52,850 nt of DNA from a virus. Below the pieces are notes generated by a model. The model saw only the letters and a program-made list of their open reading frames with translations. It was not told where the DNA came from and searched no databases. Where the stretch lies: positions 1-52,850 of IMG/VR virus record IMGVR_UViG_3300032271_000563. One strand, 5' to 3'. Each line of letters opens with the position of its first letter. Positions within the stretch are counted from its first letter, which is position 1. This document shows positions 1-52,850 of the stretch, one piece after another. The position numbers and the translations under genes are program-made.

Positions 1-1
1 A

Positions 2-247
2 AAAGAACGTGAGGCGGTGGCTAATTGGATTATGGGCAAAGGTTTTGCTACAGGTCATGGAGACACTACCGTTGATATGCTTAATGAGCTAGAGTGGCAA
101 GTAGCAGAGCGTGAGCGTGAGGCGTGTGCAAAGATTGCAGAAAATAGAATGTTGGATGATAAAAATGAAAATATAAAAAAAGGATATTTTTATGCCCAAC
201 AAAGCATTGCTCAAGATATTCGTGAGAGGAAAAGAACACATGACTGA
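2..247 (+). CDS. Hypothetical phage protein, 5' end outside window
   Basis: The reading frame is open to the left edge: codons from base 2 give KEREAVANW before the GTG at 17, so the gene almost certainly starts outside the window. The visible 80 or so residues contain a conserved-looking GHGDT...ELEWQ block followed by a charged ERERE/ACAKIAE helix. I associate this pattern with small early proteins of uncultured aquatic phages, but no function is known. A related ERELCIEY helix occurs in the leftward gene at 49051-49281. It overlaps the next gene by 8 bp, so both probably sit in one transcript. Confidence 0.7.
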   Translation, partial: KEREAVANWIMGKGFATGHGDTTVDMLNELEWQVAEREREACAKIAENRMLDDKNENIKKGYFYAQQSIAQDIRERKRTHD

Positions 248-503
248 AGAAACAAATAAATGCACAGCCTGTTCTTGTGACTTTACAGATGATGAGGGTG
301 GCGTACATGGTGACTTTGGCATTCTTCCAATGTCTTTCTGTCCTACTTGCCTCTCTTGTATGCTAGACATGGCTGAACAGTTGAACCCTAAAGAATGGGT
401 AGGGCTGACAAATAAGGACAAACAAAAATTAGCCGCAGAACATCACGATTGGGAAAGTTTATGTTTTGCGGTTGAAGCCAAATTAAAGGAGAAAAACACA
501 TGA
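240..503 (+). CDS. Small Cys-rich (putative zinc-binding) protein
   Basis: An 87-residue protein beginning MTEETNKCTAC. A longer frame opens at 192, but the ATG at 240 is preceded by an A/G-rich ribosome site (gaggaaaaga) and overlaps the previous stop, so I chose it. Seen: a CTAC pair near residues 8-11, then FCPTCLSC around residues 37-44, enough cysteines for one zinc site. The middle EGGVHGDFGILPMSF block looks conserved in phage small proteins; a similar DTHGDLQILP string occurs in the leftward gene at 51140-51511. Function unknown. A DNA- or protein-binding adaptor is possible but not shown. Confidence 0.75.
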   Translation: MTEETNKCTACSCDFTDDEGGVHGDFGILPMSFCPTCLSCMLDMAEQLNPKEWVGLTNKDKQKLAAEHHDWESLCFAVEAKLKEKNT

Positions 504-844
504 CTGATAAATTAATTGATCCAAATGCCGCAGTTGATTTTATGTACAGCCACGCTGTGCAATTTGCTCAAGCCAAAGCAAACAGGTTTTACCTGGAAGA
601 GTACCGTAAGACATTAAAGGCAGAGCTATGCAAGACAGCATTGGAAGTTGGTTTTGAGGCTGTCAATGCCCAGGAGCGGGAGGCGTACTCCAGTCCCAAG
701 TACAAAGCGCACCTGACGGCCATTAAAGAGGCTATACAGCTTGAAGAGCAACTAAGGTGGCAACTGGTTGCCGCCCAGGCAAGAATCGACGTATGGCGGT
801 CCCAGGAGGCTAGCAACAGGGCATTTGATAAGGCGGTGGTATGA
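500..844 (+). CDS. Hypothetical early phage protein, helical
   Basis: 114 residues, joined to the upstream gene by a 4-bp ATGA overlap and to the next gene in the same way (841-844). It is almost entirely helical and charged, with EYRKTLKAEL, then VNAQEREAYSSPKY, then RWQLVAAQARIDVWRSQEA. The pattern recalls small conserved early proteins of uncultured phages. No catalytic motif or membrane segment is visible. Its place in an operon with the HNH/Ref-like gene suggests a role in early DNA metabolism, which is inference only. Confidence 0.75.
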   Translation: MTDKLIDPNAAVDFMYSHAVQFAQAKANRFYLEEYRKTLKAELCKTALEVGFEAVNAQEREAYSSPKYKAHLTAIKEAIQLEEQLRWQLVAAQARIDVWRSQEASNRAFDKAVV

Positions 845-1122
845 ACAACAGCCTAACAACAAAAGAGCGCGATTACGTTGGCCTGGTTAAGCTGTTGCCC
901 TGCTCTGTATGTGATGCGGCTGGTCCTAGCAGTGCCCACCACGTTAAACAGGGAAACCAATACACAGTGGTGGCCCTGTGCTGGGACTGTCACCAGGGTC
1001 CTATGCTGGGTTGGCACGGGCAGAAAAGAATGTGGGGCATTAAAAAAATGGACATGGATGATGCGTTAAATACAACAATTAAGCGGGTGATTGAATTAAT
1101 TAATAACCCTACAGTTGCGTAG
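841..1122 (+). CDS. HNH/Ref-like zinc-binding nuclease-type protein
   Basis: 93 residues. Visible metal-binding pattern: C21-x2-C24, H33-H34, then C47-x2-C50-H51 and a WHG at 58-60. CxxC...HH...C-x-DCH is the layout of short HNH-type proteins, including phage P1 Ref, a RecA-dependent nuclease, and its small phage relatives. The C-terminal WGIKKMD...ALNTTIKRVIE helix also fits that group. The likely role is a structure- or recombination-linked nuclease in DNA metabolism. The catalytic assignment is by motif only; a pure zinc-binding DNA protein is the alternative. Confidence 0.6.
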   Translation: MNNSLTTKERDYVGLVKLLPCSVCDAAGPSSAHHVKQGNQYTVVALCWDCHQGPMLGWHGQKRMWGIKKMDMDDALNTTIKRVIELINNPTVA

Positions 1123-1144
1123 GATATTAACTTTGAGTTAAGAT
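1115..1144 (+). promoter_or_regulatory. Early promoter with TTAAC-N5-GTTAA operator
   Basis: -35 TTGCGT (1115-1120), an 18-bp spacer and -10 TAAGAT (1139-1144). A dyad TTAAC-tttga-GTTAA (1127-1141) fills the spacer and runs into the -10. The same arrangement, with a perfect TTGACA -35, occurs at 2273-2302. Dyad placement over the -10 is what a repressor operator would look like. The predicted start falls at about 1151, at the foot of the conserved hairpin. Confidence 0.65.
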
Positions 1145-1150
1145 AGCGTT

Positions 1151-1166
1151 ACTGCAACAGAGCAGT
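1151..1166 (+). promoter_or_regulatory. 5'-terminal mRNA hairpin (ACTGC...GCAGT)
   Basis: Arms ACTGC (1151-1155) and GCAGT (1162-1166) with a 6-nt loop lie where the transcript from the upstream promoter should begin, followed by TTATTTGAAACA. The second early promoter has the same arms and tail with a different 5-nt loop (2310-2324). Conserved arms with a free loop suggest an RNA structure, perhaps an mRNA-stabilising 5' stem-loop. Confidence 0.5.
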
Positions 1167-1192
1167 TTATTTGAAACACAAAGGAAAACACC

Positions 1193-1489
1193 ATGACAAC
1201 AGCAACATTAGTTACCCTCGCAATCGTTGACGAAATTGGTTTCTTGGAAGAAGAGATCAAAAACAAACAAGCAGAACTTGAGTCCAAAAAAGACGAACTC
1301 AAATTATTGGGTGCAGGCACATACGTTGGAGCCTTGTTTGTAACTAACATAACCAACACCCCAGAGAAGAAATCTGTATCCTGGGCCAAAGCCGCCAAAG
1401 AGGTAAACATACCCGCCGCAATTGTTGAAAAGCACACTACAGTGACTTACAACATTTTGTCAGCTACTACCAAAGCCCGTTCAAACTAA
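1193..1489 (+). CDS. Hypothetical early phage protein with N-terminal coiled coil
   Basis: 98 residues, first gene after the promoter at 1115-1144, with an AAGGAAAA ribosome site before its ATG. Residues 13-37 form a charged helix, likely coiled coil (DEIGFLEEEIKNKQAELESK). The C-terminal half (VSWAKAAKEVNIPAAIVEKH) resembles a short helix-turn-helix-like stretch, though I cannot place it in a family. It probably encodes a cytoplasmic early protein; function unknown. Confidence 0.65.
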   Translation: MTTATLVTLAIVDEIGFLEEEIKNKQAELESKKDELKLLGAGTYVGALFVTNITNTPEKKSVSWAKAAKEVNIPAAIVEKHTTVTYNILSATTKARSN

Positions 1490-1499
1490 GGGGTACACA

Positions 1500-1769
1500 A
1501 TGACAAGAGCAATCATTAAATCAGCAATGTCAATTTCTGAATTGGCTTACACACTAGACAACATTTCTACTGATGACAAAAAAGAAATTGAAGACTATAC
1601 AGATGCTGAAATTTTGCATGAGGCTGAATATGTTTTAGGATTATTCACTGATCCTAACGAGACACATTGGAATGCAGAAGATTTGCGTGGAGAGAACGGT
1701 CCAGGACAAAAAAAATGGGCTAAAGCTGAAGTACGTAAACTGCAAGCATTCATTAAAAAATATAGTTAA
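1500..1769 (+). CDS. Hypothetical early phage protein
   Basis: 89 residues, 11 bp after the previous stop, with a GGGG-containing ribosome site. Acidic N-terminal half (STDDKKEIEDYTDAEILHEA), then FTDPNETHWNAEDL, and a basic C-terminal helix ending KLQAFIKKYS. No recognised domain, cysteine cluster or membrane segment. It shares the transcript of the 1193 gene and is followed by a GC-rich hairpin that may limit read-through. Confidence 0.65.
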   Translation: MTRAIIKSAMSISELAYTLDNISTDDKKEIEDYTDAEILHEAEYVLGLFTDPNETHWNAEDLRGENGPGQKKWAKAEVRKLQAFIKKYS

Positions 1770-1776
1770 ACCAACT

Positions 1777-1792
1777 GCCCCCTTAGGGGGGC
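1777..1792 (+). promoter_or_regulatory. GC-rich hairpin before the 1807 gene
   Basis: GCCCCC-TTAG-GGGGGC forms a 6-bp stem with a 4-nt loop. No T-run follows; instead the AAAGGA ribosome site of the next gene lies 2 nt downstream. It may be a leaky terminator, an RNA-processing or stabilising element, or a modulator of translation of the 1807 gene. Confidence 0.45.
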
Positions 1793-1806
1793 TTAAAGGA
1801 ACCAAA

Positions 1807-2070
1807 ATGACATACTCATCAGCCTGCGGAACAATAGTCAGAACATCACGCAGAAATCGTGGAGTTGGATCAAACCCAAATGGTCGCAAAGAATGGATTG
1901 TGATTCGTAGAGACACATATGTTGGTGCATTGAAGTTGTGGAGGCCAACTATGCCAATGACTATCAAGCAAGCTTGCGAGGCTTTTGATCACCTCAGTCG
2001 TTGGGATGAGACAGAAGTAAAAATGATCACTGTAAAAGAGTGGGAACAAATGAAAAAGGAAATGGTATGA
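1807..2070 (+). CDS. Hypothetical early phage protein
   Basis: 87 residues. The frame is open further upstream (to 1672), but the ATG at 1807 has a good AAAGGA site and follows the previous gene's stop, so I start here. Seen: a basic N-terminus with TSRRNRGVGSNPNGRKEW, then RDTYVGALKLWRP and a helical C-terminus ending EWEQMKKEMV. Net positive charge could suit nucleic-acid contact, but no family is recognised. It overlaps the next gene by 4 bp. Confidence 0.6.
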   Translation: MTYSSACGTIVRTSRRNRGVGSNPNGRKEWIVIRRDTYVGALKLWRPTMPMTIKQACEAFDHLSRWDETEVKMITVKEWEQMKKEMV

Positions 2071-2276
2071 ACGAAGAAATCGAAACAATCGTCCGCACCG
2101 AAGACGGTGTCCGCGTAGCAGTCTCCCAGTGGAGCAACGACAGCGTATGGTTAAGTCTTCAGGCTCACCATGCAACAATGCATGTAACCTTTACGCGAGC
2201 AGAAACCGAGCAATTGTTCGCTGGCTTAAAAGCCATTTTGGATTTACCTGTGGCCGAACAAAGCCCACAGAGTTGA
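2067..2276 (+). CDS. Hypothetical small early protein
   Basis: 69 residues from an ATG in a 4-bp overlap with the upstream stop; a longer in-frame start at 2040 lies inside the previous gene and is less likely. Alternating short strands (TIVRTEDGVRVAVSQW, VWLSLQAHHATMHVTF) and a C-terminal helix suggest a compact alpha/beta protein. No motif recognised. The -35 of the next promoter (TTGACA, 2273-2278) overlaps its stop codon. Confidence 0.65.
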   Translation: MNEEIETIVRTEDGVRVAVSQWSNDSVWLSLQAHHATMHVTFTRAETEQLFAGLKAILDLPVAEQSPQS

Positions 2277-2302
2277 CAGGGCTATTAACTTTCTGTTAAG
2301 AT
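2273..2302 (+). promoter_or_regulatory. Early promoter with TTAAC-N5-GTTAA operator
   Basis: Consensus -35 TTGACA (2273-2278), an 18-bp spacer, -10 TAAGAT (2297-2302). The dyad TTAAC-tttct-GTTAA (2285-2299) spans the spacer and the first bases of the -10. This is the strongest promoter I can see in the window and it drives the DUF932 gene. It shares spacing, dyad position and leader hairpin with the promoter at 1115-1144. Confidence 0.75.
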
Positions 2303-2309
2303 ACCAATC

Positions 2310-2324
2310 ACTGCATATCGCAGT
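2310..2324 (+). promoter_or_regulatory. 5'-terminal mRNA hairpin, second copy
   Basis: Arms ACTGC (2310-2314) and GCAGT (2320-2324) enclose the loop ATATC, followed by TTATTTGAAACA as at the first early promoter. The predicted transcription start lies at about 2309-2310, so the hairpin would cap the 5' end of the DUF932 mRNA. Confidence 0.5.
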
Positions 2325-2354
2325 TTATTTGAAACATTTTTAAAGGATTAAATC

Positions 2355-3203
2355 ATGTATCGTTTTTCAACTTCTTCCAAGCAATCAGCATATCGTTCAA
2401 ACAACCCTTTGTCGAATGAGCAGATTGCTCGCTTTGCGCCAAGCGTATTGGCCGACACTGCTCACCAGTCCCGCGGTGACCGTTACACATTCATCCCTAC
2501 ATTGCAAGTAATTGACGGTTTACGCAATGAGGGTTTCGAGGCTTTCGAGGTGCGCCAAACCAATTGCCGTGACCTGGCCAAACGCGAGTTCACCAAGCAC
2601 ATGGTCCGCCTGCGCCATCCTGATGCTATTGCATCCCAGGGTGAAGTGCCTGAGTTGGTGTTGATCAATAGCCATGACGGCACAAGCTCATACCAATTGT
2701 TGGCTGGCTTTTTCCGCTTTGTGTGCTCCAACGGTTTAATCGCTGGTGACATCCAGTCTGACGTTCGTGTACGCCACAGCGGCAATGTGGTCCATGACGT
2801 GATCGAGGGTTCATTCAAAGTATTGGACAACGTCAAGCAAATCAGCAACAGCATTGGTGAGTTCAAAAGTATTACATTGAACAGATCAGAGCAAGAGTTG
2901 TTTGCCAACACTGCATTGCAGTTGCGCTGGGACGATAAGGCGCCTGTGACTGCTGAGCGCGTTCTCCAGGCCAATCGCCACGAAGACGTAAGTTCTGACC
3001 TCTGGACCACGTTTAACCGCGTCCAAGAGAACATGATCAAAGGTGGGGTATCAGGAAGGACCACTACAGGCCGCAGGATGCACACAAGAGGCGTCTCAGG
3101 TGTCAATGAGAACGTCAAGCTCAATCGCGCCTTGTGGAGCCTTGCAGACGGCATGGCAAAGCTTAAAGCCAGCGTAATTGATGTAGAGGAAGTGTTCGCT
3201 TAA
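2355..3203 (+). CDS. DUF932 family protein
   Basis: 282 residues. The segment from about residue 30 (SVLADTAHQSRGDRYTFIPT) through the FEVRQTNCRD, HMVRLRH and LINSHDGTSSYQLLAGFFRF blocks to VCSNGLIAG is the signature of the DUF932 family, common in phages, plasmids and mobile elements. The family's role is unknown; involvement in DNA metabolism or host takeover is often supposed. Length is normal for the family. It is a single gene with its own consensus promoter and leader hairpin and a strong terminator right after it, implying high early expression independent of its neighbours. Start: ATG with an AAAGGA site 8 nt upstream. Confidence 0.9.
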   Translation: MYRFSTSSKQSAYRSNNPLSNEQIARFAPSVLADTAHQSRGDRYTFIPTLQVIDGLRNEGFEAFEVRQTNCRDLAKREFTKHMVRLRHPDAIASQGEVPELVLINSHDGTSSYQLLAGFFRFVCSNGLIAGDIQSDVRVRHSGNVVHDVIEGSFKVLDNVKQISNSIGEFKSITLNRSEQELFANTALQLRWDDKAPVTAERVLQANRHEDVSSDLWTTFNRVQENMIKGGVSGRTTTGRRMHTRGVSGVNENVKLNRALWSLADGMAKLKASVIDVEEVFA

Positions 3204-3210
3204 CAACCAC

Positions 3211-3232
3211 GGGGCTACGGCCCCTTTTTTAT
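3211..3232 (+). terminator. Rho-independent terminator after DUF932 gene
   Basis: GGGGC-TACG-GCCCC stem-loop (3211-3224) followed by TTTTTTATT. A classical intrinsic terminator 8 bp after the DUF932 stop. The same GGGGCTACGGCCCC core is used at 21894-21918. Confidence 0.9.
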
Positions 3233-3242
3233 TGGACCCACA

Positions 3243-3425
3243 ATGAACTTTAAAGAATTAGAATTTTTCAATGCTGGTGAAGATTTCACTGCACACGCCG
3301 TGTTATCATATGCTTTACAAACAGGCCAGGACCTTACGGGGTTGTTGAACTATTTGGGTTATGACGTTGTAAATAACGAAACCCTGGTAGCAAACAGCAA
3401 CCTTTTAGGTATAATTAACAAATAG
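3243..3425 (+). CDS. Small hypothetical protein
   Basis: 60 residues, starting 11 bp after the terminator T-run. Acidic N-terminus (MNFKELEFFNAGEDF), then a helix-rich middle (AVLSYALQTGQDLTGLLNYLGYDV). No motif is recognised. Its 3' end overlaps the TATAAT and operator-like dyad at 3410-3432. Coding is supported by start context and codon usage but not by homology I can name. Confidence 0.5.
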   Translation: MNFKELEFFNAGEDFTAHAVLSYALQTGQDLTGLLNYLGYDVVNNETLVANSNLLGIINK

Positions 3426-3432
3426 TTAATAA
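3410..3432 (+). promoter_or_regulatory. Promoter-like element with third TTAAC-N5-GTTAA dyad
   Basis: A perfect TATAAT (3410-3415) runs into the dyad TTAAC-aaata-GTTAA (3415-3429), and TAATAA (3427-3432) lies where the -10 sits in the two early promoters. No good -35 is visible. It lies just before the 3453 gene. An inverted copy of the half-sites (GTTAA-taatc-TTAAC) overlaps its right side (3425-3439), so two operators could be juxtaposed. Confidence 0.5.
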
Positions 3433-3452
3433 TCTTAACCTGGAGTAAACAA

Positions 3453-3746
3453 ATGGCCAAAACCTTAATCGATACTGTCACAAAAAGAAAACGGACCCCA
3501 GTCGAGCCAAAAGAAGACAAGCTTTACCCAAAACAGAAGATAGTCAGCGCCCAGGGCACAAAGCCACCAGGACCGCCCAAGGCGCCCACCATGGAACAAG
3601 TACAAGACGTAGAGTGGATGAATTGGGTGGAATACGCCCAAAGCCGCATAAGATACCTGGAAAACAAATTGGCATTACAAGCAGATGAAATCGATTATCA
3701 CAAGCAGTCGATAAAACGCCTCAAGAATCGCATCTTGCAGGGATAA
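3453..3746 (+). CDS. Hypothetical protein with C-terminal coiled coil, pre-terminase
   Basis: 97 residues. Basic, proline-rich N-terminal 50 residues (TVTKRKRTPVEPKEDK, GTKPPGPPKAP), then a predicted coiled coil from about residue 58 (QSRIRYLENKLALQADEI) ending KRLKNRILQG. Ribosome site TGGAG before the ATG. It lies directly before the terminase small subunit. A DNA- or terminase-associated role would fit the charge pattern but is not shown. Confidence 0.65.
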   Translation: MAKTLIDTVTKRKRTPVEPKEDKLYPKQKIVSAQGTKPPGPPKAPTMEQVQDVEWMNWVEYAQSRIRYLENKLALQADEIDYHKQSIKRLKNRILQG

Positions 3747-3798
3747 ACCAAAATAGTTACACTTACTCGCAGTGCATAGGACTTTCGGAGAATAGGGA

Positions 3799-4314
3799 AT
3801 GCCTGACAAAAAGCTGACAACAACGCCGCCTAATAAACGTGGACGGCCATCAACATACACTGAACACATAGCCCAGGTCATATGTGTACGTATAGCTGAA
3901 GGGGAAAGCTTACGTAAGATAGTACTGGATGACAACATGCCCGATAGGGTGACGATTTACCGTTGGTTGTTGGATAAGCCAGATTTCTGCAACCAATACG
4001 CTCGCGCACGTGAAGACCAGGCTGAGACTCACGCTGACGAAATCGTGGACATTGCTGACCAACTGCCGTACCAGATCACTGACAAAGACGGCAACATTCG
4101 GATTGATTCTGCTTACGTACAGTGGCAAAAGAACCGCATAGACGCTCGCAAATGGGTTGCATCCAAGCTCAAGGCCACCAAGTATGGGGACGTGCTCAAA
4201 CACACTGGAGACGCGAATAACCCGCTTGTGGTGGACGTCATGGCCAAAGAGATTGTGACCAGCATGATCAAGAACGTCGAAATGAAACGTCAATTAGCCA
4301 GCAATGCAAGCTGA
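3799..4314 (+). CDS. terS: Terminase small subunit
   Basis: 171 residues. After a basic N-terminus (NKRGRPSTYTEHIAQ) comes a helix-turn-helix-like segment (GESLRKIVLDDNMPDRVTIYRW, about residues 35-57), then a charged helix with EDQAETHADEIVDIADQLP and RIDARKWVASKLKATKYGD. This pattern (REDQA-hhADEI, then DARKWxxSKhxPxxYGD) is typical of phage small terminases that recognise packaging DNA and load the large subunit. The overlap with the large-subunit gene (4304) supports the assignment. The start at 3799 has GGAG 11 nt upstream. Confidence 0.85.
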   Translation: MPDKKLTTTPPNKRGRPSTYTEHIAQVICVRIAEGESLRKIVLDDNMPDRVTIYRWLLDKPDFCNQYARAREDQAETHADEIVDIADQLPYQITDKDGNIRIDSAYVQWQKNRIDARKWVASKLKATKYGDVLKHTGDANNPLVVDVMAKEIVTSMIKNVEMKRQLASNAS

Positions 4315-5740
4315 CATACTAGATGACATTGAGGCCAAACTAAAGGACCCAGAGATCCAGGAGACGCTGTCCAAGCTGGCGCCTGAGGACCTGGCCGCAT
4401 TCCAGTGGCGCATGAACTGGTTAGCAAGCGCTCACGATCACCAGATCGAGCCTACGGGGGAGTGGTGGTCCATATGGGCTGTCATTGCAGGCAGGGGGGC
4501 GGGTAAATCGAGGCTGGCCGCGGAGAATATGGCATGGTGGGCCTGGAGTATCCCTAAGTCACGCTGGCTTGTAGCGGCCCCCACAAGCGCCGACATACGC
4601 GGTACTTGCTTTGAGGGTGAGTCTGGCCTGCTTGCTGTCATCCCTGAAATACTGATCAAAGACTACAACAAAAGTATTAGCCAGATTACGTTGATCAATG
4701 GGTCAATCATTGGCGGCATACCAGCATCTGAGCCCAACAGGTTCAGGGGGCCGCAGTGGCATGGAGCCTGGCTGGATGAGTTGGCCGCATATGACTACAT
4801 CACAGAGACGTGGGACCAGGTGCAGTTTAGCGTCCGTCTGGGCCAGCGCACCAGGATCATAGTCACTACTACCCCCAGGCCAAAAGATTTGATTGTGGAC
4901 CTGATAGGACGGGCTGGTGATGATGTTGCGTTGACAACGGCGTCCACTTACACCAACTTGATGAATTTAAGCCCAAGCTTTAAGAAACAGATTCTTAGCT
5001 ATGAGGGCACCAAGCTGGGACGCCAGGAGATTTATGCGGAGGTGCTGGACCCAGAAGACACTGGCATTATCAAGCGTTCGATGTTCAGGTTGTGGCCGCC
5101 ACACAAAGAGTTCCCCAAGTTCGAGTACATATTAAGTTCCTATGATGTTGCTTTCACGGACAAGACGCAGAACGACGCGACAGCAAATATTGTGTTTGGG
5201 GTGTTCAAGCCCACTGATGGTCCAATGAGCGTGATGGTGATCGACTGCTGGCAAGACCGCTTACAGTATCCTGACCTGCGCCCCAAGGTGATCGAAGAGT
5301 TCGAGGTGGTCTACGGTGAGGGCAAAGACAAGAAGAGGGTTGACTTGATCCTGGTGGAGGACAAAGCCGCGGGTATCAGCCTTATACAGGACTTGCAACG
5401 CGCTCACTTGCCTGTTCGTGGGTACAACCCAGGCCGAGCCGACAAGACGCAACGGTTGAACATTGTGTCCAACATCATTGCCGCAGGACGTGTATGGGTG
5501 CCTGAAAGCTCCAAGAACAAGGGTTACGTGCGTGATTGGGCCGAAGGGATGATAAGCCAGGTGTGTTCATTCCCTGAGTCAGCACACGACGATTACGTGG
5601 ACGCAATGACCCAGGCATTGAGGTACTTGAGGGATTCACACTGGCTGGACATTGATGGGCCCGCACCAGAAGACTATGACGAGGATGATTTGATTGACGC
5701 TGGGATGGTCAAACGTCGCGGTAATCCATACGCTCAATGA
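4304..5740 (+). CDS. terL: Terminase large subunit (ATPase-nuclease)
   Basis: 478 residues, overlapping the small subunit by 11 bp. It powers DNA packaging into the prohead and cuts the concatemer. ATPase: Walker A GRGAGKS at 63-69, Walker B WLDEL at 156-160 with catalytic E159, coupling motif TTTPRP at 188-193. RNase H-like nuclease: D281 in SSYDVAF, E352/D353 in LVEDK, and HDD at 428-430 followed by YVDA with D433. All key residues are present, so it should be active. Length is typical. Unusually, it is followed not by the portal but by a 6-kb polyvalent gene. Confidence 0.97.
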   Translation: MQADILDDIEAKLKDPEIQETLSKLAPEDLAAFQWRMNWLASAHDHQIEPTGEWWSIWAVIAGRGAGKSRLAAENMAWWAWSIPKSRWLVAAPTSADIRGTCFEGESGLLAVIPEILIKDYNKSISQITLINGSIIGGIPASEPNRFRGPQWHGAWLDELAAYDYITETWDQVQFSVRLGQRTRIIVTTTPRPKDLIVDLIGRAGDDVALTTASTYTNLMNLSPSFKKQILSYEGTKLGRQEIYAEVLDPEDTGIIKRSMFRLWPPHKEFPKFEYILSSYDVAFTDKTQNDATANIVFGVFKPTDGPMSVMVIDCWQDRLQYPDLRPKVIEEFEVVYGEGKDKKRVDLILVEDKAAGISLIQDLQRAHLPVRGYNPGRADKTQRLNIVSNIIAAGRVWVPESSKNKGYVRDWAEGMISQVCSFPESAHDDYVDAMTQALRYLRDSHWLDIDGPAPEDYDEDDLIDAGMVKRRGNPYAQ

Positions 5741-5750
5741 TTATGTGCTT

Positions 5751-5795
5751 ACTAGACCAAACCCCAAACCTTAGGCATAATGTGGTCAGTCTAGT
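5751..5795 (+). promoter_or_regulatory. Inverted repeat around a -10-like box before the polyvalent gene
   Basis: ACTAGAC (5751-5757) and GTCTAGT (5789-5795) are perfect 7-bp inverted repeats. Between them lies CATAAT (5776-5781), a good -10; no convincing -35 is seen. A GAGGT ribosome site (5801-5805) precedes the ATG at 5810. It may be a late promoter with an activator or repressor site; the dyad differs from the TTAAC-N5-GTTAA operators. Confidence 0.4.
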
Positions 5796-5809
5796 CCTAC
5801 GAGGTCAAA

Positions 5810-8800
5810 ATGCCTGAAGGTTTACTTAGCGGTGTTCTACCCGCCTTATATTCTGCTGGAGACTATGCCAAGCGCCAGGTCAAAAACATTGCCTCTGACC
5901 CATTAGGCGTCATACAGCAGTCTTTGGGGCAAATGACCGATACCCGTAAACGGTTTGATGATTTAGCCCGTATGGCCTACGGTGACCCCAAGAATCCTGC
6001 AAAAGTTACAAACAAAGCCGCGCACGATCTGCTCCAAACAATGGCCACAGAACAAATGCTCAACATGAACATGGGCGTGTCTGGTGTGGTCAAACCACTG
6101 AAAGGTGGCGCCTGGCTGGACAAAACAGTAGATCGCATGATTGATGACATGAGGCCAATGTATTCAATAGACGATAAGTTGTCGTTAGAAAAGCAATTAA
6201 AAGGATACCAAGATTACGTAGAGCAAAATAAAAATTTACCTAATGCTGATTTAACTCATGTTGAGGCAGGAATAAGAGACATTGAAGACTTGCTCAAACG
6301 ACTGCCTGGTTATTCAGCAGTGCATGAATGGTTGAATAAGAACTTGCGTAATTATGTCAAGAATGAGATGGGCACACCTTTTGACCCATTGCGTAAGCAA
6401 GCTGATGAAAAAACTAAGATTCACCTTGAGCCAGATCAATTAGCACACCAACCTTACATTGAGGGTGTTAAGAATAGAAGGGAAGAAGTGGGTATGCCTG
6501 TTGAGGGTATGGCCAAAACCCCTATGGGTAAGTCATGGGAAGATCGTGCTGATTTGCACATTGAAAGTCAACCTGCATCTTATTACCAAAACAAACCATC
6601 GTATGTTGCTGATTTTGGACAATTTGGTTCTAACAAGTTTCATACTGAAGAAGAGGCTAAAAAATCAATTGAAAAATGGCATAAAGCTATTAGTAATTTA
6701 AGTGCAAATGGACCTCTTCGTAAAGTTGTACCAACAATTCAAAGAACAGGGCCCATGGTAGAACACCCATGGCTTGAAAAGAAAGCACCTAATGAACCCA
6801 TTTACAACCTTGATGGTGGACAGGCATTAAACTTCAGGCCAGTTACCGAAACATTGTTAAATGACATATTTGAAGGCAGGTTACCTGCTGAAAGCTTAAA
6901 AAATGTATCTGTGGCTCAAGCAGTGGCCAGGCATTCAGACTATCAAAAGGAGTTGGCCGCACAATTGGCAAAACTTGAGGCGGAGCAACAAAAAAAGAAT
7001 TTATCAGCCAATGTACATAAAAAGTATGATGATGAACATCAATGGATTGAATTGCCCGACACAATGTCATCGGCAGAAAACAAAGAGTTTTGCAAAGGTA
7101 TAGGTAAAACCCTTGGGTTGTGTACCCAGAACGATTGGGCGGCAGAGGACTACGGCAGGCATGACGTTGGTAATCGTTTGTATGCTTTGATTGACAAAGA
7201 AGGTAAGCCCCACGCCCAAATACAAACAAAACATCGTAATTTTAATTTGCGGGACATAGCTCAATTGCCCGCTGAAGATCAGAAATTGATCAATAAGCAG
7301 GTAACAGAATGGGCCCAAAATCAAGACGAGTACCCAACACATAGTCGAGTTGAACGTGCATATTCTGATGCGGCCAAGTCATTAGGGCATCAATTGCCCA
7401 CTGATGTATTGGAAATCAAGCCACCAAGCAATGACTGGAAAGGTCAGTATTCATTAGACCGTGAAGAGAAATACCCAGGGTATCAAGAAAAGTACAAGCC
7501 GTATTTGGATGACTTTGTAAGGTCAGGCAACTATGGGGACGTGGGTGATTTGTACAACACCAATTTGTTTGATCTTAACAATGTGTCAGATTATGCTAAC
7601 AAGTTAAAATCGCATGCAAATAAAGTTGGTTTAAATTTTCCCAGGTTCATTACTAATCAAGAAAGAGATATATTAGGCGAACATTCAATACACCACCAAG
7701 TTGCTGAAGCGGTTAACAATCCAGCAATTAGACCATTTCCTGAAATTCCTGAAGAGCTTAGAAAGTATCAAGTACAACCAGAACCACCCGTACAAGAGTA
7801 CAAAGTAGGCGGAGCAGTACAGCATTTTGATGATGGTGGGGAAGTAACCAGCCAGGACGATTTAAACAAACCATTCTTTGGTAACCCCAACATTCAGCGC
7901 CAGGGTGCCGCGGCAAGAGCCAATGCGGCAGAGCGTTCGCCACTGACCCTGCCTGACCCCAGGACGTATGCGGCGGCCACTACAGCCTTATCAGTGCCTG
8001 TGAACATGGCCAACATGTTTTACGGCGGTGCCCAGTCAGTAGCTAAAAGTATTCCTGAGGCAATTAAGACGGGCCAGCCCCCAGCACCAATTGCGGAAAG
8101 ATTGGCTGAGAAGTATTTCAGTCAAAACCCTGGGATGCAACCCGACACTCCATTGGCTGAAGAATACCAGGGTAACCTTGGTAAAGCTTTAAGCTGGGTG
8201 CCACCTGTTGTAGGTGATTTGATGTTTGCCAGAAACGTGGGGGAAGTATCAAACCCCATGAAGATGATGCTTAAAGACTACATGAAGGCCAACCCGCCAT
8301 CAGTAGGATTAAGCACTAAAAATGTTGGTGAGCCCATTGGAGAGGCAATAGCACCTAAAAAAGTAGGTATCAATGTAAACCAAGACAAAGATAATTTATA
8401 TGCTGACAAAATTATCAGCGGAGAAAAAACATTTGAAACTCGAGATAGCGACTCATTGAGGCCGTATGTTGGTACCAGGGTGCCAATTATTGCCACTGGT
8501 AGTGGACCTGCAAAAGCAATAGGTGAAGTGCATTTGGGTGAGCCAATTAAAGTAACTTCCAAAGAAGAATTTGACAAATATCGAGATCAACATTTGGTGC
8601 CAGAAGGTTCAACTTTCGATATAAAAAAAGGTGGCGAAAAATGGTTGTATCCTGTGAGCCAGCCAATTAGATATGGCACTCCAAAAGATGTAGCTAAATA
8701 TGGCATTGTGGCCAGGGAAGTTTATGGCCATGAAGACGGGCTAAAAGATCAGCCATTAAAAATGGATATGAAATCAGGTGATATTACTCAGCACAACTTG

Positions 8801-11800
8801 TTGACCCAACGCGAAGAACGTCAGATCGCCAACAGCGTTGAATTGACCAAGGATGAGTTAAAGATTATCAAGGAAGGCGCCAAAGCCGCTGGAGTTCCTG
8901 TATCTGAAATAGAAGAACGTGTGCGTCAACATAAGATTGACAACCCATCTGTTGGTGATGACCCCTGGGCACAGCTTGAATTGAGCAGAATTAAACAACT
9001 CAAAGACAAGCCAGGCGAGTATGAGATTGAGTACAAAAACGTCCCATACAGTTATGACCAAGATGCCCAAGGCAAAACGATTAAGCCTGGAACGACGGAG
9101 TATGACACGCACACGACATCATTGGCTGATAAGCTGAAGAATGAAGTGGTGGACATTTACAATCGTTTTAGGGGTGGTGATGAGGCGGCAGGAAACATTA
9201 TTCGCCAGGCTGGCTGGTATAAAGAAATGCGTAGCAGGTTACGCCAAGAGTTTGGGGGCTTGGGTGACTTGTTTGCTGACCTCTTGGGGGCAACATCCCC
9301 GAACACCCCTGTCCGCGAGAACTGGAAAAACGCCGTTGACTTGATCCGCAAGGCCAGCCAGGGTGACTTTGATGCTTTGGTTCCCCAGTGGGAAGATTGG
9401 TATAAGAATGTTGAAACCCAAGAGAAGAAACTAAATTCATTCTTTGCTGGCCAGTTGGCTGAAGGTAAGACCAAGGCGGCAATTAAAAGAATGCCTGAGT
9501 TTGAATCCCAGTATGAAGAACTTAAAAAGGCTAGGGAATTCCCTGATGAACTGTTGCCTTTAAAAGACAGCGGCAAGAAGTATGGGTTCAATGGCCAAAA
9601 CGGTGTTCGCGCATTGTTGGACTTGTTTAGAGTGGTTAAAGATCCAAACGCTGACATTGGTATTGGTACCACAGCGCCCAAGGCCATAACATTTTCTGGC
9701 AACCTTATTGGATTTAAAGACCGAGCAACCATTGACGTGTGGGCGGCTCGATTGCTCCAGCGCTTGGCTGAAAAGATCCGTGTGCCCTCAATGGCAGAAA
9801 CTGGGGTAAGTGGTGCCATGCTCCCAGGCGGGACCACCACGGGCCAATTTGGCATGGGCCAAGACGTGTTTAGAAAAGCTGTGGACCTTATCCGTAAGGA
9901 CCCTGAACTGTCTAAGCTGGATGTGCTCAAAAACATATCAGACGATGACTTACAAGCTTTGATTTGGTTTAAAGAAAAAGAATTGTGGACTAAAAAGAAT
10001 TGGACGTCCGCGGCTGGTGAAGGCGGATCGTTTGAGTTTGAGGCTGACCTTGCAGGTATCAGGGACCAGGCTGAAGTCAACCGTTTGCGTAAACTGATCG
10101 ATACTGGCGTGGCCACCACCAAAAAACAAAAAGAAATGGCACAGGCAGAAATCGAAGACATAGAAGCTCATAGGATGACCCTGAGGTCCTTGATGGAGCA
10201 AGCAGTTGATTCATTGAGCCCCCATGACCAGAAAGCCATGAAGAGCCACATTGATGATTTAAACAAATCAATCACTAGGCAAAAAGCAATTCTTTCTAAG
10301 CCTGATCCTGAAGAGTTGATGCAAACTAAGAAGGGCGCCCAGGAAAAATTAAATAAGATGGTTCGTCCGTTAGAACGTTATCAAGCTGGTTTGTCGCAAC
10401 AATCGCCTGACTTTACGCCTGCTAATGCTGACCAAGCCAGGCTGGCTGATACCATGCAAAAAGCCATTTATGCGGGCGATGACGGCGCTACAGTGATGGC
10501 CAGCAAGAGTATGCCTACCTTGGGCATTTACGGCGCCCCAGAGCATTCTATTGACCTGGAGGCCATTGTTCGCCAGGGATACAACCCAATACCTTTGCTT
10601 AAAGAAATCATTACTGAGGCCCAGGCGGCTAAACAGCACAGCACGTTTTTGTCTAAGGTATTGCGTAATGATGAGCCTGTTGACCCATTGCGTCATAGGC
10701 CAGGGGTTGAGATTTACTTTAGGGAAAAGGGTGATGTCAGCAAAATACAACCAATTCTTGATGACCTGAAAAAAGAAGGCATTCAGTTTTATACTGTGAT
10801 TGTGGATGGCCGTCGTAGTCCAAATGCTTTGGCTGGACAGATTCCACCTGCTGTCGGTGTACGTTTCCAATTGGTGCCTGAGTTTGAGCAGGCATTTGAC
10901 ATCCATGATTGGTCCAAGCTTACTGATGCCCAGATTGCGGCGGAAGTAGACAAGAGGGCCATACAAATGGCTGACCTTGCCGCTACGGTGGCAAAGAAAG
11001 TTCCAGGCGTGAGCAATGCTGGACAATATTGGTACGACACCGAAGTGTTATTTGACCATCAGTATCAGGAGAGATTAAATGAAATTGAAAACTCAAGCAG
11101 AACGCCTGGCGGAAATGCTACCAGCGCTGGAGAGAAAACATGGGGCGGAAAATCCATTCGTGAAGGGGTTAAAGGAGCAATTAGTGGGCCTCCAGAGACA
11201 ACAGGATCGACGGGAACAGTACCAAGTGGGGATGCAAGCACCCCAGCGGTAGACCGCATTAGCATGTCCCACAAGGACGTGACCAAACGAGTTCCTGAAT
11301 TAACCGAGGCCGCATTAAAGGTCCAAGCTGGCTTGATGTCCCGCGCTGAATACAACGACATTGTCAACAAATATAAACCTGTACTGCCGTATACATCAGC
11401 CCCCAAGCCAGCAACTGTTAAACAAATGACCGCGGCATTGTCTGAAGATAAGCGCCCACGTTTACTTGCCCCCAGGAATTTAGAAGAGGGACACAAGGTT
11501 GGCGTAAGGTTGGACATACCATCTTATTCAAACAGCGGCACCTGGATACCTACAATCCATGAGCAAAAGGCTGGGTTCCAGGCTGGGCCAACAATTGGGT
11601 ATGACAACCATTCGCATGTAATGAATGCAGAATTTGGTGTTCAGCCTAAAGCGGCCATCAACTATGCAACGGGCAAAACGGCTAAAAACACGTTTGCTAC
11701 AATCAAAGGCGATTGGCACAAAACAACGCCTGAAAAAGCATTTGCCGACGTGCAAAAACATTTGAACAGTTCTGAATGGACGCAAGTTGGTATGGACCCA

Positions 11801-11968
11801 GAGCGCCATTCATATTTTTATGATAGAAAGACTGGATTGCCTGTGACCCATGCGGATGAGGCCATCCAGGTTGGACCGTTAGTTTTGGCTCGAAATGCAA
11901 AGAACTTATCTAAACCTGGTGATTTTTCTTATAAACGCGGCGGCTTAGTTTCACACAAAGGACATTGA
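5810..11968 (+). CDS. Giant multidomain (polyvalent-type) phage protein
   Basis: 2052 residues, GAGGT ribosome site. Modules by eye: (a) helical N-terminus (1-400); (b) about 405-625, a PcfJ-like block (HQWIELPDTMSSAENK, then GNRLYALIDKEGKPHAQIQTK) ending DDFVRSGNYGDVGDL; (c) linker with VGGAVQHFDDGGEV (664-679); (d) about 850-955, ASCH-like fold (IISGEKTFETR, GEVHLGE, WLYPVSQPIRY); (e) about 1107-1326, a block resembling phage DUF7178 (LGATSPNTPVRENW, FKDRATIDVWAARLLQRLA); (f) coiled-coil region; (g) about 1815-2033, a C-terminal module (KDVTKRVPELTEAA, YDRKTGLPVTHADEA) ending SYKRGGLVSHKGH. Many unlike domains in one chain is the hallmark of phage polyvalent proteins, thought to be injected with DNA to counter host defence. 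Its place between terminase and portal suits virion packaging; function is inferred. A separate ORF is embedded at 11079-11252. Confidence 0.85.
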   Translation: MPEGLLSGVLPALYSAGDYAKRQVKNIASDPLGVIQQSLGQMTDTRKRFDDLARMAYGDPKNPAKVTNKAAHDLLQTMATEQMLNMNMGVSGVVKPLKGGAWLDKTVDRMIDDMRPMYSIDDKLSLEKQLKGYQDYVEQNKNLPNADLTHVEAGIRDIEDLLKRLPGYSAVHEWLNKNLRNYVKNEMGTPFDPLRKQADEKTKIHLEPDQLAHQPYIEGVKNRREEVGMPVEGMAKTPMGKSWEDRADLHIESQPASYYQNKPSYVADFGQFGSNKFHTEEEAKKSIEKWHKAISNLSANGPLRKVVPTIQRTGPMVEHPWLEKKAPNEPIYNLDGGQALNFRPVTETLLNDIFEGRLPAESLKNVSVAQAVARHSDYQKELAAQLAKLEAEQQKKNLSANVHKKYDDEHQWIELPDTMSSAENKEFCKGIGKTLGLCTQNDWAAEDYGRHDVGNRLYALIDKEGKPHAQIQTKHRNFNLRDIAQLPAEDQKLINKQVTEWAQNQDEYPTHSRVERAYSDAAKSLGHQLPTDVLEIKPPSNDWKGQYSLDREEKYPGYQEKYKPYLDDFVRSGNYGDVGDLYNTNLFDLNNVSDYANKLKSHANKVGLNFPRFITNQERDILGEHSIHHQVAEAVNNPAIRPFPEIPEELRKYQVQPEPPVQEYKVGGAVQHFDDGGEVTSQDDLNKPFFGNPNIQRQGAAARANAAERSPLTLPDPRTYAAATTALSVPVNMANMFYGGAQSVAKSIPEAIKTGQPPAPIAERLAEKYFSQNPGMQPDTPLAEEYQGNLGKALSWVPPVVGDLMFARNVGEVSNPMKMMLKDYMKANPPSVGLSTKNVGEPIGEAIAPKKVGINVNQDKDNLYADKIISGEKTFETRDSDSLRPYVGTRVPIIATGSGPAKAIGEVHLGEPIKVTSKEEFDKYRDQHLVPEGSTFDIKKGGEKWLYPVSQPIRYGTPKDVAKYGIVAREVYGHEDGLKDQPLKMDMKSGDITQHNLLTQREERQIANSVELTKDELKIIKEGAKAAGVPVSEIEERVRQHKIDNPSVGDDPWAQLELSRIKQLKDKPGEYEIEYKNVPYSYDQDAQGKTIKPGTTEYDTHTTSLADKLKNEVVDIYNRFRGGDEAAGNIIRQAGWYKEMRSRLRQEFGGLGDLFADLLGATSPNTPVRENWKNAVDLIRKASQGDFDALVPQWEDWYKNVETQEKKLNSFFAGQLAEGKTKAAIKRMPEFESQYEELKKAREFPDELLPLKDSGKKYGFNGQNGVRALLDLFRVVKDPNADIGIGTTAPKAITFSGNLIGFKDRATIDVWAARLLQRLAEKIRVPSMAETGVSGAMLPGGTTTGQFGMGQDVFRKAVDLIRKDPELSKLDVLKNISDDDLQALIWFKEKELWTKKNWTSAAGEGGSFEFEADLAGIRDQAEVNRLRKLIDTGVATTKKQKEMAQAEIEDIEAHRMTLRSLMEQAVDSLSPHDQKAMKSHIDDLNKSITRQKAILSKPDPEELMQTKKGAQEKLNKMVRPLERYQAGLSQQSPDFTPANADQARLADTMQKAIYAGDDGATVMASKSMPTLGIYGAPEHSIDLEAIVRQGYNPIPLLKEIITEAQAAKQHSTFLSKVLRNDEPVDPLRHRPGVEIYFREKGDVSKIQPILDDLKKEGIQFYTVIVDGRRSPNALAGQIPPAVGVRFQLVPEFEQAFDIHDWSKLTDAQIAAEVDKRAIQMADLAATVAKKVPGVSNAGQYWYDTEVLFDHQYQERLNEIENSSRTPGGNATSAGEKTWGGKSIREGVKGAISGPPETTGSTGTVPSGDASTPAVDRISMSHKDVTKRVPELTEAALKVQAGLMSRAEYNDIVNKYKPVLPYTSAPKPATVKQMTAALSEDKRPRLLAPRNLEEGHKVGVRLDIPSYSNSGTWIPTIHEQKAGFQAGPTIGYDNHSHVMNAEFGVQPKAAINYATGKTAKNTFATIKGDWHKTTPEKAFADVQKHLNSSEWTQVGMDPERHSYFYDRKTGLPVTHADEAIQVGPLVLARNAKNLSKPGDFSYKRGGLVSHKGH
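11079..11252 (+). CDS. Candidate small gene embedded out of frame in the polyvalent gene
   Basis: A 57-codon ORF in the +1 frame relative to the surrounding gene, with an AGGAG site (11067-11071) 7 nt before its ATG and a TAA of the same frame touching that ATG, a typical gene-junction layout. The product starts MKLKTQAERLAEMLPALERK and continues through HGAENPFVKGL into a Gln/Arg-rich helix (LQRQQDRREQYQVG), a well-formed amphipathic helical protein. In the host frame the same bases give a low-complexity S/T/G/P linker (residues about 1757-1814). The small frame looks like the real module and the large frame like read-through linker, or both are used. Confidence 0.5.
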   Translation: MKLKTQAERLAEMLPALERKHGAENPFVKGLKEQLVGLQRQQDRREQYQVGMQAPQR

Positions 11969-11969
11969 A

Positions 11970-12860
11970 ATGACTTCTCCAAAATATGGTTATGAATATA
12001 CTAACACTGGGTGGCAACTAAAACCTGGTTTTTTTCTTGATAGCAATGGTGATGTAAAGCCTATACCACCAGAACCGCCAACAGCGCCACCAGGTTATTA
12101 CATAGATAATTATGGCAATGTGTTGCCTGTTCCGACTGCACCAAAGCCAATAACGCCATATCCTGAACCAGCTTATCCTAAAGCGCCAACACCTGAACCA
12201 ACTTATCCACGTGGTTACACTGTTGATAATAATGGTAACTTAAAATTAATGCCTGGTTATTATGACAATGGAAGCGGTATGGGACAACCAATACCTCCAA
12301 CTTATCCTCCTAATTTTCCACCGTCTGAAGTTTTTCCGCCAAACGTTGGTATAGATACATACCCACAACCTCCACGTAGCAACCCACAAAACTTGCAAAC
12401 TGATGACATCAGAGCATTTGTAAATGCAAATATTGGTGACCCAGCAACTATTGCTAGTGCCATGCAACAGTATGGTTTGAATGCAACTGACGTTGCCCAG
12501 GCCATGGGAGTTGATCCAAGCGTGGTTAGTAGCTATTTTAGTGGCAATAATATTGATTCAAATACTGGATTACCTCCCATGCATACAGAGACGCCACCAG
12601 AGATTTTACCAGTGCCACAAGTGCGTACAGAGACGCCACCAACATATTTAACGCCACCAAAATATTTAACGCCACCAACGCCACCTATACCTATTTACCC
12701 AACTTTTGATGATCCTCAATTATTTGAAGGACGTGTTCGAACACCTCAAGAATTTGAAGGACCTGTTCGGACACCTCAAGAAATTGAAGGACGTCCTAAC
12801 TATGACATGTCACAACTTGCTACTTTGCCAGACGGCAGTCAAGTTTATACAGGTCAATAA
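11970..12860 (+). CDS. Proline-rich virion-type protein
   Basis: 296 residues. N-terminal repeats of the form PGYYIDNYGNVLPVP / RGYTVDNNGNLKLMPG (about residues 15-100), a folded central segment at about 147-195 (DDIRAFVNANIGDPATIASA, then YGLNATDVAQAMGVDPSVVS), and C-terminal repeats (TPPEILPVP, TPPTYLTPP, EFEGPVRTPQ). The central helical module resembles one found singly or repeated in large structural or ejection proteins of uncultured phages, and the N-terminus of the 39540 gene is similar. It starts 1 bp after the polyvalent stop. Probably a minor virion or injected protein. Confidence 0.6.
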   Translation: MTSPKYGYEYTNTGWQLKPGFFLDSNGDVKPIPPEPPTAPPGYYIDNYGNVLPVPTAPKPITPYPEPAYPKAPTPEPTYPRGYTVDNNGNLKLMPGYYDNGSGMGQPIPPTYPPNFPPSEVFPPNVGIDTYPQPPRSNPQNLQTDDIRAFVNANIGDPATIASAMQQYGLNATDVAQAMGVDPSVVSSYFSGNNIDSNTGLPPMHTETPPEILPVPQVRTETPPTYLTPPKYLTPPTPPIPIYPTFDDPQLFEGRVRTPQEFEGPVRTPQEIEGRPNYDMSQLATLPDGSQVYTGQ

Positions 12861-12870
12861 AGGATAAACC

Positions 12871-15453
12871 ATGGCAACAGAAATGCCCATTGAACAGGAT
12901 TATGACCGCCATATTGACGGCATGTCTGAGGAACCAGAAAGCAGTGTCACTGGATTACCTGATGGTGAACTAAACATTGAAGAAATGCCTGATGGTTCAG
13001 CCGTGGTAACCACAGAAGACTTTGAAGGTCCATCGGAAGATGAAGACTTTTACCAAAACTTGGCAGAAGAATTTGATCCATATGACTTGAACAAAGTGTG
13101 TATGCACTACATGGACCTGATCAAAAGCGACAAAATGAGTCGTGAAGACAGGGACAAGCAATATGAAGAAGGATTAAAACGTACTGGATTGGGTAAAGAC
13201 GCACCAGGCGGCGCTAATTTCTTAGGCGCATCTAAAGTGGTTCACCCCATTATGGCGGAGGCATGTGTTGATTTTGCATCCAGGGCAATCAAAGAGTTGT
13301 TTCCCCCAGATGGTCCCACACGCACAAAAATAATTGGTGACGTTGACAAAGACAAAATAGAAGTTGCTGAACGCAAGCGCGACTACATGAACTGGCAGTT
13401 GACCGAGCAAATTGAAGAGTTTAGGGATGAACAAGAGCAGTTGTTAACGCAACTACCCTTGGGTGGTTCTCAATACCTCAAGATGTGGTACGACGATAAC
13501 AAAAAGCGCCCTTGTACTGAATTTGTTCCTATTGACAAAATTTACTTGCCTTATGCCGCGGCAAATTTTTATACGGCACAACGGGTAACTGAAGAAAATA
13601 CCATTACGTCTTATGAGTTTGAAAGCAGGGTTCGTTCTGGTTTGTACCGTGACATTAATTTAATACGTGCCTCTGACCAACCTGAAATGAGTTATGCTGA
13701 AAAGGCAAACGTCAAGATTGAAGGTAAAAAATGGGAAAACAACGATGATGGCGTAAGAAACGTCTATCACGTGTATACCTGGATTGAATTTGATGAAGAC
13801 AAGCGGGCTAAAGGGGAAAGCGCGCCATACATCTTGATGATTGATGAACTCGACATGAAGTGTGTGGGTTTGTACCGTAACTGGGAAGAAGGCGATGACA
13901 CTAGAACAAAGCTTGATTGGCTTATTGAATTCAAGTTTATTCCATGGCGCGGCGCATATGCGATTGGTCTCCCTCATCTCATTGGTGGATTGTCCGCCGC
14001 CCTTACTGGTGCCTTACGTGCATTGTTGGATTCAGCCCATATCAACAATTCAGCCACCATGCTCAAAATCAAGGGCGCCAGAATGTCTGGCCAAACCCAG
14101 CAGGTGGAAGTTACCCAAGTTGCTGAAATAGAAGGCGCACCAGGCGTGGACGATGTCCGCAAAATTGCCATGCCCATGCCATTCAATCCCCCATCACCCG
14201 TGCTATTTCAGCTTCTGGGCTGGATTACAGACGCGGCCAAGGGGGTAGTGACCACCAGCGAAGAAAAGATTGCTGACGCCACAAATAACATGCCTGTGGG
14301 CACTGCCCAAGCTTTGATTGAACAAGGCGCCCATGTTTATTCAGCAATCCACGCTAGGTTGCATGAAAGCCAAGCCAGGGTATTAAAAGTATTGGGTAGA
14401 TTGAATCGCTGGTATTTGGATGACCAAAAACGCGGTGAGTTGGTGGCTGACCTGGACATCAAACGGGAAGACTTCAAACGTAGTACGGACGTTATTCCTG
14501 TTTCTGACCCACACATCTTTTCAGAAACCCAAAGGATGGCGCAAACACAAGCTGTAATGCAAATTATGGCTCAGTATCCCCACGCATTTAACCAGAAAGC
14601 GGTGCTTGAACGGTTCTTAAAACAAATGAAAGTGCCACAAATCAATGAGTTAATGGTCATGGAGCCTGAAGAGGACATGATTGATGTGGCTCAAGAGAAT
14701 GTATTGATGAGTACTGGCCAGCCAGCCAAAGCTTACAAAGAACAAGACCACCTGGCTCACGTGCAAGGACACTTAGATTTCTATCAAAACCCCATTTTTG
14801 GTGGCAAAAACCCATTGGTTATGCCTGCTTTGCTCCAACCCCTGGTCATTCATATCATGCAACACTTTGAAATGTGGTACCAGGCGCGTATGGATGAGTA
14901 CGTTACACAAGCTTTGGGTGAAAAATTGGACTATGACAACGTAAAAATTACCCACAGAATTGACAAGTTGTACGCTTTGGCATCCCAACACGTTGACCAG
15001 GATTCACAGCAGACGTTCTCTAAGATCATGCCTATATTCCAAGACATGATGCAACAGGTACAACAGCTTAAAAAGCAACAACAGCCCCCAATGGACGCTG
15101 ACGCACAAGCATTGGTGCAGACTGCAATGGCAGAAACCCAACGTAAAGCGGCTAAAGACCAAATTGATGGCAAGATGTCCCAAGCTAAGTTGCAGGCGGA
15201 TATTGCCATGGAGCAGGCCCGCTTACAGGCTGACCTGTCATTGGAACAAGCCAAGCTTAAAGCGGATGAAGACCGTTTTGGGGCTGACAAAAACCTTGAA
15301 ATAGCAATGAACGCGGAAAATAATCTTACGCGAGAGCGCATTGAATCAGCAAAGTTGTCGCATGACGCGAGCAAATTGCAACATGAGCAGGTGAAAACTG
15401 CACTGGGACTTGAAAATCAAGCCCAGTCATTCTTAGGAGGCCCAAATGGCTAA
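12871..15453 (+). CDS. Portal protein (head-tail connector)
   Basis: 860 residues, the size of podovirus-type portals with long C-terminal barrels. After an acidic leader (about 1-70, with ELNIEEMPDGSAVV) the core runs YDLNKVCMHYMDLIKSDK, FLGASKVVHPIMAEACVDFA, LPLGGSQYLKMWYD, EFVPIDKIYLP and then the helical crown (NNMPVGTAQALIEQGAHVYS). The C-terminal 150 residues are a long Gln/Lys/Glu-rich helix (MEQARLQADLSLEQAKLKAD), suited to a portal barrel inside the capsid. It forms the 12-mer ring for DNA entry and exit. The stop overlaps the ATG of the next small gene. Confidence 0.9.
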   Translation: MATEMPIEQDYDRHIDGMSEEPESSVTGLPDGELNIEEMPDGSAVVTTEDFEGPSEDEDFYQNLAEEFDPYDLNKVCMHYMDLIKSDKMSREDRDKQYEEGLKRTGLGKDAPGGANFLGASKVVHPIMAEACVDFASRAIKELFPPDGPTRTKIIGDVDKDKIEVAERKRDYMNWQLTEQIEEFRDEQEQLLTQLPLGGSQYLKMWYDDNKKRPCTEFVPIDKIYLPYAAANFYTAQRVTEENTITSYEFESRVRSGLYRDINLIRASDQPEMSYAEKANVKIEGKKWENNDDGVRNVYHVYTWIEFDEDKRAKGESAPYILMIDELDMKCVGLYRNWEEGDDTRTKLDWLIEFKFIPWRGAYAIGLPHLIGGLSAALTGALRALLDSAHINNSATMLKIKGARMSGQTQQVEVTQVAEIEGAPGVDDVRKIAMPMPFNPPSPVLFQLLGWITDAAKGVVTTSEEKIADATNNMPVGTAQALIEQGAHVYSAIHARLHESQARVLKVLGRLNRWYLDDQKRGELVADLDIKREDFKRSTDVIPVSDPHIFSETQRMAQTQAVMQIMAQYPHAFNQKAVLERFLKQMKVPQINELMVMEPEEDMIDVAQENVLMSTGQPAKAYKEQDHLAHVQGHLDFYQNPIFGGKNPLVMPALLQPLVIHIMQHFEMWYQARMDEYVTQALGEKLDYDNVKITHRIDKLYALASQHVDQDSQQTFSKIMPIFQDMMQQVQQLKKQQQPPMDADAQALVQTAMAETQRKAAKDQIDGKMSQAKLQADIAMEQARLQADLSLEQAKLKADEDRFGADKNLEIAMNAENNLTRERIESAKLSHDASKLQHEQVKTALGLENQAQSFLGGPNG

Positions 15454-15601
15454 TGATGCAGAGCAAAAATCAATTCTTGTGCCACAACACAAGCGTATGG
15501 CCCAAGGCGAAAAGCTGGACGGTTCAAGTATGGGCTCAAAAGGCTCAGACGGTAAGAAACAAGGCGGTTTAAGCCACGCCTTGAAGAAAAAAAGTAAATG
15601 A
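15446..15601 (+). CDS. Very small basic protein between portal and 15598 gene
   Basis: 51 residues starting MANDAEQKSILVPQHKRMAQ, with a strong TAGGAGG site 7 nt before the ATG and an 8-bp overlap with the portal stop. It ends ...GGLSHALKKKSK* with an ATGA overlap onto the next gene. Gly/Lys/Ser-rich and basic; contains a KKQGGL string like the K-x-G-G motif of other virion proteins here. Tight translational coupling on both sides makes it very likely real. Role unknown, perhaps a minor virion component. Confidence 0.75.
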   Translation: MANDAEQKSILVPQHKRMAQGEKLDGSSMGSKGSDGKKQGGLSHALKKKSK

Positions 15602-15792
15602 TTGGCATTAAAGATGTCATCGGGGTGATAAAAGCCAGGCAAGCTGAGATAGCGTTTTCTTTGGGTGCAGGCAACGCATCTACATGGGAAATCTATCAAC
15701 GGGTTGTGGGCATTTATTTGGGGCATCAAGAGGTTTTAGATGCCATTAACAAAATGTTAAACGAGGAACAAGAGAGAGAAAATGACAAATAA
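15598..15792 (+). CDS. Small hypothetical protein
   Basis: 64 residues in an ATGA overlap with the upstream gene and an 11-bp overlap with the next. A single helical domain (GVIKARQAEIAFSLGAGNAS, then YQRVVGIYLGHQEVLDAINK) with an acidic tail (EEQERENDK). Short helical proteins of this kind recur in this position, between portal and scaffold, in related phage genomes. Function unknown. Confidence 0.7.
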   Translation: MIGIKDVIGVIKARQAEIAFSLGAGNASTWEIYQRVVGIYLGHQEVLDAINKMLNEEQERENDK

Positions 15793-16195
15793 CAACGATT
15801 TAGACTGGGCGTTTCCAAAAGTAGACCCAGGAGCCGAGCCACTCGGTGCAAGAATTCTTGTACAACTAAGAAGGTCCAAGAAGCAAACAGAAAGTGGATT
15901 GTGGTTGGTTGAAGAAACCAAAGAAACCGAAAAATGGCAAAACATGGTGGGTAAAGTCATCACGATTGGGCCATTGGCGTTTAAAAACAGGGAAACAATG
16001 GCCTCCTGGCCTGAAGGTTCCTGGTGCCAAGTCGGTGATTACGTCCGCGTACCCAAGTGGGGCGGAGATCGATGGGATATTGAAGTCCCAGGTGAAGATA
16101 GTCTTGAAGAAAAAGCTCTCTTTATGATTATCAATGACCATGAAGTTATCGCCAAGATAACTGGTAACCCCTTAGAAGTGAAAGCGTTTATATGA
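15782..16195 (+). CDS. GroES-like co-chaperonin
   Basis: 137 residues. The stretch from about 20 to 128 follows the Cpn10/GroES layout: EPLGARILVQLRRSKKQTESG (first strand and mobile-loop region), WQNMVGKVITIGPLAF, GSWCQVGDYVRVPKW, and the closing ALFMIINDHEVIAKI. These match the K-V-hGxG, h-hGD-Vhh-k and hhhhxxxDhhA signatures of GroES. Phage co-chaperonins such as T4 gp31 replace host GroES so that GroEL can fold the major capsid protein. Position before scaffold and capsid fits that role. No GroEL homologue is in the window, so the host's would be used. Sequence divergence is high; fold assignment is by motif. Confidence 0.75.
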   Translation: MTNNNDLDWAFPKVDPGAEPLGARILVQLRRSKKQTESGLWLVEETKETEKWQNMVGKVITIGPLAFKNRETMASWPEGSWCQVGDYVRVPKWGGDRWDIEVPGEDSLEEKALFMIINDHEVIAKITGNPLEVKAFI

Positions 16196-17112
16196 ACACG
16201 GAAACCAAAGATAAAGTCGAAGAACCGATTGACATTCATGTCAATGAGGAACTGGATGGATCTGCCACGGTTGAACTACCTGACGATTTAGCCCCCTCAA
16301 GCCATGAAGATGACGATCATCCAGATGACACGGACGAGGAGAGGCATGAGAAAAAAACAAAACGCAGAAATAAGCGTGATATTGCAAAGGCAACTACCTC
16401 CGAGAAACAAATTCAACTGGAACTGCTTAGAAAGCAAAACGAAGATTTGATGTCCAGGTTGGCAGTAGTGGAGAAAAGAACCCATTATGCTGACATAGCT
16501 CGAATCGATGCCGCCATCAAAGAGGCGGATATGAACCTTGAGTACCAAAAATTAAAGATGTCTGAGGCCATGCAACATGGAAACGGGGATGCATTTAATA
16601 TGGCCCAAGAGGGTTGGGATAAAGCCAAAACCACCATCAGGGACCTAAGAGCGCTCAAAGATTCACAAATTAGGCCGCAACAAACCAATAGTATTCCCGA
16701 TCCAAGGCTGACCAGAAATGCAAACGCCTGGATGGAAAAACATTCATGGTATGACCCCAGTGGTGGGGACCGTGATAGTCGAATTGCCAAAGTAATCGAT
16801 GAGGAGCTGGTTAAGGAGGGGTGGGACCCCACTTCAAATGATTATTGGGAAGAACTTGATAATCGCTTGTCAAAAACCATTTCTCATAGGTACAATGACG
16901 ATATGGACGTAAGACCGTCTGCTAAAAGACCAAGGAGTGTTGTTACAAGCACAGGACGCGAGAGCGTTAATGGTTCGTCAAATCGAAGCACTTTTGTACT
17001 TAAACCCGAACAGGTTAGAGCAATGAAAGATGCAGGTTTCTGGGATGACCAGGAAAAGCGAGCCAGAATGATCAAGCGCTACGCCCAAGAAGCACGTAAC
17101 AATTCATACTAA
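16192..17112 (+). CDS. Probable capsid scaffolding protein
   Basis: 306 residues, overlapping the GroES-like gene by 4 bp. Highly acidic N-terminus (VNEELDGSATVELPDD, then EDDDHPDDTDEE), a basic patch (KKTKRRNKRD), a long coiled coil (about 70-170), and a helical C-terminus ending RARMIKRYAQEARNNSY. High charge, coiled coil and position between portal and capsid are what scaffolding proteins look like. It would guide prohead assembly inside the shell and leave before packaging. A C-terminal basic helix could bind the capsid. The DGSA-V-acidic motif is shared with the portal leader. Confidence 0.75.
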   Translation: MNTETKDKVEEPIDIHVNEELDGSATVELPDDLAPSSHEDDDHPDDTDEERHEKKTKRRNKRDIAKATTSEKQIQLELLRKQNEDLMSRLAVVEKRTHYADIARIDAAIKEADMNLEYQKLKMSEAMQHGNGDAFNMAQEGWDKAKTTIRDLRALKDSQIRPQQTNSIPDPRLTRNANAWMEKHSWYDPSGGDRDSRIAKVIDEELVKEGWDPTSNDYWEELDNRLSKTISHRYNDDMDVRPSAKRPRSVVTSTGRESVNGSSNRSTFVLKPEQVRAMKDAGFWDDQEKRARMIKRYAQEARNNSY

Positions 17113-17123
17113 GGAAAAAGCAA

Positions 17124-17669
17124 ATGGAATCACGTTTAAAAAAATCTCTCAGTGCTGGTGGCCGAGAAAGTCGTTCTTCCGAGGACGAATCAAGAAAACC
17201 GCCTGAAGAAAAGTTCATCACGTCGCAGGAACGTCGCAGAATGTGGAGCGAGGAGTGGACACAGAGTGCTTTACCTAAAGTCCCAACAGTGCCAGGTTGG
17301 CATACATGTTGGCTCTCAACTACTAACAGTTATGACAGCATTGATAAGCGTATGCGACTAGGGTATGTTCCTGTAAAAGCGGAAGAAATGCCTGGATTCG
17401 ATAATTACCGCGTAAAAGCTGGAGAACACGTTGGTTTTGTTGCTTGCAATGAGATGCTCTTGTTTAAAATCCCTATGGATGTTTATCAAGACTACATGTT
17501 GCAGATGCACCATGATATGCCCAATGAGGAGTCCGACAAAATTCGGGTCCAAGTTGAGCAATTGCAAGGTGGACAAGACAGTTCAGGCAAAAACCTGGCT
17601 GAAGTTGAAGGCGATGGGTTAAAGCAATTAAGTAGGAGAAATGTACCTGATCCCGTTTTTCAAGGGTAG
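17124..17669 (+). CDS. Hypothetical head-region protein
   Basis: 181 residues with an AAGGAAAAAG site. Polar N-terminus (MESRLKKSLSAGGRESRSSE), then a compact domain: ALPKVPTVPGWHTCWLSTTN, RLGYVPVKAEEMPG, VGFVACNEMLLFKIPMDVYQ. The C-terminus is helical and polar, ending NVPDPVFQG. I associate this pattern with conserved unnamed proteins next to scaffold genes in uncultured phages. Probably a head-assembly or minor capsid protein; no catalytic motif visible. Confidence 0.65.
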   Translation: MESRLKKSLSAGGRESRSSEDESRKPPEEKFITSQERRRMWSEEWTQSALPKVPTVPGWHTCWLSTTNSYDSIDKRMRLGYVPVKAEEMPGFDNYRVKAGEHVGFVACNEMLLFKIPMDVYQDYMLQMHHDMPNEESDKIRVQVEQLQGGQDSSGKNLAEVEGDGLKQLSRRNVPDPVFQG

Positions 17670-17692
17670 GGTTTTTTTAACAAGGAGTTAGT

Positions 17693-18280
17693 ATGTCTTC
17701 AACTAATGCTCCGTTCGGCCTACGTCCTGCGTTCCATCCCTCTGGTTTGGACCGCGCTCAAGCGTTGGCTGGCGGTATTGCGTCTGGATATTCATCGAAT
17801 ATCTTAAAAGGACAACCCGTTATATATAACGGTAGTGCTGGAACCATCGGAGTAGTAACAACTACTGGTGCATGGACTGGTGCTTTTGCTGGTGTCGAAT
17901 GGACTGATACTACTGGTCGTAGGCGTGTAAGTAACTATTGGCCTGCCAGTACTGCTTATATTGCTGGATCATGTGTTGCTTATTTCTACAACGATCAAAA
18001 CATCGTTTATGAAATTCAATCTGATGCAACAATGGCTCAAACTTCTTTGGGTAACGAGTACAACTTCACATCTGCCAATTTAGCCGCAGGTTCTACTACT
18101 ACTGGTTTGTCTGCTTGCACCTTAGGTGTATCAACAGCCGTTGGTAATGGCGCCCAGGGCCAAATGCGTGTCGTTGACATTGCTCCATATGTGGACAATG
18201 CATGGGGTGATGCCTATGTTATTGTTCGTGTCGTTAACTCACAGTCACAGTTCTTCGGTTCTGTAACTGCTATAGCATAA
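17693..18280 (+). CDS. Putative capsid decoration/minor head protein
   Basis: 195 residues with an AAGGAG site. Starts MSSTNAPFGLRPAFHPSGLD and is then beta-rich, with small residues (LKGQPVIYNGSAGTIGVVTT, FAGVEWTDTTGRRRVS, GSCVAYFYNDQNIVYEIQ) and a C-terminal DIAPYVDNAWGDAYVIVRVV block. Placement immediately before the major capsid gene and the beta-strand pattern fit a decoration or cement protein on the capsid surface. A fold comparison would be needed to separate this from a small fibre protein. Confidence 0.6.
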   Translation: MSSTNAPFGLRPAFHPSGLDRAQALAGGIASGYSSNILKGQPVIYNGSAGTIGVVTTTGAWTGAFAGVEWTDTTGRRRVSNYWPASTAYIAGSCVAYFYNDQNIVYEIQSDATMAQTSLGNEYNFTSANLAAGSTTTGLSACTLGVSTAVGNGAQGQMRVVDIAPYVDNAWGDAYVIVRVVNSQSQFFGSVTAIA

Positions 18281-18291
18281 GGGGGTAAATC

Positions 18292-19206
18292 ATGGCCGCA
18301 CCAATGCGAAGTACGGACTTTAGATCAATCGTTGAACCAATTCTTAATGAATGTTTTGATGGTGTCTATGATCTCCGCGAAGACGAATGGTCACGTGTTT
18401 TCCGTGAATCAGAGGGTATCCCCCGTAACTACCACGAAGAGCCCGTCCTTTATGGATTTGGCGCCGCACCTCAATTGCCTGATGGAACACCAGTGTCCTA
18501 TCAGCAAGGTGGTGTACTCTTCCTCCAACGCTACATTTACAATGTATATGGCCTGGCCTTTGCGTTGACAAAAGTGTTGGTTGAAGACGGTGACCATATT
18601 CGTATCGGTCAAGTGTATGCTCGACATCTCGCCCAATCATTGATTGAGACTAAAGAAACACTCTGTGCAAATATTTTGAACAGAGCATTCAATAGTTCTT
18701 ATGTTGGTGGTGACGGCGTATCGTTGATCAACACTGCTCACCCAATCGTGAGTGGATCTTTCAGCAACCAATTGACTACAGCCGCTGTTTTGTCTCAAAC
18801 ATCTCTCGAACAGATGTTGATTCAAGTCCGTCAAGCTGTGGACAACAACGGTAAGAAAATTCGTTTGGTTCCCCGCCAATTGGTGGTGGCTCCAGGCAAC
18901 ATTTTCCAAGCTGAAGTGTTGTTGAAATCAGTATTGCGTACTGGAACCGCAAACAATGACTTGAACCCTGTTAAGTCAATTGGTTTGTTGGATGAAGGCG
19001 CCGCAATCTTGTCACGTTTGACATCATCCACTGCATGGTGGGTTCAAACTGATGCGCCTGAAGGCATGAAGCTTTTGATGCGTAGACGTTTGGAGAAAAC
19101 CATGGAAGGTGACTTCGAGACTGACAGTATGCGTTACAAAGCAACGGAGCGTTACATCCCAGGATGGACAGATCCCCGCGCATTGTTCGGTACACCAGGC
19201 GCTTAA
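18292..19206 (+). CDS. Major capsid protein (HK97-fold type)
   Basis: 304 residues. Layout of phage capsid proteins of the Mu gpT/HK97 group: N-arm (FRSIVEPILNECFDGVYD), an E-loop-like stretch (YHEEPVLYGFGAAPQLPDG), a spine helix (IGQVYARHLAQSLIETKETL), NRAFNSSYVGGDGVSLINTA, the P-domain-to-A-domain stretch with IRLVPRQLVVAPGNIFQAEV, and a final strand-rich part (WWVQTDAPEGMKLLMRR, RYKATERYIPGWTDPRALFG). It forms the icosahedral shell. No N-terminal protease-cleaved delta domain is evident. A strong terminator follows at 19215, as expected for a highly expressed late gene. Confidence 0.9.
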   Translation: MAAPMRSTDFRSIVEPILNECFDGVYDLREDEWSRVFRESEGIPRNYHEEPVLYGFGAAPQLPDGTPVSYQQGGVLFLQRYIYNVYGLAFALTKVLVEDGDHIRIGQVYARHLAQSLIETKETLCANILNRAFNSSYVGGDGVSLINTAHPIVSGSFSNQLTTAAVLSQTSLEQMLIQVRQAVDNNGKKIRLVPRQLVVAPGNIFQAEVLLKSVLRTGTANNDLNPVKSIGLLDEGAAILSRLTSSTAWWVQTDAPEGMKLLMRRRLEKTMEGDFETDSMRYKATERYIPGWTDPRALFGTPGA

Positions 19207-19214
19207 TGCCTAGC

Positions 19215-19246
19215 GGGGAGGGGATAAAACCTCTCCCCATTTTTTT
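19215..19246 (+). terminator. Rho-independent terminator after capsid gene
   Basis: GGGGAGGGG (19215-19223) pairs with CCTCTCCCC (19230-19238) over 9 bp with one G-U, loop ATAAAA, then a run of seven T. It begins 8 bp after the capsid stop. Confidence 0.92.
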
Positions 19247-19278
19247 AATGTTGTCATACTTTTCATGGAGCAGACAAA

Positions 19279-20526
19279 ATGCCACAATTTTCAGACGATC
19301 TATTTTTAGGCCCAGCCCAAACTTACATGGGTACGGGTGTTCGCCCTTACACTACTACTGCCACTGGTGGTACAGGTGGTGTATCCTCTTCAACCTTAAC
19401 AATTACTGCCCTTAATCAAGGTGCTCCAATTGTTGTTGGTATGTATGTAGACGGTTCAAGCGTAACCGACGGCACATATATCACTGCATTTGGCACTGGT
19501 AACGGTGGTGCAGGCACATATACGCTTAATCAAGCTATTAATATTGCCAACACAACTGCGTTGACATTTCATGGAAACATTGCATTTGATGATCCATCTC
19601 AAATGGATTTGGGTATTGGTCCTTTGGGCCGTATCTATGTTTGGGATGTAATTCCCCAAGCATTGGTAGCAAATAACATTGCCGCCTCACAAACACCCGT
19701 AGCATCAGGTTCTTTGACTTTGACAGCAGGTACATCAGTTAAATCTGTTATCCGTAATGACGGCACAACAGCATTACAAGTTGATTTGCCACGCGCTGTT
19801 AAAGTAACTACAGGTACTGCAACAGGTTCTGTATTGGCAAGTGTAATTATTGCTGGAACTGGGGGTCAAATTACTTTTACCTCTAACGCAAGCGTGTTCA
19901 CTGGTCAACGCATGACTATTTCTGGCACTTTAGGTGGTACAGGTACGATTACAGGTTATACCAACCCAACGACTTATATCCTGAGTGCAGTAACAGCAAC
20001 AAGCGCAACTTTGACAACAACCGCAGGTGGTGCAGTTGTTACAACAGCAGGTACACCAACTGGTTTGACTTACACTTTGGGTGCCGCACCACAGACAATT
20101 ACTGTGAGTGGTTATGACTATTATGGTCAAACTATGAGTGAGGCAATTACTTCTAGCGCCGCAGTTAGTACAGCAGTAAATGGTAAAAAAGCATTTTTCC
20201 AAATTACTTCTATTACAACAAGTGGTGCAACAGGTACGGCATTAACAGTAGGTACAACAGACATTCTTGGATTGCCTGTGCGAGTGTTTAACGTAGCATA
20301 TATTGCAAGCGTGAAAACCAACAGCACTTTGGCCCAGGATACTGGAACCTTTGTAGCCGCAGACACTGCAACAGCAACCACCACAACAGGTGATGTTCGT
20401 GGTACTTATGTACCAGGCACAGCATCAGACGGTATCAACCGTACAGTGATGGGAATTTTGTTACCTGGTATTGCCGTCGGTCCCAATGCTACACGCACTG
20501 GTGCTCTTGGCGTCACTCAAGCCTAA
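19279..20526 (+). CDS. Beta-rich virion protein with fibre-type modules
   Basis: 415 residues, extremely rich in Thr, Gly, Ala and Ser. The N-terminus MPQFSDDLFLGPAQTYMGTG is followed by modules VVGMYVDGSSVTDGTYIT...GTYTLN (about 54-87) and GQRMTISGTLGGTGTITGY...TYILSAV (about 210-240). These are short beta units also found in the insert of the 37004 gene. The C-terminus (DGINRTVMGILLPGIAVGPN) appears separately folded. It follows the capsid gene and terminator; probably a head decoration or vertex protein. Confidence 0.6.
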   Translation: MPQFSDDLFLGPAQTYMGTGVRPYTTTATGGTGGVSSSTLTITALNQGAPIVVGMYVDGSSVTDGTYITAFGTGNGGAGTYTLNQAINIANTTALTFHGNIAFDDPSQMDLGIGPLGRIYVWDVIPQALVANNIAASQTPVASGSLTLTAGTSVKSVIRNDGTTALQVDLPRAVKVTTGTATGSVLASVIIAGTGGQITFTSNASVFTGQRMTISGTLGGTGTITGYTNPTTYILSAVTATSATLTTTAGGAVVTTAGTPTGLTYTLGAAPQTITVSGYDYYGQTMSEAITSSAAVSTAVNGKKAFFQITSITTSGATGTALTVGTTDILGLPVRVFNVAYIASVKTNSTLAQDTGTFVAADTATATTTTGDVRGTYVPGTASDGINRTVMGILLPGIAVGPNATRTGALGVTQA

Positions 20527-20538
20527 TAGGAGAGACAC

Positions 20539-21888
20539 ATGGGACAATTTAAACCAATGGTAAAAATGGAAACAACTGAACCATCAGTTGAGTTAAAACT
20601 CAAAAAAGGTGGTCATGTTTCCATGAAAAAAGGTAAGAAAAGCGATAGTGGTCATCACATGATGGACGGCGGCATTATGAATGCCTTGTCTTCACCACGT
20701 CGCTCTATGGGTATGCCTCCAACTATGATGGGCGCCGCTCCTGCACGTCCTGCCATGGCTTTGCGTCGTAAGGCTATGGCGGCAATGCCAACACCTATGA
20801 TGAAAAAAGGTGGTGAGATGGAGTCCAAGCATGACCAGATGATGGAAGACAAGCGGATGTCCAAGCTTGAGGCTGAATTGAAAAAGCATGAAAAAATGCC
20901 TGCTCATTTAGCTCACAAAGGTATGGCATCAGGTGGTTCATCTGATGAGCGCATGAAAAATTTGGCAAAAGCCCGTGAGGCACTTCAAAAGTGTAAAGAA
21001 GGTGGTGGTATGCATCACTTAGACAAGTGCGAAATGCATTTGGCTAAATGTGGCGGTGGTTCCATGAAGAAAATGGCCACTGGCGGTGCTACTGGCAAAA
21101 ATCTTGATGCATTTGAAACCAAAACTACCGTAAAAGGCAATGTTAAGCCTTTTGAAAAAACTGAAATGCATACTGCCAAGAAAGATAGTGCTCATGGTAC
21201 TGGCGGAGTCAAAGAAGGTAATGGTGGTGGTTACAAAAAAGGTGGTTCAATTAATTCTGAAACATCTTACGGTGACTACGCTACTACCAAAGTTGACCAG
21301 GCTAAGCCTGATTCAGCACACGGTACTGGTGGCGTTTCTATGTCCAATGCTGGTGGTTTTAAAAAGGGTGGAAAAGCCAAATATAAAACTGGTGGTGGAG
21401 TAGAAAAGTACGCTGTTGATAATGTTGAGGGAACTCCTAAAGGCGTGACCAATACAACAACTGGTGAAGTCAAAGAGTCCAATGGTGGTGGTTACAAGAA
21501 AGGCGGTGCTTTAAAAAAGCATTTCGCCACGGGGGGCAGTGTTAATCGCACTGGTCACGCCGTGGTAATGCCCCAAGCAAGTAAGCCCGCATCTAAAGCA
21601 ACAGAAATCAATATGTTATCTGGTGTTTTTAAAAAGGGCGGTCACGTAAAAAAGTTTGATGGCGGTGGTTCAACTGGTGACAAGATCATTGATCAAGAAA
21701 ACCAGAAAAGACTAAATGAATTAAATACTACCAAGTATGAAAATCAACACCCATTTAAGACAATGTTTAACAATGTTAAAGAGTTTGTAATGGGGCCGCC
21801 TACAACTCCCGCGGGGAGCGTTACCAAGACTAAAGAGTCAGTCACGGTAGCACCACAAAAAAAAAGTGGTGGTAGTATCAAGCGTTAA
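20539..21888 (+). CDS. Lys/Met/Gly-rich protein with repeated K-K-G-G motifs
   Basis: 449 residues, strongly basic and almost without hydrophobic core. At least eight KKGG or close variants are spread along the chain (KKGGHVSMKKGKK, MKKGGEM, GGGYKKGGSI, GGFKKGGKAK, GGGYKKGGAL, FKKGGHVKKFDGGGS, KKKSGGSIKR), plus repeats of the form DSAHGTGGV-x-N-GGGY/FKKGG. The first third is Met-rich. A central helix (DERMKNLAKAREALQKCKE...) holds several Cys and His. No known enzyme domain. Charge and position among virion genes suggest a DNA-contacting or internal virion protein. The same K-x-G-G string marks other virion proteins in this genome. Confidence 0.65.
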   Translation: MGQFKPMVKMETTEPSVELKLKKGGHVSMKKGKKSDSGHHMMDGGIMNALSSPRRSMGMPPTMMGAAPARPAMALRRKAMAAMPTPMMKKGGEMESKHDQMMEDKRMSKLEAELKKHEKMPAHLAHKGMASGGSSDERMKNLAKAREALQKCKEGGGMHHLDKCEMHLAKCGGGSMKKMATGGATGKNLDAFETKTTVKGNVKPFEKTEMHTAKKDSAHGTGGVKEGNGGGYKKGGSINSETSYGDYATTKVDQAKPDSAHGTGGVSMSNAGGFKKGGKAKYKTGGGVEKYAVDNVEGTPKGVTNTTTGEVKESNGGGYKKGGALKKHFATGGSVNRTGHAVVMPQASKPASKATEINMLSGVFKKGGHVKKFDGGGSTGDKIIDQENQKRLNELNTTKYENQHPFKTMFNNVKEFVMGPPTTPAGSVTKTKESVTVAPQKKSGGSIKR

Positions 21889-21893
21889 ATAAG

Positions 21894-21918
21894 GTGGGGG
21901 CTACGGCCCCTACTTTTT
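21894..21918 (+). terminator. Rho-independent terminator after the KKGG gene
   Basis: GTGGGGGC (21894-21901), loop TACG, GCCCCTAC (21906-21913), then TTTTT. An 8-bp stem with one G-T pair, starting 6 bp after the stop codon. Its core equals that of the terminator at 3211. Confidence 0.88.
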
Positions 21919-21929
21919 AAGGGATTATT

Positions 21930-22706
21930 ATGGGAACTTATTCTTCTGCAACTAGACAAGGTGCGTTTGAACCATTTGAATTGCAATTGAGCCGTGGACA
22001 AGTAGACGGTCATTCTTATTTATTTCAATTTGGTCAAACGTCTACTGTTACCACAAATCAATCTGTTTGGGCAACTACTGGAGTTTACGCATTTCCTGCG
22101 TCGGCAACAGTAATGAAAATTTCAAGCGCAAACACAAACGACACTTCTGCTGGCAGTGGCGCGCGCACAGTATTTATTTCAGGTTTAGATGCTAATTACG
22201 CACCAATTTCTGAAACAGTTATTTTGAATGGTCAAACAGCCGTTAACACAACAAACAGTTATTTGCGTATCAATGATTTTTATGTTTTGACTTGTGGTAG
22301 TGGTAACACTGCCGCAGGAATTATTTATGCTGGAACAGGCAATGTAACAACTGGTGTTCCTGCAACCATTTATTCATTGATGCCCGTTGCATACAATTCT
22401 CAAACACAGGCAATCTATACGGTTCCTGCTGGATATACGGCATACATTACCAGCTACACATTCACTTCCAATAATACAACTGCTAATACCATTTGTTCTG
22501 GGTTTTTGTATGTTTACTTGTATGGAAATAATTTTCCAACTATTGAAGCATCTGCTCGATTTAATGCTGGTAGCGTATTTGACAGGCACTTTGATTGTCC
22601 TTTGAAATTTGCTGAAAAAACCGATTTTGATATGCACGTTTCTGCTGGCGCGTCTGGTCAAATGACAGGCGAAATGCATATGATTTTGGTTAAAAATCCT
22701 GATTAA
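21930..22706 (+). CDS. Hypothetical beta-rich structural protein
   Basis: 258 residues beginning [20 protein letters not shown], preceded by AAGGG. A strand-rich chain with many Thr, Ser, Asn and aromatic residues ([57 protein letters not shown]), ending with a more charged block ([20 protein letters not shown]). This looks like a capsid-surface or vertex protein. No known enzymatic motif. Two bases separate it from the next gene, so they share translation. Confidence 0.6.
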
Positions 22707-22708
22707 TC

Positions 22709-23227
22709 ATGCCAAGTAAATCACCTGCTCAACATCGACTGATGGAGGCCGCCGCGCATACCAAGGGTGGATATGGTGGCGTTCCACAAAAAGTTGGAAA
22801 AGAATTTGTCAAAGCCGATGAAGGCAAAAAAATGGCAAACGGTGGTTTGTATGCCAACATTCATGCAAAAAAAGAAAGAATAGCCCATGGTTCTGGTGAA
22901 AAAATGCGTAAGGTCGGTTCTAGTGGCGCACCGAGCGCTAAAGATTTTCGTGAATCAGCTAAAACTGCTAAACACAAAGAGGGTGGACCATCTTTAGCGG
23001 TAGGACGTGGTGAAAAGCTTTCAGTGGACCGCGGTGCGGGTTTGACGGCCAAGGGTAGGGCAAAGTACAACAGAGAGACTGGGAGCCATTTAAAGCCTCC
23101 ACAACCTCAAGGTGGTGCTAGAAAAGATTCGTTTTGTGCCAGGATGTCTGGCGTTGTGAAACATGCGTCTGGTGATGCCCCAAGAGCGAAAGCATCACTT
23201 AAACGCTGGGACTGTCCAGGATGGTAA
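22709..23227 (+). CDS. Basic three-module small protein (DUF6321-like C-terminus)
   Basis: 172 residues, very basic. Three short modules: residues 1-38 ([20 protein letters not shown], then [18 protein letters not shown]), residues 44-90 ([20 protein letters not shown], then [20 protein letters not shown]), and residues about 108-172 ([35 protein letters not shown], ending [10 protein letters not shown]). The last resembles DUF6321. Each is known to me as a stand-alone small phage protein, so this looks like a natural fusion. It carries the K/N-x-G-G motif. Function unknown; likely packaged or DNA-associated. Confidence 0.65.
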
Positions 23228-23230
23228 AAA

Positions 23231-24304
23231 ATGTCATTTTCGGGAACCGTTAGTCAGACAGTTGTTAACACACAAACCGTCATCGATCATGCGGTGCGTC
23301 GGTGTGGAAAACTTGCTGAAGAAATATCTTCAGAACAACAAATAACGGCTAGGGAAAATTTGTATTTTCTTTTGTCCCATATGATGAACCGCGGAATACA
23401 GTATTTTGCTGTCAACAAGGTTGTTATAGGCTTAAATGCCAACCAGTATGAGTACACCCTGCCCAGTGGCGCAAACGACGCTCTAAACGTCTTATATCGC
23501 CAAATGGCACGGCCAAATGGTAGCTACACAACCAGTGCAAATGGTGTTGTGGCCAATATTTATGATGGCAACGTCGATACATATTGCCAGCAAACAACTG
23601 CAAATGGTAATTTCACGGTCAATTATGGTTCTACGGACCCACAATACATAGGATCAATTGGCATCATGCCTTATGTTTCTGGTGGTGGAAGTGCAACCTG
23701 GAGCTATTATTTGCAAGCATCCAGCGATGGAACTACCTGGAATAACATTTATACAGCTACTGCTGTGACGGTAACTGATGGCCAGTGGATATGGCAAGAC
23801 ATTGATCCTGGTTTTAACGTCATTTACTATCGAATTCAAGCATTTAGCAATACCACTTTGGCCCTGAGAGAGTGGTATTTGGGTAATAACAGCACAGAAA
23901 TTCAAATGTCACGTTTGAATCGTGATGATTACACCAATTTACCCAACAAAAACTTTACTGCTAACCAACCTTTTCAATTTTGGTTCAATCGGACCATACC
24001 AAATCCAACTTTAGTCCTTTGGCCTGTGCCAAGTACATCATTTGTACAGATGACGGTGTGGTATTCAGCCTATATTGAAGATGTTGGAGCGCTTTATCAG
24101 CAATTGGCTTTACCTCAAAGGTGGTATGAGGCAACAATCTTTATGCTAGCTCACCGTATGAGCTTGGAGTTGCCCCAAATTGACCCAGCACGAATTGCAT
24201 ATTTGGAAAAAATGGCGGATAAGTTCCTTTACGACGTAGAGCAAGAAGAGAGGGACAAATCGCCAGAGTATTTCGCACCAAATATTAGCGTTTACACAAG
24301 TTAA
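23231..24304 (+). CDS. Head-tail adaptor (gp4-like) with inserted discoidin-like domain
   Basis: 357 residues. The N-terminus (VIDHAVRRCGKLAEEISSEQ, then NLYFLLSHMMNRGIQYF) and the C-terminal third (WFNRTIPNPTLVLWPVP, LPQRWYEATIFMLAHRMSLE, ending in an acidic helix) match the helical adaptor fold of podovirus connector proteins such as P22 gp4. Between them, about residues 92-215, lies a beta domain (IYDGNVDTYCQQTT, WSYYLQASSDGTTWNNIYTA, YYRIQAFSNTTLALREWYLG) that reads like an F5/8-type C (discoidin) fold, usually a sugar-binding module. The adaptor would extend the portal; the insertion would project outward near the tail. Confidence 0.7.
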   Translation: MSFSGTVSQTVVNTQTVIDHAVRRCGKLAEEISSEQQITARENLYFLLSHMMNRGIQYFAVNKVVIGLNANQYEYTLPSGANDALNVLYRQMARPNGSYTTSANGVVANIYDGNVDTYCQQTTANGNFTVNYGSTDPQYIGSIGIMPYVSGGGSATWSYYLQASSDGTTWNNIYTATAVTVTDGQWIWQDIDPGFNVIYYRIQAFSNTTLALREWYLGNNSTEIQMSRLNRDDYTNLPNKNFTANQPFQFWFNRTIPNPTLVLWPVPSTSFVQMTVWYSAYIEDVGALYQQLALPQRWYEATIFMLAHRMSLELPQIDPARIAYLEKMADKFLYDVEQEERDKSPEYFAPNISVYTS

Positions 24305-24306
24305 CC

Positions 24307-24660
24307 ATGCCAATATTTCTTAATACGCTTGGAAATGCAACTTTATCAATTGCAATATGTGATCGTTGCAAGATGAAACGCGCCCATTCAGTAATGAGAA
24401 ATGACCCAAATTTTCCAGGATTACGGGTTTGTAATGAAGGCTGTGCGGACCAAAAAGATCCATATCGCCTGGCGGCCCGTAAAACTGAACGCATCAACAT
24501 TCGTTTTCCCAGGCCAGATACAAACATCAATGTGGTCCCAGATGCAATAATTTCTACTGGTTATGACCAGTGGGAGTTATCGCCTGAACAAAACACGCAA
24601 ATACCTGAGAATAATGGTAATCTTGATACTTTAAGTCCTAGTCCACCACAGAATCAATAG
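24307..24660 (+). CDS. Zinc-ribbon-like small virion-region protein
   Basis: 117 residues. CDRCKMKRAHSVM at about 18-30 and VCNEGCADQKDPYRLAAR at about 41-58 place four cysteines as CxxC...CxxxC, consistent with one zinc site. The segment RFPRPDTNINVVPDA and a polar C-terminal tail (SPEQNTQIPENN) follow. I associate this pattern (CDRC...PGLRVC...DPYRL...PRPD) with a conserved unnamed gene beside adaptor genes in uncultured phages. Possibly an assembly factor or minor connector protein. Confidence 0.65.
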   Translation: MPIFLNTLGNATLSIAICDRCKMKRAHSVMRNDPNFPGLRVCNEGCADQKDPYRLAARKTERINIRFPRPDTNINVVPDAIISTGYDQWELSPEQNTQIPENNGNLDTLSPSPPQNQ

Positions 24661-24662
24661 CC

Positions 24663-26714
24663 ATGGCAAATGTAACGATCACCCAATTACCAACCGCTGG
24701 TGCCTTAACGGGTAGTGAGGCTGTTCCTGTTGTACAAAACGGCGTAACAGTACAAACTACAACGGGGGCTATCCAGGCTACACCTGCGCTTAGTTCGTAC
24801 ACATTTATTACTGTGGGTACCACGGCGCCTTTGGCCTCCAGTAGGTACTTGGCCACGGGAACTGGTTTAGCTTTAGTTGATAACGGTGCTCAATCAAGCA
24901 TTCAAATTTCATTGAATGGATCTTCGGCATCCCTTGAATCTGTTGGTTATGGAATGCTTGCCAAAAGCGGTGCAAATACCATTGTCAACAGGACTATTTC
25001 AATTACGGGGAATGGATTATCTATTGCCAATGGTGATGGCATATCAGGCAACCCAACGCTATCTGTAAGCGGTGTATTGGCTAATTTTGCCAACACGTCG
25101 GGTACTGGCTTATTGACCATCAATGGCACAACTATCAGCCAGGCTACTTTGTCTGGTACTGCGGGTCAAATTACAGTTACAAACCCTAGTGGAATTGGGG
25201 GAAACCCTACCTTTTCATTAAATACTACTGGTGTTTCTGCTGGTACATACACAATTGCCACAGTTGCTGTTGATGTTTATGGCCGTGTAACTTCAGCGTC
25301 TAGCGCATCAACCACGGGTTCTGGTGCTGTAGTATTGCAGGCCAGCCCAACATTGACTGGTACTCCTATAGCGCCAACCGCATCAAATGGGACCAGCACA
25401 ACACAAATTGCAACTACAGCATTTGTTGCAAACGCTATTTCTTCAGGTACTGGGATAGTCAATTCATTCAGTGGTGGTTCAACGGGTTTAACGCCTGCTA
25501 CAGCAACTTCTGGAGCAATTACCCTCGCAGGTATTTTGGCTGTTGCAAACGGCGGTACAGGGGTCACTACAAGCACGGGCGCTGGTAGTAATGTTTTAAG
25601 TCAAAGCCCCACATTTACTGGTGTTCCTGCGGCCCCTACAGCGGCATTGAATACCAATACCACCCAACTGGCTACAACAGCATTTGTATTGCAACAGGTT
25701 AGTTCATCAGGCGGTGGTACGGTTACTTCAATTACTGCTGGAACAGGTTTATCTGGCGGAACAATTACTAACGCTGGAACAATTGCAATTGCAAATACGG
25801 CGGTAACTGCTGGTGCATATGGTTCAGCCACCCAAGTTGGCACGTTTACTGTTAATGCTCAAGGTCAATTGACTTTGGCTGGAAACACAACGGTAACCCC
25901 AGCCGTGGGCTCAATTACTGGTTTAGGCACCAATGTTGCCCTTGCTCTAGGAGTCAATGTAGGCACTGCTGGTGCTTTTGTGGTGAATGGTGGTGTTTTA
26001 GGGACCCCAAGTTCAGGCACATTAACAAATGCAACTGGGTTGCCGATTTCTACTGGTGTATCTGGTTTGGGAACTGGTGTAGCTACATTTTTGGCAACAC
26101 CATCAAGTACCAACCTGGCGGCGGCTGTAACGGATGAAACAGGTACAGGCTCGCTTGTATTTGCAAATACTCCCACCCTGGTTAGCCCAATATTGGGAAC
26201 GCCAACAAGTGGTACGTTGACAAATGCAACTGGGTTACCCTTAACTACAGGCGTCACAGGTACTTTGCCTGTAGGTAACGGTGGTACTGGTCAAACATCA
26301 TTGGCTGTAGGTGCTTTAGGGTATGGCGCAGGAACAAGCGCACATTCAACCCTGGCTATAGGTACTGCTGGCCAAGTCTTAACTGTTAATTCAGGTGCAA
26401 CAGCGCCACAATGGTCTACTTTAAGTGGTGTGGCGGTTACTACCCTATCTTTTGGTTCAACTGGATTGACGCCTGCTACAGCCACTGCTGGAGCAATTAC
26501 GGTGGCTGGAACACTGGCCACGGCAAATGGTGGAACTGGAGTTACAACAACCCCAGCAAACGGTGCTTTATTGATTGGAAATGGGACTGGTTATACAAGT
26601 GCCACATTGACTCAAGGTAGCAATATAAGCATTACAAATGCCAGTGGTAGCATTACAATTGCATCAACATCCAACCAATCATCTGCATATGCATATTCTT
26701 GGTTCATTTCCTGA
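24663..26714 (+). CDS. Tail fibre-like repetitive protein
   Basis: 683 residues, mostly Thr, Gly, Ala, Val. The N-terminus (MANVTITQLPTAGALTGSEA) matches the virion-attachment start of many phage fibres. It then carries repeated fibre units: SPTLTGTPIAPTASNGTSTT followed by QIATTAFVANAI, and again SPTFTGVPAAPTA...QLATTAFV; GGSTGLTPATATSGAIT...GILAVANGGTG about three times; and GTPSSGTLTNATGLP twice. Such IATTAFV / NGGTG repeats form trimeric beta-spiral shafts. The chain ends ASTSNQSSAYAYSWFIS, unlike a receptor tip, so it is probably the proximal shaft of the fibre whose tips follow. Confidence 0.75.
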   Translation: MANVTITQLPTAGALTGSEAVPVVQNGVTVQTTTGAIQATPALSSYTFITVGTTAPLASSRYLATGTGLALVDNGAQSSIQISLNGSSASLESVGYGMLAKSGANTIVNRTISITGNGLSIANGDGISGNPTLSVSGVLANFANTSGTGLLTINGTTISQATLSGTAGQITVTNPSGIGGNPTFSLNTTGVSAGTYTIATVAVDVYGRVTSASSASTTGSGAVVLQASPTLTGTPIAPTASNGTSTTQIATTAFVANAISSGTGIVNSFSGGSTGLTPATATSGAITLAGILAVANGGTGVTTSTGAGSNVLSQSPTFTGVPAAPTAALNTNTTQLATTAFVLQQVSSSGGGTVTSITAGTGLSGGTITNAGTIAIANTAVTAGAYGSATQVGTFTVNAQGQLTLAGNTTVTPAVGSITGLGTNVALALGVNVGTAGAFVVNGGVLGTPSSGTLTNATGLPISTGVSGLGTGVATFLATPSSTNLAAAVTDETGTGSLVFANTPTLVSPILGTPTSGTLTNATGLPLTTGVTGTLPVGNGGTGQTSLAVGALGYGAGTSAHSTLAIGTAGQVLTVNSGATAPQWSTLSGVAVTTLSFGSTGLTPATATAGAITVAGTLATANGGTGVTTTPANGALLIGNGTGYTSATLTQGSNISITNASGSITIASTSNQSSAYAYSWFIS

Positions 26715-26726
26715 TAAGGGTTAGAA

Positions 26727-27188
26727 ATGCTAGTTTTAGACGCAACAACCAAATCAATTACAGTAGCGATGGCGGCAACCGCCACAACTACAAATCCAAG
26801 CTTTGTCACCGCTTATTCTGATGACACTGGAACTGCTTTTACTGAAGGTTCCAGCGATGGTGTTTTGAATGGTTCAACCCAGGTAACTTTGGTTTCGGCT
26901 CCTGCGGCATCAACAAGACGCCTGGTCAAAACCATTTACATAGAAAACAACGACACTGTAGCCAATACAATTACTGTCACCTACAACAACAATGGTACTT
27001 TGAGAATTATTGTCAAAGTAACTTTGCAAGTTGGAGATACCTGGTCTACTGATGGCACAACTGACACAAACGGAAATTTGAAAACAATTCAAGGGTCCGT
27101 AAATTTGGCCACTGGCGTGACTGGTATTTTGCCTATTGCAAACGGTGGTACGGCCACGGCTTATGGCGTAAACGGTGGAACTTTCTAA
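26727..27188 (+). CDS. Small beta-sandwich-like fibre-region protein
   Basis: 153 residues. The central part (STRRLVKTIYIENNDTVANT, ITVTYNNNGTLRIIVKVTLQ) is a clear run of beta strands, and the C-terminus carries the fibre unit TGILPIANGGTATAYGVNGGTF found in the neighbouring shaft gene. Probably a fibre or base-attachment subunit assembled with the 24663 product. No enzymatic motif. Confidence 0.6.
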   Translation: MLVLDATTKSITVAMAATATTTNPSFVTAYSDDTGTAFTEGSSDGVLNGSTQVTLVSAPAASTRRLVKTIYIENNDTVANTITVTYNNNGTLRIIVKVTLQVGDTWSTDGTTDTNGNLKTIQGSVNLATGVTGILPIANGGTATAYGVNGGTF

Positions 27189-27222
27189 TGAATGAAATTA
27201 CAATGGTGAAAAGGATTTAATC

Positions 27223-27528
27223 ATGGCCCAAACAGGTTATACGCCCATATATCTCTACAACAGTGGAACAACCACTAACGTCCCTACCAACACCAATTTA
27301 GGTGCGGGTGAACTTGCAATTAACTACACCGATGGTAAATTGTTTTTCAAGAACAACAGTAATGTTGTAAAGGTAATGATGACCAACCCTGCTGGTTTGA
27401 ACTATCCAACAACAGACGGAAGTAGTGGTCAGGCAATTCTTACAAACGGTAGTGGTACGCTAAGTTTTGGTGCCGCTGGTATATCAACGGGTAAATCCAT
27501 CGCTATGGCGATGATCTTTGGATTCTAA
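27223..27528 (+). CDS. Small fibre-type protein
   Basis: 101 residues with an AAGGATTTAATC ribosome-site region. YTPIYLYNSGTTTNVPTNTN then LGAGELAINYTDGKLFFKNN is the GELA-NxxDGKLFxKN unit frequent at the start of phage tail fibres and tail spikes. The C-terminal half (GQAILTNGSGTLSFGAAG, MAMIFGF) is a short shaft unit. Probably a fibre component stacked between the longer fibre genes. Confidence 0.6.
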   Translation: MAQTGYTPIYLYNSGTTTNVPTNTNLGAGELAINYTDGKLFFKNNSNVVKVMMTNPAGLNYPTTDGSSGQAILTNGSGTLSFGAAGISTGKSIAMAMIFGF

Positions 27529-27538
27529 GGAGTTTTAA

Positions 27539-27964
27539 ATGGCAAATACAAACATAGTAGGCGTAACGCAAATTGTTGGCATAAGTGCCTATGTTACTCC
27601 TACATCCATCACACAAGCGGCAAACAATGCTACATGGATTACAGACACAAGTACTGCTGTAACAGGGTTGACTCCTGCATCTGGGATTGTCAATCGTGTT
27701 ACTTCAGTTGTGGCGTCAAATGTAACTTCTTCTGCGGCAACAGCAAGTTTGGCAATAGCCAATAATGCTACGTTTGCAAGTGGAACGCTGTATTACATTG
27801 CGTATCAAATTAGTATTCCACCAAACTCTTCAGTTATTTTGACTGATAAAACAACTTCGTTTTACATTACATCTGGACAGTCAGTTGGTGTAATTCCTGG
27901 TACAGCAAGTGCCATTAACTTCACCGCTACGCTAGAGTCGATTACAGGCACAGTGCCCACCTAA
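27539..27964 (+). CDS. Small beta-rich fibre-region protein
   Basis: 141 residues after an AAGGAG site. Starts MANTNIVGVTQIVGISAYVT and is beta-rich throughout (RVTSVVASNVTSSAATASLA, LYYIAYQISIPPNSSVILTD), ending FTATLESITGTVPT. It resembles small beta-sandwich virion proteins. No repeats or glycine-rich domain, unlike its neighbours. Virion surface role inferred from context only. Confidence 0.55.
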   Translation: MANTNIVGVTQIVGISAYVTPTSITQAANNATWITDTSTAVTGLTPASGIVNRVTSVVASNVTSSAATASLAIANNATFASGTLYYIAYQISIPPNSSVILTDKTTSFYITSGQSVGVIPGTASAINFTATLESITGTVPT

Positions 27965-27977
27965 TTAGGAGCCTAAC

Positions 27978-28823
27978 GTGGCATTAACGCATACTGGCGG
28001 TGTAATCAGTGCTCAATACAATGGGCTGAACTATCCTGTAACAACGGTAGAGTATCTTGTTGTTGCTGGGGGTGGTGGAGGTGGTTATTCGGTTGGAGGA
28101 GGTGGTGGTGCTGGTGGCTTATTACAAGCTACTGGCTATGCAATCACGCTTGGTTCAGCCATTACAGTTACTATTGGCGCAGGGGGCGCTGGTGTATCTT
28201 CTGGTGGAAGTCCCGGAGGCAGTGGTGTTAATTCGGTGTTTGGATCAATAACTGCTACAGGGGGTGGTGGAGGTGGAACTGGATATACTGCTACAGCGCC
28301 CACATCTGGCGGTTCAGGCGGTGGCGGTGGTAATCTTGGAACAGGTGCATCAGGAACATCAGGACAAGGCAATGCTGGGGGGTCAAGTGGCGCTACTGCA
28401 ACTCCTTATGCTGGAGCGGGTGGAGGAGGAGCAGGTTCTATTGGCATATCTGCTGTAGGGAATAGTATTTCTGGTAGTGGTGGAACAGGAGTTGTTTCTT
28501 CTATTACAGGTTCGCCAATTCAATACGCTGGTGGAGGAGGTGGAGGAATATTTGCAAGCACAGGGACAGCAGGTTTAGCTAGTGCTGGTGGAGGTGCTGG
28601 GAATATAAATTCTGGTTATAGTGGTCTATCAAACACTGGAGGTGGAGGCGGAGGTGGTGGGTTAACCACTGTTTCAGGCGGCGCAGGCGGTTCAGGCATC
28701 GTAGTCATCAGATACCCATCCTATCTATCCCAAGCAACAAGCACAACAGGTTCACCTACTTATTACCAAGCAGGAGGATATAACGTCTATGTCTTCTACG
28801 CTTCTGGAACAATCACATTCTAA
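27978..28823 (+). CDS. Glycine-rich adhesin domain protein (fibre tip), one domain
   Basis: 281 residues from a GTG start with TTAGGAG upstream. After a short leader, VEYLVVAGGGGGGYSVGGGG opens a glycine-rich domain (about 25-250) with the family's usual blocks: AITVTIGAGGAG, VNSVFGSITATGGGGGG, GTSGQGNAGGSSG, and the closing GGAGGSGIVVIRYPS. Such domains fold as packed polyglycine-II helices and act as receptor-binding tips in some phages (e.g. S16-type adhesins). The C-terminus YNVYVFYASGTITF is shared with the 30528 product. One of four paralogous genes in a row. Confidence 0.8.
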   Translation: MALTHTGGVISAQYNGLNYPVTTVEYLVVAGGGGGGYSVGGGGGAGGLLQATGYAITLGSAITVTIGAGGAGVSSGGSPGGSGVNSVFGSITATGGGGGGTGYTATAPTSGGSGGGGGNLGTGASGTSGQGNAGGSSGATATPYAGAGGGGAGSIGISAVGNSISGSGGTGVVSSITGSPIQYAGGGGGGIFASTGTAGLASAGGGAGNINSGYSGLSNTGGGGGGGGLTTVSGGAGGSGIVVIRYPSYLSQATSTTGSPTYYQAGGYNVYVFYASGTITF

Positions 28824-28831
28824 GGTTAACA

Positions 28832-30526
28832 ATGGCAACAGGAATATTCAAACTTAGAGATCAATTGCTTGGACTTGTACAAGGCGCATGGTCAGGCGTA
28901 AGTAAAGCCACTGCTCCTCAGTATGTTGAATACCTTGTTGTAGCAGGTGGAGGTGGAGGTGGTGACTATGGAGGCGGTGGCGGTGCGGGCGGTTTACTCC
29001 AAGGCATTGTGCCTGTAACCAATGGCGCATCATACACAATTACTGTTGGGGCAGGGGGGAATGGTTCTGTAACTTCTACGTCTGGCGCTAATTCAGTTTT
29101 TGGTTCAATAACTGCAAAAGGTGGAGGCTATGGGGGCGCTAATGTAGCTGGTGCATCTGGTGGTTCAGGTGGTGGTGGTGGTTCATCTAATTTTCTTTTT
29201 GCTATTGCATCAGGTACTTTAGGACAAGGAAACAATGGCGGATATAACGATGTGACTGCTGGGCCTTATCCTAGTGGTGGAGGTGGAGGCGCTGGTACAG
29301 TAGGATTTAACGCTACATCATCTAGCAGTGGAAATGGTGGGGCAGGAATAGCTTCTTCAATATCAGGCGCTGTTGTTACTTATGCAGGAGGCGGTGGTGG
29401 GGGCATTAGAACGGGGACACTTTTTGGTATTGGTGGCGTTGGGGGTGGTGGTACTGGTTCTATAGGAGCAAACACTGCAACCGCTGGAACAGCTAACACA
29501 GGGGGAGGTGGCGGCGGAGCTGGCGCAACCGCACCCGGAACTTCAGGCGCAGGCGGTTCAGGCATCGTTATAGTTCGTTACTCTGGTTCTGTTCAATATT
29601 ACACAGGCGGTACTGTTACTTTGCAAGGTTCAAGTGGAAGTGGAACAGGCAATGGTTATTTTGTTGTTCACACATTTACCACTTCTGGTACTTTTTCTTT
29701 AGTACCAACAACACCAAGTGATTTAGCGCTTACATTGCCAGCTAACACAGCAATATTCTATTCTTCAGGTGTATGGACTGCACCCACAGGGGCAACATCT
29801 ATCCAATACTTAGTTGTAGCTGGAGGTGGTGGTGGCGGTTCAAATCGAGGTGGTGGGGGCGGTGCTGGCGGTTTATTGACTGCCACAGGAGTAAGCGTTA
29901 CTGCTGGAACAAGTTATCTTGTAACAGTAGGATCTGGTGGAATTGGTGCTCAACCTCCTAATTCAAATCCAGGTACAAACCCCATTGGAACAAATGGTGG
30001 AAATTCTTTAATTGGTTCATTAGTCAATGGTTCAACTGGTGCTGTAGGTGGTGGTGGCGGTGGATTTGGAAATGCCAATAACGCTTCAATTTCTGGACAA
30101 AATGGTGGTTCTGGAGGTGGTAACGGTGGTAATTCTGGATATAACACAGCATCAACAGGAACTTCAGGACAAGGTAATGCTGGTGGTATTAGTTATACAG
30201 TTGGCGCACCTTATGGTGGTGGAGGTGGCGGTGGAGCTACTTCTGTAGGATTGCCATCGGTTACAGGTGGTGGATCAGGCGGTGCGGGTACAGCATCTTC
30301 ATTGAGTGGCTCTTCTGTGACGTATGCAGGCGGTGGTGGAGGGGGCGCTGAATATGGCACATCTACTGGAGGTGCTGGTGGTGGAGGAGCAGGCGGTATT
30401 GGTTATAGCGGTGCAAATGGTACAAACGCTACGATTAACACAGGTGGTGGAGGCGGAGGCGCTGGAGAAACAAGTGGCAATGGTGGCAATGGTGGCTCAG
30501 GCATTGTGATTATTAAGTGGAGTTGA
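28832..30526 (+). CDS. Fibre-tip protein with two glycine-rich adhesin domains
   Basis: 564 residues. Short leader MATGIFKLRDQLLGLVQGAW, first glycine-rich domain about 32-250 (VEYLVVAGGGGGGDYGGGG to GGSGIVIVRYSG), a linker (YYTGGTVTLQGSSGSG, then FVVHTFTTSGTFSL), then a beta unit IFYSSGVWTAPTGATSIQYL leading into the second domain (about 325-564), which ends GSGIVIIKWS. The GxWTxPxGxTxhxYLVVAGGGGGG entry is the classic start of this family. Likely receptor binding; internal duplication of the whole domain is evident. Confidence 0.8.
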   Translation: MATGIFKLRDQLLGLVQGAWSGVSKATAPQYVEYLVVAGGGGGGDYGGGGGAGGLLQGIVPVTNGASYTITVGAGGNGSVTSTSGANSVFGSITAKGGGYGGANVAGASGGSGGGGGSSNFLFAIASGTLGQGNNGGYNDVTAGPYPSGGGGGAGTVGFNATSSSSGNGGAGIASSISGAVVTYAGGGGGGIRTGTLFGIGGVGGGGTGSIGANTATAGTANTGGGGGGAGATAPGTSGAGGSGIVIVRYSGSVQYYTGGTVTLQGSSGSGTGNGYFVVHTFTTSGTFSLVPTTPSDLALTLPANTAIFYSSGVWTAPTGATSIQYLVVAGGGGGGSNRGGGGGAGGLLTATGVSVTAGTSYLVTVGSGGIGAQPPNSNPGTNPIGTNGGNSLIGSLVNGSTGAVGGGGGGFGNANNASISGQNGGSGGGNGGNSGYNTASTGTSGQGNAGGISYTVGAPYGGGGGGGATSVGLPSVTGGGSGGAGTASSLSGSSVTYAGGGGGGAEYGTSTGGAGGGGAGGIGYSGANGTNATINTGGGGGGAGETSGNGGNGGSGIVIIKWS

Positions 30527-30527
30527 A

Positions 30528-31400
30528 ATGAGTCAATCTTTATTAGGCGGTTATCTCAGCGCTACATTTAATCCCTTGACTAGCGGAGTTACAAGCACGG
30601 TTGAATACTTGGTTGTTGCTGGTGGGGGTGGAGGTGGTGGTTCTAATGGGGCAGGCGGGGGGGCTGGTGGCTTATTAACTTCTACAGGATATGTTGTAAC
30701 ACCCGGATCACCTATTACTGTAACTATTGGAAGTGGCGGAGCAGGAAGTGATTCAGTCTATGCGAGTAATGGTGTTAATTCTGTATTTGGATCTATTACT
30801 GCAACAGGTGGCGGAGGTGGAGGAGCATATCCAACGGTAGGAAGCGCACAAGCACAAGGACAAAATGGTGGATCAGGTGGAGGATCAGCTAGCGGAGGAT
30901 CATCTGGTGGAACAGCATCTCCTAGCGGACAAGGAAATAACGGTGGTGCAGGTGGAGGCACTAATGCTTCTGGTTACCCATCTGGAGGTGGAGGCGGCGC
31001 TGGTTCAGTAGGAACAAATGGTGTAGCCGCAAGTGCTGGTGGACAGGGTGGCACAGGACTTTGTTCTACTATTACTGGACAAAAAATATTTTATGCAGGT
31101 GGAGGAGGCGGTGGCGGTGGTACATCAGTTCAACAAGGACTCGGAGGAGCTGGTGGTGGCGGAAATGCCGTTAGTGGAGCTACTGGGCAAAATGGAACAG
31201 CCAATACAGGAGGCGGTGGTGGTGGATTCGGCTATGCTGGTACTTTGTATAACGGTGGCAACGGTGGTTCAGGCATAGTCATTATCCGTTACCCAGCTAA
31301 CTGCGCTCCCCCTGCATCAACAACAAATCTACAGCAAGTTTTGTACAATAACGGTTTTCAAATTTACGTTTTCACGTCCTCTGGGACAATCACTTTTTAA
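30528..31400 (+). CDS. Glycine-rich adhesin domain protein, one domain
   Basis: 290 residues starting 1 bp after the previous stop. VEYLVVAGGGGGGGSNGAGG begins the domain at about residue 26; NSVFGSITATGGGGGG, GQGNNGGAGGGTNASG and GGSGIVIIRYPANCAP follow in the same order as in its paralogues. The end (FQIYVFTSSGTITF) matches the 27978 gene's tip. Serves most likely as an alternative or additional receptor-binding tip. Confidence 0.8.
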   Translation: MSQSLLGGYLSATFNPLTSGVTSTVEYLVVAGGGGGGGSNGAGGGAGGLLTSTGYVVTPGSPITVTIGSGGAGSDSVYASNGVNSVFGSITATGGGGGGAYPTVGSAQAQGQNGGSGGGSASGGSSGGTASPSGQGNNGGAGGGTNASGYPSGGGGGAGSVGTNGVAASAGGQGGTGLCSTITGQKIFYAGGGGGGGGTSVQQGLGGAGGGGNAVSGATGQNGTANTGGGGGGFGYAGTLYNGGNGGSGIVIIRYPANCAPPASTTNLQQVLYNNGFQIYVFTSSGTITF

Positions 31401-31412
31401 TGGAGTTTAAAC

Positions 31413-31793
31413 ATGGCACATTACGCACACATCACAAACGGAGTAGTTGATAACGTCATTGTTATCGATGCAGAAACACTTCAACTAGGACATTGGGGTG
31501 ATCCATCTGAATGGGTTCAGACAAGCTATCGAACACAAGGCGGTCAGCACCCTGAAGGTAGACCCTTGCACAAGAACTATGCGGGTATTGGTTACACATG
31601 GGACGGTACAGGCTTTGCACCCCCACAACCTTTTGCCTCATGGACAAAGAACGCAGATACATATTTGTGGGAAGCCCCAGTAGCCATGCCCTCAGATGCG
31701 GGTACAGGTACACCACCTAAGATGTACACATGGAATGAACAGACAGTAAACTGGGTTGAAGTGGTTCATACAGAAACAAATACACAGGCATAA
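31413..31793 (+). CDS. Conserved fibre-associated phage protein
   Basis: 126 residues. The series AHYAHITNGVVDNVIVIDAE, WVQTSYRTQGGQHPEG, LHKNYAGIGYTWDGTGFAPP and QPFASWTKNADTYLWEAPVA is a well-known conserved module found next to or within phage fibres, including cyanophage ones (R/HKNYAGIGYTYD, PQPFPSW, WEAP). Exact role unknown. It sits between two glycine-rich tip genes; a fibre-associated or assembly role fits. Confidence 0.75.
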   Translation: MAHYAHITNGVVDNVIVIDAETLQLGHWGDPSEWVQTSYRTQGGQHPEGRPLHKNYAGIGYTWDGTGFAPPQPFASWTKNADTYLWEAPVAMPSDAGTGTPPKMYTWNEQTVNWVEVVHTETNTQA

Positions 31794-31796
31794 ATC

Positions 31797-33455
31797 ATGG
31801 CTCAACTAAGCGGAATGTGGACTCTAAGTCAAGTAAGCCAAGCGGTAAAGGCTGGGCAGTGGATAGGCTTTCCGCAAACAGTTGAGTATCTGATAGTTGC
31901 TGGTGGAGGTGGTGCAGGATGTAGTTATTCTGGTGGAGGAGGTGCTGGAGGTTTAATTGCAGGTCAAACTTCGATTACTCAAGGAATAACTTGCTATGTC
32001 ACAGTAGGTAGTGGTGGGGCTGGCTCGACAAATCAATCCTCTGCGGGTTCAACTGGTGGTGCATCAGTATTGTTGGCTACATCGTCTGGAGCAACTACTG
32101 GTAATTTTGTTGCATCTGGTGGTGGTGGTGGTGGTAGTAATCTTTTAACTTCAGGAATTTCTGGTGGTTCTGGAGGTGGTGCATCGCAATCAACCACAGT
32201 TGGATCAGGAATATCAGGTCAAGGAAATGCAGGTGGTACAGGCACTACATCAGCGGCTTATGGAGCTGGTGGTGGTGGTGGTGCTGGCACAATTGGTCTA
32301 AATGGAGGAACAACCGTTGGCGGTAATGGTGGGGCAGGTATTGCTTCATCTATAAGCGGAGCAGTTGTCACTTACGCTGGCGGTGGTGGCGGTGGAATAA
32401 ATTCTGGTACAGGTGGCACAGGTGGAATTGGTGGGGGCGGTAGTGGAACAAGTTCAAGCGCTACTGGAGGATCAGGATCATCTAGCACTGGTGGCGGTGG
32501 TGGAGGTGCTGGCGGTACTGGATTAGGCGGTGCAGGTGGCTCTGGAATAGTCATCATACGTTATCAAAGTAATCTTCAATGGTTTATAGGCGGTTACGTT
32601 TCTTCTTATGGTGGATACATCATCCATCAATTTACGTCTTCTGGGTCATTGACTCCAACATCACCTATAAGCCTAAATAGCAATGTTGTTATCTTTACAG
32701 TTTCAGGCGTATGGACAGCACCCGCAGGTGCAACTCAAGTTCAATACTTAGTTGTTGGTGGCGGAGGTGGAGGTGCTAGGTATGGAGGAGGAGGTGGAGC
32801 TGGTGGATATAGAACAGCCACAGGGCTTTCTGTCACAGCTGGTACTACTTATTCTGTAACCGTTGGTGCTGGTGGTGCTGGTGGAACTGGAGGAGGTGGT
32901 GGTACTGGAATAGGACAAAATGGAACAAATTCTATATTTAGTTCAATTACTTCGACAGGTGGCGGTGGTGGTGGAAGTGGGCCATCCTATGATGGTTCAT
33001 CAAATGGGGTTGGACAGTCTGGTGGATCAGGTGGCGGTGGTGGATATTCTGCATCGTATTACACAGGAGGTGCGGCATCTCCAAGTGGTCAAGGAAATGC
33101 TGGCGGTGGAGGCGAAAATGGGGCTTCTTATGGGCTTGGTGGCGGTGGAGGAGGTGCTGGAGCCGCAGGACAAAGTTGGTCTTCTGGAAACACTCTTCAA
33201 AATGGTGGCGTTGGTTTAGCTAGTTCAATAACAGGAACATCCACTTACTATGCTGGTGGTGCTGGAGGCGGTGGTGGTATATCCAATGCAACTGGTGGAA
33301 CTGGTGGTTTAGGAGGTGGTGGTAATGGAGCAGGTTATTCCGCTAATAATGGCACAGCAGGAACCGCCAATACTGGTGGGGGTGGTGGAGGTCAAACTAC
33401 ATACGCAAATGGATATAACGGTGGTTCAGGTATCGTAATTATCAGGTGGAGTTAA
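31797..33455 (+). CDS. Fibre-tip protein with two glycine-rich adhesin domains
   Basis: 552 residues. First domain about 28-255 (VEYLIVAGGGGAGCSYSGGG to GGSGIVIIRYQSN), linker GGYIIHQFTSSGSLTP, a second entry unit VIFTVSGVWTAPAGATQVQY, and the second domain about 318-552 ending GSGIVIIRWS. The architecture equals that of the 28832 gene but glycine patterns and loops differ, as expected if the receptor face varies. Last fibre gene before the lysis cassette; 1 bp separates it from the next start. Confidence 0.8.
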   Translation: MAQLSGMWTLSQVSQAVKAGQWIGFPQTVEYLIVAGGGGAGCSYSGGGGAGGLIAGQTSITQGITCYVTVGSGGAGSTNQSSAGSTGGASVLLATSSGATTGNFVASGGGGGGSNLLTSGISGGSGGGASQSTTVGSGISGQGNAGGTGTTSAAYGAGGGGGAGTIGLNGGTTVGGNGGAGIASSISGAVVTYAGGGGGGINSGTGGTGGIGGGGSGTSSSATGGSGSSSTGGGGGGAGGTGLGGAGGSGIVIIRYQSNLQWFIGGYVSSYGGYIIHQFTSSGSLTPTSPISLNSNVVIFTVSGVWTAPAGATQVQYLVVGGGGGGARYGGGGGAGGYRTATGLSVTAGTTYSVTVGAGGAGGTGGGGGTGIGQNGTNSIFSSITSTGGGGGGSGPSYDGSSNGVGQSGGSGGGGGYSASYYTGGAASPSGQGNAGGGGENGASYGLGGGGGGAGAAGQSWSSGNTLQNGGVGLASSITGTSTYYAGGAGGGGGISNATGGTGGLGGGGNGAGYSANNGTAGTANTGGGGGGQTTYANGYNGGSGIVIIRWS

Positions 33456-33456
33456 G

Positions 33457-33651
33457 ATGACTGACACTGAAAAAGACTTAGCTGTCCACGTTGCAGTCTG
33501 TGATGAGCGTTACCGCAACATTGAGGAATCACTGAAAAGCGGAGAAAGGCGCATGACCAAGATTGAGTATTTGATCTATGCTGTAATGGTAATGGTTATG
33601 TTTGGCCCAGGCGTTGCGGCGCAATTCTTTCATAAATTCTTTGGAATCTAA
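33457..33651 (+). CDS. XhlA-like small membrane protein of the lysis cassette
   Basis: 64 residues: a charged N-terminal helix (AVCDERYRNIEESLKSGERR) and one hydrophobic segment at about 38-58 (YLIYAVMVMVMFGPGVAAQF). Coiled coil plus C-terminal membrane span is the layout of haemolysin XhlA-type proteins that assist phage holins. It starts 1 bp after the fibre stop and overlaps the next gene by 1 bp (TAATG). Direct holin function is the alternative. Confidence 0.65.
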   Translation: MTDTEKDLAVHVAVCDERYRNIEESLKSGERRMTKIEYLIYAVMVMVMFGPGVAAQFFHKFFGI

Positions 33652-34151
33652 TGGACCCAATCACTATTTTTGCGGCGTGTAAAGCGGCTCACGCAGGGAT
33701 TCGTGAGTGCATTGATCTTTACCAGGATTTTAAAAAAGACGGCAAAGATGTTGGTGACATTGTTGGTGACATTGGTAAAAATTTAGGTTCGTTCTTTACG
33801 CATCAAGAATCGTTTAAAGAGGCTGAAAAAGAGGCTAAAAATAATCCTTTGCCTAAAAATGTCAGTGTCAATGAAGAGGCAATGAATAGAATTTTGCGTC
33901 AACAACAAATTAGTCGCATGGAAATTGAATTGCGTGAAATGATCATTTACCAAATTGGTATGCCTGGTCTTTGGACTGAATTTGTACAAATGAGGGAAGT
34001 GGTTAAAAAAGAGCGCGAAAAAGTCGAGCGTGAACAAAAAAAGCACGTGAAGACGCCGCTTATAAAAGGCGTCAATTTATTGCCAAATGGGAATTTCGGG
34101 CGGCAATTTGTGTTGCAGTTTTTGCGTGGGTCATGGTCTTTAGCGTACTGA
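33651..34151 (+). CDS. Lysis-cassette protein; likely 5' part of a -1 frameshift gene
   Basis: 166 residues in the plain frame. N-terminal helical domain (ITIFAACKAAHAGIRECIDL), then NEEAMNRILRQQQISRMEIE, LREMIIYQIGMPGLWTEFVQ and a charged coiled coil (KKEREKVEREQKK). After that the plain frame turns into an unlikely tail (GVNLLPNGNFGRQFV...). In the -1 frame the charged helix carries on and a clear membrane span follows, ending exactly before the next gene's ATG. The slippery heptamer A-AAA-AAG (34037-34043) is in the right phase and has a downstream hairpin. I propose a 181-residue membrane-anchored product (131 + 50) alongside or instead of the 166-residue form. Confidence 0.75.
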   Translation: MDPITIFAACKAAHAGIRECIDLYQDFKKDGKDVGDIVGDIGKNLGSFFTHQESFKEAEKEAKNNPLPKNVSVNEEAMNRILRQQQISRMEIELREMIIYQIGMPGLWTEFVQMREVVKKEREKVEREQKKHVKTPLIKGVNLLPNGNFGRQFVLQFLRGSWSLAY

Positions 34152-34195
34152 TGTACGGCATCCACCTGGATTATCAAAAATCGAAAGGACAGTAA
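34037..34195 (+). other. Putative programmed -1 frameshift site and trans-frame extension
   Basis: The heptamer A-AAA-AAG (34037-34043) fits codons CAA-AAA-AAG, the same heptamer as in E. coli dnaX. Eight nt downstream, GACGCC (34052-34057) pairs perfectly with GGCGTC (34068-34073) across a 10-nt loop. After slippage the reading continues from 34043: AREDAAYKRRQFIAKWEFRA, then the membrane span AICVAVFAWVMVFSVLMYGI and a polar end, stopping at TAA 34193-34195, with the next gene's ATG at 34196. A natural or sequencing indel in the A7 run would give the same picture. Confidence 0.65.
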
Positions 34196-34690
34196 ATGGA
34201 TTGGCTGAAATCAATTGCTCCTACAATAGCCACAGCATTAGGAGGCCCACTAGCTGGCCTGGCTGTTAATGCCGTTTCATCTGCTTTGGGTATAGACCCT
34301 AGTAAAGTAGAAGAAACCATACAATCGGGCAAACTGTCTGCCGATCAAATAGCATCTATTCAACAAGCAGAACTTGGCCTTAAAGCTCGCGCACAAGAAC
34401 TTGGTCTTGACTTTGCTAAATTGGCTGTAGACGATAGAAAATCAGCCAGGGAACTTCAAGCAACAACCCGCAGTTTTATTCCCCCAGCTTTGGCCATTCT
34501 TGTTACGGTGGGTTTCTTCGGAATATTGGTGGGCATGATGATGGAAACATTTAGAACAAGTGAGGCTTTGATGCTGATGCTTGGGAGTTTAGGCACGGCT
34601 TGGACGGGGATCATTGCATTTTATTTCGGGTCTTCTGCTGGCTCACAGGCAAAAGATGATTTATTACACAAAAGCACACCTACAAAATGA
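34196..34690 (+). CDS. Holin, 3TM/GTA-type family
   Basis: 164 residues, GAAAGGA upstream. N-terminal hydrophobic stretch (about 8-31), a helical section with the DDRKSARELQATT motif (79-91) typical of this holin family, then two strong spans at about 95-116 (IPPALAILVTVGFFGILVGM) and 124-145 (LMLMLGSLGTAWTGIIAFYF), and a short charged tail. The layout matches the three-TM holin family related to gene-transfer-agent holins. It would open the inner membrane to release endolysin, whose gene overlaps it by 4 bp. Confidence 0.8.
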   Translation: MDWLKSIAPTIATALGGPLAGLAVNAVSSALGIDPSKVEETIQSGKLSADQIASIQQAELGLKARAQELGLDFAKLAVDDRKSARELQATTRSFIPPALAILVTVGFFGILVGMMMETFRTSEALMLMLGSLGTAWTGIIAFYFGSSAGSQAKDDLLHKSTPTK

Positions 34691-35118
34691 CACAACTTAG
34701 CCCACATTTCTCTCTTGAAGAGTTAACAATCACTGAACATAGGGAGTTTGACAATGAACCTAATGAACTTGAAAGAGCAAATCTTGTCCGCCTTGCAAAC
34801 TTTTTGGAGCAAGTTAAAGAGCTATTGGGCGGCAAGCCTGTCATGGTTAACAGCGCGTTTCGGTCAGCCCAAGTAAATCAGGCAGTGGGGTCAGCTCCCA
34901 CGTCTCAACATAGGGTTGGCTGTGCGGCTGACTTGCGTGTGCCAGGCATGACACCAAATGAGGTGGTCCAAGCTATTATTTCAAGTGATTTGCCTTATGA
35001 CCAGTGCATAAGAGAATTTGACAGGTGGACCCATCTTTCTATAACAAACCATGAGGGCGAAAAGCCTAGACGGCAGGCTCTTATCATTGATAAAATGGGC
35101 ACAAGAGCTTACGCATAG
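34687..35118 (+). CDS. Endolysin, M15 family zinc peptidase
   Basis: 143 residues. SAFRSAQVNQAVGSAPTSQH then RVGCAADLRV holds the M15A zinc ligands H75 and D82; WTHLS gives H116, and REFDRW supplies the acidic catalytic position (E110/D112 region). All are at the spacing of D-Ala-D-Ala/L-Ala-D-Glu peptidases such as the Peptidase_M15_3 group used as phage endolysins. No signal peptide, so it depends on the holin. It overlaps the holin stop by 4 bp. Cleaves peptidoglycan peptides at the end of infection. Confidence 0.88.
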   Translation: MTQLSPHFSLEELTITEHREFDNEPNELERANLVRLANFLEQVKELLGGKPVMVNSAFRSAQVNQAVGSAPTSQHRVGCAADLRVPGMTPNEVVQAIISSDLPYDQCIREFDRWTHLSITNHEGEKPRRQALIIDKMGTRAYA

Positions 35119-35127
35119 GGAATTATT

Positions 35128-35772
35128 ATGGCAACGTCAACATCGGTAATGACATATGACTCCTTAGTCAACAATGTCCAGGTTTACCTGGAGCGTACCG
35201 ACGCCACCACAATAGAGAATATTCCCCTTTTCATTATGTTGGCGGAACAGGTGATTGCCAGCCAAATCAAGTTTTTGGGCAATTTAACGGTCCAAGAATC
35301 AACAATGGTGGCAGGTAGCAATATTATTCCCAAGCCAGCCCGTTGGCATAAAACAGTTTCCATGAACCTTACGGTTGCATCGACAAACACTGACAATCCA
35401 GTATTGTTAAGAAAGTATGAGTATTTGAAAGAGTATTGGCCTATTCAATCAAATACTGCACAACCGCTTTATTACGCTGATTATGACTACGACAACTGGT
35501 TGGTGGCGCCGACACCAGATCAAAACTATTCATTTGAAGTTTTGTATTACCAGCGCGTTCAACCACTTGATTCTTACAACCAAACCAATTGGTTTACACA
35601 ATATGCCCCCCAGGCTTTATTGTTTGGCTCCCTACTCCAGGCAATGCCGTTTTTAAAGAATGACGAGCGTGGACCTATTTTCCAACAACAATACGATCTA
35701 ATCATGCAAACTCTGACAACAGAGGACAGGTTGCGGGTTGGTGATCGTCAAGCCGTAGTGGTGGATGCATGA
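35128..35772 (+). CDS. Head-tail adaptor protein (SU10 adaptor-like)
   Basis: 214 residues. Begins MTYDSLVNNVQVYLERTDAT and ENIPLFIMLAEQVIASQIKF, followed by ESTMVAGSNIIPKPARWHKT and a beta middle, then the C-terminal helical half (YAPQALLFGSLLQAMPFLKN, QQQYDLIMQTLTTEDRLR). This is the pattern of the short-tail adaptor family known from SU10-like podoviruses. It would sit under the portal and carry the nozzle. A second, different adaptor (23231) is also present. Confidence 0.75.
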   Translation: MATSTSVMTYDSLVNNVQVYLERTDATTIENIPLFIMLAEQVIASQIKFLGNLTVQESTMVAGSNIIPKPARWHKTVSMNLTVASTNTDNPVLLRKYEYLKEYWPIQSNTAQPLYYADYDYDNWLVAPTPDQNYSFEVLYYQRVQPLDSYNQTNWFTQYAPQALLFGSLLQAMPFLKNDERGPIFQQQYDLIMQTLTTEDRLRVGDRQAVVVDA

Positions 35773-37004
35773 CAACTTATACCTCACCCTTTACGGGCAA
35801 CACAATTCAACCTACTGACGTAAGCTATGAGGCTTATCTCAATCAGACGGCAAATTTAACGCTGTTTTGGCCAATCAATGGCACAACGGGTAACCCTACG
35901 GCCAGGATTATGGACGTAAGCTTTACAACGGCTGGATTGTCCTTGTATATGCCTGACGCCACTCAAGTGTCAGTTGGCCAAGATGCGATGATTCGCAATA
36001 CAGGGTCAGTTGCTTTTACAGTCAAAGGTTATTCTGGAAACACAATTGTTTCTGTTCCAGCTAGTTCTGCCCAGTATATTTATTTGACCAGCAATGCTAC
36101 CCAAGGCGGTACCTGGGGCGTTTTAGCTTTTGGTACAGGTACATCTAGCGGGACGGCCTCAACGCTTGCTGGGTATGGTTTAGAGGCACTTTCAGCCACT
36201 TTAAACCAAGCATATACAGTTAATTCATTGATTACTGGATACACGTTTTTAGCGGCTGACCAGGCATCAATTTATGTATGGACTGGTGGAACGACAACTG
36301 TTACTTTGCCACTAGCAAATACTTTGGGTTCAAATTGGTTCTTTTTGTTTAAAAACAATGGGACGGGTACCGTTGATATAGCGTGTAGTGGATCGGACCT
36401 AATTGACAGTGGTACTTCAAAAACATTCCAGCCTGGTAATTCTGCATTTATTGTGTGTACAGGAACTGGGTATGTAACTGTTGGTTACGGTACAAGCTCT
36501 ACGTTTGTTTATTCTGTTTTGACATTGACATTAACTGGTGGGTCATACACATTAACTGCAAGTCAAGCCTCAAATACCATTCAAGAATATTCAGGAACTC
36601 TTTTATCCAATCAAACAATTATCTTCCCCCCTGTTGCTAACTTGTATGTAATCAGCAATCAAACATCGGGCAGTTTTACATTAACAGCAACAACAAATAT
36701 TGCTGGAAAAGCAACCGCTACCATTCCCTCTGGAGGGCAAGCTACATTAATTTGTGATGGACAAAACTTTTTTAATGCCAACACAACGCAGGCTGGAGCA
36801 ACAGCATTGAGTATTGCCAGTGGTTCACAATCAAATCCAACATTGAACTTCAGCGCTGAAACATCAACGGGTATATATCGTCCTGGTACAGGCAGATTTG
36901 GTATCACTGTTCTTGGTTCTTTGGTTGTTGACGTAAGCGCAACTGGTCAGACGGTAACTGGTTCAGGCACATTTACTACAGGTATTTCTGGTGGAACATT
37001 CTAA
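35769..37004 (+). CDS. Tail-associated beta-rich structural protein
   Basis: 411 residues overlapping the adaptor gene by 4 bp. N-terminal domain: SPFTGNTIQPTDVSYEAYLN, LFWPINGTTGNPTARIMDVS, GLSLYMPDATQVSVGQDAMI, which is a conserved start of tail proteins placed between adaptor and nozzle. Several beta repeats follow (YVWTGGTTTVTLPLANTLGS, NWFFLFKNNGTGTVDIACSG), and a fibre-like end (STGIYRPGTGRFGITVLGSL ... ISGGTF). Probably a short-tail fibre or collar protein fixed to the adaptor. Confidence 0.65.
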   Translation: MTTYTSPFTGNTIQPTDVSYEAYLNQTANLTLFWPINGTTGNPTARIMDVSFTTAGLSLYMPDATQVSVGQDAMIRNTGSVAFTVKGYSGNTIVSVPASSAQYIYLTSNATQGGTWGVLAFGTGTSSGTASTLAGYGLEALSATLNQAYTVNSLITGYTFLAADQASIYVWTGGTTTVTLPLANTLGSNWFFLFKNNGTGTVDIACSGSDLIDSGTSKTFQPGNSAFIVCTGTGYVTVGYGTSSTFVYSVLTLTLTGGSYTLTASQASNTIQEYSGTLLSNQTIIFPPVANLYVISNQTSGSFTLTATTNIAGKATATIPSGGQATLICDGQNFFNANTTQAGATALSIASGSQSNPTLNFSAETSTGIYRPGTGRFGITVLGSLVVDVSATGQTVTGSGTFTTGISGGTF

Positions 37005-39265
37005 TGACCAAACAAGTATTTCAATTAGATACCAAGGCTGGAATACAAAGGGACGGAACAGTCTTTGACAATCCTTTTTATACCGATGGTCTATGGGTAA
37101 GGTTTCAACGTGGCAGGCCCCGTAAGATATATGGTTACACTGAAATAACACCTAGCCTGGCTGGACCATCCAGGGGTATTTATGTAAGCCCCCAAAATGG
37201 TTTTACCAACGTATATAGTGGATATTCTGACGGTCTACAAGTAATTCCCATAAACAGCAGTGGAACTGGTGGTGGTATAAGTGATTTCACCTTATCCAAT
37301 TTCACTGCATCATCTCTTAATGTGTGGCAGTTTGATAATTTCTTTGACTCTTCGGGTTCAGGAAACAATTTGCTTTTGGCCCATCCAGGTCAAAATTTAG
37401 CGGCAATTGATAGCACAACAAATACGCCTGTTTTGGCTGGTGCATTAACGGGTACAACAGCATCAAAAGTTGGTGTTTTTACCCAAGCTGTTAATACAAC
37501 AAACGGCTCAGTCACCGCAACATTAAATTATCCTTTTACCAATCAATTTATTGTTGGCGCTGGCCAAACTATCACTGGCACTGGTATTCCATCTGGAACC
37601 ACGGTTACTGGGGTTGTGGCAAATACTTTGACCCTATCAGCCGCCGCTACAGCCACTACAGGAACAACTTTATCCACTGTTGCAGTAACTGGTACAGCGG
37701 GACAATGCTCATGTACAGCAACTACGCTAACTGTTGGCCAGTCAGTTTTTGTGACTGGTACAAATTCTGGTACAGAAACAGGCATAACAGCGGGTACCTA
37801 CTACATCATAGCTACCAACGGAACTACTACATTTACGCTATCTGGTAGCTATAGCGGTACGGCAATAACCACCACAGCAGGCACAACAACTGGATTGGCT
37901 TTTGTTGTAAACACTCCAATTACAGCAACATTTGACAACAACATTTCAGTTTCTGGTGGTGTCATTGTTCTTTTTCCATACGTTTTTGTTTATGGAAATA
38001 ATGGATTGATTCAAAATTCTGGTGCTGGTAATGTCAACGATTGGGTATCAGCTACAGCCAACGCTACAAATGTAGCTACAGGAAAGATTGTCCAGGGTTA
38101 TCCAATCCGTGGTGGTACTAATTCACCATCAGGATTATTTTGGAGCTTAGACAGCGTTATACGTGTGTCTTTCACTCCAACAACAACTACGGTTGGAAAT
38201 ACTTCTAGTACGTTTTACTGGCGGTATGACACGATTACAAGTCAGTCATCAATACTTTCATCACAATCTGTCATTGAATATGATGGTATTTTTTACTGGT
38301 GCGGTGTAGACAGATTTTTGTTATACAACGGTGTTGTCAAAGAAATTCCAAATGGATTAAATCAAAATTACTTTTTTGACAATTTGAATTATGCACAACG
38401 TCAAAAAGTATATGCAACAAAAGTTACTCGGTTTGGTGAAATTTGGTGGTTCTATCCAAACGGTTCAAGCACAGAGTGCAATAACGCAATTATTTATAAT
38501 GTTCGTGAAGGTACCTGGTATGACGCTGGTTTTGCCGCGGGTGCTAGGCGCAGTGCAGGTTATTTTTCCCAAGTTTTCCACTATCCAATCAATGCCGATT
38601 GGCAGGTCAATGCTAGTGGTGGCGTTAATTTGGTGACCATAGGAGCATCAGGAAGTTCTTATACAAATGGAACATATTCGTACTATTCTCTTACTGGCGG
38701 TACTGGCACTGGTGCTACAGCAACTATTACTGTTGCTGGTGGAGTGGTCACTGCTGTAGCCATTAAAAACCGTGGAATAAACTACACTGTTGGCGATACA
38801 TTAAGTGCAGTATTGCCTGCTGGTTCTGGGTTTAGACTGGTTGTTAATTCAACCATGACATTTGTTTCTTTGTATCAACATGAAATTGGTGTTGATGCAA
38901 TCACAGGCGGTCAAGTACTTGCAATACCAAGTTACTTTGAAACCAATAATTTGGGTTTTGTCAGTGGTGGTCCAGCACAAGAAACACCTGTATCAACTAA
39001 CAAGTGGTTAAGGGTTGAGCGTGTTGAGCCTGATTTTGTTATGTCAGGCCAAATGCAAATGTACATTACTGGACCGTCATATGCTCAAGGTGAAGATAAG
39101 TTGTCTGGCCCATATCTATTTGATCCAAACACTACAAAAATTGATCTTAAAGAACAACGACGTCAAATGAGAATTAAATTTGTTTCCAACGTACAAGGTG
39201 GAAATTATTTTTTAGGTAAGTTGTTATTGGACGCAGACTTCGGTGATGTAAGGGGGTATTCGTGA
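37004..39265 (+). CDS. Tail nozzle/stabilisation protein with inserted beta modules
   Basis: 753 residues. GIQRDGTVFDNPFYTDGLWV then RFQRGRPRKIYGYTEI opens a propeller-like tail protein of the P22 gp10/short-tail nozzle type; later blocks are SQSVIEYDGIFYWCGVDRFL, QRQKVYATKVTRFGEIWWFY and EGTWYDAGFAAGARRSAGYF, and finally IDLKEQRRQMRIKFVSNVQG. Between about residues 149 and 309 lies an insertion of Thr/Gly-rich beta units (GAGQTITGTGIPSGTTVTGV, GTNSGTETGITAGTYYIIAT) related to those in the 19279 product. The core closes the tail tube after packaging; the insertion probably decorates its surface. Confidence 0.7.
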   Translation: MTKQVFQLDTKAGIQRDGTVFDNPFYTDGLWVRFQRGRPRKIYGYTEITPSLAGPSRGIYVSPQNGFTNVYSGYSDGLQVIPINSSGTGGGISDFTLSNFTASSLNVWQFDNFFDSSGSGNNLLLAHPGQNLAAIDSTTNTPVLAGALTGTTASKVGVFTQAVNTTNGSVTATLNYPFTNQFIVGAGQTITGTGIPSGTTVTGVVANTLTLSAAATATTGTTLSTVAVTGTAGQCSCTATTLTVGQSVFVTGTNSGTETGITAGTYYIIATNGTTTFTLSGSYSGTAITTTAGTTTGLAFVVNTPITATFDNNISVSGGVIVLFPYVFVYGNNGLIQNSGAGNVNDWVSATANATNVATGKIVQGYPIRGGTNSPSGLFWSLDSVIRVSFTPTTTTVGNTSSTFYWRYDTITSQSSILSSQSVIEYDGIFYWCGVDRFLLYNGVVKEIPNGLNQNYFFDNLNYAQRQKVYATKVTRFGEIWWFYPNGSSTECNNAIIYNVREGTWYDAGFAAGARRSAGYFSQVFHYPINADWQVNASGGVNLVTIGASGSSYTNGTYSYYSLTGGTGTGATATITVAGGVVTAVAIKNRGINYTVGDTLSAVLPAGSGFRLVVNSTMTFVSLYQHEIGVDAITGGQVLAIPSYFETNNLGFVSGGPAQETPVSTNKWLRVERVEPDFVMSGQMQMYITGPSYAQGEDKLSGPYLFDPNTTKIDLKEQRRQMRIKFVSNVQGGNYFLGKLLLDADFGDVRGYS

Positions 39266-39543
39266 GTTACAATACCGCCTCTAATAATCAAACAAATCTT
39301 ACTTCATTAATTTATGATCCACGACATCATACCTTTGATTCATGGGCTAGTCTCATGTGCGAGGCTTTTGCCGCTAATCAATTGGAAATACCTGATCCAC
39401 AAACAAATTGGCAAGGCTGGGCATCAGGATTAAAAGCAATCGCTTTATTTGATAATTCGGGTACTCCTGATCCATATGCGTATGAGGACTGGAGTGATTG
39501 GGCAACAGCTCTTGTTAATAACTACCAGCCGAGCCCACAATGA
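39262..39543 (+). CDS. Small tail-region hypothetical protein
   Basis: 93 residues linked to both neighbours by 4-bp overlaps. The series HTFDSWASLMCEAFAANQLE, QTNWQGWASGLKAIALFD, YEDWSDWATALVNN repeats a W-x2-W-A pattern, making a Trp-rich helical protein. I associate this pattern with a conserved unnamed gene after nozzle genes in uncultured short-tailed phages. Translational coupling to tail and ejection genes suggests a virion assembly role. Confidence 0.65.
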   Translation: MSYNTASNNQTNLTSLIYDPRHHTFDSWASLMCEAFAANQLEIPDPQTNWQGWASGLKAIALFDNSGTPDPYAYEDWSDWATALVNNYQPSPQ

Positions 39544-42500
39544 GTGATCCAGCATCCCTTGTTAGCGAATACTTTGCCGCCAATCCTAAGGCATCGCCTG
39601 AACAAGTGGCACAGGCTGTTCAATCCATAGGTGGTTTGGACGCTAATCCTGGACTTGCAAGTGCATTGGCTGGCCACTATGGCAACAGTGTTGGGGACAT
39701 CAGTTCAGCATACAGCCAATTAATCAATACGGCTCCAGCAACACCTACAGCAACTGTTGCGGCTCCTCTATCAACTCCTGTATCTGCACCCGTATATTCA
39801 TCAGCCGCTGACGTTTTAAGTGGTTTACAAAGTGGTGCCTTAAACCAAACAACGGCAATAGGTGCCTTACAACAAGCAAATTCTTCATTTGGGCAAAACG
39901 CTCCTCCTGCTCCAGTTGCACCAATTGCTCCTGCACAACCTGCAACAACAATTGCTCAGGCTCCAGCACCAGCGGCACCAATTGCACCATCTGTTTTGAA
40001 TGCAGATCAAATATGGCATGATTCAAGCGATGAATTTAAAAATACTTATGACACTATCCAAACAGGCAAAGCAACAATAAAAAATGCTCTGGTTGATGAT
40101 GGTGAAGGCAACTTTGTAAACCAATTTGGATTAAGAGATGCAAGTGGAAATTTAATTACAGATTATGTAAAAAATCTTGGTAATAACATATATCAAATAC
40201 CGTCAAGTTCCACTGGCGGAACCATGAATACATTTGTTTATGTAGATCCAAAAACTGGCTTGGTCAACCCAGTTGCAGATCCATCTAAACAAGTTATTTA
40301 TGGTGGAGGAAACTCAGGATCATGGGCAAAAGGTGTTGTAAGAGATTTAGGTCCAATACCTGCTATTTTTGCCACAGTTACGGGTAACCCTGAATTAATA
40401 CCTTATATCAATGCGGCCTCAACGGCAATCAACGGCGGCAACATTGGGGATATTGGTAAATCATTTGTACTTGGTAATGTAGCCTCGGCCCTTGGATCTG
40501 CGGCAGGTGATATTGTTGGTGGAGCCACTGGAAGTACTATTCTTAGTGGAGGTGCTCAAAACCTGGTTAGTTCAGAAATTTCAAGCGGTGGAAAAGCTGA
40601 TCCAGTAAAAGCTTTTGCTTACGGTGGTATTGGTTCTGCTGTGCCTATTATTGCAGGTGAAATTGAAGGTTATTCAAATTTAAGTTCTTCACAACAACAA
40701 ATTGTTAATAACGTAATTGCTGGGGCATTGTCTGGACAAAAGCCAACACAAATAGCTATTAACACGGCTACAGCAGTTGCCAAAGATCAAGTCAATACGT
40801 TTAATGAAATAAACAACAATGACGCTTTGCTTGATACAAAAACAACTCCAGGAGCCTCAAATACTCAAGTTGCCAATCAATTAATTTTTGATGCCTCTAA
40901 AGCTCCTGATGTCACTACAGCACAAAAATTGGCAGATGATGCTGGATACCATCAATTCAAATTTGACGGTAAAACATACACAATAAATCCTGCAAGCCCA
41001 ACTGAAGTTGATGTTGCAGACGCAACCAGGACTGGTAATTTATTCCAAGCAATTGGATATACGGACCCAACTAAGGCCATGCAAGCCGCTTTGGCGGCAG
41101 ACCCAAATGCAACGGGTTTTGTGATGGGTGGAAAAGAGTATTCAATACCAAAGGCGCCAACAACAGGGATTGGAGCAACCACTCCATCTACAGCAGACGC
41201 TCTAACAAATTTAATTAATCAGTCTTACGCAACAATTCCAGGCGGTTCAATAACAGGTGAAGGCCCTCAGAAACCTTTAACGCAACTTAATGCTCCTATA
41301 CCTACAACACCTGTAGTAAAACCTGTATCTGAATGGGATAACAATTCCAAGGCTACTGTGCCTGGAATGAATTTAACGCCTATTTTAAGTGCTAGAGATC
41401 AAGCAATTAAAGATTTGGGTGGAATAGATGCAATCACTGATAAAAACACAGGACAAATATTTGTAACTTTACCGCCTGAAACACCCGTAGCAAAACCTGC
41501 ATCTGAATGGGACAATAGTTCTAAAGCAACTGTGCCTGGGATGAATTTAACACCTATTGTGCCTAAAGAAATTCCTTTAAGCGCCAGGGATCAAATGATC
41601 AAGGACCTGGGTGGTCCAGATGCAATTATTGATCCATTCACAGGAAAAATATCTGTTACTTTGCCGCATGAAGACAAAATGGGTGCATCAGATATCACAA
41701 ATGTAAAAGGAACTGTAAGCAATATTTTAAATACTACTGGTAACAATTTAACTGGTGTAGGACTTGCTGGCGCTCAATTGGTTGGAAGTGCTTTGGGTGC
41801 TGATACATCCTATCTGAATAATTTGCAAAATGCAATTCAACAAAATCAACAGACATCAATTTCCAAATTGAATAACAGTGAGCAAAATGTTGCTCTAGGA
41901 TTATCAAATGCATTGACTACTTTTGCTCTAGGAACCCTGGGTGGACCCGCGGCGGCAATTATGGGCAACACTGCAATTGTTGGAAATAATACATTTCAAG
42001 AAGGTGTAAAAGCTGGACTTACTCCAATACAAAATGGCACTAGAACAGCCATGATGATGGGAGCAGAAACAATTGGTGAAATGCTGGGATTGCCTGGTTT
42101 AAATGTAGTTCTTAAAGGTTTACCCATAGGCGCATCACCATCACAAATGATTAATGCTGTTGGTAAATTTATTGGTGCCAATGTAAACGAACAATTTGCT
42201 GAAGCTGTTACCACCACCATGCAAATGGGAATTGATAAAATTGAAGGCATTGGATTAAATCCAAAAGCAACAGTTGATGATTGGATTGGGGCTTTAAAAG
42301 ACACGGCGGTTCAAACATTGTTTGCTGTTGGTGGCGGGCACAGTGGGGCAACTGCAATTAATTCTGTTGGCAAAGGCGGGTCAAATTATGTTGATACAAC
42401 TGACCAAACCAATACACCCACCACAGCACCATCAATAACCAATGTAGGTACCAATGCCACGATTACAGGCCCTGTTGCCGCCAATGAGCCCATCAATACC

Positions 42501-44204
42501 TCTGGTGGTAATGTTACCCCCATAGGTAATGCACCAAGCAGTTTGGCGTCTGCTGTATCAGCAATTGGCTCTTCAAATGGAACTTACAACCAGGCGCCTA
42601 CTTCAGGTGCAACCGCATTAGCCCCAAGCTTGGTATCAAACCCTGAGTTGTATACCCAAGGACAAGTTACTGTTGATGTCAACCCTGAAACCAATGTCAA
42701 AACTGAAGTAAAAGTTGACCCTGTAACCCAACAACAAACCAAAGTGGTAACTGACCCAAACAATGGTTTAACAACGCAAACATTTTTAAATCCATCAACT
42801 AATGTTTCTAGGGTCAACACGTACAACCAAAATACTGGTATTCAATCGTATGAAGTTACAAATCCTGCAACTAATTCAATTACCAAAACAATTACTGATC
42901 CAAATTCAAAAGTAGAGATCAAAACACAATCAAATACTGAAACAGGCAAGGTTGTTACCACGGTCACCAATTTAGCAACTGGGAAGATTACTTCAAGTGA
43001 ATCAGTAAACCCTGACATTGTGGTTAAACCTGTTGTAGCTCCTGCGGTAGCTCCCGCTGTTGCGCCTGCGGTGGCCCCTGTCGTTGCTCCAGTCGTTAAC
43101 CCAGTGGTCAATCCCGTTGTTAATCCTGTAGTCAATCCCGTGGTCAATCCAGTGGTCAATCCAGTGGTTAACCCTGTCGTTAATCCTGTAGTAAATCCAG
43201 TGGTTAATCCTGTGGTTAACCCAGTAGTAAATCCCGTTGTTAACCCAGTAGTAAATCCCGTTGTTAACCCAGTAGTGAATCCAGTAGTAAATCCAGTAGT
43301 TAATCCACCTGTTATTACAAATCCACCTGTTAATCCTCCTGGACCACCTGTAACACCGCCAGTGGTGCCTCCTGGGCCTCCACCTGGGCCTCCACCTGGA
43401 CCTCCACCTGGACCTCCTCCAAAACCACCAGAACCCCCAGTGGTAAAACCTCCTGTAGTTGTTAACCCTGTAGTTGTTCCCCCTGTGGTAACTCCACCAA
43501 CAACTACAACCACAACAGTAATTGACCCTAAAGTAACGGTAAAACCTCCAACCACTACCACAACTGGCGGCGGTGAGGTACCATCCTATACGCCCACGGG
43601 TGGTCCAGGGCACAAACCAAACCCAATTGTTGAGTCGTTGTTAAAAACGTACATGACAAAACAAAAGTTTATGAGCCCATTGGAAAAAATGGCGTTCCTA
43701 GCACATATTCAAGAGAAAACAGGCCAAGATATGACTGATCCATATATAACCTCCTTATTGTCAGGTAACTCATCAACCTCACAAACGACGTCTCCATCGT
43801 CAAATTACTATAAATATGGCGTTGAAACTCCAACAGTCAGTGACCAATTGGCTACCAAAGATACTGCTCAACCCCTTAAAACAGGGGGTGCGCCTGACCC
43901 TTATTACGCTGGTGGTGGATTGCCTACAATCAAAGGACGCAAGGATTTTAGAAATGGCGCCCATGTTGCTGGACCTGGCCACGGCACCTCAGACGATATT
44001 CCTGCCATGTTGGCGGATGGTGAGTTTGTGTTCCCTGCTGATGTGGTTTCTGCCCTGGGTAATGGGTCCACAAAAGCTGGTACGGAAAAGCTGTATCAAA
44101 TGATGCATGAAATTAGAGCCAGAGCAAGATCAGCAAAACCAGGTGATTTGGCGCCAGATGCACTAAAATCTCCTTTAGATTACCTGAAAGGTAGGAAAAA
44201 ATAA
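39540..44204 (+). CDS. Very large repeat-containing ejection/internal virion protein
   Basis: 1554 residues. N-terminal helical module (about 1-60, EYFAANPKASPEQVAQAVQS), Ala/Pro linker (about 60-155), Gly/Ala-rich segments with possible membrane-active helices (ALSNALTTFALGTLGGPAAA, about 780-800), a tandem duplication (41306-41673), a coil with NPETNVKTEVKVDPVTQQQT, then 18 PVVN tetrapeptides (about 1184-1255), a GPPP stretch and a Thr run. The conserved C-terminus has AGGGLPTIKGRKDFRNGAHV, SDDIPAMLADGEFVFPADVV, and LYQMMHEIRARARSAKPGDL. Such C-termini occur in large injected virion proteins of related phages. Probably ejected into the host with DNA; the Pro-rich rod could span the envelope. 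Function inferred. Confidence 0.75.
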   Translation: MSDPASLVSEYFAANPKASPEQVAQAVQSIGGLDANPGLASALAGHYGNSVGDISSAYSQLINTAPATPTATVAAPLSTPVSAPVYSSAADVLSGLQSGALNQTTAIGALQQANSSFGQNAPPAPVAPIAPAQPATTIAQAPAPAAPIAPSVLNADQIWHDSSDEFKNTYDTIQTGKATIKNALVDDGEGNFVNQFGLRDASGNLITDYVKNLGNNIYQIPSSSTGGTMNTFVYVDPKTGLVNPVADPSKQVIYGGGNSGSWAKGVVRDLGPIPAIFATVTGNPELIPYINAASTAINGGNIGDIGKSFVLGNVASALGSAAGDIVGGATGSTILSGGAQNLVSSEISSGGKADPVKAFAYGGIGSAVPIIAGEIEGYSNLSSSQQQIVNNVIAGALSGQKPTQIAINTATAVAKDQVNTFNEINNNDALLDTKTTPGASNTQVANQLIFDASKAPDVTTAQKLADDAGYHQFKFDGKTYTINPASPTEVDVADATRTGNLFQAIGYTDPTKAMQAALAADPNATGFVMGGKEYSIPKAPTTGIGATTPSTADALTNLINQSYATIPGGSITGEGPQKPLTQLNAPIPTTPVVKPVSEWDNNSKATVPGMNLTPILSARDQAIKDLGGIDAITDKNTGQIFVTLPPETPVAKPASEWDNSSKATVPGMNLTPIVPKEIPLSARDQMIKDLGGPDAIIDPFTGKISVTLPHEDKMGASDITNVKGTVSNILNTTGNNLTGVGLAGAQLVGSALGADTSYLNNLQNAIQQNQQTSISKLNNSEQNVALGLSNALTTFALGTLGGPAAAIMGNTAIVGNNTFQEGVKAGLTPIQNGTRTAMMMGAETIGEMLGLPGLNVVLKGLPIGASPSQMINAVGKFIGANVNEQFAEAVTTTMQMGIDKIEGIGLNPKATVDDWIGALKDTAVQTLFAVGGGHSGATAINSVGKGGSNYVDTTDQTNTPTTAPSITNVGTNATITGPVAANEPINTSGGNVTPIGNAPSSLASAVSAIGSSNGTYNQAPTSGATALAPSLVSNPELYTQGQVTVDVNPETNVKTEVKVDPVTQQQTKVVTDPNNGLTTQTFLNPSTNVSRVNTYNQNTGIQSYEVTNPATNSITKTITDPNSKVEIKTQSNTETGKVVTTVTNLATGKITSSESVNPDIVVKPVVAPAVAPAVAPAVAPVVAPVVNPVVNPVVNPVVNPVVNPVVNPVVNPVVNPVVNPVVNPVVNPVVNPVVNPVVNPVVNPVVNPVVNPVVNPPVITNPPVNPPGPPVTPPVVPPGPPPGPPPGPPPGPPPKPPEPPVVKPPVVVNPVVVPPVVTPPTTTTTTVIDPKVTVKPPTTTTTGGGEVPSYTPTGGPGHKPNPIVESLLKTYMTKQKFMSPLEKMAFLAHIQEKTGQDMTDPYITSLLSGNSSTSQTTSPSSNYYKYGVETPTVSDQLATKDTAQPLKTGGAPDPYYAGGGLPTIKGRKDFRNGAHVAGPGHGTSDDIPAMLADGEFVFPADVVSALGNGSTKAGTEKLYQMMHEIRARARSAKPGDLAPDALKSPLDYLKGRKK
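41306..41673 (+). repeat. Tandem duplication inside the 39540 gene
   Basis: Two adjacent copies of about 58 codons: one starts at 41306, the other at 41481. Both read TPVVKPVSEWDNNSKATVPG / TPVAKPASEWDNSSKATVPG, then MNLTPI, SARDQAIKDLGG / SARDQMIKDLGG and an INxTGKI-V-TLP end. Codon use has drifted, so the duplication is old and kept in frame. Confidence 0.85.
43089..43304 (+). repeat. Eighteen-unit PVVN tetrapeptide repeat (12-bp unit)
   Basis: Eighteen in-frame 12-bp units encode Pro-Val-Val-Asn. Units differ at third positions (cca/ccc/cct, gta/gtg/gtt/gtc, aat/aac) but not in amino acid. It is preceded by related PxVA units and followed by a GPPP run. A rod or linker in the ejection protein. 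Confidence 0.95.
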
Positions 44205-45310
44205 TGTCCGTACTTGGCGATATGACCTCTGGTGCATTTCAAGGCATTGCACCCCCCAACGTAAATACAACTCAATCTACTACTACTCAGGCGCCTGCAC
44301 AGTACCTGGGCTATTTAAGTGCTCTAGGCGATGTTGGCTTACAGCAAATGAACACGCCTGCTCAACAAATGGTTGCGCCTTTGAGTACATTGCAAAAAGA
44401 TGTTTTTGGTTCGCCATCTGGGGTTGCAAACACTGAAAGTTTATTGACGGGAGCAATGTCTCCTCTTAATGCCGCATCTAAAACAGTGGGTGCAGATCAA
44501 ATCAATAACTACCTCAATCCGTACATTGGGGACGTTAACAATGCTTTAGCAACATCAACTGCACAAAACATTAATCAAAACATATTGCCATCTTTACAAG
44601 CCATGGGTGCATCCAGTGGAAACATGGGTTCGTCCAGGCTTACAAATGCTACAGGTCAAACCCTGGCAAACATTCAATCTGGCCTTGGTGCCCAACAAAG
44701 TCAAAACTTGGCCACTGGGTACAAAGATGCATTGGCGGCGGCTTTACAAGAACAACAAAATCTGGGCACTATTGGTAGTCAAAACATGACATCAACCATT
44801 GCAGGTTTAAATGCGGCATCTGGTCTTGGAGCACAAGCTCAAGCGCAAAATCAAGCTATTATTGATGCTCCACTAAAGACCGCAGGCAATGCGTCTCAAT
44901 TGATAAAAGGGCTTACTATCCCTACGTCAACAACTCAAACGTATTCTGGTCCTGCGTCAAGTTATGGCCCATCCCCACTTTCTCAAATTGCTGGATTGGC
45001 ATCATTGTTTGCCGCACCATCTGGTGGAACTAGTGCTTATGAAGGTATCAAAAAAGGAATAAATGATGTTTTTGGAAGTAACGCACCAATTGATTTGACT
45101 GGATTTAAAATTCCAACTCCAACTTGGGCTACAGGGGCAACTACGCCTGATACTACAACTAGCTTGGGTTCAGGTAATTTCACAATACCAGCGCCCCTAG
45201 CCTCAACAGATAACAGTCCTACAATTGCTAATGCCAATACTGCATTGGGTTCTGGAAATAATACAACATATGATTTAAGTAATTTATGGGGTAATACTCT
45301 TTTAAGGTAA
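44204..45310 (+). CDS. Putative ejection/internal virion protein
   Basis: 368 residues, overlapping the previous stop by 1 bp (TAATG). After a Gln/Thr-rich start comes YLGYLSALGDVGLQQMNTPA, then NNYLNPYIGDVNNALATSTA, INQNILPSLQAMGASSGNMG and a Gln/Ala-rich helical stretch (about 140-230). The NPY...VNNAL...NINQN...GA-GSSR pattern is typical of internal virion proteins that leave the capsid with the DNA. The C-terminus is Thr/Pro/Gly-rich and disordered. Part of a run of large genes (39540-48768) that likely form the ejection complex. Confidence 0.65.
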   Translation: MSVLGDMTSGAFQGIAPPNVNTTQSTTTQAPAQYLGYLSALGDVGLQQMNTPAQQMVAPLSTLQKDVFGSPSGVANTESLLTGAMSPLNAASKTVGADQINNYLNPYIGDVNNALATSTAQNINQNILPSLQAMGASSGNMGSSRLTNATGQTLANIQSGLGAQQSQNLATGYKDALAAALQEQQNLGTIGSQNMTSTIAGLNAASGLGAQAQAQNQAIIDAPLKTAGNASQLIKGLTIPTSTTQTYSGPASSYGPSPLSQIAGLASLFAAPSGGTSAYEGIKKGINDVFGSNAPIDLTGFKIPTPTWATGATTPDTTTSLGSGNFTIPAPLASTDNSPTIANANTALGSGNNTTYDLSNLWGNTLLR

Positions 45311-45313
45311 AAC

Positions 45314-47035
45314 ATGTTAGCACCTCTTGCCCAATCAGTTTTAGGAGCACCACCACCCACGTTTCCAGCAACGGGTCAGGCTCCTGCACCCATTCAAACA
45401 TCCAATGAAATAGCTGGTGGCTTACCTGGTATGGGTGGTCCAATAGGGCAACCTCCTATGCAGTCGGGTCTTTCTGCACCCATGACTGCACCTGCAATGG
45501 CGGGTATTTCAAACATACCAACTGCACCAGCGCCAGAGGCCGTTAAAGCACCATTGAGCGAGCCAAAACAATTCCGCAGTAAGTACGACGATATTTTTGA
45601 AAAAGCAGAAGGTATCCTTTCAGAAACACTGCAAAAGAAACAAGGTATTGATCCTGTTGGCTTGGCAATGATCCAGGGGTTCTTATCACCTACCAAGACG
45701 GGCTCTTTCGGTGAATCAATTTCTAATGTTGCTGGCAGGGTTCGTGAGGCTCAGAATGAAGAAAGCCGTGGCGATGTAAGCCGTTTACAAGCACAAATGC
45801 AATTGGCCAGCGCAGGCTCATTGCGTGAGCGTGAGAATGAAGTCCAGCGTTTGATGGGTTCCTTGTATGAGAAAACACCACAAGGATTAAAAACCAATGT
45901 TGAAATTGCAAAACAATTGTCTGGAATTACCAAAGATCCAAGATTTGTACAGCAAGCAATAGCTGAAGAACAACAAACGGCCATGAGAAATGTTGGCATG
46001 AACATGTTCAAGCCTAAGATTGTTCCAGGTAAAGAAGGACAACCAAGCCGAACAGTGATGGAATTCAACCCCAATGCTGTTTATGAATTGATGAAAATTT
46101 CACCTGATCCAATGAAAGCCATTTCTGATTACGCTAAAACAATTCCTGAATTGCGTAAAGCTGGATTAATTGAAGGATTGAAAGAAGAAAGCAACCCATT
46201 TGATATATTGGCAATGATGGGACCAACTGATTTAATAAAAGCGCAAGCTCAGAAAAATGCTGATTTGTATTCAAAAGGACTGCTTGATCCTGATAAAGCC
46301 ACGCAAATGGCAACTACCATGTTGACCATGGCCACTGCACATATGGATAGGGAATCACAAAATAAATTCCACCAGATGGTGTCTGGCATGATGATGTCAA
46401 TGAAACAAGATTCTGCCAAATTGATGCGTGAAAAATTTGAGGAAACGCAAAAAGAAAACATGAAGAAATACTCTGATCAAGAGAAAATTCTTTATAAAAA
46501 TTCTGTCATACCAATTATTAATCAAGGTGCTAAAGCCTCTGAGGCATTGGTTGCCTTGTCTCAAATTCAAGACGTTGTATCAAATGCACCTAGTGGTGTG
46601 TTTGCTGGACTTAAAGCAAATAGTGTTGGTGCGTTGTTTGGTACAGATGACAATACAGCATTGAGAAACTTGCAATCAATGAGTCGTTCTTTGTTGCCTT
46701 TAGTACCAAGATTGCCTGGTTCAGCCTCTAATTTGGATGCTAAAAATTTACTTCAAAGTATTGGAGAGTTGGAAAATCCAATGCTTACAAACAAACAACG
46801 TGTTGATATTATTCACAAAGTTGCTGTTGGGTTTCAAGCTTTGCAAAATAGAGCAAATGAAGTTGAAACTACTTGGGAGTCAAGCCGTAAGTTGCCAACA
46901 TGGGCAACGCCAACTAACCTTGGTTTAACACAGCCTGGCGCCCCAGCAACACCAGCCCCTGCACCTAGTTCTAGTCAACCTATAGGTTCAGGTAATTACA
47001 TCATTCAAAATGGCAAGCTAGTGCCTGCCCCATAA
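45314..47035 (+). CDS. Large helical internal virion/ejection protein
   Basis: 573 residues. Pro/Gly-rich N-terminal 80 residues, then long helices: YDDIFEKAEGILSETLQKKQ, FLSPTKTGSFGESISNVAGR, a central coil with MREKFEETQKENMKKYSDQE, and an ordered domain (AGLKANSVGALFGTDDNTAL, LLPLVPRLPGSASNLDAKNL) ending in a Pro-rich tail plus IGSGNYIIQNGKLVPAP. Helical build, size and position before the last virion gene fit an ejection protein. No lytic transglycosylase motif is seen. Confidence 0.65.
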   Translation: MLAPLAQSVLGAPPPTFPATGQAPAPIQTSNEIAGGLPGMGGPIGQPPMQSGLSAPMTAPAMAGISNIPTAPAPEAVKAPLSEPKQFRSKYDDIFEKAEGILSETLQKKQGIDPVGLAMIQGFLSPTKTGSFGESISNVAGRVREAQNEESRGDVSRLQAQMQLASAGSLRERENEVQRLMGSLYEKTPQGLKTNVEIAKQLSGITKDPRFVQQAIAEEQQTAMRNVGMNMFKPKIVPGKEGQPSRTVMEFNPNAVYELMKISPDPMKAISDYAKTIPELRKAGLIEGLKEESNPFDILAMMGPTDLIKAQAQKNADLYSKGLLDPDKATQMATTMLTMATAHMDRESQNKFHQMVSGMMMSMKQDSAKLMREKFEETQKENMKKYSDQEKILYKNSVIPIINQGAKASEALVALSQIQDVVSNAPSGVFAGLKANSVGALFGTDDNTALRNLQSMSRSLLPLVPRLPGSASNLDAKNLLQSIGELENPMLTNKQRVDIIHKVAVGFQALQNRANEVETTWESSRKLPTWATPTNLGLTQPGAPATPAPAPSSSQPIGSGNYIIQNGKLVPAP

Positions 47036-47037
47036 TC

Positions 47038-48768
47038 ATGGCAACAGTACAAGTACCTGGTGTAGGAAACGTCACTTTTGCTGACGATATGCCTCAGTCT
47101 GAGGTGTTAAAGGTTATACAAGATTTTCAAGCGGCAAACAAAGCCCCTGCAACTGAAGGAGGAGCCGCTACAGGCGTTTATCCTCAGATGACAGGGCGTA
47201 GGTCCCAACAGGACCCAGAACGCGCTAAAAACATCCCTCAAGCGCTTTTGGAGGCTGGTGCCGCAGGTGTAGGTTCTATCCCTGCCGCAATTATGCAAAT
47301 CATGGGTTCTGATGCTGGCAATCAAATGGTCAACAAGGTCAAGCAACATGCGTCGGATATTTCTTATCCTGCTGTTTCTGAGATTGGTTCAGCCGCGGGC
47401 CAAATGATGGGGCTTGGAGCACCTGTAGCAGGGACCATGAAACTTGCTAGCAAAATTCCTTATGCAGGGGCCTCTGAGCTACTCAAAGGTGGCGTGGGTG
47501 GGATGACCGCGGGCATGTTGACGCCCACTAAAGACACTGAAAATTATGGGCAATTTGTTGAAGAAAAAATGAATCAACTGCCCCAGGCTACTTTGAGTGG
47601 TGCATTGTTAAATAAGCTAACTCAGATGACCATGAACCCCAAGGTTTCCCCTGACGTTAAAAAGTTGATGGATTTGGGTATGACCAAATTCACTCCTGGC
47701 CAACTTATGAGCGATGTAAATGTCCTGGGTGTACCTGTTGGAAAAGGGCTACAAACGGCTGAAAAAAGCGCCACCAGCGTACCATTTTTGGGTGACATCA
47801 TTGGTAATGGTTTGCGTACTTCATTCAAAGATTTCAACAAAGCTATGGCCAACAAAGCTTTGGAGCCTTTGGGCATCAAAGTTCCCAAAAATGTTGCTGA
47901 AGGCGAGGCAACAAATACATTTATTCAACAGCAAATTGATGATGCCTATACTTTAGCCAGGAACAACGCCATGTTCAGATCAAATGCTATAGACAATCAT
48001 GGCAGGGACGTTGCTAAAAGGCTTGAAGATTTGGCTGACCTAATTAAACCAGTGGCTGGTTCGTTGGCCAAAGAATTCAATTCAAAAATCAAATCTGATT
48101 TGTTGGAGCCATTGCGTGGACCATTTAAGATTGTCAGTGGTGATACATTCAGGCAATTAGAGGAGCAATTGGGCGCCTTGGCCACAGATGGTTATGCAAA
48201 GAATGCTACCCTGGGCGGTGCTTATGAAAAGATGCTCAAAGCATTGCGGCAAGAACTTGCCAACCAAAACCCAGATGTTGCTGATTATTTAAAGAAAACG
48301 CACGAAGTATTTAAGAATTCAAAAGTAATTTCTACAGCAAGCGGTAGACGTCCAAACATAGAAGGTATATTTAACCCTGAACAATTCAGCAGTGCGGTCA
48401 AAGCCAGCGCTGGTGCAAAACAAACATCCCAGGGTATGGGAAGGTTCATGGACGAGGCCAAAGCGGCCACCAACGTGCTGGGTAACAGCGTACCCAATTC
48501 AGGTACAGCAGGCCGTGCAATGGTGGGTGCTGGTTTATTGGGGGGTGCCACTGCCATGCCCATGCTTGGACCACTCGCGGCAAAGAGCCTGGTTGCTGGT
48601 GCCGCATACTCTCCATTGGGTATGAGGGTGTTGACCAACATGGCCACCAAGCGCCCAGAAATGATGAAAAAACTTCAACCCGCAGTTTCGGCTGGGCTTA
48701 CAGGATTAGGCGGAAGTCAAGGGGCCATGGCGGCATCGCCACAGCCTGAACTTGATATGCCACAGTAA
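47038..48768 (+). CDS. Large internal virion/ejection protein, last late gene
   Basis: 576 residues. Starts MATVQVPGVGNVTFADDMPQ with SEVLKVIQDFQ, a known short N-terminal module of injected phage proteins. Next come Gly/Ala-rich amphipathic stretches (AGVGSIPAAIMQIMGSDAGN, IGSAAGQMMGLGAPVAGTMK), a helical domain (about 190-440), and a C-terminal Gly/Ala hydrophobic stretch (AMVGAGLLGGATAMPMLGPL). Glycine-rich hydrophobic segments may insert into membranes during DNA entry. It closes the rightward late block and is followed by a terminator. Confidence 0.65.
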   Translation: MATVQVPGVGNVTFADDMPQSEVLKVIQDFQAANKAPATEGGAATGVYPQMTGRRSQQDPERAKNIPQALLEAGAAGVGSIPAAIMQIMGSDAGNQMVNKVKQHASDISYPAVSEIGSAAGQMMGLGAPVAGTMKLASKIPYAGASELLKGGVGGMTAGMLTPTKDTENYGQFVEEKMNQLPQATLSGALLNKLTQMTMNPKVSPDVKKLMDLGMTKFTPGQLMSDVNVLGVPVGKGLQTAEKSATSVPFLGDIIGNGLRTSFKDFNKAMANKALEPLGIKVPKNVAEGEATNTFIQQQIDDAYTLARNNAMFRSNAIDNHGRDVAKRLEDLADLIKPVAGSLAKEFNSKIKSDLLEPLRGPFKIVSGDTFRQLEEQLGALATDGYAKNATLGGAYEKMLKALRQELANQNPDVADYLKKTHEVFKNSKVISTASGRRPNIEGIFNPEQFSSAVKASAGAKQTSQGMGRFMDEAKAATNVLGNSVPNSGTAGRAMVGAGLLGGATAMPMLGPLAAKSLVAGAAYSPLGMRVLTNMATKRPEMMKKLQPAVSAGLTGLGGSQGAMAASPQPELDMPQ

Positions 48769-48801
48769 TCTCTTGCGGTTGCCATATTGCAGAGAGACTT
48801 T

Positions 48802-48828
48802 GGGGGGGTTTCGGCCCCCCCGTTTTTT
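48802..48828 (+). terminator. Rho-independent terminator ending the late block
   Basis: GGGGGGG (48802-48808), loop TTTCGG, CCCCCCC (48815-48821), then GTTTTTT. A 7-bp all-GC stem. Its T-run overlaps the stop codon of the converging leftward gene at 48827. No T-run on the other strand, so it serves rightward transcripts. Confidence 0.93.
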
Positions 48829-49054
48829 AAACCAAATACTCGAATGCTTTTTTGTCCAGCATTTCGTCAAAGCTTTCCATTTCTAAACGGTTTCTAGGGT
48901 CCGTATTGAATGAAATGGTTTTGGCGTAATCCCTGACAAAAGCGTATCGTTGTGCATCTTTTAATGATTTTTTAACGTGCTCAAGCAGGTGCGGCAAAAG
49001 AATATCGTCCCACCCTTGGCCTACAATTTCGTTGATAAAATCATCTGAAGTCAT
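48827..49054 (-). CDS. Small hypothetical protein, end of leftward operon
   Basis: 75 residues in an ATGA overlap with the gene upstream on the minus strand. Acidic, helical (MTSDDFINEIVGQGWDDILL, then HVKKSLKDAQRYAFVRDYAK) with a C-terminal EMESFDEMLDKKAFEYLV. The LKDAQRYAFVRDYA helix resembles short proteins common in phage early operons. Function unknown. Its stop lies within the T-run of the opposing terminator. Confidence 0.65.
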   Translation of the reverse strand: MTSDDFINEIVGQGWDDILLPHLLEHVKKSLKDAQRYAFVRDYAKTISFNTDPRNRLEMESFDEMLDKKAFEYLV

Positions 49055-49281
49055 AGGGCGCCGCGCTTTTCCCTTAATGCTTTGGCCACTTCAGTGTTGA
49101 GTGTTTCTACATATTCAATGCAAAGCTCTCTTTCACGCCTGGCAATATCCATGGTGGCAACCATAATGACTTTGTCGGCAAAATCCAACAGTTCATCTAA
49201 GTCATACCCCTCAGGGTTGTCCATCTTGGATTGAAAGAAAATTTGCTTGACGTCGTTTTCTGATAAATATTCGTTCAACAT
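49051..49281 (-). CDS. Small hypothetical phage protein, ERELC helix
   Basis: 76 residues with a GAGGTAAAC ribosome site. YLSENDVKQIFFQSKMDNPE then DLDELLDFADKVIMVATMDI, and IARRERELCIEYVETLNTEV leading to a basic end (ALREKRGAL). The ARRERELCIEYVE helix is a recurrent small-protein module in phage early regions and has a cousin at the left end of the window (2-247). Part of the nuclease/SSB operon. Confidence 0.7.
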   Translation of the reverse strand: MLNEYLSENDVKQIFFQSKMDNPEGYDLDELLDFADKVIMVATMDIARRERELCIEYVETLNTEVAKALREKRGAL

Positions 49282-49288
49282 GTTTACC

Positions 49289-50044
49289 TCACTTGTGTCC
49301 TGTTTTTGCCTGCCAATAAGCCAGCAATGAATTAAACATTAGCCAACCACGTTTTAACTCCTCCTCTGGCCACTCAATGACCTTGACAAGGCCAGGATCG
49401 GTCACAGAGACATAAACATTCGCGCACCTGGCATTGGGTAGTCCAAGACCAATACGGTATGCCGCAAGCTGTAAAAGCTGGTCATCATATGCATCTACCT
49501 TGGATGGATCGGTAAATTCTTTTGTTTTAAAGTCAATTACCACCCCATTGCCACCCTTAGAGTGCAGGTCCACCTTACCGCCAAAGCCCAACTCATGGCA
49601 AAAGCTTTTCTCAACGGACCACTCTGGGGTACCAAAGACTTCCACAACCGCCTTGTCCACCCCATTTTGGTAGTCCATGAAGTCAGCCAGGGAAACTCCC
49701 TCATAAAAGCTTTCTAATGCTCCATGAATGATGGTGCCCCGTTCTGCCGCTTTTTTACCCTGCTCTTTGGAATCTTTGATAATTCGCTCAATAAAACGCT
49801 CTTCTGTCTCTCCCTCTACTTTTGGTAGGGTTAGGCAGGCATACATCATTTGATTGAGTTTCCAAAGCTCTAAAGCGGGCTTGGCGGCCACAGAAAGGAT
49901 GGTGGTAACCGAAGGTACCAGGTTTAATTTCCGTGCGTCACGGAGCGTTGTAGCCCGTTGTTCACCGTTTTTAGCGGTAACAGTGTAAGCAGGCTGGCCT
50001 GCCCTGTCGTACCAATGTTGTGATTCTGATGCTCTTACTATCAT
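49289..50044 (-). CDS. RecB/Cas4-like PD-(D/E)XK exonuclease
   Basis: 251 residues from the ATG at 50044, which has AAGG upstream (an in-frame TTG at 50065 is less likely because it overlaps the previous gene). Motifs: GTIIHGALESF with H107 and E111; FGGKVDL with D159; VIDFKTK with D171 and K173; QLLQLAAYR (Q192-x3-Y196). These are motifs I-IV of the RecB/Cas4 nuclease group. All catalytic residues are intact. It probably resects DNA ends for phage recombination or processes replication intermediates, with the SSB-like protein two genes upstream. No cysteine cluster for an Fe-S site is evident, unlike Cas4. Confidence 0.85.
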   Translation of the reverse strand: MIVRASESQHWYDRAGQPAYTVTAKNGEQRATTLRDARKLNLVPSVTTILSVAAKPALELWKLNQMMYACLTLPKVEGETEERFIERIIKDSKEQGKKAAERGTIIHGALESFYEGVSLADFMDYQNGVDKAVVEVFGTPEWSVEKSFCHELGFGGKVDLHSKGGNGVVIDFKTKEFTDPSKVDAYDDQLLQLAAYRIGLGLPNARCANVYVSVTDPGLVKVIEWPEEELKRGWLMFNSLLAYWQAKTGHK

Positions 50045-50051
50045 GGTTGCC

Positions 50052-50381
50052 TTAAAAAAGTTCAAATTGTTTTACTTTTGGGTTAATTTTTCTAAATTCA
50101 AAGAAGTCTTTGGCCTCTGGGTGAATCAAGACAAACAACCTACTGAGATAGGGAATGCTGTTGCTGTTGATTTTCCACGTGCCGCCCTTTTCACTTATGG
50201 TGGAATGGTGCCGTAAAAATTCAACAATTGTTCTTGCAGAGTAATGGTTCCGCCCCCTTGCTCTGATGTTTTGCGCCTCACGCTCGAAGGCGTACCAAAT
50301 GTGCATGTTGTCCCCAAGCCAGTCTTCAAAGTCAATTACAAACTGGCCTGGGTTATCTCGAACAATTTTTAATATGTCCAT
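50052..50381 (-). CDS. Hypothetical phage early protein (GRxHYSAR motif)
   Basis: 109 residues from the ATG at 50381 (a TTG at 50387 overlaps the SSB-like stop). The series HIWYAFEREAQNIRARGRNH then YSARTIVEFLRHHSTISEKG, WKINSNSIPYLSRLFVLIHP and FFEFRKINP matches a conserved unnamed phage protein family that I recall beside recombination genes. Rich in Arg/His; nucleic-acid binding is plausible. The gap to the nuclease gene is 7 bp, so they are surely co-transcribed. Confidence 0.7.
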   Translation of the reverse strand: MDILKIVRDNPGQFVIDFEDWLGDNMHIWYAFEREAQNIRARGRNHYSARTIVEFLRHHSTISEKGGTWKINSNSIPYLSRLFVLIHPEAKDFFEFRKINPKVKQFELF

Positions 50382-50383
50382 GG

Positions 50384-51016
50384 TCAAAAAGGTATATCGT
50401 CATCCATTTCTTCAATGGACGGGGTGCTCTTTACGCCGCTTGAATTACGCATAGCCCATTCTGGTGAACTGGTAATTTTCTCTTTTAAACCCTGGCCAAA
50501 TGTCTCAAACAAAGCCATGTCGGGCTCCGTAATCATAAACAGGTGGTTGGGGTTAAATGGCTTGGGTAAGCCTGCCTGCTTGATCAATGAGGGCACTGGA
50601 GAGATTGTGGCCACGTTTGCGTAGGTTTTGCCGCCTGACTCTCTGTGAATGACGTTAAGCATACAGTAGGCGCCCAAGATTGTTTTCAAATCAAAGCGCC
50701 TGGCCTCGGCATCCGTCCAGGGTTTATTTCTCCAGGATTGCAAGTCTTTACGCAAGTTGGCATTCTCAGACCAGCTTAACGTGTAGTTCTTCCAAATTGC
50801 CATGGGCTTACCGTCATCAGTAAGTAGGGGTGCTCCGCTGTCATCCTCACCAAACAACTCCCAGTAAACCGTGATCTTGCGCTGGACCTTGACTTCACCC
50901 ATGTACTCGGAACGCTGACTACCCAAATCAACTATGCGGTAGCAACGGCCCAAATGGGAACCTGTTGGTACATTTTTAAAATTACGTTCTTGATTGCTTT
51001 CTACGTAAAAACTCAT
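50384..51016 (-). CDS. Single-stranded DNA-binding-like protein with SSB C-terminal tip
   Basis: 210 residues. The chain ends EEMDDDIPF, and DDDIPF is the exact C-terminal tip through which bacterial SSB binds its partner proteins. The body is an OB-fold-compatible beta protein: VPTGSHLGRCYRIVDLGSQR, VKVQRKITVYWELFGED, TLSWSENANLRKDLQSWRNK, LGAYCMLNVIHRESGGKTYA. This is a divergent phage family rather than classical SSB. It likely coats single-stranded DNA in replication and recombination, and may recruit the nuclease. GGAG ribosome site; overlaps the small gene upstream by 4 bp. Confidence 0.75.
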   Translation of the reverse strand: MSFYVESNQERNFKNVPTGSHLGRCYRIVDLGSQRSEYMGEVKVQRKITVYWELFGEDDSGAPLLTDDGKPMAIWKNYTLSWSENANLRKDLQSWRNKPWTDAEARRFDLKTILGAYCMLNVIHRESGGKTYANVATISPVPSLIKQAGLPKPFNPNHLFMITEPDMALFETFGQGLKEKITSSPEWAMRNSSGVKSTPSIEEMDDDIPF

Positions 51017-51123
51017 TTTGTTTCTCCTTGTTGTTTCAATAATTGTTCAATTAACCACTTGTCATATTCACCTGTTTTTTCTACTTCTTTTTGCCATTCC
51101 TTGTATTCATCTTGATGTTCCAT
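51013..51123 (-). CDS. 36-residue protein coupled to SSB-like gene
   Basis: A short gene starting MEHQDEYKEWQKEVEKTGEY and continuing into DKWLIEQLLKQQGETK. AAGGAAACACA ribosome site and a 4-bp ATGA overlap with the SSB-like start make it convincing. Highly charged, helical. Probably a small accessory protein; function unknown. Confidence 0.65.
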   Translation of the reverse strand: MEHQDEYKEWQKEVEKTGEYDKWLIEQLLKQQGETK

Positions 51124-51139
51124 TGTGTTTCCTTAAATT

Positions 51140-51511
51140 TTATAAAAGCTTTTCTGTTTCTTCCTGTAACGGAACTCTTCTAAATACTTCCAATCCCATA
51201 GACGTCATGTGGGTGGTAACTATACCAGCACCATACAACTCACAGCCTACAGTGGATGCAATGCTTTGTATGTCTTTGGGTTCAAATTCACCGTAAGGAA
51301 TTAATTTAATTTGTTTTTCCTGCAAGGTTAAAAGGTGTGGTTTTACTATGCTGGTTAACAATCCACGGGGATATTTAAATTCTTTTTTTGGCGGCAGAAT
51401 TTGCAAATCACCATGTGTATCACCATCTGGATCAATCACACAATATTTGCAATTTAAAGAGTTAAGCATTCTTAAAGCTTTAATAAATTCTTTTTTGGCA
51501 ATTTCCTGCAT
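51140..51511 (-). CDS. Hypothetical early phage protein
   Basis: 123 residues. Two adjacent ATGs (51514, 51511); the second has GGAGG five bases upstream, so I chose it. LNCKYCVIDPDGDTHGDLQI then LPPKKEFKYPRG is a compact N-terminal part seen in small phage regulators, followed by IKLIPYGEFEPKDIQSIAST and GAGIVTTHMTSMGLEVFRRV, which could be a winged-helix-like DNA-contact region. It lies near the start of the leftward operon, so a regulatory role is possible but unproven. Confidence 0.6.
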   Translation of the reverse strand: MQEIAKKEFIKALRMLNSLNCKYCVIDPDGDTHGDLQILPPKKEFKYPRGLLTSIVKPHLLTLQEKQIKLIPYGEFEPKDIQSIASTVGCELYGAGIVTTHMTSMGLEVFRRVPLQEETEKLL

Positions 51512-51729
51512 CATGGCCTCCAAACAAAAAAGTCTAAGAGCATGACAACCACAGCAACAAAGTAAACAGCAACTAAAACTTTTTCAATTAAAGGTTGTTT
51601 TTGTTTGTTAGATTGACCAAGCAAAAAATCTTGAATGGTTTCTTCATCTTTGCTCATGGGCTTGGCTGGGGGTATGTACCCACCGCCGATTTTTATACCA
51701 GTACTGGTAACGTGATATTCTTTTTCCAA
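51511..51729 (-). CDS. Small single-span membrane protein, first of leftward operon
   Basis: 72 residues from a TTG start with GGAG 7 nt upstream. Polar N-terminus (STGIKIGGGYIPPAKPMSKD), then one clear membrane span at about 50-68 (VLVAVYFVAVVVMLLDFFV). First gene behind the leftward promoter. Small early membrane proteins often act in superinfection exclusion or immunity; here that is only a possibility. Confidence 0.6.
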   Translation of the reverse strand: MEKEYHVTSTGIKIGGGYIPPAKPMSKDEETIQDFLLGQSNKQKQPLIEKVLVAVYFVAVVVMLLDFFVWRP

Positions 51730-51765
51730 TTGTGTTCTCCATTAAACGGCATATACCGCACAAGA

Positions 51766-51794
51766 ATTTTATGTTTGTTTTAACTTTTAGTAAA
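51766..51794 (-). promoter_or_regulatory. Leftward early promoter with operator-like dyad
   Basis: On the minus strand, -35 TTTACT (51794-51789), a 17-bp spacer and -10 TAAAAT (51771-51766). The operator-like sequence TTAAC-tttta-GTAAA (51780-51794), one mismatch from the consensus, covers the -35 and the adjacent spacer. It would drive the operon 51729 to 48827. Confidence 0.6.
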
Positions 51795-51818
51795 TATATT
51801 GTTGACTGGATTGTAGGG

Positions 51819-51847
51819 TTGTTCTTAATCATAAGTTAATGTACAAT
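51819..51847 (+). promoter_or_regulatory. Rightward promoter with operator-like dyad in spacer
   Basis: -35 TTGTTC (51819-51824), a 17-bp spacer, -10 TACAAT (51842-51847). The dyad TTAAT-cataa-GTTAA (51825-51839) fills the spacer. It points toward the structured leader and the Cro-like gene, suggesting autoregulation. Confidence 0.55.
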
Positions 51848-52156
51848 CGATTGGTTGGTGAAAGCAGATGTTAAGCTGAGAAGATGAAAACTCATTCTTG
51901 ATGGAGCGAGTAGCCAACCCCAAGAAGTGTAGAGATTGGTGGGTATGAAGTCGGTCAACGGCGCTCTGAACTGCAACGTCTGGCCAGCCAGTTGTAGTTA
52001 ACGCTTTCATCCCGATGCTCCACGGGGGTCATGTCCTCAAACAGTCTCTACTCTTGTTGGCGAAACGGGTTAGTGCCGTGGCAAGAAGATATTAAAGAGT
52101 GTTGTTATGCCGCCCCTGCTTTATGGGAGCGCCAACATTTAACAAGGAATGATTGA
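51848..52156 (+). ncRNA. Structured non-coding leader or ncRNA upstream of the Cro-like gene
   Basis: About 300 nt with no convincing gene on the plus strand. Helices visible on the + strand: GGTTGG/CCAACC (51853-51858 with 51914-51919); a 10-bp helix, one G-U, of GTAGAGATTG (51929-51938) with CAGTCTCTAC (52042-52051); inside it ACTGCAAC...GTTGTAGT with one G-U (about 51970-51998); CCCG...CGGG (52011-52026); CTTGTT-GGC with GCC-GGCAAG (52053-52085); and a GTTG...CAAC-closed hairpin (52101-52136). No intrinsic terminator precedes 52157. It may be a long regulatory 5' leader or a separate RNA. I cannot match it to a known RNA family. Confidence 0.45.
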
Positions 52157-52363
52157 ATGAAATTGAAAGAATATTTTGCTGAAGAGCCCCTGGGGGCCAT
52201 CAACGAAATGGCGAATCACCTAGGTATTACTCCATCATGGATGTCACTGTTGATCCATGGCCACAGAGTACCCAGCCCCAAGCTTGCTGTTGCAATTGAG
52301 TTTGCTACACAAGGTTTGGTTACCAGGAAAGTGTTGCGTCCAGATATTTTTTCTGTAGAATAA
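52157..52363 (+). CDS. YdaS/Cro-like DNA-binding regulator
   Basis: 68 residues with AAGGAA upstream. A compact helix-turn-helix chain: LGAINEMANHLGITPSWMSL (helices 2-3, about 12-31), then LIHGHRVPSPKLAVAIEFAT and VLRPDIFSVE. The final L/VxRPDIF motif is characteristic of YdaS/Cro-like phage regulators. It likely binds the TTAAC-N5-GTTAA dyads at the divergent promoters beside it and at the early genes. It is the only clear transcription regulator in the window. No CI-type repressor with a peptidase domain is present here. Confidence 0.8.
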   Translation: MKLKEYFAEEPLGAINEMANHLGITPSWMSLLIHGHRVPSPKLAVAIEFATQGLVTRKVLRPDIFSVE

Positions 52364-52372
52364 ATTTAGAAC

Positions 52373-52453
52373 ATGGCTAGGGTAGCTCCCGAAAAGACGA
52401 TTCGTTACCGTCCTGCCAATGTTTTTTCCAGTAACGATGACCGAAAAACGTAA
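52373..52453 (+). CDS. Possible 26-codon ORF
   Basis: Frame MARVAPEKTIRYRPANVFSS followed by NDDRKT, placed between the Cro-like and DUF1376 genes. No clear ribosome site. The bases also hold an inverted repeat, CGTTAC (52403-52408) and GTAACG (52431-52436). Could be a real micro-protein or simply a regulatory spacer. Confidence 0.25.
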   Translation: MARVAPEKTIRYRPANVFSSNDDRKT

Positions 52454-52460
52454 GGTTGTT

Positions 52461-52850
52461 ATGCATTATTACCAGTTCAATATTGGTGACTATCAAAGTC
52501 ACACTGCTCATTTATCCCTTGAAGAAGATTTAGCTTATAGGCGCCTGCTCGATTGGTGTTATTTGCATGAGCGGCCGTTGCCGAAAGACCACAAACAGAT
52601 TGCCAGATTGATTCGTATGCCAACGCATAGCGAATGCATTGCCATTGTTTTGCTAGAGTTTTTTCAAGAGACTGATGAGGGTTACTTTTCCACCAGGGTA
52701 GAACAAGAGGTACAGAGGGTAAACGATAAGGCAGAAAAAGCCCGTTGTTCTGCAAGGAAAAGATGGGATGCGAACGCATTGCAAACGCAATCCAAAAGCA
52801 ATGCTACCCAAGACACAATACCCAAGACACATAACACAATACCCATTAGA
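52461..52850 (+). CDS. DUF1376 (YdaU-like) replication-associated protein, 3' end outside window
   Basis: 130 codons visible, open to the right edge. YYQFNIGDYQSHTAHLSLEE then DLAYRRLLDWCYLHERPLPK, VLLEFFQETDEGYFSTRVEQ and a basic helix (EKARCSARKRW) match the DUF1376 N-terminal domain of YdaU-like proteins, which serve as phage replication initiators or replisome organisers. The C-terminal linker (NALQTQSKSNATQDT) becomes low-complexity before the edge. AAGG ribosome site 5 nt before the ATG. It follows the Cro-like gene, the usual order of an early replication operon. Confidence 0.85.
   Translation, partial: MHYYQFNIGDYQSHTAHLSLEEDLAYRRLLDWCYLHERPLPKDHKQIARLIRMPTHSECIAIVLLEFFQETDEGYFSTRVEQEVQRVNDKAEKARCSARKRWDANALQTQSKSNATQDTIPKTHNTIPIR

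Follow-up and report, generated by a model that had tools for sequence, protein, structure and literature searches.

Three conserved and exchangeable RNA modules precede the Cro-like gene of a phage genome

Introduction

In the phage sequence studied here, a leftward and a rightward operon are separated by a gap at 51848-52156, and the question that this locus raises is what the gap encodes. The window, i.e. the whole stretch of DNA that was analysed, comprises positions 1-52,850 of IMG/VR record IMGVR_UViG_3300032271_000563, with one strand read 5' to 3'. An earlier note had proposed that the gap lacks a credible plus-strand gene and holds a single structured RNA of about 300 nt, likely functional as an antitermination leader in the manner of the HK022 put RNA, as a regulatory RNA acting on the leftward operon or as part of a replication origin. 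Here we describe three conserved RNA modules, A, B and C, which occupy 51853-52137 on the plus strand and each fold independently, and we weigh what they may do.

Results

Divergent operons flank the gap

The first gene of the rightward operon, directly 3' of module C, encodes a Cro/YdaS-like regulator (52157-52363, plus strand; Pfam PF15943 YdaS_toxin, E 6.4e-11; PHROG 35, transcriptional repressor, E 1.5e-11). The second is a DUF1376/primosomal-protein-like gene that runs past the window end (52461-52850, plus strand; Pfam PF07120, E 3.6e-24; PHROG primosomal proteins). In the divergent operon, the leftward gene at 50384-51016 (minus strand) matches PHROG 862, a family of unknown function (E 3.2e-20); its C-terminus, ...MDDDIPF, is an SSB-type acidic tip, and its function is putative. 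Upstream of the modules a -10-like hexamer, TACAAT (51842-51847, plus strand), ends 5 nt upstream of the point where the closing helix of A begins, and a weak -35 candidate, TTGTTC (51819-51824, plus strand), lies at a 17-nt spacer from it; the latter agrees at only 3/6 positions and the promoter scanner made no call. ARAGORN called no tRNA or tmRNA in the window. Elsewhere in the window, gene 39540-44204 (1554 aa) contains a long series of Val-Asn-Pro repeats (42842-43561), probably a structural or linker region, and the structural region at 27978-33455 encodes several tandem glycine-rich paralogous proteins (VEYLVVAGGGGGG...).

Three modules rather than one RNA

The plus strand of the gap (317 nt) folds at -100.7 kcal/mol (z -2.1), with 1/100 shuffles equally good, while the minus strand of the same stretch does not fold above shuffles (z -0.7); strong structure is, as proposed, present at this place. 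Folded singly, the three sub-elements score z -2.66, -2.52 and -2.61. Folding energy by itself is weak evidence, and it is the comparison with relatives that decides. In relatives found via the Cro-like protein, the same site holds other combinations of modules: L003 carries A-B'-C, L004 carries C followed by B, L005 has C alone and L017 has A alone. The ~300 nt therefore consist of three separable units, and the single RNA of the earlier note gives way to independent modules that relatives carry in other combinations.

Module A (51853-51919, plus strand) is closed by the helix GGUUGGU/GCCAACC (51853-51859/51913-51919). Within it, a conserved core places GAAAGCAGAUG (51860-51870) opposite AGCGAGUAG (51905-51913) around a variable inner hairpin, and the GAA/AGUA pair, to judge by its resemblance, may form a bulged-G (loop E) motif. 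Relatives repeat this plan, with GAAAGCRGAUG and GCGAGUAG facing each other across a variable hairpin inside the closing helix.

Module B (51920-52053, plus strand) has a long closing helix in which CCAAgAAG.GUAGAGAUUG is paired with CAGUCUCUAC.CUUgUUGG. The 10-bp long-range helix that had been noticed in the sequence is this closing helix (51929-51938/52042-52051), lengthened by CCAA/UUGG. The inner helices include AACUGCAAC/GUUGUAGUU, which is the bulged hairpin described earlier inside the 10-bp helix, and GUCGG (51950-51954)/CCGAU (52012-52016). The CCCG/CGGG hairpin (52011-52014/52023-52026) proposed at the same time is not conserved in relatives; covariation instead pairs 51950-51954 with 52012-52016.

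Module C (52055-52137, plus strand) is closed by UGUUGGCG/CGCCAACA (52055-52062/52130-52137) and encloses the hairpin ACGGGUUAGUGCCGU (52065-52079), a variable hairpin and CCC-UGCUUUAU-GGG (52114-52127). In its counterparts in relatives, the closing helix encloses ACGG-N-UUAGC-N-CCGU, then a variable hairpin and lastly CNC-UGCUUUAU-GNG; the two conserved loops may touch through an AGY/GCU contact. The two further stem-loops that the note had placed before the Cro-like gene exist, but as parts of module C inside UGUUGGCG/CGCCAACA and not as separate elements. The same reading had overlooked the conserved core of module A and an RNA past the Cro-like gene, with which the region holds four RNA elements. 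This fourth element is int-alpA (RF02996; 52370-52437, plus strand), found by Rfam cmscan at 40.5 bits (E 5.5e-5) against a gathering score of 35.8 bits, over model positions 1-71 of 71. It lies 3' of the Cro-like stop codon and 5' of the DUF1376 gene, and occurs also in L002, L003, L004 and L152. Its stem is followed by UUUUUU in the window; a terminator function was considered and dropped, as the L005 copy has no U-run.

Relatives support the helices

Pattern scans of viral contigs, in which helices were not imposed, gave at least 120 matches each for the core patterns of A and C and 32 matched stretches for B, against a chance expectation, on a rough estimate of collection size, of the order of 10 for A and below one each for B and C. 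For B, a first pattern built from two sequences matched nothing, and the one built from seven sequences succeeded. Covariance models trained without this phage recovered the modules A (model R1; 51846-51927, 35.7 bits, E 7.6e-8) and C (model R2; 52048-52146, 56.9 bits, E 1.1e-12), and neither model had a further match elsewhere in the window.

In the alignment of A (42 relatives), 92.3% of pair cells form a pair compared with 73.6% after shuffling, and 87 cells are double-changed compared with 28, with 0/500 shuffles as high. For C the corresponding values are 95.8% versus 70.3% and 89 versus 29 (again 0/500), in an alignment of sequences with one closing-helix register, which favours the count for the closing helix and not that for the UGCUUUAU arm. 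This 3-bp arm is complementary in 106/106 C modules, in six different sequences. For B, RNAalifold on 21 sequences predicted 37 pairs, 20 of them with compensatory changes. Pairs in B include 96 G-U versus 2 A-C (26:10 in A and 12:5 in C), and this excess assigns the structure of B to the plus strand. Compensatory changes exceed both shuffled and slid controls, as is expected of a structured RNA, with the absolute figures to be read loosely given that the related sequences are not independent and the model E-values are rough. The earlier suggestion of a functional structured RNA is strongly supported by this conservation and by the compensatory changes, with the coding alternative disfavoured; a lack of conserved helices in relatives, which was to speak against it, is not what relatives show. 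We conclude that the gap encodes a real, largely undescribed kind of phage RNA.

Placement of the modules across phages

A -10 hexamer is found 5-7 nt upstream of the closing helix in 21/101 C modules, compared with ~0.06 per offset elsewhere, and a -35 element is also present in 18/23 cases with such a hexamer; for A, a -10 hexamer lies 3-8 nt upstream in 10/110. Elsewhere a module follows closely on a co-directional gene, with 46/79 A modules lying 3-10 nt past the stop codon of a same-strand gene. As read from these positions, the modules appear to start at +1 or shortly after a stop codon. Many finish 1-40 nt upstream of the following start codon, and their orientation to the next gene is mostly sense (sense:antisense 76:27 for A and 83:16 for C), so that the proposed regulatory RNA acting on the leftward operon finds no support. 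Among 20 long contigs, picked via pattern matches mostly of A or C, C occurs in 13, A in 9 and both in 3, nearly always in single copy.

The gene directly upstream of A encodes an SSB-type acidic tip in 25/76 cases versus 1.2% of background frames, and C modules adjoin such genes in 2/39. Profile searches identified SSB-type proteins and SNF2 helicases upstream of modules, and primases, MazG and others downstream; DUF927 is also among the neighbours. Some arrays of modules adjoin tRNAs or follow a terminase gene (L093, L044), away from an early promoter. No GC-skew turn was seen at the module site. As the closing helices are rarely followed by a U-run (5/111 A, 6/106 C), the modules are not simple terminators; this explanation was rejected, the stretch 51500-52850 also containing no intrinsic terminator (GC stem plus U-run). 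No conspicuous terminator was seen downstream in L003 and L004. Weak A candidates lacking a closing helix (e.g. L105) were treated as chance. A permuted tmRNA and three tRNAs were observed close to an A module in L138 (6546-6787).

In a subset of phages the modules form long chains

Two linkers, roughly CAGUCCCCAGCCGUGUUGG and ACACGCAUGGGGAUUG, alternate along these chains and are complementary to each other; the slots alternate accordingly, one being closed by GUUGG/CCAAC and its neighbour by CAUGGGGAUUG/CAGUCCCCAG. B occupies the second slot type; A and C usually occupy the first. Between the near-constant linkers, the Y-slot contents amount to 77 distinct sequences in at least 47 clusters, and 17 array-content clusters precede more than one kind of neighbour. 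Exchangeable contents in near-constant frames suggest that the contents are swapped via homologous recombination. Hairpins of the tRNA T-arm type occur in 6/97 array contents versus 0.04 expected. An A module of L204 (13515-13634) has a tRNA-like T-arm (GUGGGUUCGAAUCCCAC) in its inner hairpin, and an array slot of L156 holds a tRNA-like body. A tRNA origin of the modules, prompted by the T-arm hairpins and embedded tRNA pieces, was rejected, A, B and C themselves not being tRNA-like.

Other RNAs were observed near the arrays. A separate structured RNA lies ~100-250 nt past the C modules of L222, L224, L184 and L259, and occurs also in L197 and L093. It has a promoter-like sequence to itself, and its long closing stem runs into a stretch of T, apparently a terminator (e.g. 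GCCGUUAG...CUAACGGC-UUUUUUUU in L224); it resembles a free-standing phage sRNA. Beyond the arrays in L222, L156 and L259, CCGUACUCCRYACGWUAGCAAG ... GGYGYGGAAKAGAA.ACACGG recurs, perhaps as a further RNA module.

Hosts and isolates

Named matches of A are mainly from Burkholderiales (Limnohabitans, Xylophilus, a Burkholderiaceae strain and Comamonas). A prophage of Comamonas odontotermitis is one example of a module-bearing prophage. The canonical A and C queries had one real isolate match, Bordetella phage vB_BaM-IFTN6, in which A lies upstream of a tRNA-like sequence. In this phage (L405, 2994-3240) A appears to belong to a longer RNA (GCAACGAGCGGGCAGCGC...) that ends at the tRNA-like sequence, and similar flanks (GCAACGAGCG) were noticed in L061 and L045. 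In bacterial genomes of one Burkholderiales family, A is present in 4/401 and C in 0/401; since both are rare in host genomes, the families are phage-borne.

Discussion

The reading that we tentatively favour is that A-B-C is a cis-acting leader on the early transcript, with put-like modification of the polymerase as its likeliest, and inferred, mode of action. Transcription would start at, or within ~2 nt of, the closing helix of module A, and the early transcript would open with A-B-C. The modules would fold on emergence from RNA polymerase and act in cis on their own transcript. Most likely they would make contact with the polymerase during elongation so that it resists pausing or termination, as the HK022 put RNA does; with this modification, transcription could continue through the early replication operon. 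A and C would be interchangeable units of leader function and B an extra domain of the chain, and the closing helices shared between modules would keep the domains side by side and supply homology for swapping between phages. The early replication and recombination neighbours (SSB types, SNF2 helicase, primases) and the usual occurrence of one site per genome speak for a leader, and of the neighbouring genes that were tested none was recognisable as encoding an N-type antitermination protein. By position the put analogy of the earlier note fits, in that the modules begin at what looks like +1, precede cro and occur at one site per genome, but a match to put itself was not found.

Several observations sit less well with a put-like leader. 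The at least 47 kinds of array content would not be expected if the sole task were to bind one conserved polymerase surface; some arrays are located near tRNAs or after terminase, no terminator stood out in L003/L004, and the -35 element in the window is weak. It is conceivable, though we would not rely on it, that phages of mainly Burkholderiales carry combinatorial RNA arrays whose linker-recombined cassettes each recognise a different host or phage partner. We know of no described counterpart to such linker-joined combinatorial RNA arrays.

A less probable alternative is a 5'-end or intercistronic mRNA element that protects or processes the message, or sets translation of the next gene through an RNA-binding protein of the host or the phage. 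Such an element would account for a helix at the apparent +1 or just past a stop codon, often ending shortly before a start codon. For this task, however, a plain hairpin would be enough, whereas the loops and internal loops of the modules are nearly invariant, and the downstream genes are too varied for gene-specific control.

We regard as rather unlikely a trans-acting array, in which the modules are expressed together as one multi-domain RNA or are released from it, the domains serve as decoys for host proteins (RNA-targeting defences, for example) and phages swap these domains in an arms race. The varied and mixed contents held in near-constant frames, the excess of T-arm hairpins, the arrays adjoining tRNAs and the phage-borne distribution are what one would predict from decoys. 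A fast arms race is difficult to reconcile with cores of A and C that are almost invariant over hundreds of contigs, and single modules are usually placed tightly upstream of a gene and without a terminator of their own.

Equally doubtful is a role in DNA replication, in which the structured transcript or strand would serve as a primer, as an origin or for the loading of proteins, possibly with the phage SSB as a partner. The position of A directly behind SSB-tip genes, the replication neighbours (SNF2 helicase, primases, DUF927 and, in the window, DUF1376), the mostly single site per genome and, by analogy, the placement of STAXI RNAs near SSB genes all lend it some weight. Of the origin proposed earlier, it is the replication genes nearby that stand; the GC-skew turn is absent, the L093 and L044 arrays follow a terminase gene, C is seldom beside SSB-tip genes and the many G-U pairs in B point to RNA.

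A small protein, encoded by a 61-aa minus-strand frame (51825-52010) or a 41-aa plus-strand frame (52031-52156), is highly improbable and was rejected: both frames are open and have short tblastn matches to relatives, but the matches span RNA-conserved parts only, L106, L151, L005 and L235 have in-frame stops, single-base indels occur among the B alignments and the modules are reordered between phages. The earlier view that there is no credible plus-strand gene here holds.

Three covariation-supported families, of which every one occurs in dozens to hundreds of phage contigs, are missing from Rfam. Their chained arrangement, their mostly single site per genome and their close association with early promoters and with SSB or helicase genes make two questions testable: by what means phages that have no known antitermination protein run their early operons, and whether RNA domains are exchanged in the manner of gene cassettes. 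The families can also serve as landmarks for annotating early regions in aquatic phages.

How do the modules compare with known RNAs? Within 51780-52143 no Rfam 15 family matched at E up to 10, and this holds for the int-alpA and Betaproteobacteria-1 models as well as for C4 antisense RNA, STAXI, GOLLD, ROOL and the other families searched by covariance model against A, B and C. Plain DNA comparison with phage records yielded short matches only, close to the Cro-like and DUF1376 genes, and we found no published description of the three families in the open literature. Int-alpA resembles the modules in fitting the space from one gene's stop codon to the start of the following gene, and it is present in relatives that carry A or C, but it differs from A, B and C in sequence and fold. 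The Betaproteobacteria-1 RNA (RF02932) has a comparable place beside a divergent SSB-type operon in L025-L028 and is present in L184, which carries a C module; it differs in sequence and is absent from the window at gathering level. In L027, a hairpin-rich element (3250-3375, minus strand) bounded by GAAGACGC...GUCUUC was observed directly before this RNA.

GOLLD and ROOL are large RNAs linked to phages, and GOLLD is lake-derived. They share with A-B-C a multi-domain build, but here the domain composition is combinatorial and not fixed, and neither had an Rfam match at any locus scanned. STAXI RNAs are repeated structured units near genes for SSB and other DNA-handling proteins (Weinberg 2010, PMC2864571); they are tandem, similar pseudoknots with UUCG loops, whereas A, B and C have different, interchangeable folds, and STAXI likewise gave no Rfam match.

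The closest functional comparison is with put. What defines put RNA is that it suppresses termination through the zinc-binding domain of the RNA polymerase beta' subunit. In HK022, put is ~70 nt long, is located immediately 3' of PL and acts without the help of a phage protein (PMC9378689). Over HK022 24000-40751, R1 and R2 had no match at E up to 10, and the same searches found the families in other loci. Like put, the modules are structured RNAs in units of ~70 nt that precede cro-type or replication genes, and they would lie at the head of early transcripts or close to it. They differ in architecture: put is a two-stem V shape, whereas A, B and C have other folds and are chained and exchangeable, and we consider them new RNA families and a modular variant of phage leader RNAs.
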